The translations under genes were made by a program, and so were the position numbers. A stretch of DNA of 47,113 bases, taken from positions 1 through 47,113 of the forward strand of contig JAITEZ010000152.1 in assembly GCA_031281735.1 (NCBI GenBank), written 5' to 3'. This DNA is from Deltaproteobacteria bacterium (lineage in GTDB: Bacteria > Desulfobacterota > Desulfarculia > Adiutricales > Adiutricaceae). A model generated the notes under the pieces. The model was not told where the DNA came from. It did no database searches and worked only from the letters and a program-made list of their open reading frames with translations. Shown here in pieces: positions 1 through 47,113 of this stretch; position 1 is the stretch's first letter, and the number at the start of each line of letters is the position of its first letter.

Positions 1-72
1 GCCGCGCCAGCGGCGCCCAGGCCCGCCTATGCGGCTCGTGGCAGGAAAGACATGGCCGCCGGAGGGACCCGG

Positions 73-115
73 AAAAATTCCGAGGCCCCTGGCCACCGAC
101 TGGAGTCAGGGGCCT
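73..115 (-). terminator. intrinsic terminator (hairpin plus T-run)
   Basis: A perfect 9-bp stem pairs 83-91 (AGGCCCCTG) with 107-115 around a 15-base loop. Read on the minus strand it is followed by GGAATTTTT, so it has both parts of a rho-independent terminator. It lies almost 400 nt downstream of the nearest minus-strand stop codon, so it may end the lipoprotein transcript or an unrecognised short RNA. Confidence 0.55.
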
Positions 116-421
116 GCGGCCCTGCTTTCTCCGTCAATGAAAGCGGGTTGTCAACGTGATGGTCACGCGAGGTTGCACAGAACACCCTGCGGGCTGGCGG
201 CGTATCCCCGACGGGTGCGCCCCGTGTCGCGCTTGCGGTGAAGGGGAGCCTCCCGGGCGCGGAGCCCCCGATCTCGCCGCCGGGCGCCTCCAGGCGCCAT
301 GTCACGCTGGGCGGGGCGTCCCGCGGGTTCTGCGCCTCCCGGCGAAACGAAACCGCCGGCCCCGGTGAACCCCGGGGCCGGCGGGAGGTCAGGTCACGGC
401 CGGCCGTCATCCGGCCCGGCG

Positions 422-456
422 CCCCTCGGGGGCGGGGAAGGGCCGCCCCCGAGGGG
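422..456 (-). terminator. GC-rich hairpin after lipoprotein gene
   Basis: A perfect 14-bp stem (422-435 with 443-456) and 7-base loop begins about 35 nt after the stop codon of the 491-2539 gene. No T-run follows it, so it is either a terminator without a tail or a 3'-end stabilising structure. Confidence 0.45.
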
Positions 457-490
457 ATTCCCGGGGGCAGGGGGACGGTACGGGCGGAGG

Positions 491-2539
491 TCAGTCGATG
501 TCAAACTCGTCGACCTCCTCCTCCACCACCTCTTCCCCCTCCCCGGATCCTCCTGCGGGCGGCGGCCAGGCGCCGCCCAGGGCGGCGGAGTCGAAGAGGG
601 GCACAGGCGCGGAGTCGCCCGACTTCATGGTCAGGTTCAGGAAATCCATGAGGCCGGGGAAATCGCCCAGGGTGAGGTAGGGCGAGACCGAATCCATGGT
701 GACGGACTGCCGGGGGGCCGCCGACACCGAGATGGCCGAGGGGGTCGCGAGGAAGCTCCGCAGGGCGTCGGTGGCCTTCTGGAAGACCGCCGGCGGCGCG
801 CCGAACTGGTCGATCAGGCCGGCCCGGAACCTCTCGGCGAGGGCGAGCTTGTACTGCAGGGGGGTCTGGCCGGCCTTGCCCGCGGCGTCTTTCACCAGGG
901 CGTCGACCAGGGAGGCGTCCTTGTAGTTCAGGTCGATGTACTGGACGCCCAGGGGGGAAATGATGCCGAGCAGGGTGAAGGGGTTGGCGTTCCTGGGGTT
1001 GACGTCGGAGAGGGCCTCCACGAGTTCCGGGGTCACCCCCGAGAGCCTGAGGGTGCCCGTGAGGGCCCCCAGGCCCTCCGCGTCAAGGGCGTCCAGGGTG
1101 AACTGGTAGCTGCCGTCCCTCTCGGGCTCCGTCGCGACGCTCGACCGGAGCGCGAGCCGGAAGTCTGTCCGGCCCAGGATCCTCTGGAGGTCGGCCGCGG
1201 CCTCGGCGCTGCGGGCCGCCGGGTCGGCGGAGAGGGCGATGTGCAGGGAGATCTCGGTGGAGTGGTTCGAGAGCTTGTTAGCCAGGACCGGCCCTAGGGC
1301 GGCGAGGGACCCGTCCTTGACGGTGTACCCCATGCCGTCCACGGCGAGGCCGCGCAGGGTCACGCTGCCGAACGAATATGGGAAGACGAAGAGCTCGTCG
1401 AGGTCCCGCGCGGAGGCGAGCGCCTGGGTGTCCCCCGTCTCGACGACCTGCTGTAAGGCCTGGAGCCATTCCGGGAAGGCCGGGGTGAGATCGTAGTCCT
1501 TGGCCTCCAGGGAGTCGAGGGAGACGGACACGTTCTCGGACGGGTCGTTCCCGCCGAGGGCGAGCGCCAGGCCCGCGACCCGCAGGAGGGTCGCCGCGCC
1601 CGACCGCCTCATGCCCTCGATCTGGATGTCCGAGGCCGTGATGGCCAGGTCGAGGCCGTCTTCCGAGGTCGCCTTGAGGGAGAGATCCTTCCAGGCGAGG
1701 CTCTGGGCCTTCTGGCTTAAGAGGATCGCCAGGTAGTCCGGTGCGCCGGGGTAGAGTTCCGCCGGTTCGGCGTGGCCCAGGCCGCGGGCCTCGAAGGAGC
1801 CGAGGGAGAACTCAGCGGAGATCGCCGCCGGGGAGCCCGCGGCCTCCTTGACGGAGGCCGCGCCTTCCGCGCCGTCGGCGGGCCCGGCCCCGGTGGCGGC
1901 GGGGCCGCCCGCCGCGGGGAGGCGCCCCGTGATGCGGAAGCCCTTCTCGGACAGGACGCCGATCTCGAGGGCCGTGAGAAGGCTCAGGTCCTGGGTGCCT
2001 TCGGCCGGGGGCGCCCCCGGCGCGGCGGCGCGCAGGAGCAGGCCGGTGGCCGACAGGGAGTCCAGGGAGGCCAGGGCCTCGAAGGTGCCGTCCCCGATGG
2101 GGAGGACGGCCTCCTCGACCGTGAAGGCCTTGGCGAGCTCGAGATCCTTGTCGCCCGTCCAGGAGGCCGCCTCCGCGAGCTTCCGCATCTCGGCGGAGGG
2201 CAGTATCCCGGTGATCCTGACGAGCCGGGCGGTCGCCTGGCCCGTGAGGATTCCGCGGTACTCCGGGGGCAGGGTCTGCGAGGCCCTGGAGAGATCCACC
2301 TTCACGGCCTCGGCCGTGAGCGTGTCGGTGGCGGAGTCGAAGGAGCGTGAGGAGACGGACCAGCCGCCCTGCCCGAAGGACGAATCCATGAGGATCTGGA
2401 AGGATTTCCAGGCGTCCTCCTCGCCCTTCTTGCTGCAGGAGACTACGGCGAGAGCGCAGAGGAACGCCGGGAGGGCGAGGAGGGCGGCTCTCGCGAGGAC
2501 GGTTCGGGCCCGGGGCCGGGCGGAGGGTTGGGGTGTCAT
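491..2539 (-). CDS. paralogous envelope lipoprotein 1
   Basis: This 682-residue protein is not assigned to a known family. It has an Arg-rich N-terminus, a hydrophobic segment at about 16-33 and a lipobox VVSC with the lipidated Cys at position 35. Ser at +2 favours outer-membrane sorting. The mature part opens with an AWKSFQ..D..FGQGGWS block that recurs in the next gene (AWGSFS..D..FGTGGWS). Its remainder is rich in short Leu/Gly/Ser strand-like repeats of the kind 'sleA.gl', which suggests a long beta-rich structure (inference). The C-terminus has YKDASLVDALVKDAAGKAG, then an FLATPSAISVS.AP block and a final FLNLTM motif, all echoed in the two genes upstream. The start at 2539 has AAGGA about 11 nt before it. 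The role is unknown; a periplasmic or outer-membrane structural or lipid-handling part is only a guess. Confidence 0.8.
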   Translation of the reverse strand: MTPQPSARPRARTVLARAALLALPAFLCALAVVSCSKKGEEDAWKSFQILMDSSFGQGGWSVSSRSFDSATDTLTAEAVKVDLSRASQTLPPEYRGILTGQATARLVRITGILPSAEMRKLAEAASWTGDKDLELAKAFTVEEAVLPIGDGTFEALASLDSLSATGLLLRAAAPGAPPAEGTQDLSLLTALEIGVLSEKGFRITGRLPAAGGPAATGAGPADGAEGAASVKEAAGSPAAISAEFSLGSFEARGLGHAEPAELYPGAPDYLAILLSQKAQSLAWKDLSLKATSEDGLDLAITASDIQIEGMRRSGAATLLRVAGLALALGGNDPSENVSVSLDSLEAKDYDLTPAFPEWLQALQQVVETGDTQALASARDLDELFVFPYSFGSVTLRGLAVDGMGYTVKDGSLAALGPVLANKLSNHSTEISLHIALSADPAARSAEAAADLQRILGRTDFRLALRSSVATEPERDGSYQFTLDALDAEGLGALTGTLRLSGVTPELVEALSDVNPRNANPFTLLGIISPLGVQYIDLNYKDASLVDALVKDAAGKAGQTPLQYKLALAERFRAGLIDQFGAPPAVFQKATDALRSFLATPSAISVSAAPRQSVTMDSVSPYLTLGDFPGLMDFLNLTMKSGDSAPVPLFDSAALGGAWPPPAGGSGEGEEVVEEEVDEFDID

Positions 2540-2649
2540 GATGGGGTCTTCCTTAGGAGTCGGCTGGCGACTCTATCAGCCGGGGCCGGTGCCCCGTTTT
2601 CTTCCGGTTCGGTGGGAGGCCGGGAGGGAGGTCCGGCGCGGGGGCGCGG

Positions 2650-4935
2650 TCAGGGCAGCAGCCGCGCGGGCTCGCCGCCGTTGGCGGAGACGGAGATGTT
2701 CAGGAACTCGACTATCGCCGCGGTGTCCGTGCCCAGCGCGGCCAGAGAGGCCGCGTCCAGGGCGGACCGGGGCTCCACCGCCACGGTGAGGCTCCCGGGG
2801 CGCTCGATGTAGGCTATCACCGCCTCGCTCACGTCCATGGCGGTGTCGAAGTCGAAGTCCGCCAGGCGGGGCAGGCCGAAGAGGAGCGCCGTCGACACGC
2901 GCGAGGTCATCTCCGCCCTGGCGGAGGCGGGGGGGAGCCCCAGGGCGTCGGCGGTCATGCGGACGGCCTTCTCGACCACCGGCCTCCCGGAAAGCGTGAG
3001 GGAGAGGGCGCCCAGCCCGGCGTTCTGGGACACAACGGCGCCTATCAGCGCGTCCGGGTCGGAGAGCCGGGCCCGGGAGAGCTCGGCCACGAAGGGATCC
3101 CGCACGCCCGTGAGGGTCACGTCGACGGCCAGCCGCCCCACGTCCCGCAGGTCCAGCGTGTCCAGGCGCCAGCGCAGCGTCCCCGCCTCGGAATCGTAGG
3201 CCTTCCAGGCCCTGAGCGAGCCCTCCACGGAGTTCGTGCCCAGGAAGTCCGCCGCCGCGCGGGCGGCGGACGAGTGCCAGGGCTCGGCGGGGAACTCGAG
3301 CGAGAGACCCGTCACCTCGACGGACGAGTCGCTCACCCGGCCCCGGAAGAGCGGGCCCGTAACGGAGACGCCCTCGGCCGCGAGCCTTTCGCCCTCGGGG
3401 CCCTCGGCCCGGAAGCCCTCCAGCCTCCAGGATCCCGCGGAGTAGTGCTGGGTGAGGAGGCTGTCCCACCGCGGCCAGAGCCCGAAGGGGAGCGAGCCGC
3501 CGTAGGGGCGCGAGAGCTCGTGGAGAAGGGCGGCCGCGGGCAGGGCGCCCGGCGCCGCCAGCGCGTCGTGGAGATTCAGCCCCGAGGCCGCGAAGGAGGA
3601 GGCCTCGGCCCGCCAGACGGTGCCGTCCCGTCCGGAGAGGCCGGCCCGGAGGGTGGTCACGGTCGTCCCCTGGGCGCTCAGCAGCCCCTCGAGGTTGGAG
3701 AGGGAGACGGAAGCGGCGTCCAGTGTCAGGGCGGCATCGCCCCCGGCGGCGGAGAGCGACGCCTGGAGGCCGGCGAGCGAGACCTTGGCGGCGCGGATCC
3801 AGCCCGCTGGGCCCGCGGCTCCTCCGGCGGAGGGGCCCTCCGCCGCTAGGCTTTCCGCCGAGAGGCGCAGGCCCGCGCGGGGATCGCCCGCGGGGAAGTC
3901 TAGCGCGAGGCTCCAGCCGCGCGGCGCGGATAACGCGGAGAGCTCGCAGAGGGGCCGGGGCGCGGCCTCGGCGGGGCTGCAGCGGAGAACGCCCAGCGAC
4001 AGGGAGGGTAGGGCGAGCGACGCGGCGCCGGAGTCCGCGGGCACCGCCGTGTGGAGCTCGAGACCCTCGAGTTCAAGGGCCGTGAAGGCCACGCCGGGGG
4101 CGCCCCGGTTGGCAGCGAGCCGCCCGATCCTCTCGGGCGGGCCGAGCCCGGTGATCCTCACGGTCTGTATCGTCAGCCCGGGGCTCCCCCAGGAGGGGGA
4201 GCGGGCCGCCTCCCCGGCGGAGGGGGTGTCGTCCCCGGCGGCACCTTCCCCTGGCGGGGCCCCGGTCTCGGAAAGGCTCCCCCCGGACCCGGCGGAGGCC
4301 TGGGCCGCCGGCCAGGGGCCGCCGCCGGCCTCCGGCGCCTCGGGGGTCTCTGCCGTCGCGGCGACCGCCTCCGGGTCCGCCGGGACGGCATCGGCGCCGG
4401 AGGATTCCTGGACGCCGGGGTTTCCCTCGGCATCGCCATCGGATGGAGGAGCCTCTCCGGACTGAGGAGCACCGTCGTCATCGGGCGCGTCTCCGGCCGG
4501 CGGGGCTTCGGACGGGGCCCCGTCCGGGTCGGCTCCGCCAGGGGGCTCGGCCTCAGGGGAGGTGTCTGCCTGGCCCAGGCCGGCGGCTTCCCTGGCCTCC
4601 CGCGCCTTGATTGCGGCGTCCTGGGCGGCTGCGGCCGCGGCCATGGACGTCTCCTCGGCGGCCCAGGCCTCCTCGGCGGCCCGTGCGCGCCTCGCGAGGA
4701 AGGCCGGGAGGGAAGCCGGGATCGCCGCCCGGATTCCGTTGACGGTGAGGACGCCCTCGAGGTAGGCGTGCGATTCGGCGCTCCAGCCGCCCGTCCCGAA
4801 GATCCGGTCCATGACTGCGGAGAAGGAACCCCAGGCCCGCTCGTCGGGGCTGGCGCAGCCTCCGAGAAAGGCCATGGTCAGGGTGAGGGTGAGGGCGAGC
4901 GGGAGGGCGGCGGAGGGGTTTTGCAGGCGGCGCAT
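2650..4935 (-). CDS. paralogous envelope lipoprotein 2
   Basis: This 761-residue protein is a paralogue of the gene that follows it. It has a signal peptide with lipobox LGGC and the lipidated Cys at position 27, then the shared AWGSFS..D..FGTGGWS block at about 34-52. Relative to its paralogue, residues about 82-250 are additional. The first part is Ala/Glu/Arg-rich and probably helical. Residues 120-250 are an acidic Pro/Gly/Ala/Glu/Asp low-complexity stretch. The shared pattern resumes at VRITGLG. The C-terminus again shows YIERPGSLTVAVEP and then EFLNISVSANG. The 110-bp gap to the next gene suggests co-transcription. The function is unknown; envelope localisation is well supported by the lipobox. 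Confidence 0.8.
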   Translation of the reverse strand: MRRLQNPSAALPLALTLTLTMAFLGGCASPDERAWGSFSAVMDRIFGTGGWSAESHAYLEGVLTVNGIRAAIPASLPAFLARRARAAEEAWAAEETSMAAAAAAQDAAIKAREAREAAGLGQADTSPEAEPPGGADPDGAPSEAPPAGDAPDDDGAPQSGEAPPSDGDAEGNPGVQESSGADAVPADPEAVAATAETPEAPEAGGGPWPAAQASAGSGGSLSETGAPPGEGAAGDDTPSAGEAARSPSWGSPGLTIQTVRITGLGPPERIGRLAANRGAPGVAFTALELEGLELHTAVPADSGAASLALPSLSLGVLRCSPAEAAPRPLCELSALSAPRGWSLALDFPAGDPRAGLRLSAESLAAEGPSAGGAAGPAGWIRAAKVSLAGLQASLSAAGGDAALTLDAASVSLSNLEGLLSAQGTTVTTLRAGLSGRDGTVWRAEASSFAASGLNLHDALAAPGALPAAALLHELSRPYGGSLPFGLWPRWDSLLTQHYSAGSWRLEGFRAEGPEGERLAAEGVSVTGPLFRGRVSDSSVEVTGLSLEFPAEPWHSSAARAAADFLGTNSVEGSLRAWKAYDSEAGTLRWRLDTLDLRDVGRLAVDVTLTGVRDPFVAELSRARLSDPDALIGAVVSQNAGLGALSLTLSGRPVVEKAVRMTADALGLPPASARAEMTSRVSTALLFGLPRLADFDFDTAMDVSEAVIAYIERPGSLTVAVEPRSALDAASLAALGTDTAAIVEFLNISVSANGGEPARLLP

Positions 4936-5615
4936 GTTGCGGGTGCTGGTCCTGTTTAGGTGGGCCCGCCGGAAGCGGGGCAGGGCCTGACCGTGCCGGG
5001 GGGGCGGCGGCCGCAGGAGTTGCGGGACGGCTGGAAGACGAAATACTAGCAGATGTGCGGCGCCGGAAGCAAAGGCGCGGCGGCGGGCCGGGAGGGCGCC
5101 GGGGACGGCGGACAGCGTCTCCCGCGGGGGGGGGGCGGGCAGGGAGCGGGATGGGGAGAGGGCCGGCTGGGGAAGGCATCGGGGACGGCGGTTTCACCGG
5201 TCCGTCCCGCCGCCCGGACTTCCTTCCTCAGTGCGTTACCCCGCAGGCGGCGGGGGGAGACCGGGCGGCGTTTGGCCTTGCCTGGGACGCCCGGGGCTCC
5301 CGCCTAATCACGCCCTGCCGGGAGACGGGCGGCGCGGGGGTGGGCGGACGGCGCGTGCCTGGAAAGACTCCGGTGCGCCGGTACAGGGGCCCGGTGTGTG
5401 CGGCTGTGGGAGCGGGCGCGGTGAGGGGCCGCAGGGTGCGCTGGCCGTGGCTTCCGGCACCTGCGGGGAGGCGTCGCCCGGGAGCGGGGGAGGCGATACG
5501 GCCGAGGCCGGAAGGGCCCCGGGCCAGGCGGCTCGCGTGTCCGGAAGCCTTGGGAAGGCGGGGGCCGGGGGGGCGGCCTCGCGGGGGGGATCTGGTCCGG
5601 GCGGCGGGCCCGCCT
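4936..5615. other. 680-bp gap between paralogues 2 and 3
   Basis: No gene is recognised. The stretch is extremely G+C-rich with long G runs. It contains the candidate promoter listed at 5043-5072 for paralogue 2. Long plus-strand frames that cross it are shadows of the minus-strand genes. Confidence 0.6.
5043..5072 (-). promoter_or_regulatory. candidate sigma-70 promoter for paralogue 2
   Basis: On the minus strand TTGCTT (5072-5067) is followed after 18 bases by TAGTAT (5048-5043). The predicted start of transcription is about 100 nt upstream of the lipoprotein start codon. Both hexamers are imperfect, but they are conspicuous in this G+C-rich gap. Confidence 0.4.
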
Positions 5616-7391
5616 TCAGGGCGCCGTCACCACCCCCATGGGGGCGCGGCCGTTCACGGAGACGGTGATGTTCATGTCCGCGAGCAGGGCGTATCCGAGG
5701 GACCAGGCGGAACCGCCGCCGGGGAAGAGCCCCGCCTTGGCCGCCACCGATCCGGGAAAGCCCGGCGCGGGTTTCCATCTCACCCCCAGGCTCCCGGGGT
5801 ACTCCAGGAAGAGGGCCGCCTCACCCTCCAGGGGGCCGAGATTCACGATCCTTTCCGGATCGAGCGACCGGATGGCCGGGAGCAGGAGCTCCCTGAGCCC
5901 CTCCGCGGCCGGCCCCCCCCCGTAAAACTCCCTGGATATCGCGTCGTAGAGCAGGGCCGAGGCGCCCCGGTCGGAGTACCAGGCGCCGCCCTCGCCCAGG
6001 TTCGCGCCCAGCAGCGCCAGGGCCGGGCCCGGTTCGGGGGAGGCGAGAACGGGGAGATCCGCCAGGCCCGCGACCTCCTGGGAGACGCCCAGCTCCAGGA
6101 GACCAGGCGAGGAGACCCTGATCTCCACCTTCCTGGGATCCCCTCCCGGAAGGCCCAGCGCGGCGAGCGAGAGGTCCCACTCGGCCTCGGGTGCGAGAAG
6201 GGCGAGGATCACGCGCCCCAGGGGGGTCGCCGGCAGGGCCTGCGGCAGGGCCGCGGGGCTGATCCTGGCCCCCGCCGTCTCGAAGGTCTTGAGCGGCCTC
6301 CCGTCCCCTCCATCGCGGACGTCCAGGCGGACGGTCCGCGCGTAGAGGGCTTCCGCGCCGCCACGCGACCAGGAGATGTGGTCGAGATCCAGGCTGTCCG
6401 AGGCCTCGAAGAGGGAGAGCGCGAACCGCAGGGGCGAGGAGCTGCCGGGCGAAAGCGCGCGCCGGAGATCCACGGGCCCCAGCGAGAGGCCGGCGAGGGA
6501 GACCGCGAAGCCCTGGCCGTCCGCGTAGGACAGGGCGCTGGAGGTGATCCTTCCCGCCACGCCTCCCGAGAGGCCCGCGAGGGAGAAGGCGTCGAGATCG
6601 AGGGTGCCGCCGCGTGTCTCCTCCAGCCTGAGGCCGGAGAGCCTGAGGCTTCTCAGTTCCGTCCCCGTGACGGTGCCCTCCCCGTCCTCGAGCAGCTCCA
6701 GGCCCGAGAGGGAGAGCGCGGAAAGCGACCCCGACTTCAGGAAGGCCGTCCCCGCGTCCTTCGCCAGCCGCGCGTCCCGCACCGTTATCTCCCCCTCGCC
6801 CGACAGCACCGCGAGCACGTCCCCGCCCCGCAGGAGCGTCCTCAGCACCGTGAGCGGGCTCAGGTTCCTCCCCTCGACGGATTCGACGGTGACGGCGGGC
6901 CCGTCCGAGCCCTCGGCGTAGAAGGAGAGGCCTTCCGCCCGGAATCCCGTGAGAAGCGGGCCCACCCGGGCGCGGTCGACCTCCATCCGGCGCCACCCGG
7001 AAGCCGGGTCGAGATCCCGGTTGAGCGCCGTGTGGAGCAGGAAGGAGGGCGCGATGAGAAGCAGGAGGACCAGGAGGGCCGAGAGGACGAGCGCGACTAT
7101 GCGCCCCGTCCGCGGGGTTCTTCCTGGCTCCTCGCCGTAACCCTCGGCGCCGTAGTCAGCGCTTCCGGGGGCGCCGTCGTGGCCGCGGATGCCCCGAGGG
7201 AGCCCAGTGCTCCCGGTGTCCCCCGGGCCTTGCGGCATGCCCTGGCCTTGCGGCATCGCCGGGCCTTGCAGGCCCCCCGTTTCCCCAAGGGTTTCCCGGC
7301 CCGCAGAACTTCCGGGTGCGTTCGATTCTGGCGGGTCGGCCGGGCTCTCGCGGACGTCCGGGCTGTCGGGTGCGCGGGGTTTCTCTTCCAT
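5616..7391 (-). CDS. paralogous single-pass membrane protein 3
   Basis: This 591-residue protein is the third member of the tandem family. It lacks a lipobox. Instead, residues 1-97 are a Pro/Gly/Glu-rich presumably cytoplasmic region with a QG.AMPQGQGMPQG repeat, followed by a transmembrane helix at about 98-121 (IVALVLSALLVLLLLIAP). The rest is periplasmic and made of repeated Leu/Ser/Gly strand patterns (LSALSLSGLELL, LRSLRLSGLRLE). The C-terminus keeps the family block: FLEYPGSLGVRWKP, a gap, and then ADMNITVSVNG. This compares with LNISVSANG and LNLTM in its neighbours. The start at 7391 is preceded by CAGGAAC. A candidate promoter lies about 280 nt upstream. The three genes look like an inner-membrane member plus two lipoproteins of one envelope system (inference). 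Function unknown. Confidence 0.78.
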   Translation of the reverse strand: MEEKPRAPDSPDVRESPADPPESNAPGSSAGRETLGETGGLQGPAMPQGQGMPQGPGDTGSTGLPRGIRGHDGAPGSADYGAEGYGEEPGRTPRTGRIVALVLSALLVLLLLIAPSFLLHTALNRDLDPASGWRRMEVDRARVGPLLTGFRAEGLSFYAEGSDGPAVTVESVEGRNLSPLTVLRTLLRGGDVLAVLSGEGEITVRDARLAKDAGTAFLKSGSLSALSLSGLELLEDGEGTVTGTELRSLRLSGLRLEETRGGTLDLDAFSLAGLSGGVAGRITSSALSYADGQGFAVSLAGLSLGPVDLRRALSPGSSSPLRFALSLFEASDSLDLDHISWSRGGAEALYARTVRLDVRDGGDGRPLKTFETAGARISPAALPQALPATPLGRVILALLAPEAEWDLSLAALGLPGGDPRKVEIRVSSPGLLELGVSQEVAGLADLPVLASPEPGPALALLGANLGEGGAWYSDRGASALLYDAISREFYGGGPAAEGLRELLLPAIRSLDPERIVNLGPLEGEAALFLEYPGSLGVRWKPAPGFPGSVAAKAGLFPGGGSAWSLGYALLADMNITVSVNGRAPMGVVTAP

Positions 7392-7752
7392 GTTCCTGTC
7401 CGGGTTGCGGATGGCGGGCCCCCGGCCCAGCCGGAGGGATCATGGCCGTCCCCGCAGGTGGGGCGTGCGGTCGTGAGGGAGGCTTTCCCGGGGAGGGTTT
7501 CCGGGGGGCACGGAGGAGGAACCGGCCGGATGCTCCGGACGGGGCCGCCGGGCCGTTTCAGCAGCGCGCGGCGGCTGTTCCTGGGGAAGCGGGGCGCGGG
7601 GTTGGCGGGCGGGGGACGGCCCCCGCCGGGGCAGGGAAGGCGGGGAGGCCCGCGGGGGGCGCGGAATGCATCAATATAGACCCCGGGCGGCCGACAGTAA
7701 AGGGCCGTCCTCGGGAGGCCCCGGGGGCGGGCGCGGCCCGGGCGGGGGGCCC
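7392..7752. other. gap with promoter of paralogue 3
   Basis: No gene is seen. This 360-bp stretch follows the pyrKD stop codon. It carries the candidate promoter at 7673-7701, implying a G+C-rich leader of roughly 275 nt for the membrane protein. Confidence 0.6.
7673..7701 (-). promoter_or_regulatory. candidate sigma-70 promoter for paralogue 3
   Basis: On the minus strand TTTACT (7701-7696) and TATATT (7678-7673) are separated by exactly 17 bases. This is one of the few A+T-rich spots in the gap and it points at the gene starting at 7391. Confidence 0.55.
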
Positions 7753-9828
7753 CTATTCCAGGTCGAGGCTCCCGCGGAAGTGCTCGAGATCCTCCTCGAT
7801 GTCCCAGAGGTGTTTCTCGATGCCCTCCATGATGAATACGGGGGCCCGCGGGTCGCGCAGGATGGCCGTCCCCACCTGGACGGCGGTCGCCCCCGCCAGG
7901 ATGAACTCCAGCGCGTCCTCGGCGGTGGCTATGCCCCCCATGCCGATGACGGGTATCCCCACCGCCCGGGCGCAGAGGCAGACCTGCCTGAGGGCCACGG
8001 GCTTGACCGGCGGGCCGGAGAGCCCCCCCGTTACGTTCCCGAGGCGCGGCTTGCGGGTGTGTATGTCTATGGCCATGGCGGGCAGGCTGTTGATGAGCGA
8101 GATCGCAGCGGCGCCCGCGTCCTCGCAGACGCGGGCCAGGAGCGCTATGTCCGAGACGAGGGGGGGGAGCTTGACCACCACGGGTTTCCTGCCCGCGGCG
8201 TCCACCGCCTCCCGGGTGATCCTGGCCGCGAGCGCGGGATCCGCCCCGAAGGAGAGCCCCCCCTTGCCCTTGACGTTGGGGCAGCTGATGTTGAGCTCGA
8301 TGAAGTCCGCATCGGAGTCGGCGAGCTTCCAGGCGAGTTTCGCGTAGTCCTCGGGCGATCGGCCCAGCACGTTGGCCCCCACCGTGGCGCCGGCCGCCTT
8401 GAGGGCGGGGAGGGCCTCGGCGAGATACCGGTCCACCCCCATGTTCTCCAGGCCGATGGAGTTGAGCAGGCCCCCGGCGTCCTCAGCTGCCCGCGGCTGG
8501 GGGTTGCCCGGCCAGGGATCCGTCGAGACGCCCTTGGTCACCACCGCGCCCAGGAGCGCCGGCGGGCAGAAGTCCCTGAGCTCCAGGCCGTACCCGAACG
8601 TCCCCGAGGCGGCGATGACGGGGTTCCTGAGGGTGAGGGGGCCGATCCGGACCCGCATGTCGGGACGGAAGCTGTGGCGCTTGCCGATCTTGCCCTCAGC
8701 CACGTGCACCACCTCCGAGCCCCGGAAGACGGGGCCCTCGACGCAGACACGGGCCCGCTTGCCGGAGGTGAGCGGCACCCCGCAGGACAGGCACACACCC
8801 AGGCCGCAGGCCATGAAGGCCTCGGTCGAGACGTAGACGGGCACCCCGCAGGCGGAGGCCAGCGCGGCCACGGCCCTCAGCATGTTGGGCGGCCCGCAGG
8901 TGAAGACCGGGAGCGGCCGCTCCTTCAGGGCCTCCTCCAGGCCGTCGGTCACCCGCCCCGTCCTCCCGTAGCCGGTGCCGTCCTCGGTGTAGGCTATGGC
9001 GTGGTGGAAGACCGTGCGCAGATAGCCCTCGTCCACCTGGCTCCTGCCGCTCCGCTCCCCGTAGATGAGAGCCGCGTCGGGGTTCCAGCGGGCGACCTGG
9101 GCCATGGGGGCGAGGCCGACCCCGCCCGCCACCAGGTAGACCGGGCCGTTGCGCAGGTCCGGCGCCACGGTGGGGAGGCCCGTCCCGATGGGCCCGGTGA
9201 CCTTCACGAAGGAGCCCGGGGGGAGATCCCTCAGGAACTGCGTCCCCGCGCCCACGGTGCGGATGAGGAAGCGCAGCTCGTCGCGGTCCATGAGGTGGAT
9301 GGAGAAGGGCCGGTCCAGGAACGGGAAGCCCGGGGAGGGCCCGGGGCTGTAAGGCGGCGCCTCCGGGAGGCCGAAGGTCTCGGGCGGCAGGCTCTCCGCC
9401 GCCACCACGGCCGGGCAGCCCCCGCAGGGGGCGGGGGGGCTCCCGGCGCCGCCCAGCCCCTGGGCGGCCAGCCCGGCGGGGATGCCCGCGATGATGGCCG
9501 CCGGCGAGAACTCCAGGCGGGAGGGCGGCGCGGCGGCGGGGGGAACCCCGGGGGCTTCGGGAGTCGGGGAAGGCCCGGGCGTCCCGGCGGCGGACGGCCC
9601 CGGGGCCGCCGGCGCTTCCCTGCCGTGCCGTCTCGGCAGGGACGCCGGGGCCGCGAGGGCGCCCGCGTCCCGGAAGGGACCGCAGGGGGCGATCTTGGCG
9701 AACTGCCCCGGATCCGCCATCGGCATCTGCGGGGGGCGCGAGAGCCGCAGGACGAAGGTCTCGGGCGAGACGCCCTCCACCGCGATCACCCGGGCCACGG
9801 CTATGACGGGCCTAGGCAACCCTGACAC
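7753..9828 (-). CDS. pyrKD: PyrK-PyrD fusion, NAD-linked dihydroorotate dehydrogenase
   Basis: One 691-residue frame joins both subunits of class 1B dihydroorotate dehydrogenase, which oxidises dihydroorotate to orotate in pyrimidine synthesis and passes electrons to NAD. Residues 1-390 are PyrK: an FNR-like FAD domain (DPGQF near 39, RPFSIHLMD near 173), an NAD site (GGVGLAPM, TCGPPNML) and a 2Fe-2S motif with Cys 341, 346, 349 and 362. Residues 391-691 are PyrD, starting MRVRIGPLTLRNPV, with the class 1 catalytic cysteine in NISCPNVKGKGG and flavin-site motifs near GNVTGGLSG and GMGGI. There is no stop codon or visible ribosome site at the junction. Residues about 50-168 of PyrK are a Pro/Ala/Gly-rich insertion containing CGGC that breaks the FAD domain between DPGQF and RPFSI. 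The start overlaps the end of pgeF by 17 bp. Confidence 0.93.
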   Translation of the reverse strand: MSGLPRPVIAVARVIAVEGVSPETFVLRLSRPPQMPMADPGQFAKIAPCGPFRDAGALAAPASLPRRHGREAPAAPGPSAAGTPGPSPTPEAPGVPPAAAPPSRLEFSPAAIIAGIPAGLAAQGLGGAGSPPAPCGGCPAVVAAESLPPETFGLPEAPPYSPGPSPGFPFLDRPFSIHLMDRDELRFLIRTVGAGTQFLRDLPPGSFVKVTGPIGTGLPTVAPDLRNGPVYLVAGGVGLAPMAQVARWNPDAALIYGERSGRSQVDEGYLRTVFHHAIAYTEDGTGYGRTGRVTDGLEEALKERPLPVFTCGPPNMLRAVAALASACGVPVYVSTEAFMACGLGVCLSCGVPLTSGKRARVCVEGPVFRGSEVVHVAEGKIGKRHSFRPDMRVRIGPLTLRNPVIAASGTFGYGLELRDFCPPALLGAVVTKGVSTDPWPGNPQPRAAEDAGGLLNSIGLENMGVDRYLAEALPALKAAGATVGANVLGRSPEDYAKLAWKLADSDADFIELNISCPNVKGKGGLSFGADPALAARITREAVDAAGRKPVVVKLPPLVSDIALLARVCEDAGAAAISLINSLPAMAIDIHTRKPRLGNVTGGLSGPPVKPVALRQVCLCARAVGIPVIGMGGIATAEDALEFILAGATAVQVGTAILRDPRAPVFIMEGIEKHLWDIEEDLEHFRGSLDLE

Positions 9829-10573
9829 CCGCCAGCACGGCGAATCTGCCCCTGTCGCCGCGCCGGTGGCTGTAGAATTCCGGGGAGCAGCGCGTGCAGA
9901 CGCCGGAGAACTCCATGTTCCCGGCGGGTACGCCCGCCGCGCGGAGCTGGTCCCGCGTGAGGGCCCAGAAGTCGAAGCGGTCGGTGCCGGGCACCCGGTA
10001 GCCCCACAGGGCCTCCGGGAGCTCCTCGCGCCAGCCGCGGAACTCCATGCAGCAGGGCCCGATGGAGGGCGAGACGCAGGCGATCATCCGCGCGGGGTCG
10101 GCCCCGCGCCGGGCGGCGAGCGCCCGGACGGACTGGCCCGCGATGTCGAGGCGCGAGCCGCGCCAGCCGGAATGGACGAGCGCGAGGGCGGCGGTCTCGG
10201 GGGACCACAGCACTATGCCCTGGCAGTCTGCGAGCTTGATCATGAGGGCCTGGCCCGGGCCGCCGGCGAGAGCGTCGAAGCCCCTGCGGAGTTCCTCCGG
10301 GGCCCGCGGCGCGTAAGGCTCCCCGGGCTCCAGGAAGAGGATGCCGTCCCCGTGGGCCTGGTCGAGGAAAGCCGCCGGCGGGAGCCCGAGGGCCTCCTCG
10401 GCCATCCGGAGGTTGCGCATCGCCTCGGCGGTCCCGGCGTTCTCGAACGACAGGTTGAAGTCTGCCCCGTCCGGCCCGTAGCGCGTGAAGACGCCGCAGG
10501 CGAGTCGCGGTTCGTCCTCCAGGAGCCCGAAGGTCCAGTAGGGGGGACGGCCGGGGGCGGAGTGTCTCAGCAT
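9812..10573 (-). CDS. pgeF: PgeF/YfiH family multicopper-type purine nucleosidase-like protein
   Basis: This protein of about 253 residues belongs to the DUF152/YfiH (YlmD, LACC1-like) family. Members have been described as polyphenol oxidase, peptidoglycan editing factor and purine nucleoside-processing enzymes. The conserved metal-binding pattern is visible: FLDQAHGDG, KLADCQGIVLW, LVHSGWRGS and SPSIGPCCMEF, followed by GVCTRCSPEFYSHRRG near the C-terminus. The ATG at 10573 is preferred because an upstream in-frame start at 10615 would be TTG and adds only a Pro/Arg-rich leader; neither has a strong ribosome site. It is the first gene of a two-gene unit with pyrKD, behind a near-consensus promoter. 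The physiological substrate here is uncertain. Confidence 0.88.
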   Translation of the reverse strand: MLRHSAPGRPPYWTFGLLEDEPRLACGVFTRYGPDGADFNLSFENAGTAEAMRNLRMAEEALGLPPAAFLDQAHGDGILFLEPGEPYAPRAPEELRRGFDALAGGPGQALMIKLADCQGIVLWSPETAALALVHSGWRGSRLDIAGQSVRALAARRGADPARMIACVSPSIGPCCMEFRGWREELPEALWGYRVPGTDRFDFWALTRDQLRAAGVPAGNMEFSGVCTRCSPEFYSHRRGDRGRFAVLAGVRVA

Positions 10574-10697
10574 GGGGGGGTCGATCCGGATGTCCCGCCG
10601 CGGAGGCGGCGGCAAGGGGCTTCAGGGCAGGCCGGGAAGCTGGCAGTGGAGGGTGCCCGGCGGGCGGTCGGTCCGCCGGGAGCGGCCGCCTATCAGG

Positions 10698-10726
10698 ATT
10701 ATATGGGCGGGGCGCCGGGCTGTAAA
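10698..10726 (-). promoter_or_regulatory. sigma-70 promoter of pgeF-pyrKD
   Basis: TTTACA (10726-10721) and a perfect TATAAT (10703-10698) are spaced by 17 bases on the minus strand, about 120 nt upstream of the pgeF start. This is the best promoter match in the window. Confidence 0.75.
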
Positions 10727-11023
10727 GGCTTGGGGGGGGCCCCCGGGGCCTGCGGGGCCGGGACGCGTCAGGCGGGGGGCGGGGGAGGCGGGTGTGCGGC
10801 GGGGTGCGGCCGCCCGCGGGATCCGCCCCCGGCGGGATCCGCGCGCCTCTTTCCTGGACGGGGGGGGAGCGGAGGCGGCGCGGTGACCGGGAACGTCTCC
10901 GGAAAGGGATCCGGCGGGGCCGGGGGGATGCCCGGCAGGGCGGGCCGGCTGGCGGATGGCCGGCGCGGGAGGGTGGGGGCCCCCGGCGGGCCGGCCGGGC
11001 CCCTCCGGCGGCGCCTGACGCAC

Positions 11024-11052
11024 TTCAAAACTCCCTGCATCGGACGTAAAAT
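11024..11052 (+). promoter_or_regulatory. sigma-70 promoter of the sugar kinase gene
   Basis: TTCAAA (11024-11029) and TAAAAT (11047-11052) are 17 bases apart. Transcription would start about 30 nt before the ATG at 11091. Confidence 0.6.
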
Positions 11053-11090
11053 GTGCCTCCCGCGGTCGGCCCGGCAGGGCCGTCGGCAGC

Positions 11091-12176
11091 ATGCGGGGCG
11101 GGCGGGGGTGCCACGTGGGCTTTCCGGAAGCTACGGAGGAGGATGCGGCCAGGATCCTCCTGAGGTGCTGGGGAATCAGGGCAGCGAGCGTCAGGCCGGT
11201 CGCGGCCGGCCGCGTGAACCGCACCTTCCTGGCCGCGCCGGAGGGGGGCGGGGGGCTCCTGATCCTCCAGAGGCTCAACCCCGTCTTCGAGGGGAGCCAC
11301 GCCCTGGGCGACAACTGGCACGCGGTCTCGCTGGCCCTCGCGGAAAGCGGCCTGCCCTGCCCCCGTCTCGTGCCCGGCCTGGAGGGCGGTTTTCTCGCCT
11401 CGGGGCCGGGATGGGGGGAGTCCTGGCGGCTCTCCACCTTCATAGACGGCGTGAGGCCCGGGCTGACGGCCGAGGCGGCGCGGGCGGCGGCGAGGTTCCT
11501 GGGCCGCTGCCACACGGCGCTGAACCGCCCCCGCCCCATACTGCTTGTCCCGCTCCCCCGGGGCGAGTTCACCAACCAGCGGCTCCCCCGGGCCGCCGAC
11601 TTCGAGGATTTCGCGCGGCTTTACCGGTGCCACCCCTCCCTACCGCTTCTGGAGGGGCCCCTGGCCAGGGGGGCATACGAGGCCCGGGCGCTACCGGGAA
11701 GCCCGTCCTTCCAGAGGGTGTTCCTGCTGAAGGATCTCGTCATCCACCTGGATCCCAAGCGCGACAACTTCCTCGACGACGGGGGGGCGCTCACCCTCAT
11801 CGACTGGGACACCGTCTCCTACGGCGATCCCCTCCTGGACCTGGGGGAGCTTTGCCGCTCCTTCGCCGCGCGGCCCACGCCGCCCTGCTTCGACGCGGGC
11901 ACCATGCGCGAGGCGGTGGAGGGTTACCGCGAGACCGGCCTGGACATGGGAGACCGCCACTTCGCCCTGCTCCCGGCCGCGGTGCGGGGCATCGCCGTGA
12001 ACCTCGCGCGGAGGTACCTCGCCGACGCGCTCCTGGAGACGCATTTCGCCTGGGACAGGGAGAACTACCCCTCGCTCTTCGAGCAGAACATGGAAAGGGC
12101 CGGCTCCCTGCTGCTGCTCGCGGGGGAGCTCCGCGAGCGGGAGTTCGAGCTGATGGAGCTCCTGGGCTACTGCTGA
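11091..12176 (+). CDS. aminoglycoside phosphotransferase-fold kinase, NahK-like
   Basis: This 361-residue cytosolic kinase is of the APH/choline kinase fold. It resembles N-acetylhexosamine 1-kinase NahK, which makes GlcNAc/GalNAc-1-phosphate from the free sugar. The glycine-loop equivalent is AAGRVNRTF (38-46), followed by the NahK-like LILQRLNPVF (57-66). The Brenner-type catalytic motif is HLDPKRDN with His219, Asp221 and Asn226, and the metal-binding IDWD has Asp238 and Asp240. These key residues are all intact. It appears to be a single-gene unit with its own promoter. Alternatives are a homoserine or thiamine kinase-like enzyme. Substrate assignment rests mainly on the LQRLN..VF signature and is moderate. 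Confidence 0.82.
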   Translation: MRGGRGCHVGFPEATEEDAARILLRCWGIRAASVRPVAAGRVNRTFLAAPEGGGGLLILQRLNPVFEGSHALGDNWHAVSLALAESGLPCPRLVPGLEGGFLASGPGWGESWRLSTFIDGVRPGLTAEAARAAARFLGRCHTALNRPRPILLVPLPRGEFTNQRLPRAADFEDFARLYRCHPSLPLLEGPLARGAYEARALPGSPSFQRVFLLKDLVIHLDPKRDNFLDDGGALTLIDWDTVSYGDPLLDLGELCRSFAARPTPPCFDAGTMREAVEGYRETGLDMGDRHFALLPAAVRGIAVNLARRYLADALLETHFAWDRENYPSLFEQNMERAGSLLLLAGELREREFELMELLGYC

Positions 12177-12990
12177 GCGGGGGGGGCCGCAATCGCCGGG
12201 GCTCCCTCCGGAGGGCGGCCCCGGCGCGAGGCCGCAGCCCGCGCCGGGCGGGGGGGGGCCGTTGCGCAACGGTGCGGCAGGCAGGGCGGTAACGGCGCTA
12301 ACCCGTCAGTGACGCGGCGACTCGGGAGGAACCCCCTGCCGGGAGTCGCCCTCCCCCGCCCGGTTTCAGGGCGGCAGCCGGGCCCCGGGTCGGGGTTGCC
12401 GCTGGGTGATCCGCCGTGACGGCCGGGTTCGGCGGGGGAGCAAAGGGCCGCCCTGGAGGAAGGCGGGCACGCGGCTTACGCCTTCCCGGTTTCATTGCCA
12501 CAGTGGGCGGGAAGGGCATCCGAAGCGAACATTTGGAGCGATCAGGCCGTTCCCGGCCGGGCCGCGGGGGGGACGGACAGGTGCGGCCGCGGGGGGAGGG
12601 ACGGGCGGAGGGGCGCCGGATCCGGCTTCCTGCGGCGAGGCCGTCCCCCCCGCCGTGGGCGGTGGAGCTGGCGGACGCGCGTCCGGGGTAGTCTCCGGCG
12701 GTTTGACAAGACGCCGCCGGCGCATTACTATCGAGTGGGCATGGCGTGAAGGGCGCTGTGGCCGGAATGTGACGCGAGGCCCGAAAACGGCGAAGGGCTT
12801 TGGTCATGTCCCGGGCCGCCGTGCTGACATCCGGCGCCGGGCGCCGCGGCTTGCCCGATCACCTCCGGATCCGGAAACCGGCCCCGCCGGGCTGGGCCCG
12901 GCACTTTCCGGGCCGGGGAAGCGGAAGAGGCCGGGAGACGGGAAGTTACCGCGGCGCATGTCCAGGGCAGTGGGGGAAAGAGGGTGACAT
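12177..12990. other. gap with stress-protein promoter and long leader
   Basis: No gene is supported. An ORF of about 170 codons on the minus strand has shadow-like Pro/Arg/Ala composition. A perfect 14-bp palindrome CCGTTGCGCAACGG lies at 12259-12272 and could be an operator. The promoter at 12703-12731 implies a leader of about 250 nt for the downstream universal stress protein. Confidence 0.5.
12703..12731 (+). promoter_or_regulatory. sigma-70 promoter of uspA-like gene
   Basis: A perfect TTGACA (12703-12708) and TACTAT (12726-12731) are separated by 17 bases. The next gene starts at 12991, so the transcript would carry a long untranslated leader. Confidence 0.7.
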
Positions 12991-13941
12991 ATGCTCAGGC
13001 TTCCAGCCATCGTCTGCGCGACCGACCTCTCAGAGGGCTCCAACAAGGCACTTCATCTGGCCGCCTTCATCGCCGAGAAGACGCGCGCGAAGCTCGTGGT
13101 GGCCCACGTGGTCGACCTGCCGGCGGTCACCCCCTACGGGGAGACCATGGTCGATCCCCAGGAGCTGCAGGCCCGTGTCTCCCAGTCGGCCAAGGCCCAG
13201 ATAGGCGACATACTGACCGAGCTCCCGCCGGACAGGTGGGAGCTCAAGGTCTCCATAGGCTACCCGGCCAGGGAGATCTGCGAGATCGTCAAGCAGACGG
13301 ACGCGCGTCTCCTCATAGCCGCCACCCATATCCGGAGCGGCTTCGAGAGGCTCCTGCTGGGATCGGTCACCCGCAAGCTCATGATAACTATACCGGTGCC
13401 GTTCCTGACGGTTTCGGGGTCGCTCCCCATCGAGCGGCTGAGCCTCCACAGCATCGAGAGCATACTCGTCTCGACCGACTTCTCCGACGAGTCCCTGGAA
13501 GCCGTGCGCTGGGGGTTCAACTTCGCGCGGGTGTTCGGGGCCAGGGTCACCCTCGCCACCGTGATTGAGTCCACCCAGCTCGACCAGATCCTCGCGCTGG
13601 ACCCGCAGAAGGAGAAGGCGGCGGCCCAGAAATACACCGACGAGCTCAAGCGCAGGCTGACGGAGATGGTGCCCGGGGACCTGTCGGAGCGGGCGGACAT
13701 AAGGGTGCTCGCGGGCAAGCCCCACGAGGAGCTAAACAAGTACGCCATACTCAACCACAACGATCTCATCTGCGTGGGGTTCCGCGGCCGCGGCTTCGTG
13801 GAGGCCATCATGGTCGGCTCCACGACCGACCGCCTGGTGCGCATCGGGCAGTTCCCGATACTGGCCGTGCGGGCCGGGCTCGAGAGGGACTGGGAGGACG
13901 ACGGGGCGCCCGATCCCGCCGCCGCAGGGGGCGGGATCTAG
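12991..13941 (+). CDS. tandem-domain universal stress protein
   Basis: This 316-residue protein contains two UspA domains (about 1-145 and 150-307), a form that mimics the usual Usp dimer. Each domain opens with a hydrophobic strand ending in Asp (IVCATDLSEGSNKAL; ILVSTDFSDESLEAV). The second has the ATP-binding signature G-x2-G-x9-GS in GFRGRGFVEAIMVGSTTDR. In the first the equivalent is degenerate (ATHIRSGFERLLLGSVTRK), so only the second domain is expected to bind ATP tightly. An AGAGGG ribosome site precedes the ATG. A long leader and an independent promoter suggest stress-responsive control. Confidence 0.92.
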   Translation: MLRLPAIVCATDLSEGSNKALHLAAFIAEKTRAKLVVAHVVDLPAVTPYGETMVDPQELQARVSQSAKAQIGDILTELPPDRWELKVSIGYPAREICEIVKQTDARLLIAATHIRSGFERLLLGSVTRKLMITIPVPFLTVSGSLPIERLSLHSIESILVSTDFSDESLEAVRWGFNFARVFGARVTLATVIESTQLDQILALDPQKEKAAAQKYTDELKRRLTEMVPGDLSERADIRVLAGKPHEELNKYAILNHNDLICVGFRGRGFVEAIMVGSTTDRLVRIGQFPILAVRAGLERDWEDDGAPDPAAAGGGI

Positions 13942-14162
13942 CGCCCGAGCGGCATCCGCGCCCCGTGTGCGGAGAGGGCGGGAGGCCCGCTCCGCCTCGG
14001 GCCCCTGCGGGGGTTCTTGTCCGGGAGGGGCCCGCGGCGGTGGGGCAGGCTCCGGGCGCCCAGGCGGGCCGCTGCCCGCCGCCGGGGCCGTCCCCGACCC
14101 GCGAGGCCTGGACTCTTTCCGTCCCCGGAGGGCTTCCGCACCCTGGCCGCCTTCCTCCCGGC

Positions 14163-15128
14163 CTACTTGTCCCCGTCGGCTTCCTTGGCCCCCTTGGCTT
14201 TCAGGTAGAGGGCGCGCACATCCCGCGCGGCCTGATCGAACGCTGCGCGTTCCTCCTGCTCCAGGGGGAGCTCGACCACCTCCGCCCAGGAGGCCCCGTC
14301 AGCGGCGGGCTTGAGCGGCACGCCGAGGGCCACCCCCGAGTGCCCGTACTCGCCCTCCAGGACAACCGAGCCCATCAGGGGTTCCGGCCCCCCGCCCCGG
14401 AGGGCCTGGAGCGTGCGGCACATGCCCACGGCGGAGCTCCAGGTGGTGGTGCGCCCGGCGTTATGCTGCTGCCAGCAAGGGTACCAGAGGCCGAGAAGGC
14501 TGGCCGCCTCGTCTCTCTCGCTGGACTCGAGGACGCGGGGCTCCCCGTCGACGGTGACCGACGAGAAGACGGGCACCTGGCCCTCGCCGTGCTCGCCGAG
14601 GACGACCCCACGGACCCGAGCAGGATCCAGCCCGAGGGCCTTTCCCAGGATCCAGCGGAAGCGGTGGGAGTCGTTGTAGGTGTAGCCGAGGATCCTGTGG
14701 CGGGGCCAGCCCAGCCTGTCGGCGAAGAGCATCACGAAGACGTCCAGGGGGACGGTGGCCACGACGAGGAAGCTGTCCGCTGCGTGCCTGTTCAGGTTTT
14801 CCGCGGCTTCCAGGACGAGAGCGAGGTTGGCGTGGAGGTAGTCGTTCCTGGATTCCACCTGTGCCCCGGTGCGGGACGTGCACATGAGGACGACGTCGCT
14901 CCCGGAGGAGTCGGCCCAGAGGCCGGATCTCACCCGTGTGGAGGTCTCCCCCACGAAGCACTCCCTCAGGTCGATCTCATGGGTCGCTAGGACGTTCCTG
15001 GCGGGATCGATCAGGACGATCTCGTCGAAAAGCCCGGAAAGGCCGACATGGAAGGCAATCGCGGAACCCAGTCCGCCGGCTCCGCCGATTATGGTCAGCT
15101 TGGAGGGTTTTCTCGAATGATCTGCCAT
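14163..15128 (-). CDS. atypical lactate/malate dehydrogenase family protein
   Basis: This protein of about 321 residues has the NAD-dependent lactate/malate dehydrogenase fold. The Rossmann loop is IIGGAGGLGSAIAF (13-26), and Asp41 after strand 2 (LIDPAR) fits NAD specificity. The catalytic pair is present as Asp153 and Arg156 (NDSHRFR), with the catalytic His180 in GEHGEGQVPVFSS. The substrate-loop Arg is plausible (Arg94 in ESRNDYL). Unusually, the near-universal TNP motif after strand 5 is replaced by ATVPLD, so the conserved Asn is lost. The ATG at 15128 has AGGAG 8 nt upstream and is preferred over a longer start at 15203. It is a stand-alone gene. It may act on another 2-hydroxyacid; malate dehydrogenase is not proven. 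Confidence 0.82.
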   Translation of the reverse strand: MADHSRKPSKLTIIGGAGGLGSAIAFHVGLSGLFDEIVLIDPARNVLATHEIDLRECFVGETSTRVRSGLWADSSGSDVVLMCTSRTGAQVESRNDYLHANLALVLEAAENLNRHAADSFLVVATVPLDVFVMLFADRLGWPRHRILGYTYNDSHRFRWILGKALGLDPARVRGVVLGEHGEGQVPVFSSVTVDGEPRVLESSERDEAASLLGLWYPCWQQHNAGRTTTWSSAVGMCRTLQALRGGGPEPLMGSVVLEGEYGHSGVALGVPLKPAADGASWAEVVELPLEQEERAAFDQAARDVRALYLKAKGAKEADGDK

Positions 15129-16164
15129 AGGTAAGCTCCTGTCACAGGCGCGTTCCCGTTCATGCCGGAGGCTTTCCTGCATCGGCTCGGTCCGGCCGCG
15201 CAAGGCAGCGTCCGGGCGGGTTTTGGCTGGTCCGTGCGGTGTCCCGCCGCCTGTCGGGGGGCGGGAAGGCCGGATTCCGGTGCGGAATCGCCATCATTGT
15301 GTACCCGACCGTCCCGGAAATCCAGTTCCGCCGGCTGAAGCCCATGCCGTGGCCGGTCTCCGCCCGGCCTCCCCGGTTCCCGCGCACGGCTGCGGGGAGG
15401 GGGGGAGGCTGTCAGGGGTCGCACTGAATTATAGATTGCAATTCGGTTTGATTCTGCTAACATCTGACATCGTCTGGAGGATAAGCTTGCTTAAACATGG
15501 CTATTGGCAGCCTAACAACAGAAGGGGGGAAAGCGGCTTCATCTCAACTGGCGGCAGCGGCGGTTGCCGGCTTCCGGGAGCGCCGGGCATGGGGCATGTC
15601 TCTCGTGAGCGGCATACGCGGCCTTTCCAGGGACGCTGTCAGAAAGGGAGCCCATGGGCAGTCCGAGCCCTCCCTGAATGGGCAATCAGGAACGCTGGCC
15701 CGGGAAGGCCGACACCGGCGTTGATGGATGCTTCCATCATGGGGGAACAGCATAATCTCCTTGAAGGGGGATGGGTCAGTGGATGGTATCTTTACAGTAT
15801 TCTTAACTTGGAATGCAGAGGTACTCGGCAGAACTCGGTGGCATCTGCATATCCCGGAAGCCAAATCTCTCATATTGATGTGCCGTTCCTTCTGCAATCA
15901 TCAGGGTTTTCCCTCGCAGCCCGGCGGAAACCGCCAGAATTCTGGCGATGCCAGATTAGTGATGACCAGATTCAATATGAACATCTTCTTGTGGAAAGGG
16001 CACCACTAAAGGAGAGGCAGCCTGCCAACGATATAGTGCAAGGGATAGCAGTTCGTTAGGCCATTATATCAGCCGTGTAAGAATAAGATATGGAGCGAAG
16101 ATTATACTCATCACTGTATTGCATATCTTGAACTGTATGTTTGATATTTGTTTCTATAAAGTCA
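15129..16164. other. gene-free boundary of a lower-G+C island
   Basis: Composition changes abruptly at about 15420, from G+C-rich to balanced or A+T-leaning DNA, and stays low until about 18060. Short open frames (for example 15728-16009) match nothing I recognise and may be relics. This looks like the left edge of horizontally acquired DNA. No integrase, tRNA or flanking direct repeat was found. Confidence 0.5.
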
Positions 16165-17279
16165 ATGACCAGTGAGGGAGATTTTTCATTGCCGGCTGTA
16201 GTCGACTTGTTCTGCGGAGTTGGCGGATTGACTCACGGGCTGCGCCTTGCGGGGCTCAATGTAGTCGCCGGCATTGACTTGGATCAGTCCTGCCGATATG
16301 CTTACGAGCATAATAATCACGAGGCACGGTTTGTTCTGGCTGACGTTTCTGCGTTGCGTCCTGAGGAAGTAGCTGCCTTATATCCTGGTGATGCCTTGCG
16401 GATTTTGGTCGGTTGCGCACCTTGCCAGCCGTTCTAGAAATACACGAAACGTTACCGCAAGTGGGAATGCGAGTGCGGCCGTGATAATGATTAATGGCAA
16501 CGTGATAAAAAAAGGATATTGCTTGTTTCGTTTTCGGATATCGTTAGGCACGTATTTCCGGCAATTTTATCTATGGGGAACGTGCCTGAGCTAATCAGTG
16601 AGAATGTGTTTGCCGGTTTTTGCCTAGATTGTTTCAGCTTGATTATCATGTCAGCTTTGGTGTTGTACACTGCCCTGAATACGGAGTCCCACAGAATCGC
16701 CGCAGATTGGTGCTGTTGGCATCACGGCTCGTGGAGATACGGATGACAGCTCCGTCATATGGCGGAGATTCTTTCCCTACAGTCAGGGAAAGTATCGGCA
16801 TGTTGCCGCGTGCCGCCGCTGGAGAGTGTAATCAGGGAGATATCATGCACTCAGCCTCCAGGCTGTCAAATATGAACCTTCGCAGGATTAGCAGTTCCGT
16901 GCCAGGCGGGACATGGCGTGATTGGGATGACAGCCTCATGCTGAAGTGCCACACAAAGAGTAGCGGTAAGTCCTATATTCCCATATATGGACGGATGTGT
17001 TGGGACGCTCCGTCTCCGACGATAACGACACAGTTTTTCGGGTACGGTAGCGTGCGGTTTAGTCACCCTGAGCAGGGCAGTGCTCTGACACTGCGCGAGG
17101 GTGCACCGTTACATCCTCCAGATTATCAGTTTGTCGAACCTAACCGGGAGATCAACCGCAAGGAAGTCGGGGTTCATATCGGCAACGCCGTTCCTGTAGA
17201 GCTAGGGGTGGCGATAGGAGTGAGTATTATCGATCATGTTTTGGGCGTTAATCCCATTGACAGGAATTATGACCACTGA
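16165..17279 (+). pseudogene. broken C5 cytosine DNA methyltransferase
   Basis: The frame from ATG 16165 begins with methyltransferase motif I (VVDLFCGVGGLTHGL) and continues to the catalytic motif IV, CAPCQPF. It then meets TAG at 16435, where the family usually has Ser (a TCG to TAG change would explain it). A second stop (TAA, 16492) follows. The same frame resumes with VRHVFPAILSMGNVPEL (motif VI, ENV changed to GNV). A frameshift near 16610-16620 leads into HCPEYGVPQNRRRLVLLAS (motif VIII), GGTWRDW, APSPTITTQFFGYG and the final HIGNAVPVELG (motif X), ending at 17279. The order of motifs is complete, so an entire gene was inactivated by three lesions. Internal frames could not yield an active enzyme. 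It overlaps the DUF262 relic by 11 bp, which implies an ancestral operon. Confidence 0.9.
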
Positions 17280-18030
17280 CAAAAACGAAAGCAGACAGCC
17301 TGATCTAGAGCAAATTACCATCCAGTAATTGATGTTGCGTAAAGAAATTGACTATAATACCGGAGGCTGTGCCATTGATTTCCTGATAGGGATGTTCAAC
17401 AGTGGTGATTATTTTATCAACGGCGAGTATCAGAGATAATTTGTTTGGGATCCACCTCGACAATGCCGTTTTATTGAATCGATACTTCTCGGTTACCCGG
17501 TTACTTCCCTGTTTTTCAGATTTGACGATGGCAGATGCGGCATCGTTGACAGGGCTCAGATGATTTCAACTTTTGAGGAGTTATTAAGTAATGACTTAGA
17601 GCTGTCTGGTCTTAAAAAACTTACAGCACTTAGTGGATGTTTCTTTCGACAGCTTCCTCCACCAATAAGGCGTAAATTCGGCAAAACTGCCTTGCGGATA
17701 ACAGCATTGGAAGAAGGTACATCCGTTGAGGTTCGCCAGGAGTTTTTCGACAGGAACAATACCTCAACATAGCCATTGGCACCAACGGAAACTAGAAGGG
17801 GAGCTTATCAAGGAAGGTTTATGAAGTTCTTGGATGAGTGTTCGAAGAATGAGCTATTTGTTAAACTATGTAAAATTAGCAAGCAATCTGAAAAACGCTT
17901 CGAACATATTGAGCTGTTAACATGATTCTTCGCTTAAGCAAATAATCATATGGAATTTGAACACGATATAGCCTCATTCCTGAATGATTTTGTAAAGAAA
18001 CATAGAAATAAGTTTAATATAAATTATTAA
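17269..18030 (+). pseudogene. broken DUF262 (GmrSD/ParB-like nuclease family) protein
   Basis: A single frame of 253 codons from ATG 17269 reads as a DUF262 protein. Recognisable parts are FINGEYQR*FVWDPPRQCRFIESILLGYPV, with a stop inside the YQR-x-FVW motif, and GIVDRAQMIST, where family members have VDGQQRLTT. They are followed by EFFDRNNTST*P, a GAYQGRF..FLDECSKNELF block and ELLT*FFA*ANNHMEF, then FLNDFVKKHRNKF at the C-terminus. Five in-frame stops occur (17326 TAA, 17437 TAA, 17770 TAG, 17923 TGA, 17935 TAA) with no frameshift. DUF262 proteins occur in modification-dependent restriction systems, and the overlap with a cytosine methyltransferase suggests an extinct defence or restriction-modification module. 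All three stop types appear, which argues against recoding. Confidence 0.85.
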
Positions 18031-18403
18031 TTATTATATTTATTATTTTCAAAATTAATAAGCGAAATATCGCTTTCCCGTCCAGCCTTCCTCGGCCTCA
18101 GGACAGACCCGATGCCATGACAGGCGGCGGGTCCCGGGACGCAAGGCTTCCGGAATCCGGCGCGCGATCACCCCGGGGACTGGCAACGGGGGCTCCCGCA
18201 GAACGGTTTTCCGGCCTGCCCGTCCGCGCCCGCAGTGCCTGGCAGGGGCCCCGGCTCCTGGGAAGTGAAGGCCGGAGGCAGGGCATGACGGTCGCGGAGG
18301 CAGGACGGGACGGGACGGAACCGCGCCGGGACGCGTCGGCCGGAGCCCAGCCGTGGAGGTTCTCGGGTAACGGCCGCGCAAGCAAAACTAACGGAGGATA
18401 CTC
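18031..18403. other. right edge of low-G+C island and DyP leader
   Basis: The first 30 bases are nearly pure A+T and contain a small AAGCGA..TCGCTT dyad at about 18060-18075. Composition then returns abruptly to the G+C-rich background. No gene and no convincing promoter were seen upstream of the peroxidase. Confidence 0.5.
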
Positions 18404-19333
18404 ATGAGCCATCAGGACGTCACCCACAAGCCGGGCGTCTACGCCCTTTTCCTAGTGTACGGGCTGAACCGCCCCGATGACATCGGTTCGGTGAAGGCGG
18501 CGCTGGCCGGCGTGCCGGCCGCCGTCAAGAGCCTCCGGGGCAGGTTCCCGCAGGAATACGTCTCCTGCGTCATAGGAATCGGGGCCGGCGCCTGGGATCA
18601 CCTTTTCCCCCGCCGGAAGAGGCCCGCCGAGCTCAGGCCGTTCGAGGAGATCAGGGGCGAGAGGCACAGGGCCCCCTCCACCGCGGGCGACCTGCTGTTC
18701 CACATACGCGCCTCCCGCATGGATCTGGCATACGAGGTGGCCCGTGCGGCGGGTGACCACCTGGGCGACTCGGTCTACCCGCTGGACGAGACGCACGGCT
18801 TCCGCTACCTCGACAGCCGGGCCATCATCGGCTTCGTGGACGGCACCGAGAACCCGGAGCTGCCGGAGGAGGCCGAGTCCGCGGCGGTTATAGGGGGCGC
18901 AGAGCCTGATTTCGCCGGGGGCAGCTACGTCTTCGTCCAGAAGTACCTCCACGACATGAAGGCCTGGAACGCCCTGCCCACCCTCGAGCAGGAGAAGGCG
19001 ATAGGAAGGCGCAAGTACGACGACCGGGAGCTCGAGGACGGCGTGAAGCCCGAGAACGCCCACAACGCCGTTACCAACATCAAGGGGGAGGACGGCTCGG
19101 AGATCAAGATCGTGCGGGCCAACATGGCCTTCGCGAGCCCCTCGCGCAACGAGCACGGGACCTACTTCATCGGCTACGCCTCCACGTTCACGGCCACGCG
19201 GAGGATGCTCGAGAACATGTTCGTGGGCGATCCCCCGGGCAACACCGATCGCCTCCTCGATTTCTCCGAGGCGGTGACCGGGACGCTCTTCTTCGTGCCG
19301 TCGATCGAGCTGCTTGAGGAGCTGGCCGAGTAG
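18404..19333 (+). CDS. DyP-type haem peroxidase
   Basis: This 309-residue protein of the dye-decolourising peroxidase family (YfeX-like) reduces H2O2 with a bound haem. The family signature GFVDGTENP is at 143-151 with the catalytic distal Asp146. His220 in ENAHNAV is the likely proximal haem ligand, and Arg238 in IVRANMAF is the distal arginine. No signal peptide is visible, so it should be cytoplasmic or be loaded into an encapsulin shell. No encapsulin gene is in the window. GGAGG lies 8 bases before the ATG. It appears as a single gene, convergent with yihY. Oxidative-stress defence in an anaerobe is a reasonable inference. Confidence 0.92.
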   Translation: MSHQDVTHKPGVYALFLVYGLNRPDDIGSVKAALAGVPAAVKSLRGRFPQEYVSCVIGIGAGAWDHLFPRRKRPAELRPFEEIRGERHRAPSTAGDLLFHIRASRMDLAYEVARAAGDHLGDSVYPLDETHGFRYLDSRAIIGFVDGTENPELPEEAESAAVIGGAEPDFAGGSYVFVQKYLHDMKAWNALPTLEQEKAIGRRKYDDRELEDGVKPENAHNAVTNIKGEDGSEIKIVRANMAFASPSRNEHGTYFIGYASTFTATRRMLENMFVGDPPGNTDRLLDFSEAVTGTLFFVPSIELLEELAE

Positions 19334-19580
19334 GGCGGGGGGCGGTGTGCCCTTCCGGACTACCCGATCGGGCGCGGCACGCCGGCGGCCTTAAGGGTCA
19401 CGGGGCGTTCCGGGCCCCGGCCCTGCGGCCCGGGACGAGGGGCTGTTACTGAGGGCGCCGCGCGGCGGCAGGCCGGCCAGCGGGACAGGTCCCGGCGGCC
19501 TTCCTCCGGGGGATCCCCGCGGCGGTTCCGGCCGCCCTGCCGCCGCAGGCCGCCCGCCGCGCCCGTGGGAGGGGGTGCCC

Positions 19581-20735
19581 TCAGAACTTGTCCAGTAGCT
19601 CGAGCCTGCCCACTATTATCTCCGGCGTGAGGCACTCCGGGGCGGCGCCCGGCAGGAACTCCGGGCCGTTCTCGGAGTCCGGGGCAGCCACGCGGACGAG
19701 GAGCCCGCAGCGCATGAGGCAGTTCACGGCGCGGCCCGTGTATGGCACCGGCGCGTTAAGCGCCCGCGCCATCTCGTTGAGGCCCAGGGGCTTGGACCCG
19801 GGCCCGGCGCCGAAGCGCTCGAGCGAGAGGTCCATGGCCCTGAGGGCGAGCTCCTTCAGGCGGGCGTAGCTCATCGGATCGAGGATACGCACGAGGGGGA
19901 GCCCGGTCAGGAAGTAGTCGGTGAGGCGGCGGGTGAGCTCGCCCCCCGCTATCACGATGAGCCAGCTGATGTAGAGCCAGATGAGGAAGAGGGGGACAGC
20001 CGCGAAGGTGCCGTAGATGGCGTTGTAGCTGGTGACAGCGAAGATGACCTTGAGGTAGACCTTCTGGAAGAGCTGGAAGACGAGACCGGCCGAGAAGCCG
20101 CCCAGGAGCCTCTCCTTCCAGCGGGCGATGCCCCGGCTGAAGTAGGCGTAGGTCCAGGTGAGCACCAGCCACCAGACCAGGAAGGGGAGCACCTTCATGG
20201 CGGCGGCGGCCAGGGGCTCCAGCTTGAGCCCTATCCTCAGGCGCGCGTTGACGGTGGCCTCGATGCCGGTCACGAAGACGTTGGTGCTCCCGGCAGCCAT
20301 CAGGAAGATGGGGATGACCAGCATGATGGTGAGATAGTCGGTCGCCCGGTGGATGGCCTGGCGGTCGGAGAGATAGCCGAAGATCTTGGAGAAGTTCACC
20401 TCCAGCTGCCAGAGGAGGCCGTAGACAGACCAGAAGATGAAGGCGAGCGCGGTGAAGACCAGGAGGCTTCCCGAGAAGTTCCGGATGAGGTTCTCGGCGA
20501 AGGAGGTGAGAATCTGGAGCACCTGCTCCTGCCCCGCGAAGTTGTCCCGGAGAGCGCTGTTGAGCGCCTCCTCGAGCCCGAGGGAGCGGGCGACCGCGAA
20601 GCAGATGGCGAGGACGGGGACGGCGGCCAGCGCCGTGTAGAAGGAGAGGGCGGCCGCCAGGAGGGGCCAGTTGGTGACCCCGCTGCGATCCAGGCGGTCG
20701 TAGATTTCAAGGATCTTGTCGATGGGATTCTTCAT
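19581..20735 (-). CDS. YihY/BrkB family inner-membrane protein
   Basis: This protein of about 384 residues has roughly six transmembrane helices, beginning NWPLLAAALSFYTALAAVPVL. It carries the family's central GGFSAGLVFQLFQKVYLKVIF and YGTFAAVPLFLIWLYISWLIVIAGGEL motifs. Proteins of this family were once mis-annotated as ribonuclease BN; their role is probably transport-related and is not established. A cytosolic tail of about 120 residues after the last helix ends in a winged-helix-like segment (LNEMARALNAPVPYTGRAVNCLMRCGLLV), common in longer members. The ATG at 20735 is chosen because GGAGG precedes it and a longer upstream frame is Arg/Pro-rich shadow. It is the last gene of the hpf-to-yihY cluster. 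Confidence 0.88.
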   Translation of the reverse strand: MKNPIDKILEIYDRLDRSGVTNWPLLAAALSFYTALAAVPVLAICFAVARSLGLEEALNSALRDNFAGQEQVLQILTSFAENLIRNFSGSLLVFTALAFIFWSVYGLLWQLEVNFSKIFGYLSDRQAIHRATDYLTIMLVIPIFLMAAGSTNVFVTGIEATVNARLRIGLKLEPLAAAAMKVLPFLVWWLVLTWTYAYFSRGIARWKERLLGGFSAGLVFQLFQKVYLKVIFAVTSYNAIYGTFAAVPLFLIWLYISWLIVIAGGELTRRLTDYFLTGLPLVRILDPMSYARLKELALRAMDLSLERFGAGPGSKPLGLNEMARALNAPVPYTGRAVNCLMRCGLLVRVAAPDSENGPEFLPGAAPECLTPEIIVGRLELLDKF

Positions 20736-20934
20736 CCCGCTGCCCTCCGGGCTCCCGGCCTGACTGCACCGCCGATGACGCCGAACCGCCGGGTTACCGG
20801 ACTGGCGGCGGGTCGCCCTCCGGGATCGCCCGTCGCGCTTTCCTGGCTCCCCGCGCCTTTCCGGCGTCCCCTCCCCGCCGTCCGCGGGGCCAGGCCCAGC
20901 GGGGGCCCGGGGAAGGGGGGGATCCCTGCCGCCC

Positions 20935-22359
20935 TCAGCCCGGCGGGCCGTCGCGGGACTCGGGCGCGCCGCCCCTGACGTTGTCCAGCCTGATGTCCAG
21001 CTCGTGCAGCTTCTTGTGGATGGTCGAGCGGTCGAGGTTGATGGCCTCCGCGGTCTTGGACACGTTGTTGTCGTGGGCCTCCAGCTGGAGCCTGAAGTAT
21101 ATCCTCTCGAACTCGGTCTTGGCCTCGCGGTACGGCAGCATGAGCCAGTCCAAGGCATCGGCCTCGGCGGGCTGCGGGTGGCCCGCCGCAGCAGGCGCGG
21201 CGCTCGGGGCCTCGGGATCGGAGCGGATGACCGGGCCCGGGGTGGTGATGGCGAGGCGCTCTATGGTGTTCTTGAGCTCGCGGATGTTGCCGGGCCAGTC
21301 GCGGGACCGGAGCTCCTCCACCAGCGCCGGATCCAGGATCTTGGGTTCCAGGCGGTTGGCCTCGATGCAGGCGGCGAGGAAGATCTGGGAGAGGCCGGGG
21401 ATGTCCTCGCGCCTCTCGCGCAGGGGGGGAACCACGAGCGGGACCACGTTAAGGCGGAAGTAGAGATCCTTGCGGAAGGCCCCCTGCTCCATCTCCACGC
21501 GCAGATCCTTGTTGCTAGCGGCTATGATGCGCACGTCAACGCTGACGGTCTTGGTGCCGCCCACCCGCTCGAACTTCTGCTCCTGGAGGATCCGCAGGAT
21601 CTTGGCCTGGGTCTTGAGCGACATGTCGCCGATCTCGTCCAGGAAGAGGGTCGAGTGGTTGGCGAGATCGAAGCGGCCCTGGCGGCGGCGGTCGGCCCCG
21701 GTGAAGGCCCCCTTCTCATGGCCGAAGAGCTCGGACTCCACCAGCTCCTCGGGGATGGCCGCGCAGTTGAGCTCGATCATGGGCCTGGACGCCCGGTCCG
21801 AGAGGGAGTGTATGGTCTGGGCCACGAGTTCCTTGCCCACCCCGTTCTCCCCGGTGATGAGCACCGAGGCGGGGGTGGGGGCCACCATCTCGATGGTGTT
21901 CAGGAGCGCCCGCATGGAGGCCGAGGCCCCCACGAAGAGCTTGTCCTCCCTGAAGTTCCTGCGGCGCAGGAGCTGGTTCTCCTCCGAAAGCCTCTGGAAG
22001 TCGAGGGCCCGCTGGACGGTCAGGAGCAGCTTTTCGGCGGAGAGCGGTTTCTCGATGAAGTCGAAGGCGCCGTTCTTCACGGCCTTGACCGCAGTCTCGA
22101 CGTTCCCGTGTCCGGAGATGACCACGACGGGCACCTGGGGACGGTTCTCCCTGACGCGCTCGAGCACGGAGAAGCCAGCCTCCGCGCCCCCCATCCAGAG
22201 ATCCAGTATCAGGAGGGAGGGGACGGACTCGTCGAGCCTCTCCAACGCCTCCTGGGCCGAGGAGGCCTGGGCGACGAGGTACCCCTCGTCGCCCAGGAGC
22301 CCCCCCAGGGTCAGCCGGATGTCCTTCTCGTCGTCTACCACCAGTATCGTATCGGCCAT
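20935..22359 (-). CDS. NtrX-like sigma-54-dependent response regulator
   Basis: This 474-residue three-domain regulator has a receiver domain (1-120) with acidic residues Asp9/Asp10, phospho-acceptor Asp53 (LLILDLWM) and Lys in FIEKPLS. The AAA+ domain has Walker A GENGVGKE, the sigma-54 contact loop GAFTGA, Walker B TLFLDEIGD and the arginine-finger region FRKDLYFRLNVVPL. A C-terminal Fis-type helix-turn-helix (NNVSKTAEAINLDRSTIHKKL) lies before a short disordered tail. The layout and the NVSKTAE..NLDRSTIHKKL end fit NtrX. No partner histidine kinase is adjacent. It sits between rimI (41-bp gap) and yihY. It probably activates sigma-54 promoters for nitrogen or envelope functions; targets cannot be read from here. 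Confidence 0.93.
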   Translation of the reverse strand: MADTILVVDDEKDIRLTLGGLLGDEGYLVAQASSAQEALERLDESVPSLLILDLWMGGAEAGFSVLERVRENRPQVPVVVISGHGNVETAVKAVKNGAFDFIEKPLSAEKLLLTVQRALDFQRLSEENQLLRRRNFREDKLFVGASASMRALLNTIEMVAPTPASVLITGENGVGKELVAQTIHSLSDRASRPMIELNCAAIPEELVESELFGHEKGAFTGADRRRQGRFDLANHSTLFLDEIGDMSLKTQAKILRILQEQKFERVGGTKTVSVDVRIIAASNKDLRVEMEQGAFRKDLYFRLNVVPLVVPPLRERREDIPGLSQIFLAACIEANRLEPKILDPALVEELRSRDWPGNIRELKNTIERLAITTPGPVIRSDPEAPSAAPAAAGHPQPAEADALDWLMLPYREAKTEFERIYFRLQLEAHDNNVSKTAEAINLDRSTIHKKLHELDIRLDNVRGGAPESRDGPPG

Positions 22360-22400
22360 TAGCCCGTCCCGCCTGCCCGCACCATCGCCGTCTCGGCCAC

Positions 22401-23150
22401 TTACCTGTCCCGCCTGCCCGGACGAGCGGGTCCAAGCTCAAGATTCATCAGGATGGCGTCTGTGCGCCCGCCCTGGTAATAGCCCCGTCTGCGCCCCGTG
22501 GCCCGGAAGCCTTCCGAGCGGTAGAGCGAGAGCGCGGCCAGGTTGTCCTCCTTGACCTCCAGCAGGATTGTCTCCGAGCCCTTGGCCCGGGAGATGGCCC
22601 TCACCGCCCTGAGCATCTCGCGGCCGAGGCCGCGCCCCCGGCGCTCCGGGGCCACGGCGAGGTTCAAGAGGTGCGTCTCCTCGTAGAGGAGCCAGAACAC
22701 TGCGTAGGCCGAGACCTGAGGCCGAGCGACCCCCGCCCGCCCGCGGAGGGACGCCGCCTGCGCCGCCAGGAGCCGCGAGAGCCGGATAGGGCGATCCGGC
22801 CCGGCCCGGGAGGCGCATGCGAGGATCTCGGCCAGCGCGAGGGCGGCCTCGCGAGCCGACGCGTCCCCGTGCCCCTCTTCCTGAGGGACGGGCGCCGCCC
22901 GGCCGGCCCGCGGCGAGAGCGGCCCCGCCTCCGGGGACGTCCTGCTGGCGGGGGGGGCGGAAGCCCCCGGAGGGCAGGCCGCCCTGTCCGTCCCGCCCTC
23001 GAAGAGGCCCAGGCCGACGGAGTAGGGCCGGTCCATCTCGTCGAGGAAGTTCTCGAGGGTCCAGGGTTCGTCCGGGAAGGAGGCCCTCTCGATGTCGAGC
23101 ACCCCCGGGAGATCCTCAGGGGCGAGGATCCTGAGCCTGCGTTCATTCAT
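22401..23150 (-). CDS. rimI: RimI-like GNAT acetyltransferase with internal insertion
   Basis: This protein of about 249 residues is homologous to ribosomal-protein-alanine N-acetyltransferase RimI, which acetylates an N-terminal Ala using acetyl-CoA. The N-terminal part matches (DIERASFPDEPWTLENFLDEM, 19-39). The core is ETHLLNLAVAPERRGRGLGREML with the acetyl-CoA loop RRGRGLG at 170-176, followed by EVKEDNLAALSLYRSEGF. Ordinary RimI is about 150 residues. The excess comes from residues about 54-145, an Ala/Pro/Arg/Gly-rich stretch placed between the second and third strands of the fold. No strong ribosome site precedes the ATG at 23150; longer in-frame starts exist but add shadow-like sequence. 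It lies between the PTS IIC gene and ntrX. Confidence 0.85.
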   Translation of the reverse strand: MNERRLRILAPEDLPGVLDIERASFPDEPWTLENFLDEMDRPYSVGLGLFEGGTDRAACPPGASAPPASRTSPEAGPLSPRAGRAAPVPQEEGHGDASAREAALALAEILACASRAGPDRPIRLSRLLAAQAASLRGRAGVARPQVSAYAVFWLLYEETHLLNLAVAPERRGRGLGREMLRAVRAISRAKGSETILLEVKEDNLAALSLYRSEGFRATGRRRGYYQGGRTDAILMNLELGPARPGRRDR

Positions 23151-23305
23151 GATATCAGAGCGCACAAGCGAAATGATAGAGGGAAGGCGGGCGGCCCGCC
23201 GCAGGGGAGTCATGCGCCCGGAGGCCTTCCGGGAGGGGAGGGCATCCGGGAGGCTGCGGGCAGGGGAGGCGGCGGGTAGGGGAGGCGGCGGGGGTGCCGG
23301 CCCTT

Positions 23306-24064
23306 TCACAGGAGTGGCCATATCCCGGCGGAGCGGAGAAGCGCGAGGGCCAGGAGCGCCGCCAGGGCTCCCAGGAGGTAGGGGGGAAGGCTAGGCCGGG
23401 AGAGCGAGGAGGCGATGCCGAGGAGCCCAGCCGCCGGGGCGTAGGGGGCGAACGCGGCGACGGGCTTCCAGAAATGGGAGGGGAGCAGCGCCGCTAGGAG
23501 GGCCGCGAGACCCATCACGCAGGGCACCGCCGCCGCCAGGAAGGCCACGGATGCCAGCAGGGTCTCGGGGATGCCCAGCAGGGCCTCCCTCCTGAAGGAA
23601 GCGGGCGCCGCCCTCCTGGCCTCCTCCACCCCCTCCGGCCCCCCTGCCTCAAGGGACAGGAGGCGTTCCCGGAGGCGGCGGGAACGCTCGCCCGCCCTCC
23701 GGCGAAGGAGGGAGTCCAGGTGGATGAGGAGGTGGGCCAGGATCGGGATCAGCGCGAAGCCCAGCACCAGCCTGGCCCGGGGATCGGCGGGGCCGGGGGC
23801 GCCCTCGGCGAGGAGGGCGATGAGGACGGCAGAGAGCGCGAGCGGGGTGTTGGGGGTGTAGTAGCCGCCAGAGTTGAGCCGCCAGAGCCACAGCAGTTCC
23901 GTCCAGAGCCCCAGGGTGAGGCCGGCCGCGGGCTCTGAGAGCGCCGCTCCCACCAGGGCCCCCGTGACCAGGGGCCTGCCCAGCATGGTCTGCATGAAGG
24001 CCCTGCGGTCTAGGCTCAGGAGGGCCGCGACCGCCAGGCCGGCGGCTAGGGAGGGGAGGGACAC
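23306..24064 (-). CDS. mannose-family PTS IIC component
   Basis: This integral membrane protein of about 252 residues is of the mannose/sorbose PTS IIC family (AgaC/ManY type). GTG at 24064 is the probable start, 7 bp after the IIB stop codon. Family features are LGRPLVTGALVGAALSEPAAGLTLGLWTELLWL in the N-terminal third and the TPNTPLALSAVLIALL segment. Multiple hydrophobic helices follow, up to the C-terminal ALLALALLRSAGIW. IIC normally forms the sugar channel with IID, but no IID gene follows: the next gene is rimI. The protein is therefore probably part of a partial PTS whose role may be regulatory, as inferred for similar deltaproteobacterial clusters. Confidence 0.83.
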   Translation of the reverse strand: MSLPSLAAGLAVAALLSLDRRAFMQTMLGRPLVTGALVGAALSEPAAGLTLGLWTELLWLWRLNSGGYYTPNTPLALSAVLIALLAEGAPGPADPRARLVLGFALIPILAHLLIHLDSLLRRRAGERSRRLRERLLSLEAGGPEGVEEARRAAPASFRREALLGIPETLLASVAFLAAAVPCVMGLAALLAALLPSHFWKPVAAFAPYAPAAGLLGIASSLSRPSLPPYLLGALAALLALALLRSAGIWPLL

Positions 24065-24071
24065 GGGAGGC

Positions 24072-24590
24072 CTACCGGCGGCGGTTCGGCAACCGGGCGG
24101 CCCCGGCCGGGATGTAGGTCTGCCGCAGATCGTCAGGGGGCCCGAAATAGACCAGGGGGATCCTACGGCAGAGCCCGTCCAGCGTCCTCCTGTCCTCGGG
24201 GCTGACCTTGAAGTTATGGTAGAGCTCGACCAGCTCATGGGACTTGGAGACGAAGCAGCCGAGGTTGAGAGCCGCGATGGCGACCCCGCCATCCAGCGCC
24301 TGGAGCACCCCCGCCATGTCCCCGAAAAGGAGCAGGAACCGCATCCCGCCGTTGTCCTTCTCGCGCAGGTACTCCGGGAGGCTCGCGGGAACCACGAAGG
24401 TGGCCCCATGCCTGACTGGCTTGTTGGCAGCCAAGAGGGCAACGTTGAAAGACAGCTGGCGCAGGGAGTCCCTGCAGAGCGCCTCGTCGGCCATGATGAC
24501 CGCGTTCACCCCGCGGTTGGCCAGCGCGTCGCTGGCGATGAGCTGGCCGTGGATGAACCTCTGGTCCAGGCGAACGAGCTCTATGGGCAT
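24072..24590 (-). CDS. mannose-family PTS IIB component
   Basis: This cytosolic protein of about 172 residues is of the mannose/sorbose IIB family. The phosphorylated histidine is His14 in RLDQRFIHGQ, the classic family signature. The rest follows the fold, with NAVIMADEALC, MRFLLLFGDM and a C-terminal VSPEDRRTLDGLCRRIPLVYF. A GGAGGG ribosome site is about 10 nt before the ATG at 24590. It accepts phosphate from IIA and is co-transcribed with IIC. A 320-bp gap separates it from IIA, longer than usual in such operons. Confidence 0.9.
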   Translation of the reverse strand: MPIELVRLDQRFIHGQLIASDALANRGVNAVIMADEALCRDSLRQLSFNVALLAANKPVRHGATFVVPASLPEYLREKDNGGMRFLLLFGDMAGVLQALDGGVAIAALNLGCFVSKSHELVELYHNFKVSPEDRRTLDGLCRRIPLVYFGPPDDLRQTYIPAGAARLPNRRR

Positions 24591-24910
24591 TTCAGGCGCC
24601 CTCCACAGGCCTCCGCCGGTGGCGGCGGGCGGGGGAAGGGTGCGGGCAGTGGCCGGGGATCCAGGGGCTGGGCGGGCAGGGCCCGGCACGGGAGCGGCGG
24701 CGGGCGCCTGGCCGGAGGGGGGGGCGGCCGGGGGCGGTCGGGCAGCGGGAAAGGCGGCGGAGAGGGAGGTAGCGGCGCGGGGGAGGCGGGGCGTCCCGCT
24801 CGCGCCGCCAGCGGCACAGGGGGGCGGTCCTGCGGCGGTCCCGGATCACGGGGGTGCCCCGCTTTCGGCGGGAGACGGCGCCGGCTGGGATCCGGGGGGC
24901 GCCCGCCATG
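24591..24910. other. 320-bp gap between PTS IIA and IIB
   Basis: No gene is visible. The strand is strongly G-skewed with many GGCGGG repeats. Frames through it are Pro/Arg-rich shadow. It could fold into stable RNA structures within the PTS transcript, but no clear terminator was seen. Confidence 0.5.
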
Positions 24911-25396
24911 TCAGTTGCTGGAGACATTCTTCTTGGTCTTGCCGGCGTTGGTCTTGTTGGCGGCGGCTTCGAGGTTGAAATTCCTGAAGTTGAGGACGTC
25001 CATCGAGCAGATGCGGATGCCCTCGGAGGCGTACTTGGCGCAATCGAAGGCTAGCTGGGCGACGGTGGGCTCGGGCTGCTGCTTCCGGCGCTGGAAGGCG
25101 CGCAGGATCATGGCTAGGTTGACACCGGAGAGCACCTCCACCTCCCCCTTCTTCAGGTAAGGGAGGCTCACGTTGCAGGCCGTGCCGCCGAAGAGGTCGG
25201 TCAGGATCAGCACTGGGTTGCCCCCGGACGAGGCCTCCTTGACGGCCTTGTCGATCAGCTCCAGGTAGGTGTCCGGATGCTTCCCGTCGCTGATGGAGAC
25301 CGGCCAGCACTTCTCGCTGCGGTGGGACAGGCGTTCGGCGACTTCCAGGAGCTTGTACGCCAGATCCTCGTGGCAAACCACTACGACTTCGATCAT
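24911..25396 (-). CDS. mannose-family PTS IIA component
   Basis: This 161-residue protein is of the ManX/EIIA-Man domain family. The phosphorylated histidine is His9 in VVVVCHEDLA, where most relatives have HG and this one has HE. The second signature TDLFGGTACN is at about 66-75, and the SGVNLAMIL segment is conserved. The last 25 or so residues are an Asn/Lys-rich tail (ANKTNAGKTKKNVSSN), unlike the compact family end. AAGGTGA precedes the ATG. In such clusters IIA receives phosphate from HPr and may report phosphorylation state; neither HPr nor EI is encoded in the window. Confidence 0.9.
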   Translation of the reverse strand: MIEVVVVCHEDLAYKLLEVAERLSHRSEKCWPVSISDGKHPDTYLELIDKAVKEASSGGNPVLILTDLFGGTACNVSLPYLKKGEVEVLSGVNLAMILRAFQRRKQQPEPTVAQLAFDCAKYASEGIRICSMDVLNFRNFNLEAAANKTNAGKTKKNVSSN

Positions 25397-25713
25397 CAGG
25401 TCACCTTCGTCGGGGGGGGCGGGGAACCGGCATGGATACGGGCACGCCAGAGTGCGGATCCGGAAAGGTACCAGCCTCCGGCCGGGCTTTCAAGGCCCAG
25501 GCGCGGGAGGGCGCGGCGGGGACGGCCGGGGTGTCCTGGCGGGGGCAGTGTCAGAGTGGTTCCGCCGCGTGCCGGAACTGCTCCGGGCGGCCCGGGGCAG
25601 GGCCGCGGCGGCCGGGATCGGCCGGAACCGGCAGGCGGGGCCCGGCCGGCCTGCGGACGTCGCCACCGGAGCCGGTGCCCGGGGGCGGCCGGCGGGGATC
25701 CCGGGATCCCGCC
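25397..25713. other. gap between rapZ and PTS IIA
   Basis: This is 317 bp of G+C-rich DNA with no supported gene, promoter or terminator. Confidence 0.45.
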
Positions 25714-26592
25714 TCAGGAGATGTCCCTATGTCTCAGGACCAGGGGGCCTTGGAAATGACTGGAGAGGTTCTCCCAGATGTACACGGCCAGGGCCACCGA
25801 GCGGTGTTGCCCTCCGGTGCAACCCACTGCGATGGTGAGGTATGACTTGCCCTCCCTCTGGTAGAGGGGCAGGAGGAACTGGAGGATGTCAAGAAGCTTC
25901 TCAAGGAACTCCTGGGTCTCTGGGAAGGAGAGGACGTAGTCGCGGACATCGGCATCGCGGCCGTCCAGGGTCCTGAGCTTGTCGATATAGAACGGGTTCG
26001 GGAGGAACCGCACGTCGAACATGAGATCCGCCTCGGGGGGGAGCCCGTTCTTGAAGCCGAACGAGAGCACCTCGACCGAGAGGTGACGGTGACCCTCGGC
26101 GTTCACGAAGCGCCGCACCACGACGTCCCGCAGTTTCGGCGCCTTGAGGGCGGACGTGTCGAGCACGAGATCCGCCTCCGACTTCAAGGGGTCGAGTTCC
26201 AGTCGCTCCATCGCTATGGCCGAGCTGAGGCTGCCTGCGGCGGCCGAGAGGGGGTGGGAGCGTCTCGTCTCAGAGAAGCGCTTCACCAGTACCTCGTCGT
26301 CGGCCTCGAGGAAGAGCAGGTTCAGTTCGTAGCCCATCTCACGGGCTTCCTCGAAGGCCTTCCCGTGCTCGGCCACGAGATCCGGATCCCGGCCGTCCAT
26401 GCCCACCGCGAGCCGGATGAAGTCCCCGCGGGACTCCTTGCGTATGGCGAGGAGCTTGGGGAGCAGGAGCACGGGGAGGTTGTCGATGGCCAGGAAGCCG
26501 TTGTCTTCCAGGATCTTGAGCGCGGACGACTTGCCCGAGCCCGAGAGGCCGGTCACTATGATGATGAGCCCTGCTTTGGTGGGGTCGTTCAT
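25714..26592 (-). CDS. rapZ: RapZ/YvcJ family nucleotide- and RNA-binding protein
   Basis: This protein of about 292 residues is of the RapZ family. The N-terminal P-loop is GLSGSGKSSAL (Walker A) after IIIVT, with a second nucleotide-site motif at GMDGRDPD. The C-terminal domain, which in E. coli RapZ binds the small RNAs GlmY/GlmZ and senses glucosamine-6-phosphate, is present in full. It includes LSFGFKNGLPPEADLMFDVRFLPNPFY and the terminal IAVGCTGGQHRSV. The gene lies between hpf and the PTS genes, an arrangement common in proteobacterial rpoN clusters. Function as an amino-sugar regulator in this lineage is not established. The ATG at 26592 starts just before the P-loop; the longer upstream frame is low-complexity. 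Confidence 0.94.
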   Translation of the reverse strand: MNDPTKAGLIIIVTGLSGSGKSSALKILEDNGFLAIDNLPVLLLPKLLAIRKESRGDFIRLAVGMDGRDPDLVAEHGKAFEEAREMGYELNLLFLEADDEVLVKRFSETRRSHPLSAAAGSLSSAIAMERLELDPLKSEADLVLDTSALKAPKLRDVVVRRFVNAEGHRHLSVEVLSFGFKNGLPPEADLMFDVRFLPNPFYIDKLRTLDGRDADVRDYVLSFPETQEFLEKLLDILQFLLPLYQREGKSYLTIAVGCTGGQHRSVALAVYIWENLSSHFQGPLVLRHRDIS

Positions 26593-26894
26593 GAAGGCCT
26601 CGGGCCACGGGTCCGCCGGGGGGCCCCGCGTGCTGAAGGGCCCCGAGAGGGCCCAGATGGCTGTGCCGGCCCCGCCGGGGCCCCGAGTCCTTGCGGCCCC
26701 GGCGGGGCCTTGCCGTAATGGCGCCCCTCGGCACGAGGGGTGCCCCCGAGGATCCAGGCATCCTCGCCCCCTGAAGGACGGGGCCTGCCGAGAGTTCAGG
26801 TCAGCGGTCTGTCGCCCGCATGATTGACGCCTGTCAGCGTCCCGGCAGGGGTTCCCGGCGGACCGGGCGACCCGGCCCGCCGGGTGGCCGGGTG
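26593..26894 (-). other. structured leader between hpf and rapZ
   Basis: The 302-bp gap contains three consecutive strong dyads: GGCCCCGCCGGGGCC at 26668-26682, GGCCCCGGCGGGGCC at 26695-26709, and an 11-bp stem with a 3-base loop at 720-730/734-744 (offset 26000). The first two could also pair with each other. No T-run follows, so attenuation, RNA processing or RapZ autoregulation are possibilities. No gene is present. Confidence 0.45.
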
Positions 26895-27476
26895 TCAGTC
26901 GGCCTGGCGGTGGAAGCGCACGAGCTCCAGGGAGCCGCCTCCAGAATGGCGGAGGAGCCTCACCCCCCCGTCGCCCTCGTCCAGGTAGACGAGAAAGGGG
27001 AGGGGCGAGAGGGAGAGCCTCTGGGAGGCCTCCTCGGGCGTCATGCGGACCAGGGGCAAGTCGAGGGTGCGGGCGGCCTGGGCCCCGGAATCCGCTTCCG
27101 ACTCGTCGTGGCCGTTGCCGCCGGGGGAGGGTGAGGCCTCCCACTCCGCGTCCTCCTCCTGAGTGAACTCGCGCAGGCCCACCGAGGGCTTGTGTTCCTT
27201 GAGCCTCTCTCGGTGGCGCTTGATCTGCCTCTCGAGCTTGTCGACCACGAGGTCGACGGAGGAGAACATGTCCTCGGACTCTTGTTCCGCCTTGATCTTG
27301 AGGCCGTCGGAGGTGAGCACCACCGCGGTGCGGTGGCGGAACTTCTCCAAGGTGAAGGTGATCTCGGCGTCAAGTACGGAGTCGAGGTACTTCTCAAGCT
27401 TTGAGATCTTGTCGATACCGTAGTCCTTCAGCTGCTGGTTGGGGTCCATGTGACGGAAAGTCACAGTATGCTGCAT
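26895..27476 (-). CDS. hpf: long-form ribosome hibernation promoting factor
   Basis: This protein of about 193 residues is of the long HPF (YvyD/RaiA) type, which binds the 30S decoding region and dimerises 70S ribosomes into 100S particles. The N-terminal domain (1-100) starts MQHTVTFRHMDPNQQLKDY and has the basic helix KLERQIKRHRERLKEHK. A Ser/Gly/Glu-rich linker (about 110-145) leads to the C-terminal dimerisation domain, LVRMTPEEASQRLSL..LPFLVYLDEGDGGVRLL. GGAGGT lies 6 nt before the ATG. In many proteobacteria rpoN directly precedes this gene; here the upstream DNA is gene-free for nearly 2 kb. Confidence 0.95.
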   Translation of the reverse strand: MQHTVTFRHMDPNQQLKDYGIDKISKLEKYLDSVLDAEITFTLEKFRHRTAVVLTSDGLKIKAEQESEDMFSSVDLVVDKLERQIKRHRERLKEHKPSVGLREFTQEEDAEWEASPSPGGNGHDESEADSGAQAARTLDLPLVRMTPEEASQRLSLSPLPFLVYLDEGDGGVRLLRHSGGGSLELVRFHRQAD

Positions 27477-28177
27477 AGATACCTCCAGGGCAGTGGTTGA
27501 TGCCTGGACAGGCGGGCGCTCCGGGCCCGCGTCTGGGGCGACCGTCCCTCCCGTGTGGCACCGGGGACCTCCGGGCCTCGAAGCCGGGAGTTGCAGGCGT
27601 CCTCGGGACACTCGGCGGGGGGGGTGCGGGATAGGGCGTGATAACCAGGGGAACGGGGAGGGTCTGCCTGGGGGCAGGGGCCGTCCGGGATCCGTGGGCC
27701 GTCACTGCGATCCGCTGGGCGACCATCCTGAAGCCGGTGGGGTCTGCGGGTCGGGGAACCTGGGGACGGTATGTGAAGGGGTTACCGGCTCACCGGGATC
27801 CCCCATTGTGATCCCGCCTGGCGGGGTGCCCGGCAGCCCTCTCGCCTGCTTGGATCCCGTTGTCTTGCTGTGTCCGGAGGAAATGAGTCAGTTACGTCCC
27901 GCTCCAGTATGCTGAGGTGTGAGAGGGCCGGAGAGCGTTCGATCAGTTGTGCTTTCGTCTTCTTAACATGCAGTTATGATAGCAGAAGGTTCCTTGGAAA
28001 GAAAGGAGCGGTCGGCTCGGCCCCGGTTGGGTGTTCCGGGTGCCCCGAACAAAGGGGTGGGAAGGGGGAAGCCTGTGTGAAGAGGCCCGGAGAGAGGTAA
28101 CAGTATAAATGTTTGGTTGTTATTGAGAATGAGTGCCGTTCCAGGATCCTGTAAAGAGGATTTTGAAATAGGGAAGG
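27477..28177. other. gene-free upstream region of hpf
   Basis: No gene is supported. G+C content falls gradually from 27850 towards the A+T-rich tract. On the minus strand TATCAT (about 27975-27980) with TTTCTT 17 bases upstream is a weak candidate promoter for hpf, about 500 nt from its start. No rpoN remnant was recognised. Confidence 0.4.
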
Positions 28178-28276
28178 AATAAATAAAAAAGTATAATTAT
28201 TAATTTATTATTATATATTATTACAAAAATATAATAAATAATATAAAAAAATATTTATAAAATAAAATAAATAGAG
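28178..28276. other. A+T-rich tract
   Basis: Roughly 100 bp consist almost entirely of A and T, with many overlapping TTATTA/AATAAT words, in an otherwise very G+C-rich chromosome. It directly precedes the 28-bp repeat array. It could be a DNA-unwinding, nucoid-protein-binding or transferred segment. No gene and no DnaA-box cluster were seen. Confidence 0.6.
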
Positions 28277-28383
28277 ATATAGTTTTTGATGCTGAAAAGA
28301 CATGGTGCTGATGAGGACTAAGAGAGAAATGGAAGTAGATAATAAAAAAAAGAGTGTGTTTTTTATGATGAGCATGAGATACA

Positions 28384-28748
28384 GGGATCCATATGATCAT
28401 CAGGAGAGGAAGGGATCCGTATGACCATCATGAGATACAGGGATCCTTATGATCATCATGAGAGAAAGGGATCCGTATTATCATCAGGAAAGAATTATGG
28501 ATACGTATGATTATCTTGTGAGAAAGGGAGCCGTGTGGTGATCAGGAGAGACGGGGATCCCGATGGAGAGCAAGAGGGAAAGGTATCCAGTATAGATGAT
28601 GATCAGGAAGAAGGGATCCTGATGACGATCAGGAGAGAATCAAGAATATGCTGAAGAACATGAGAGAAAGGGATCCTGATGATGATCAGAAGAAAGGGAT
28701 CTTGATGATGCCCGAGGGGAAGGGATCGAGATGATGCTCCAGAAAATG
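28384..28748 (+). repeat. 28-bp imperfect tandem repeat array
   Basis: About 13 degenerate copies are arranged head to tail. Each begins with a GGGATCC-like core, followed by a TATGATCATC-like segment and a purine-rich AGGAGAGAAA-like end. Cores lie at 28384, 28412, 28440, 28468, 28498, 28526, 28554, 28582, 28613, about 28644, 28670, 28696 and 28722, giving a period of 28 with a few 26-31 deviations. The period is not a multiple of three and stops interrupt all frames, so it is not coding. There are no unique spacers, so it is not CRISPR. Most units contain two GATC sites. Confidence 0.85.
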
Positions 28749-29233
28749 TTCTTTGCCGGTTCAGAGGAGGTGTCCCGTGGAGTCATCTAAAAAGCTTATC
28801 ACTAAGTCGATACGATAATTGAGATGGGCCCGACTGGGTGTCGGCAAAGGGGAATCTTGAGTTGTCTCAGTGGGGAGTGGGAATAAACTCTGACCCGGAA
28901 GGGTGTCTTTCCTTCTTGATTCGGGGAGAATTCGATGGAACTGCGGCACGGGCATGCGATATGGGGATGCCTAGCGTCTTACTAAACCTGTGGGCGGGTG
29001 TAACCTCCGTCCGGCTAGGCAGAAGTCATCGTTTATCTGGTTGTTTGCCAGGAACGGAAGATGAGAGGGAAGGATTGTGGATAGTGAACGGCAGAGATGA
29101 AGCGAAGGAGCGGGAGTTGAGCATGACTGATGTCCTCCCTCTTCCCCTGCTAGGAAATACATAAAAAAACTATTGATTTCAGTGAGTTAAAACGGAAAGA
29201 CCATGCTGAGGCTTCTCGCGAAACGAGGGGCGC
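28749..29233. other. gene-free left flank of the insertion sequence
   Basis: The composition is intermediate and purine-rich on the plus strand. A 108-codon frame (28838-29164) matches nothing I know and is probably spurious. The same composition continues to the right of the IS (31095-31600), so the element interrupted a pre-existing non-coding or decayed region. Confidence 0.45.
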
Positions 29234-29239
29234 CTGTAA
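29234..29239 (+). repeat. left 6-bp target-site duplication CTGTAA
   Basis: CTGTAA directly abuts the left inverted repeat of the insertion sequence. The identical hexamer directly follows the right inverted repeat at 31089-31094. Confidence 0.85.
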
Positions 29240-29270
29240 CCTAAAATCCCGGAATTTCATAGAACTACAG
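29240..29270 (+). repeat. IS left terminal inverted repeat
   Basis: It begins CCTAAAATCCCGGA and ends AGAACTACAG. It is the reverse complement of 31059-31088 apart from a few central mismatches and one extra base. Confidence 0.9.
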
Positions 29271-29334
29271 GGGAGGAAAAATCACTATATTTCTAACCAG
29301 CTGATTTCATTAAATATTTTTTATTAGTATAGTC

Positions 29335-29363
29335 TTGACTTCCTTGTTATGTAGTGCTACAGT
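29335..29363 (+). promoter_or_regulatory. transposase promoter and ribosome site
   Basis: TTGACT (29335-29340) and TACAGT (29358-29363) are 17 bases apart. AAGGAGG follows at 29374-29380, 7 nt before the transposase ATG. Confidence 0.6.
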
Positions 29364-29387
29364 ATATAACTACAAGGAGGTCATCTG

Positions 29388-31064
29388 ATGGCATTTCTTT
29401 TCCTTAGCCCCATACGTGGAATTCCATATATCTATGGAGCTGTCTCCTATAGACGTGAAGACAATGGTATGCCGACAAGAAAATCAGTTTGCTTGGGTAA
29501 GATAGATCTTAAGACTAGGTTACCTATTTTTAATGATAAATATTTACCATGGTTAAAAGATCATAATTTAACTACCGAAGAGGCTTTTAAAGATTATATT
29601 AGTAAAACTAATAATAAATATAATATAAATTTAGATTATTTAAATAAAAAAGAAAATTTAGAAATTAATGAGAAAAACTTTAGCATTGATGAATTAAGAA
29701 AATCTCCTTCTAAATGTTTTGGGACATTATATTTATTTAATTATATTATTAAAAAAATATGTTTATATATAATATTGTATTCTATATTTCCTGATTTGTA
29801 TGAGCAGATAATTACATTAGTATATTTTTATATTATTGAAGCAGATCCTGCTATGTATTGTAGATTTTTTGCCTTAAAATATGATACATATATTGATGCT
29901 GATAAAGTAAGTTCTCAAAGAATCAGTGAATTGCTCTCAAAAATTTCTTACTATCAAAAGATAGAATTTTATGAAAGATGGGGAAATTTAATTAAAGAAA
30001 AAGAGTATTTAGCGTTAGATAGCACCTCAATTTCTACATATTCTAATAATATGCCAGAAGCAAAATTTGGCCATAATAAACAAGGGGATAATTTAAAACA
30101 AGTAAATTTATGCTTATTGTTCGGCGAAGAATCAGGACTACCAGTTTTTTCAACTACTTATGACGGCAGTTTAAATGATGTACGAACATTAATTAATGTT
30201 TTAAAAAGATCTTCATTAATTCAAAATTTAAACTATAAATTAGTTTTAGATAGAGGATATTATAGTAAAAAAAATTTATTATTTATGATTGAATCTAAAT
30301 TTAAGCATAAATTTATTATCTCTATACCTGCCACTACAAATTTAAAATATGAATTGATTGATAAAAATATTAATATTATAGATAATATAAATTATTATAT
30401 TAACTATAATGATGAACTTTTATATGGAACTACTCAGAGAATAAAATGGGAAAATCATTATTTATATGCTCATATTTTTAATGATTATAATAAAATACAT
30501 AACTATAGACCACAAATAATAAACGATATAAATTCCCTGTATTCTTTAGCTCTTGAAGATCCAGAAAGTTTTTTAAAACTAGAAGAATATAAAAATTATA
30601 TAATTATTAAAAAAAATAATAAATATAATATTTATAAAGTATTAAAAAATCAAGATGCATATTCAAAAGCTCTTTTACGTGAGGGATGGTTTGTTTTTTT
30701 AAGTAATAGTATAAAAGATACTCAAGATGCATTAAAAATTTATAGAAAAAGAGATGTAATTGAAAAAGCATTTGATATATGTAAAAATCATACAGAACAA
30801 GCTAGATTACGTGTTCATAATTCTCTTAAAATGGAAAATAAAATTTTTATAGGATTTCTATCTCTTATAATAACATCACAAATTCACAAAGTTATGTTTG
30901 AAAAATTTTTGTATAGAAAATATACTATGAAAGAATTATTTGCTGAACTAGATTTAATACAGGTAACAAGAATTAAAAAATACTCAATTTTAACACCTTT
31001 ATCAAAAAACCAAATCAATATTTATTCTGCTTTTGATTGTCCTTTACCACAAGAGGATCTGTAG
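29388..31064 (+). CDS. IS1634-family DDE transposase
   Basis: This 558-residue intact transposase is of the IS4-superfamily, IS1634-like type. Catalytic residues are visible. The first Asp is in YLALDSTSIS and the second Asp in LVLDRGYYSKKN. The YREK signature Y-x2-R-x3-E-x6-K appears as YRKRDVIEKAFDICK, carrying the catalytic Glu. The family's N-terminal start (PYIYGAVSYRRE...RKSVCLGKID) and the KQGDNLKQVNLCLLFGEESGLPVF block are also present. Codon use is extremely A+T-biased (AAA, TTA, ATA, AAT), unlike every chromosomal gene here. Trp is TGG and no internal TGA occurs, so the standard code applies. It should be translated despite the foreign codon bias, given its own promoter and strong ribosome site. 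Confidence 0.95.
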   Translation: MAFLFLSPIRGIPYIYGAVSYRREDNGMPTRKSVCLGKIDLKTRLPIFNDKYLPWLKDHNLTTEEAFKDYISKTNNKYNINLDYLNKKENLEINEKNFSIDELRKSPSKCFGTLYLFNYIIKKICLYIILYSIFPDLYEQIITLVYFYIIEADPAMYCRFFALKYDTYIDADKVSSQRISELLSKISYYQKIEFYERWGNLIKEKEYLALDSTSISTYSNNMPEAKFGHNKQGDNLKQVNLCLLFGEESGLPVFSTTYDGSLNDVRTLINVLKRSSLIQNLNYKLVLDRGYYSKKNLLFMIESKFKHKFIISIPATTNLKYELIDKNINIIDNINYYINYNDELLYGTTQRIKWENHYLYAHIFNDYNKIHNYRPQIINDINSLYSLALEDPESFLKLEEYKNYIIIKKNNKYNIYKVLKNQDAYSKALLREGWFVFLSNSIKDTQDALKIYRKRDVIEKAFDICKNHTEQARLRVHNSLKMENKIFIGFLSLIITSQIHKVMFEKFLYRKYTMKELFAELDLIQVTRIKKYSILTPLSKNQINIYSAFDCPLPQEDL

Positions 31065-31088
31065 TTCTACACAATCCGGGATTTTAGG
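31059..31088 (-). repeat. IS right terminal inverted repeat
   Basis: It starts CTGTAGTTCT and ends CCGGGATTTTAGG. It overlaps the last codons and the stop of the transposase gene, as is common in compact IS elements. Confidence 0.9.
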
Positions 31089-31094
31089 CTGTAA
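31089..31094 (+). repeat. right 6-bp target-site duplication CTGTAA
   Basis: The hexamer is identical to 29234-29239 and directly follows the right inverted repeat. Removing the IS and one copy gives the uninterrupted target CGCCTGTAAGGAG. Confidence 0.85.
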
Positions 31095-31603
31095 GGAGTG
31101 AAAGAAAGAGGGACGGAACAGGGGCAACCGGGAGGAAGGGTAAAGCGCCGATTGTGCTGGAGGCAGGCGAAAGGCTAGGCGTCAGGACGCCGGGGGAGAG
31201 AGCGAGTCACATCTGGAGCAAAGGGAGATGCCGCCTCTGGGATGCAGCCTGGGTTCAACTGTTGAGAGTGACGGGATTGGGAATGCCAGATCGGAGGGCA
31301 TTGAGGGAGTTGAGCGGGGCTTGCGTTCCAGCTAGCCGCCATAACACGTTAAGGACAAGAAAAAGACTATTTATTACAGCCGGTTAATTGCCCCGGCAGT
31401 AACGGGGCCGACATTTTTTCCGCGTAAGCGAAAGGAAGACGGCCTGCAGGGCGGGCGTGATAGGAACGGCGGGCGCCACAGGCCTGGCGGGGGCCGGGAG
31501 AGACTCGGGGACGGGGCCAGGCTTGCGGGAAAGGCATGCCATGCAAGGCGGCGGCGGATCGGGGTCGGATGAAACCCAAGCGGTTACGTAGGAAGGGCGA
31601 TGA
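31095..31603. other. gene-free right flank of the IS
   Basis: The DNA is of intermediate composition up to about 31380, then G+C-rich. No gene or recognisable RNA was found. It ends at the promoter of the DUF1178 gene. Confidence 0.45.
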
Positions 31604-31633
31604 TTGACAGCCTGGACAACAGTGAATTAATAT
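31604..31633 (+). promoter_or_regulatory. sigma-70 promoter of DUF1178-GGDEF unit
   Basis: A perfect TTGACA (31604-31609) and TAATAT (31628-31633) are separated by 18 bases, about 60 nt before the first gene of the pair. Confidence 0.7.
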
Positions 31634-31702
31634 GATGACGGTACCCGGGCGACCGGCGGACGCGCCGCGCGCTCCGCGATGGATCCGTTTCAGGTGGCCC
31701 GC

Positions 31703-32140
31703 ATGGTAATCTTCGACCTGATATGTCGATACGAGCACCGCTTCGAGGGGTGGTTCAATGATCTCGCCGATCTCGAAAGCCAGATCGGACGGGGGGATCT
31801 TTCCTGCCCTGTTTGCGGCGACACCCACATCCAGCGTCGCCCCTCCACTTTCGGACTGGTGAGGACACGCCAGCCCGGCGCGCCGGCGGCGGATCCAATC
31901 GAGGCGAAGAAGGCGGAGCTTTTCCATCAGCTGGAGACGATTTCCGACCGCCTCCAGGAGGATTTCGCGGACGTGGGCACCGGCTTTTCCGGGGAGGCCC
32001 TGAAGATGCACTACGGGGCCGTGCCTCGCCGGAACATCAGGGGCATCTCCACCCGGGACGAGGAGGAACTCCTTCGCAAGGAGGGGGTAGAGTTCTTCAA
32101 GGCGCCCATGCTGGTCCGCAAACGCCCCACCCCCGCTTGA
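31703..32140 (+). CDS. DUF1178 family protein
   Basis: This small protein of about 145 residues matches DUF1178. The N-terminal MVIFDLICRYEHRFEGWFNDLADLESQI is close to the family's YDL.C..GH.FEGWF opening. It is followed by a CPVCG pair that usually forms part of a metal or zinc-ribbon site together with the earlier Cys/His. The C-terminal half is charged, with a helical region (AELFHQLETISDRLQEDFADVG) and a conserved-looking HYG..PRRNIRGI segment. The ATG at 31703 is preferred over 31679, with AGGTGG just upstream. The next gene starts 83 bp later on the same strand. The family has no established function. Confidence 0.85.
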   Translation: MVIFDLICRYEHRFEGWFNDLADLESQIGRGDLSCPVCGDTHIQRRPSTFGLVRTRQPGAPAADPIEAKKAELFHQLETISDRLQEDFADVGTGFSGEALKMHYGAVPRRNIRGISTRDEEELLRKEGVEFFKAPMLVRKRPTPA

Positions 32141-32222
32141 TTAGCCGTTTCCCCGCGGGGAGGCCCCCTCGCCCTGTCCCCGCCTATTCTGGAGCTCCTC
32201 CCGCCGGAACCTGAAACCGCAG

Positions 32223-33782
32223 ATGGTCGAAACCAAGCAAGATCTTCCCAGCGGCGCCTGCAAGGCTGACCCAGAGAGGCTCCGCGAGCTGGAACTGGAG
32301 ATCTGTCGCCTCGAGGGAGAACGGGACGATTTCCTCCGCGCCTTCAAGCCCTTCCTCCTCCTGGCGGCCGGGGCCCTCGCCCGTGAGCGCAAGGACTGTG
32401 CCGGAAACGCCGGAGGGAACACCGAGCACGAGGAGACGCTTTCCCGCGAGGTGCAGGAACTTTCCCGGGCGCTGGGCTGCGGCAAGGCCACGGCGCCGCA
32501 GATGGTAGGTATCGCCAACCGTCTAGCGAGCCATTTCATGGTCAGGGAGGAGCCTTCCGCCCATGCGGAGGCGGGGGCGTACCCCGTCGCGGCCGTTCCT
32601 GTCTGGAGCCCCGCCGGCCCTCCCGTCGCATCCGTCGGCGCCCCGGAGGGCGGGGACGCCGCCGCATGTGAATCGCCGGAGGGCGTCGATGCCGCCTTCC
32701 GCTCGGAAATCTTCGCGGAGCTAATGAACCAGGCGGCCGCGTTGCACGGGGGGCGCTACCTGGGGGACGTGGTGCGCATTCGGGCGGCCCTCAGGGCCGG
32801 CGGGGCCCTGCGTGGCCTCCTGGACGGGCTCTCGGGACTGCTCCTGAAGATCCTGGATGATTTCCAAGGCGAGCGCAGGTCCATTTCCGACAGGCTCTCC
32901 ACCATCATCCGCACGCTGATAAGCCTCGAGCACGATTTCCGATCCTTTCTCGACCGGGGCATCGGTTACTTCGGGGAGTCCGAGGCCGACTTCACCGACG
33001 GAATCGCGCAGAGGGTGGGGAGGGTTCAGGACTCTCTCTCCGCAGGCCCGGACGGCGACCCCGAACATCTCCTCAGGCTAATAGCCGAGGAGATGGAGAT
33101 AAACTCCAACGCCATACGCCAGAAGGCGGCCGAGGACAAGTCGCGGCTCAGCTTGCTCCAGGAAGAGAAGAGCGCCCTGGAGACCAGCCTCGACTCGGTC
33201 CGCCGCGACTACGACAGCTTCGTGCAGCAGAGCAGGCAGATGCTCAAGGAAATCGAGGAGATGCGCTCGATAGCCCTCCGCGACGGCCTCACCAAGGTCT
33301 TCAACCGCCGGGCCTACGACGAGCAGCTCCTCCTCACCCTCCTGAACTTCAAGTCCGGCAAGCTAGGGACATTCTCGTTCGTCATCTTCGACATAGACCA
33401 TTTCCGCGAGGTGAACAACGTCTACGGGCACCAGGCGGGGGATCGCATCCTGGCGCACATCGCCGGGACCGTCACCTCCACGGTGCGCTCCGATGACTTC
33501 GTCTTCCGCTACGGCGGGGACGAGTTCGTGGTGATCCTCCCAGGGGCGGCCCTGCAGGACGGCATGATGGTGGCCGACAAGATACGCCGGGCGATCGAGA
33601 ACGTGGAGTTCGTCCTCGCCAGGGGGAGAGAGGAGTCCCTGCGGGTGACCGTCAGCATGGGCGTGGCAGAGGCTCTTCAGGGAGACACTCCCGGCTCCAT
33701 CTTATCCCGCGCCGACAAGGCGCTTTACGCCTCTAAGCAGGCGGGACGCAACAGGGTGACGGCGGCCTCGGCGGAGCTTTAG
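32223..33782 (+). CDS. GGDEF diguanylate cyclase
   Basis: This 519-residue soluble protein makes cyclic di-GMP from GTP. The C-terminal GGDEF domain (about 350-515) has RDGLTKVFNRRAYDE, FDIDHFREVNNVYGHQAGD and an intact active site RYGGDEF at about 429-435. The inhibitory I-site RSDD lies five residues before the GGDEF motif, so product inhibition is expected. The N-terminal part has charged helices, a Pro/Ala/Gly-rich linker at about 110-155, then a helical sensor-like region and a predicted coiled coil (about 295-345) leading into the catalytic domain. There is no transmembrane helix or recognisable sensor domain. It probably forms a unit with the DUF1178 gene. The ribosome site is weak. 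Confidence 0.93.
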   Translation: MVETKQDLPSGACKADPERLRELELEICRLEGERDDFLRAFKPFLLLAAGALARERKDCAGNAGGNTEHEETLSREVQELSRALGCGKATAPQMVGIANRLASHFMVREEPSAHAEAGAYPVAAVPVWSPAGPPVASVGAPEGGDAAACESPEGVDAAFRSEIFAELMNQAAALHGGRYLGDVVRIRAALRAGGALRGLLDGLSGLLLKILDDFQGERRSISDRLSTIIRTLISLEHDFRSFLDRGIGYFGESEADFTDGIAQRVGRVQDSLSAGPDGDPEHLLRLIAEEMEINSNAIRQKAAEDKSRLSLLQEEKSALETSLDSVRRDYDSFVQQSRQMLKEIEEMRSIALRDGLTKVFNRRAYDEQLLLTLLNFKSGKLGTFSFVIFDIDHFREVNNVYGHQAGDRILAHIAGTVTSTVRSDDFVFRYGGDEFVVILPGAALQDGMMVADKIRRAIENVEFVLARGREESLRVTVSMGVAEALQGDTPGSILSRADKALYASKQAGRNRVTAASAEL

Positions 33783-33894
33783 GGACGTGCGGCGCCCCGC
33801 GGGTCCAGCTGCGGGCGGGGATCGGCGGGCGAGGCGGGACTCCAGCCAGGGGAGGGGGCATTGCAGTCGCCGGCCTGGGCCGGCCACGCCCCCC

Positions 33895-34653
33895 TCACCG
33901 GTCGCCCTTCCCGCCCCTGCGATCCCGGCGGGTCTGGGTCTTCCAGTCGGGGGAGTCGCTGAAGCGGCCTTTCCTCTTGCCGTGCAGCGCCAGGGGATCG
34001 GTAAGGGGAAGTCCCGGGAAGGACGCGGACGACTCGCCGGGGGCGGCCTTCTTCCTGGTCTCCTTTTCCTCCAGGGGCTTCAGGGGCGGGCCCGAGAGGA
34101 ACCCGGCGGGGATCTCGTCTGCCAGCCAGAGGGTTTCCGCGAAGGGCTCGAAGACGACGCCCTTGTCGCGGGCCTTGGCGGCGAACACCTTGACGGCCAC
34201 CGGATCCGGGCAGAAACGCCTGGCCACCTTGAGGGCCATCTCCCTGTCGTTGAAGAGCGGGATCCGGTTCTCCTTGGGCCTGCGGGGCCTGAGGCCGTTC
34301 ACCGCCGCGAATTGCCAGCCCGCCTGCTTCACCGCCACCCAGAGCTCGCGGGGGAGCTGGAGATCCGCCGGGAGAGGCGGCGGGCCATTCTGGAGGGCGG
34401 GCTTGAGGCGGATCAGGCCCCCCTCCGCCTCGAAGGGGGCGATCCCTCCGGGCTGGTTCACGAGTTCCATGACGCGGGATTCCACCGTCGATCTGAAGCC
34501 GTCCTCCTCCCGCACCGCAGCCAAGAGCTCCTTGACGAGAACCCAGCCCCCGTCCCCGGGGACAAGGCCGTACTCGTGGGGGGCAGTGTCCAGGACATAG
34601 CGGATCAGCTTCTCCAGGGCCAGGCGGTCCTGGCTGATTTTGCTGTGGGCCAT
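33895..34653 (-). CDS. divergent Tpt1/KptA-like protein, catalytic residues replaced
   Basis: This protein of about 252 residues follows the layout of RNA 2'-phosphotransferase (Tpt1/KptA). The N-terminal winged helix reads LIRYVLDTAPHEYGLVPGDGGWVLVKELL, where family members have the LRH-x-P..IGL..D..GW..V..LL pattern. The C-terminal part NGLRPRRPKENRIPLFNDREMALKVARRF..DPVAVKVFAAKARDKGVVFEPFAETLWLADEIPAGFL parallels the ADP-ribosyltransferase-like lobe. The Arg-His of LRH is replaced by Asp-Thr, no HGT motif is seen, and VHLS is changed to IPLF, so the NAD-dependent phosphate transfer is unlikely. A basic Arg/Lys-rich tail of about 60 residues could bind nucleic acid. The ATG at 34653 has GGAG upstream. 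It converges with the GGDEF gene. Confidence 0.65.
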   Translation of the reverse strand: MAHSKISQDRLALEKLIRYVLDTAPHEYGLVPGDGGWVLVKELLAAVREEDGFRSTVESRVMELVNQPGGIAPFEAEGGLIRLKPALQNGPPPLPADLQLPRELWVAVKQAGWQFAAVNGLRPRRPKENRIPLFNDREMALKVARRFCPDPVAVKVFAAKARDKGVVFEPFAETLWLADEIPAGFLSGPPLKPLEEKETRKKAAPGESSASFPGLPLTDPLALHGKRKGRFSDSPDWKTQTRRDRRGGKGDR

Positions 34654-35112
34654 CTTGCGGGTCTCCGTCCAGCCCGGCGGGCCGGGAGGGCAGCTGGGCG
34701 CGGGAGACAGGAAGCCCCGCTCCCCTGAAGGCGGTGCTGTCGGCGGGCGGGGCCATTGTAGATCGTCCGGCCCTGGCTTGGTAGTCACCGGACGGCGGGA
34801 ACCCGCGCCCGGCATAGCGGCCGCCTCCCTGCGGCCGGGCGGGCCCGCGATGCCGGGCCGGGCGGACGGCGCAAATGGCGGCGTCCCGGGGGAATCGGTG
34901 GAGAGAGAGGAGGATCCGTTTTTATGCACTGTATCTTCCCTTTCTCTCTGGCTCGACCGGATGAAGTCATTGTTTTGATCCGGCGTGCTGTCATTTGTGT
35001 TCCTGATGATAGGCAAGTGCTACGGGCGTCAGTGGGCTGTTTGTTGTTTACGGTCGGTTTTGGCCGTTTTCCGGGATGTTGTTGTTGAATCCCGCGGGAA
35101 AGGCCCCTGGTT

Positions 35113-35141
35113 TTGACAACAAATAAAATTTGGGGTAAAAG
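35113..35141 (+). promoter_or_regulatory. upstream candidate promoter of por operon
   Basis: A perfect TTGACA (35113-35118) lies 17 bases before TAAAAG (35136-35141). It would give a leader of about 275 nt. Confidence 0.5.
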
Positions 35142-35176
35142 CGATACGGATCCGCATTGCCGGGCCGTGCTTGCGA

Positions 35177-35205
35177 TTGCTTGCCTCCTGTTTTTCGGCT
35201 ACTAT
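35177..35205 (+). promoter_or_regulatory. downstream candidate promoter of por operon
   Basis: TTGCTT (35177-35182) lies 17 bases before TACTAT (35200-35205). It would give a leader of about 210 nt. Either or both candidates may be used. Confidence 0.5.
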
Positions 35206-35424
35206 CGGGACAGTGGACTGTGAGGGCGTGACCGGTTGCGGATACACCCTTTGTTTTTTTTTGACTGGCCGGCTGGCGCCCGCCGCGCGGGGGCCCTGAA
35301 CCCGCCCGGCGGCGGTACGGGGCCCGCCCTCGCGCGGATCTCGCCGCCGGGCGGTCGCCGCGCTCGCGGGAAGGCCTACGGCGGCGCGGGCCGCGCAGAC
35401 AGCGACAGGCCAGGAGAAACCAGC

Positions 35425-35976
35425 ATGATCGAAATCAGGTTCCACGGCCGCGGGGGGCAAGGCGCCGTCACCTCCGCGGAACTTATGGCCCAGACGGCGA
35501 TAGCGAGCGGACGCTACGCCCAGGCCTTCCCTAGCTTCGGGCCTGAGCGCCGCGGCGCCCCGGTCACCGCCTTCCTGCGCATCTCGGACGAGCCCATCCG
35601 CGTCAGGGAGAAGATCTACGCCCCGGACGTGGTGGTGGTTCTCGACCCTACGGTCATGAGCGTGACCAGGGTCGACGCGGGACTCAAGCCGGACGGCTGG
35701 CTCCTCGTGAACACCCACAAGTCCCCCGAAGAGGTCAAGAAGGAGTTCGGGTACGAGCAGAAGGTGGCCACCCTGGACGCCATGTCCATCGCCCTCGATA
35801 TCCTGAAGGTCCCCATCACCAACACCGTCATGCTCGGCGTCTTCGCCAAGGTCCTGGGGGCGGCCACCCCCGAGGACGTGAAGGAGCCTTTCATCAACCG
35901 CTTCGGCGAGACGCTCGCCGCTAAGAACCAGGCGGCCTTCGAGAAGGCCTACGCCGAGACCCGGATGGAGGTGTGA
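35425..35976 (+). CDS. porC: pyruvate:ferredoxin oxidoreductase gamma subunit
   Basis: This 183-residue subunit is of the four-subunit (archaeal-type) 2-oxoacid:ferredoxin oxidoreductase. It starts [23 protein letters not shown], the standard gamma-subunit opening with the GRGGQG loop, and continues [21 protein letters not shown] and [18 protein letters not shown] precedes the ATG by 8 nt. The enzyme oxidatively decarboxylates pyruvate to acetyl-CoA and CO2 with ferredoxin as acceptor, and can run in reverse. It is first in a tight four-gene operon: 4 bp to porD, 4 bp to porA and a 4-bp ATGA overlap with porB. Confidence 0.94.
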
Positions 35977-35980
35977 CGGC

Positions 35981-36280
35981 ATGCCCAGGGAAACGGACGC
36001 GATAATGAAGGTTAAGGACCTGCCACCCGGCTTCACCGCCGAGCCCGGCAGCACCCTGGAGTTCAAGACGGGGGACTGGCGCAGCGCCCGCCCCGTGCTG
36101 GACCGGGAGAAGTGCATCTACTGCGGCTTCTGCTACATCTACTGCCCGGACGGGGTCTATCAGGACATGGGTAAGGACGAGAAGTGGTTCAAGCCCGACC
36201 TTGATTACTGCAAGGGATGCGGCGTCTGCGCCCAGGAGTGCCCCAAGAAGTGCATCGAGATGGTTCTGGAGGAGGTCTGA
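35981..36280 (+). CDS. porD: pyruvate:ferredoxin oxidoreductase delta (ferredoxin) subunit
   Basis: This 99-residue electron-transfer subunit carries two 4Fe-4S clusters. The first motif is CIYCGFCYIYCP (C-x2-C-x2-C-x3-C-P) and the second is CKGCGVCAQECPKKC. The N-terminal stretch DLPPGFTAEPGSTLEFKTGDWRS is typical of PorD. It relays electrons from the thiamine diphosphate and internal clusters to external ferredoxin. The order gamma-delta-alpha-beta is the usual por arrangement. Confidence 0.95.
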   Translation: MPRETDAIMKVKDLPPGFTAEPGSTLEFKTGDWRSARPVLDREKCIYCGFCYIYCPDGVYQDMGKDEKWFKPDLDYCKGCGVCAQECPKKCIEMVLEEV

Positions 36281-36284
36281 GCGC

Positions 36285-37460
36285 ATGCCTGCTAAACCGA
36301 TCGGATTGGAAGTCTCCCTGGCGGTGGCCGAGGCGGTGAGGCTCTGCGACGCGGACGTCGTGGCGGCATACCCCATCACCCCCCAGACCCACATAGTCGA
36401 GCACCTCTCGGAGCTGGTTGCGGACGGGAAGCTGGACGCCGCCTACATCCCGGTGGAGTCCGAGCAGTCGGCCATGAGCTCCTGCATCGGCTCCGCCGCC
36501 GCCGGCGCGCGAACCTTCACGGCGACGAGCTCCCAGGGCCTCGCGCTCATGAACGAGATGGTCTATATCGCCCCGACCCTAAGGACCCCCGTGGTCATGG
36601 CGATCGTGAACAGGGCGCTCTCCGCCCCCATCAACATCTGGAACGACCACTCCGACATCATGAGCGTCCGGGACGCCGGATGGATCGCCCTTTTCGCGGA
36701 GAACGGCCAGGAGGCGCTGGATCTCACGATCCTCGCCTTCCGGATAGCCGAGGACAGGAGGGTGTCCCTGCCGGTCAGCATCAACATCGACGGCTTCACG
36801 CTCTCCCATTTCATCGAGCCAGTGATCCTCCCCGAGATCGAGGAGGTGGCGGCCTTCCTGCCCCCCTTCGACCCCCTGGTCAAGCTCGACATAGCCAAGC
36901 CCATCTCCATGGGGCTCCTGGCCATGCCCGAGAGCTACACCGAGGCGAGGAAGGCCACGGACGACGTGCTGCTGGGCTCCAAGGCCGTGGTGAAGGAGGC
37001 CTTCGCGGACTTCGGGAAGCGCTTCGGCCGCGAGTACAGGACGGTCGAGACATACAGGACAGAGGGCGCCGAGACGGTCCTCGTGATGATGGGTTCCATC
37101 GCCGAGACGGCCATGACAGCCGTGGACGAGATGCGCGCCCAGGGGGAGAAGGTGGGCATCGCGCGCATCAGGCTCTGGCGGCCTTTCCCCGTTGAGGAGT
37201 TCAAGGCGGCCGTCGCAGGCGCCCGGCGCCTGGCCGTCATAGACCGCCACCTGGTGATGGGGGCGCCCGACGGGCCGGTGGCCCTCGAGATCAAGTCGCT
37301 CATGTACGCTGACGAGAGGCGGCCCGAGATCACCAACTACATAGTGGGGCTGGGTGGGCGAGACGTGACGCGGGAGGATTTCAAGTACATTACCAAGAAG
37401 GCCCAGGAGCCGGGGGCGCACGTCCGGCCTCGCTACGACCTCGTGGGGGTGTGGGAATGA
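36285..37460 (+). CDS. porA: pyruvate:ferredoxin oxidoreductase alpha subunit
   Basis: This protein of about 391 residues contributes part of the substrate and cofactor pocket. Family signatures are AAYPITPQTHIVEHL, IPVESEQSAMSSCIGSAAAGARTFTATSSQGLALM, and the APINIWNDHSDIMSVRDAGW segment that is characteristic of pyruvate-type enzymes. A transketolase C-terminal-like domain follows (VLVMMGSIAETAMTAVDEM; IRLWRPFP). The ATG at 36285 lies 4 bp after the porD stop, behind GGAGG; longer in-frame starts would overlap porD heavily. A preference for pyruvate over other 2-oxoacids is inferred from the overall match. Confidence 0.94.
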   Translation: MPAKPIGLEVSLAVAEAVRLCDADVVAAYPITPQTHIVEHLSELVADGKLDAAYIPVESEQSAMSSCIGSAAAGARTFTATSSQGLALMNEMVYIAPTLRTPVVMAIVNRALSAPINIWNDHSDIMSVRDAGWIALFAENGQEALDLTILAFRIAEDRRVSLPVSINIDGFTLSHFIEPVILPEIEEVAAFLPPFDPLVKLDIAKPISMGLLAMPESYTEARKATDDVLLGSKAVVKEAFADFGKRFGREYRTVETYRTEGAETVLVMMGSIAETAMTAVDEMRAQGEKVGIARIRLWRPFPVEEFKAAVAGARRLAVIDRHLVMGAPDGPVALEIKSLMYADERRPEITNYIVGLGGRDVTREDFKYITKKAQEPGAHVRPRYDLVGVWE

Positions 37461-38425
37461 GAGCATACGAAACGCCGTTCGAGAAAGTCACCGCCAAGAC
37501 CTTCCCCAAGGGTCCGGACGTGCTCGCGTCCGGCCACCGCGCCTGCCAGGGGTGCGGCGAGGTCCTGGCCCTGCGGCTCCTGCTCAAGGCGCTGGGCCCG
37601 GAGATCATCTGCGTCTCCGCCACCGGTTGCATGGAGGTCTGCACCGCTCCGTTCCCCCAGTCCGCGTGGCGCACCCCTTGGATCCACGTTGCCTTCGAGA
37701 ACGCCGCCGCCGTGGCCGCGGGGGTGGAGTCCGCCGTGGGCATCCTCCGGCGCAAGAAGCGCGGCCCCGACAGGCGCATCCCTGTGGTGGCCATAGCCGG
37801 CGACGGCGGCACCGCCGACATAGGCATCCAGGCCCTCTCGGGGGCGCTCGAGCGCGGGCACGAGGACTTCATCTACATCTGCCTCGACAACGAGGCCTAC
37901 ATGAACACCGGCATCCAGCGCTCCTCGGAGACCCCCTTCGGCGCGAACACCACGACGTCCCCCTCGGGCAAGCGCTCCAAGGGGCAGAGCACCTGGAAGA
38001 AGGACATGCCGGCCATCGCCGCGGCCCACGGCGTACCCTACGTCGCGACCGCCAACCCCGCCTTCCACCTCGACCTCATGAGCAAGGCCCGCCGCGCCGC
38101 GGCCATCGAGGGGCCGGCCTACCTGCACGTCTACTCGTCCTGTCCGACGGGCTGGCGCCTCAAGCCCGAGCTCGCCGTGACCATCGGCAAGCTCGCCGTC
38201 AACACCCGGATCTTCCCCCTTTACGAGGTCCTGGACGGCCGCTACGTCCTCAACCGCAAGGTGGACAGCCCCGTCCCGGTTTCCGAGTACTTCAAGCTCC
38301 AGGGCCGCTTTCGCCACCTTAAGGAGGAGGACTACGGGTACATCCAGGCCAGGGTGAACGAGGAGTACGAGAAGATCGTGAAGCTCGCCGAGACCTTCCC
38401 CGTGGAGCTTCAGGCAGCCAGTTAG
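37457..38425 (+). CDS. porB: pyruvate:ferredoxin oxidoreductase beta subunit
   Basis: This 322-residue thiamine diphosphate-binding subunit shows the cluster-ligand motif GHRACQGCGE near the N-terminus and the thiamine diphosphate/Mg motif GDGGTADIGIQALSGALERGH, with NEAYMNTGIQRSS completing it. TGCMEV and SSCPTGW supply further conserved cysteines. The TTTSPSGKRSKG stretch is typical of PorB. The start ATG overlaps the porA stop as ATGA, indicating translational coupling. A strong terminator follows 56 bp after the stop codon. Confidence 0.95.
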   Translation: MRAYETPFEKVTAKTFPKGPDVLASGHRACQGCGEVLALRLLLKALGPEIICVSATGCMEVCTAPFPQSAWRTPWIHVAFENAAAVAAGVESAVGILRRKKRGPDRRIPVVAIAGDGGTADIGIQALSGALERGHEDFIYICLDNEAYMNTGIQRSSETPFGANTTTSPSGKRSKGQSTWKKDMPAIAAAHGVPYVATANPAFHLDLMSKARRAAAIEGPAYLHVYSSCPTGWRLKPELAVTIGKLAVNTRIFPLYEVLDGRYVLNRKVDSPVPVSEYFKLQGRFRHLKEEDYGYIQARVNEEYEKIVKLAETFPVELQAAS

Positions 38426-38688
38426 CCCTCCCTGGCGGGCTTCCCCCGCCTGGCGGAGGCGTTTCAAGGCCGGTTAGCTGCGGCCCCCCTCCCTTGCCGG
38501 GCGGGGGGCCGTCCCTTTTCGAAGCGGCGCGGGCGGCGGGACGGCCGGAGGCGGATCCCCTCGCCACGCGTGCCCGGCGCCGCGGTGCCCTCGAAGGGTA
38601 GGGCTTTCGCGGGTTTCGGCGTCGGTAACCTTTAATCGTTTCCAAGGGGAAGGCCGTACCGCAGAAGCCGGAGGATCCAGGGGGCCCC
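38426..38688. other. gap between por operon and TnpB relic
   Basis: This stretch contains the por terminator. From about 38630 onward faint TnpB similarity may begin, but it is too decayed to delimit. Confidence 0.45.
38481..38519 (+). terminator. terminator of porCDAB
   Basis: A perfect 9-bp stem pairs CGGCCCCCC (38481-38489) with GGGGGGCCG (38503-38511). It is followed by TCCCTTTT, giving a rho-independent terminator just after the operon. Confidence 0.75.
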
Positions 38689-39308
38689 GGGAACGCCACC
38701 GCGGAGGCGGCGGGCTCCGGGATCCTCATCCCGATCCAGACCGGACGCGAGATCCCCGATCCGCCGGGCCCGTCCGGATCCGTCACCGGGATCGGCGCGG
38801 GAATGGCCCGGTCCGCCACCCTTTCGGACGGGACGTCCACCGGGCCGGCGGACCTGCGGAAGAGGTGGCCCGCGAGGCTCCGGAAGGCCCTGAGGGCGCT
38901 CTCCCGGAAGAGGATATCCAGCTGGGGCTGGCACAAGGCGAAGGGAAGAAAGGTCTCGCGGATCCGGCGCGGGACTGCGGATGCCCGCCGGGATTTCCTC
39001 CACGATGCCTCGGCCGCGATCGGCAGGAACCGCGCCGTCGTGGCGGTCGAGGATCTGAAGGTGAGGGACATGTCCGCCTCCATCAGGGGGACGCTGGAGG
39101 AGCCGGGCCGCCAAGTGGCGGCCAGGAGCGGGCTCAACCGGGCGATCCAGGATCAGGGGCGGGGCATGCTCGTCTCGATGCTCGGCTGGAAGCTCGCGGA
39201 ACGGGGCGGGGGATCGTCAGGGTCCCGCCGCGGCATGCCAGCCGGGAGTGTCCCGCGCGCGGGCGCGTGGACGCCGGGAACAGGCCTTCCCAGGCCGGGT
39301 TCCGGTGA
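38689..39308 (+). pseudogene. decayed TnpB (IS200/IS605 family OrfB)
   Basis: Translated remnants follow TnpB in order: an upstream SGILIPIQTGREIPDP strand, then VTGIGAGMARSATLSDGT. The second corresponds to the RuvC-I motif GIDLGV-x-R-x-ATLSDG, but its catalytic Asp is replaced by Gly. Next come a basic helical region (RKALRALSRKRISSWGWHKAKG), RRGTADARRDFLHDAS, then VVAVEDLKVRDMSAS with the RuvC-II Glu, and EEPGRQVAARSGLNRAIQDQG. A frameshift near 39200 leads to IVRVPPRHASRECPARGRVDAGNRPSQAGFR, a zinc ribbon with one Cys changed to Arg, ending in TGA at 39308. No TnpA gene or clear element ends remain. TnpB proteins are RNA-guided nucleases; this copy must be inactive. The boundaries are approximate. 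Confidence 0.82.
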
Positions 39309-39807
39309 CTCGGCGGGCCCGAGACGCCTTGAACGGGAAGCCCTCCCCCTCAAACGCGTAGCGTTAGGTGGTGGGAGCATATCACGGAATCCTGACAGTG
39401 GCGGCAGCCCAGCCTGTCGGGACAGACGAACCCGGAAGGGCGGACCTGCCTCTAGCGAGACGGAGCGCGGTTCCGGCCTTGGTTGTCGGCCGAGTCCCCG
39501 GCCTCTCTTGCGGTACATGCTCGCGGCGAACCGCCTCCTGCCGAGGGCGGGTCGACGCGCCGATGCCTTTGCCCGGCGGGCGGGTGCATCGGGGGCAAGA
39601 CCTGAGCGGGGGTATGGCGACAGCATCACGTCCTGGGAGGCGGGTGCGCGGCGGCGGATTCCGCGGAGACCCTGCGCCCTCGAAACGAAGCCCCCCTCCC
39701 GGAAGATGATCGGGAGGGGGGCTGAAACTTCCTGCCCGCTAGGGTCGGTGCCGCGCCGGTCAGCACCCGCGCGGCGCTTCCCTGCGCCCTGGCGGGCGGT
39801 GCGCTTT
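39309..39807. other. gap between TnpB relic and ppdK
   Basis: No gene is supported. The region may include the decayed 3' end of the IS605-type element, where an omega RNA would once have been encoded. It contains the ppdK terminator hairpin. Confidence 0.45.
39689..39723 (-). terminator. hairpin terminator of ppdK
   Basis: A perfect 13-bp stem pairs AGCCCCCCTCCCG (39689-39701) with 39711-39723 around a 9-base loop. On the minus strand it is followed by the weakly T-rich TCGTTTCG. It lies about 85 bp after the ppdK stop codon. Confidence 0.6.
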
Positions 39808-42756
<2,949 letters not shown>

Positions 42757-43032
42757 TGATTCGGAACCCCCGGATAGTGTCAGTGGGTTGGTCATGGCGC
42801 GGAAGCCGAGCGTGGCTCCGCCGCCCACGCCGGAGCGCCTCGCGGCCCCTCCCTTCCTGCTCCCGCCGCCCCGCCCGCTCCCCGGCGGGGGACGGCGCTT
42901 GTGGCGCGCTTCGGGGTCGGTGCCGGATGGTTCACGGCGTCGGTGCTGTCCGCCTTCTCATTTCAAGGTTCGCTCCCTCACTGGTGAAAACACATCGTCT
43001 GCGTGTGACCATGTTTGTTTCGGTTTTGCATT

Positions 43033-43061
43033 TTTATAGCAGAAAGCCGTTATCCGTTCAA
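43033..43061 (-). promoter_or_regulatory. sigma-70 promoter of ppdK
   Basis: TTGAAC (43061-43056) and TATAAA (43038-43033) are separated by 17 bases on the minus strand, within an A+T-richer patch. Confidence 0.7.
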
Positions 43062-43471
43062 TCGGAAAAGCGTGATCGCGTCTTGCGCCGAAAGCCCCGC
43101 CGCCCGGCCGGGCCAACCCCGCTTGGGTCGGCGCCTTCGCGGTTCCTGTCAGGGCCGGGAAAGCCGCGTTTGGCTAGAGCGTGCGGGGGCCTGCGGGCGC
43201 GTTGCCGGGAAGCGCAGCCTTGCCGTCGGGGGGAGGCGGGATCCGCGGCGGGCATTCCGCGAGGCGGGAAGGGCCGTGGCGGCCCGGTGGAAACAGCCAA
43301 TGATACCCGGTTGTTAAGGCGGCGGTTCCGCGCGCGTCCCGGGCCCGAGGAACCACTTCCCTCCTGCCCTCCCGGCGTCACCAGGACGCCGGCACGCCGC
43401 CCGGCGCTCCCTTCAGCCCCGCATGCCGCGGGGGCCGGCCTCTCCCCGCCGTCCCGCCCGGTTCCCCGCGT

Positions 43472-43501
43472 TTCCAAAATCGTTCCCCCGGTTGCTATAA
43501 T
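43472..43501 (+). promoter_or_regulatory. sigma-70 promoter of xerC-like gene
   Basis: A perfect TATAAT (43496-43501) has TTCCAA 18 bases upstream (43472-43477). The start codon follows about 60 nt after the expected transcription start. Confidence 0.6.
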
Positions 43502-43570
43502 GAGCTCGCTTCCCGGCCGTCGCGGCCCTTTCCGTCCTGCGGTCCCGGGAGGCCACAGGAGGGCTGTGCC

Positions 43571-44500
43571 ATGGCGCGGGAAGGCGCGGGTTCTGTTGCC
43601 GAGGGTTGGGAGGCCTTGCGCGATCTCTACCTGGGGCACTTGCGGGTGGAGCGGGGCCTCTCGCCGCACACCATAAGCGGGTACGCCAGGGATCTCGCCG
43701 ATCTCGCGGCCTTCTTCGCGGGGAAGGGCATAGACGCCCCGGCGCGGGCGGGGCGCGGCGAGATACAGGGTTTCGTCCTCCACCTGGCAGCCGAGAGGGG
43801 CCTTTCGGCGCGGAGCAGGGCCCGCAAGCTCTCGGCGGTAAAGGGATTTTTCGCCTTCCTGGAGAACGAGGGTCTCGCGGAACGGGACTGCGCCGCCGGG
43901 GTGGAAGGCCCCAGGCTCCCCCGCCCTCTGCCCAAGGCTCTCACCCGGCGGGAGGCGGAGCTGCTCGTGACCTCGCCGGATCTCTCGCGGCCGGGAGGGC
44001 TCAGGGACCGCGCCATGTTCGAGCTACTGTACGCGGGCGGGCTCAGGGTCTCCGAGCTGGCGGGGCTCACCCTGGGTCAGCTCAATCTCCCCGAATCATT
44101 CCTGCGGGTGCGGGGCAAGGGCTCCAAGGATCGTCTGGTCCCCGTGGGGGACGAGGCCGCCCGCTGGCTCGCCCGCTACATGGCCGAGGAGAGGCCCAGG
44201 CTCGACAGGACCGGGAAGGCCTCATGCCTGTTCCTCAACGCCCGCGGGGGCCCTTTGAGCCGCCAGTACCTCTGGCGCCTCGTCTCGCGGCACTCGGCAC
44301 TCGCCGGCATCCGCCACGCGAGCCCGCACGTCATCCGCCACTCGTTCGCCACGCACCTGGTGGAGGGGGGGGCAGACTTGCGGTCGGTCCAGGCCATGCT
44401 GGGCCACGCTGGGCTGGGCACCACCGAGGTCTATCTCAGGGCCGCCGACTCCCGGCTCAAGAGCGTCCATTCCAGGCGCCACCCGCGGTCGGGGCGCTGA
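43571..44500 (+). CDS. XerC/XerD-type tyrosine recombinase
   Basis: This 309-residue recombinase has the size and layout of chromosome-dimer resolution enzymes. The N-terminal SAM-like core-binding domain (about 12-105) has LRVERGLSPHTISGYARDL. The catalytic domain carries Arg159 (GGLRVSEL), Lys183 (GKGSKDR), His253 and Arg256 (HVIRHSF), His279 (LGHAGLGTT) and the nucleophile Tyr288. All active-site residues are present. AGGAGG precedes the ATG. It is not next to phage or integron genes and lies just upstream of a housekeeping RNA enzyme, so a XerC/D housekeeping role is favoured over a mobile-element integrase. XerC and XerD cannot be told apart from sequence alone here. Confidence 0.9.
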   Translation: MAREGAGSVAEGWEALRDLYLGHLRVERGLSPHTISGYARDLADLAAFFAGKGIDAPARAGRGEIQGFVLHLAAERGLSARSRARKLSAVKGFFAFLENEGLAERDCAAGVEGPRLPRPLPKALTRREAELLVTSPDLSRPGGLRDRAMFELLYAGGLRVSELAGLTLGQLNLPESFLRVRGKGSKDRLVPVGDEAARWLARYMAEERPRLDRTGKASCLFLNARGGPLSRQYLWRLVSRHSALAGIRHASPHVIRHSFATHLVEGGADLRSVQAMLGHAGLGTTEVYLRAADSRLKSVHSRRHPRSGR

Positions 44501-44637
44501 GCGCCTGGGCGGCGGCCGTCCCCGAAGCCCGCCGCCGCACCCCGTGCCGGAAAGGAGGGCCCCTTGACACTGCGCAGGAACGGGTCCGCCGGACCGCGAG
44601 GGCCGCGCCGCGGCGGCCCGGAAACCCCAGGAATGCC

Positions 44638-47113
44638 ATGAGCCAGCCGATACTCCAGGCGGCGAAGACCGTCGTTACCTGTCACATCAACCCCGACTTC
44701 GATGCCGTCGCCTCAATGGTGGGTGCCTCCATACTCTATCCGGAGGCGGTGCTCCTGCTGCCGGGGGGGGCGGGCCGGAGGCTCGCCGGGACGTTCGTGA
44801 AGGGTGTCCTGGCCTCCCGGAACATGGTCAGGCCCAAGGAGCTGGAATACCCGGCCGTGGAGAGGCTCGTGGTGGTGGACACCCGCCGCCCGGACCGCAT
44901 AGGCTTCGCGCAGCCGCTTCTCAAGAACCCGGGGCTGGACGTCCACCTGTACGACCACCACCCTTACTCCGCAGGCGATCTTGAGGGCTCGGTCGTGGTC
45001 TCCGAGCCGGTGGGGGCGACCGTCACGCTGCTCTCGGAGCTGATGCGCGAGCGGGGGCTCGCCCCCGACTCTGACGAGGCCACCATGCTCGCCCTGGGGC
45101 TCTACGAGGACACCGGGGCCTTCACCTTCGGGTCCACCACCGCGAGGGACCTCGCTGCCGGGGCCTGGCTACTCTCCTTGGGCGCGGATCTGGAGACCGT
45201 GGCGCAGCTCACCTCCCGCGAGCTCTCCGCCGAGCAGGTCTCGCTCCTGAACGAGCTCATCACCACGGCGGAGATCCGGGAGGTGAGGGGGCGCACCCTC
45301 GCGGTGGCCGTGGCCCGCCGCGAGGGCCACATCGAGGACGTTTCGGTGCTGGGCCCCCGGCTCATGGAGATCCTCGATCTCGACACCGTGTTCCTGCTGG
45401 TCCAGATGGAGTCGCTGGTGCAGGTGACGGGGAGGAGCCGCTCGGGCGGCTTCGGGGTGGGGGAGATACTGAAGCCCCTGGGCGGCGGCGGCCACCAGGG
45501 GGCGGCCGCCGCCGCGATCAAGGGCAAGTCGCTCGAGGATGTCCGCGACGATCTGGAGGACTCCATCAAGGAGTCGGTGGGGAGGCTCTTCCGGGCGGGA
45601 AGCATCATGGTGCACCCGCCCATCTGCCTCCCCGAGACGCGGCCGATATCCGAAGCAGCGGACATGATGTCCCGCTACGGGCTCCACGTCATCCTCGCGG
45701 AGGACTCTGCGGGGAAGGTCTCGGGCATCATCCGCGAGCAGAGCGTCTCCCGTGCCATGTACCACGGACTGAACGCCTATCCCGTCCGGGATTTCATGAC
45801 GACCGATTTCGAGACCGCCTCCCCCGACACCTCCTTCCACGAGGTGAAGCGCGTGATAGTGGACCAGCGGCAGCGGATCCTCCCCGTGACGGACCCCTCC
45901 GGCAGGGCCCTGGGTGTGGTCACCCGCACCGATCTCCTGCACCTCCTGGCGGCCGAGGCCGGAGGCGATGAGGGGAGGGCCAGTTCTCGCACGCCTTTCG
46001 ACCGCAACCTCGGGTCCCTCATGAGGGAACGGCTACCCCGCGATGTCTTCGCGATGCTCAGGGAGCTGGGCGAGGAGGCGGACGGGTTCGGCACCGGGCT
46101 CTACCTCGTGGGCGGCACCGTGCGCGATCTGATCATGCTCAAGCCCATCCGTGATCTCGACCTCACCGTCACGGGCGAGCTCGGGCCCTTCGTGAAGGCC
46201 CAGGCGGCCCGGCTCAAGGGCGAGCTGAGGACGCACCCGCGCTTCAAGACGGCGACGCTCTCCCTGCCCGGGGGCGTCAAGCTCGACTTCTCCAGCGCGC
46301 GGGTGGAGTACTACGAGTATCCCGGCGCCCTCCCGGTGGTGCGCCACGCCTCCATCCAGCTGGACCTGCAGCGCCGGGACTTCACGGTGAACTCCCTCGC
46401 CGTCAGCCTGGCCCACTCCGACTTCGGCAAGCTCCTCGACTACTACCGGGGCTACCAGGACGTGAAGGACGGGCTCATCCGCGTGCTCCACAGCCTCAGC
46501 TTCGTGGAGGATCCCACCAGGGCCTTCCGGGCGCTCCGCTTCGAGCGGAGGCTCGGGTTCCGCATCAGCAAGATGACCGCCGGCCTCATAGGGAACGCCG
46601 TCTCGGGCGGCTTCATGAAGAACCTCTCCCTGCGGCGGCTAATGGCCGAGCTCCGGCTCATCTGCGAGGAGGACGATCCAGGCGCCATCTTCGAGCGCAT
46701 GTCGGGCTTCGGGCTCCTCAAGAGCTTCACCCCGGATCTGCGCGTCACCCGCAGGCATCTGGAACTCTTCCGGAACGTGGGTCGCGTCCGCGACTGGTAC
46801 AGGCTCACCTTCGCGTCGAGGTTCTCGCCCATGTGGCTGGTGTGGTTCGCGGCGCTGACCTTCGAGCTGACCCGTGAGGAGGCCTTGCGGCTCTCGGAGG
46901 GCCTGGAGGAGGGCAAGAGGATGCTTCGGGCCCTCATCTCGGAGCGGCCCGCCATCGAGCGGGTGATCTCCTCGGGGGCGCGGTTGCCTAAGGACACGCC
47001 GCTCAAGCCCAGCGTGGCGGACGGGCTTTTCGGGAACATCTCCTGGCCCGGCATCCTCTATATCATGGCCCGCGCCGGCACGGGGCCGCTTCCCCGCGCG
47101 GGGGCGGCCGTCC
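44638..47113 (+). CDS. DHH phosphoesterase-CBS-poly(A) polymerase fusion (3' end outside window)
   Basis: At least 825 residues are visible and the frame is open to the window end. Domain 1 (1-300) is a DHH/DHHA1 phosphoesterase like nanoRNases: NPDFDAVAS, VVVDTRRPD, YDHHP and the DHHA1 motif GGGGHQGAAAAAI at about 282. Two CBS domains follow (about 320-440: VHPPICLPETRPISEAADMM; VRDFMTTDFETASPDT). The class II nucleotidyltransferase head then has LVGGTVRDLIMLKPIRDLDLTV (about 489-510), with metal-binding Asp505 and Asp507. It also has RRDFTVNSLAVSL and the EDPTRAFRALRFERRLGF motif. This architecture is known for A-adding and poly(A)/CCA enzymes in deltaproteobacteria and deep-branching bacteria. 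It should combine tRNA 3'-end synthesis with short-RNA degradation. AGGA precedes the ATG. Confidence 0.93.
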   Translation, partial: MSQPILQAAKTVVTCHINPDFDAVASMVGASILYPEAVLLLPGGAGRRLAGTFVKGVLASRNMVRPKELEYPAVERLVVVDTRRPDRIGFAQPLLKNPGLDVHLYDHHPYSAGDLEGSVVVSEPVGATVTLLSELMRERGLAPDSDEATMLALGLYEDTGAFTFGSTTARDLAAGAWLLSLGADLETVAQLTSRELSAEQVSLLNELITTAEIREVRGRTLAVAVARREGHIEDVSVLGPRLMEILDLDTVFLLVQMESLVQVTGRSRSGGFGVGEILKPLGGGGHQGAAAAAIKGKSLEDVRDDLEDSIKESVGRLFRAGSIMVHPPICLPETRPISEAADMMSRYGLHVILAEDSAGKVSGIIREQSVSRAMYHGLNAYPVRDFMTTDFETASPDTSFHEVKRVIVDQRQRILPVTDPSGRALGVVTRTDLLHLLAAEAGGDEGRASSRTPFDRNLGSLMRERLPRDVFAMLRELGEEADGFGTGLYLVGGTVRDLIMLKPIRDLDLTVTGELGPFVKAQAARLKGELRTHPRFKTATLSLPGGVKLDFSSARVEYYEYPGALPVVRHASIQLDLQRRDFTVNSLAVSLAHSDFGKLLDYYRGYQDVKDGLIRVLHSLSFVEDPTRAFRALRFERRLGFRISKMTAGLIGNAVSGGFMKNLSLRRLMAELRLICEEDDPGAIFERMSGFGLLKSFTPDLRVTRRHLELFRNVGRVRDWYRLTFASRFSPMWLVWFAALTFELTREEALRLSEGLEEGKRMLRALISERPAIERVISSGARLPKDTPLKPSVADGLFGNISWPGILYIMARAGTGPLPRAGAAV

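Follow-up and report, generated by a model that had tools for sequence, protein, structure and literature searches.

A degenerate 28-bp tandem array in the HPF-DUF1178 spacer of an Adiutricaceae genome is probably a species-private minisatellite

Between two divergent genes of a bacterium of the family Adiutricaceae lies a non-coding tandem array with a 28-bp period, which we interpret, with a probability of roughly 0.85, as a minisatellite private to its species, grown from a purine-rich stretch by slippage or unequal recombination and then decayed. The array occupies a single locus, has no counterpart in the relatives compared, is built of degenerate units, carries an exact duplicate at a 56-bp spacing, and resembles many other arrays found in its genus. 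In the course of events that we propose, about 28 bp of purine-rich DNA in the center of a long spacer, where constraint is absent, would have been duplicated head to tail, through replication slippage or unequal recombination and partly by two-unit steps, and the units would later have decayed through point changes and small indels. Slippage is thus a likely rather than an observed cause, and the array probably has no selected function.

Structure of the array

We analyzed a stretch of 47,113 bp (the window), contig C251 of a draft assembly whose 418 contigs sum to 3.96 Mb. The genome is 86% complete and has about 70% GC. Tandem Repeats Finder (TRF) reported a 28-bp-period array at positions 28365-28710 (12.2 copies, 69% matches, 8% indels, score 203), and splitting by eye gave 14 degenerate units at 28364-28748 on the plus strand, with the consensus GATGATGATCAGGAGAGAAAGGGATCCT and lengths of 19 to 33 bp, exactly 28 bp in 7 of the 14. 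The TRF score of the region, 222, is far above chance, the maximum among 200 Markov-1 copies being 70. An earlier sequence-only reading had described about 13 units of 28 bp at 28384-28748; the units are real and number about 14, and the end of that span was right, while its start was about 20 bp late because the units split by eye begin at 28364. Eroded units to the left of 28364 were also suspected by eye, and a profile scan of the plus strand over 20899-28364 gave nothing above the 95% level.

The units are contiguous head-to-tail copies without intervening spacers, unlike the identical repeats parted by unique spacers of a CRISPR, and each of the six reading frames holds 4 to 9 stops, the longest open stretch being 47 codons; the array is thus neither CRISPR nor coding, as had been proposed. 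It shows the features by which we recognize a minisatellite: a unit of about 10 to 100 bp, head-to-tail copies above chance, non-coding sequence, and a single locus. The longest exact duplicate within it is 18 bp, with copies 56 bp apart, a spacing that fits a two-unit step in array growth. Since this duplicate is so short, ordinary short-read assembly should be able to resolve the array. Similarity between units showed a borderline fall with distance along the array (r = -0.23, permutation P = 0.056), which lends weak support to local homogenization of units. Single-strand folding was not unusual on either strand (z = -1.66 and 0.08), and an Rfam scan of the window returned no family at its gathering score. 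Our literature searches found no report on tandem repeats in Adiutricaceae, and for 28-bp GATC intergenic tandem repeats they matched only work on plant holocentromeres.

Locus and neighboring insertion sequence

As judged from open reading frames, Pfam matches, and conserved gene order, the spacer that contains the array spans about 4.1 kb (27612-31678). On its left is the gene for a hibernation promoting factor (HPF) type protein (Ribosomal_S30AE in Pfam; 26895-27611, minus strand), with RapZ and PTS genes after it; on its right stands, divergently, the gene for a DUF1178 protein (Pfam; 31679-32140, plus strand). The A+T-rich tract that had been noted beside the array is real: an A+T island, with 60-bp windows of at most 12% GC, lies just left of it at 28161-28295. 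Before DUF1178 is a promoter-like site, TTGACA-18-TAATAT (31604-31633, plus strand), and similar sites were seen by eye in relatives. Scanning 27500-31800, we found 19 promoter-like sites against 11.0 (SD 3.5) in shuffled copies, most of them within an A+T-rich transposase gene, and 3 terminator-like sites against 3.4 in shuffles. Elsewhere in the window, at 16141-17279, a C-5 cytosine methylase looks broken or interrupted, with two separate open reading frames in a lower-GC stretch matching profile positions 3-74 and 131-323.

About 1.85 kb of the spacer is an insertion sequence of 1,849 bp (29240-31088, plus strand), which has 14-bp perfect inverted repeats (29240-29253 and 31075-31088), is flanked by a 6-bp target duplication, CTGTAA (29234-29239 and 31089-31094), and encodes a transposase of the Pfam family DDE_Tnp_1 (29388-31064, plus strand). 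The kilobase 30001-31000, within the transposase, has 22% GC, compared with about 70% genome-wide, and the nearest other match to this transposase in the genome is 38% identical. One might suppose that the array is a piece or passenger of this low-GC element or of another mobile element, as the insertion sequence starts only 492 bp past the last base of the array and both are GC-poorer than the genome. We hold this to be highly improbable: the element is complete at both ends and its target duplication is intact, which leaves the array outside it, and the array occurs at one genomic place only. The insertion sequence and the array are separate events.

Comparison with relatives

The divergent HPF and DUF1178 genes were kept in 10 of the 11 relatives compared; in the eleventh, L071, just 1,176 bases of contig precede DUF1178, and HPF was not found there. 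By DUF1178, the relatives that carry names are metagenome-assembled genomes (MAGs) labeled "Deltaproteobacteria bacterium" (Roe453, Gx485, and others) or, in one case, Candidatus Adiutrix sp. Termite guts are the source of the Adiutricaceae MAGs and of the Candidatus Adiutrix described in passages of PMC9137090, and the named relatives are presumably termite-gut MAGs as well.

While the gene pair persists, the HPF-DUF1178 spacers of the relatives (525 to 1,949 bp) are almost wholly different from each other, and the array unit is absent from all 10. With a minimum TRF score of 40, several of them hold repeats of their own that are unrelated to it, among them repeats of 34 bp in L070, 14 bp in L073, and 11 bp in L076. 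Apart from A+T-rich matches, what the window has in common with these spacers is mainly a block of 77 bp near HPF (27940-28016, minus strand), which aligns with the genus mate L073 (73%, E = 3e-5) and weakly with L072 (E = 0.17). When spacer DNA was searched against 60 genomes including its own, 8 of the 59 relatives matched, all to the A+T-rich tract. A 26-bp reverse-strand resemblance between the array start and the L070 spacer (85%, E = 0.014) was judged to be chance in pyrimidine-rich DNA.

In its own genome, the array was the sole match to itself, and the exact unit pattern occurred at five places, all inside the array, which is a single locus there. At no more than one mismatch, the pattern was present in 15 of 40 genomes including its own, as scattered single matches only outside the array; in genomes with several such matches, these lay on separate contigs. 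Of the candidates put forward by the sequence-only reading, the minisatellite is the one supported by these data, namely a single genomic locus, absence from the spacers of relatives, and the many private arrays of the genus described below.

Replication and binding-site readings

The same reading had also listed an iteron-like array and a partition or replication element, and direct repeats adjoining an A+T island do recall iterons, a partition site, or an origin with its unwinding element, for example in an integrated plasmid. None of the 26 window proteins scanned with Pfam (a set that leaves out ORFs including 9812-10615, 43606-47113, the PTS ORF 23306-24442, and the short 23720-23938 and 27192-27404) belongs to a Rep, ParA/ParB, or DnaA family, the window contains no DnaA box by the patterns TTATNCACA and TTWTNCACA, and the array sits amid chromosomal housekeeping genes. 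The dnaA gene of this genome is on another contig, and in the family member G028 two DnaA_C matches lie at 347 kb and 2.29 Mb, with DUF1178 at 669 kb. Cumulative GC skew makes no turn at the array, over 47 kb that are too short to judge by. Similar A+T islands, moreover, occur elsewhere in the genome without such arrays. We therefore find a role in replication or partition scarcely credible.

Iteron units are shorter than the 28-bp unit of the array. Compared with plasmid iterons, as passages of PMC4980987 and PMC4081077 present them, the array has in common its direct repeats beside an A+T-rich region, and differs in that no Rep gene was found, the surroundings are chromosomal and housekeeping in kind, the repeats are not conserved, and the unit is more degenerate.

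Counting as sharp those A+T islands that have 60-bp windows of at most 12% GC and whose flanks both exceed 60% GC, we found 8 in 503 kb of the own genome (G000) and 2 in 269 kb of G003. The same flank rule gave none in the samples of G001 (289 kb) and G028 (400 kb). Those we list are L110 3311-3525, L126 7091-7215, L136 1206-1365, L143 1116-1200, L144 186-370 and 14706-14815, L145 11746-11865, and L146 7296-7390.

We also considered whether the array is a cluster of candidate sites, with cores TGAT-S-ATCA and GGATCC, through which a dimeric DNA-binding protein would control either HPF/RapZ or DUF1178 from a distance. The GGATCC-like and TGATCA-like cores reported earlier are there, with 7 exact GGATCC and 5 exact TGATCA in 28384-28748; "like" was the correct word, because exact palindromes are absent from some units. 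The GGATCC and TGATGATCA windows are each the best kept of their length in the unit (rank 1 of 28, for windows chosen after the motifs had been seen), mean column identity being 0.88 for GGATCC, 0.84 for TGATGATCA, and 0.75 for the rest of the unit. Better-kept palindromic cores are the pattern that a binding site would show and are mild evidence against a neutral minisatellite. Binding sites would also suit the position of the array between two divergent genes and the tendency of left-half units toward TGATCATCA and of right-half units toward TGATGATCA, the two being reverse complements of each other.

Several observations nevertheless make such a site cluster unlikely. The unit is missing from the spacers of 10 of 10 relatives, where conserved sites would be looked for, and no other array of it exists in the genome. 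With 10.5 bp per turn of the DNA helix, a 28-bp period does not amount to an integral number of turns. Column unevenness in the array, at 1.97 times the binomial value, is ordinary for the genus, where 13 of 37 other array rows are more uneven (overlapping periods count as separate rows, and 4 near-perfect rows of 41 are left out). Finally, the array includes neither the upstream block that is conserved nor the promoter-like site. We give even less credence to a broader version, in which the purine-rich array with its palindromes would combine with the A+T island into a nucleoprotein platform that acts as a silencer, or as a boundary, between the divergent operons. Such a platform would belong to a class of composite elements in the spacers of this lineage whose sequence changes fast while base composition and palindromes are kept.

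Tandem arrays in the genus

The minisatellite interpretation draws further support from a survey of sampled DNA for tandem arrays outside called genes (TRF score at least 100, period at least 7). Three species of the genus together had 97 such arrays, of which 14 were in G000 (503 kb sampled), 34 in G003 (269 kb), and 49 in G001 (289 kb); the family member G028 had 3 in 400 kb. Per 100 kb, the load was 2.8 in G000, 17.0 in G001, and 12.6 in G003, versus 0.8 in G028, in sampled contigs that are non-random, some having been picked for earlier matches. The gene caller, based on codon-position GC, is crude and misses low-GC genes, so "outside called genes" is approximate. Periods divisible by three made up 47 of 49 arrays inside called genes (15/15 in G000, 12/14 in G003, and 20/20 in G001) and 35 of 97 outside them (5/14, 14/34, and 16/49, respectively). 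The periods outside genes are thus near the third expected of non-coding DNA and those inside are mostly multiples of three, which provides a check on the sorting into gene and non-gene. From these counts and the period pattern, we take the array to be one private minisatellite among the many in the genus. Control loci contained no arrays in 125 kb of Alphaproteobacteria (10 loci, 3 further ones being left out) or in 45 kb of other Desulfobacterota (4 loci), a weak control because all of them surround one conserved gene.

Two further repeats were seen along the way. A strongly purine-rich run (up to 77%) at L135 4541-5180 holds 25-bp and 51-bp arrays and is like the window array in kind, not in sequence. 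Within the window, a PPDK-like ORF (39808-42828, minus strand) carries at its C-terminal end a 30-bp repeat (39829-40018; 5.5 copies, 95% match).

MIRU loci are an interspersed family. The array shares with bacterial intergenic minisatellites and variable-number tandem repeats, such as the Mycobacterium tuberculosis MIRU loci treated in passages of PMC3635867, a non-coding head-to-tail repeat of tens of bases between genes; in contrast to them, it is degenerate, single-locus, and private, with a copy number known from one assembly. A single array of this sort matters little in itself. It points to a genus of Desulfobacterota, with relatives among termite-gut MAGs, whose spacers are rich in private minisatellites, which are of use in strain typing and which raise the question of why repeat load differs between close relatives.

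GATC content

The richness in GATC that had drawn attention to the array is real as a count and uninformative as a signal. With 15 GATC in 28384-28748, the array outnumbers every other 365-bp stretch of the own-genome sample, where the next count is 10. The unit itself carries one or two GATC and its repetition accounts for the total, so the sites are not independent. Arrays with at least 0.8 GATC per copy numbered 9 of 97, the window array included (2/14 in G000, 2/34 in G003, and 5/49 in G001); by chance, 13 to 19% of units of median length would hold a GATC, and there is no excess. One unrelated 18-bp array, L232 in G001, holds 10 GATC and could be an uncalled gene, since its period is a multiple of three. 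MethyltransfD12 genes are present in G000, and Dam-type methylation of GATC is therefore possible in this genome.
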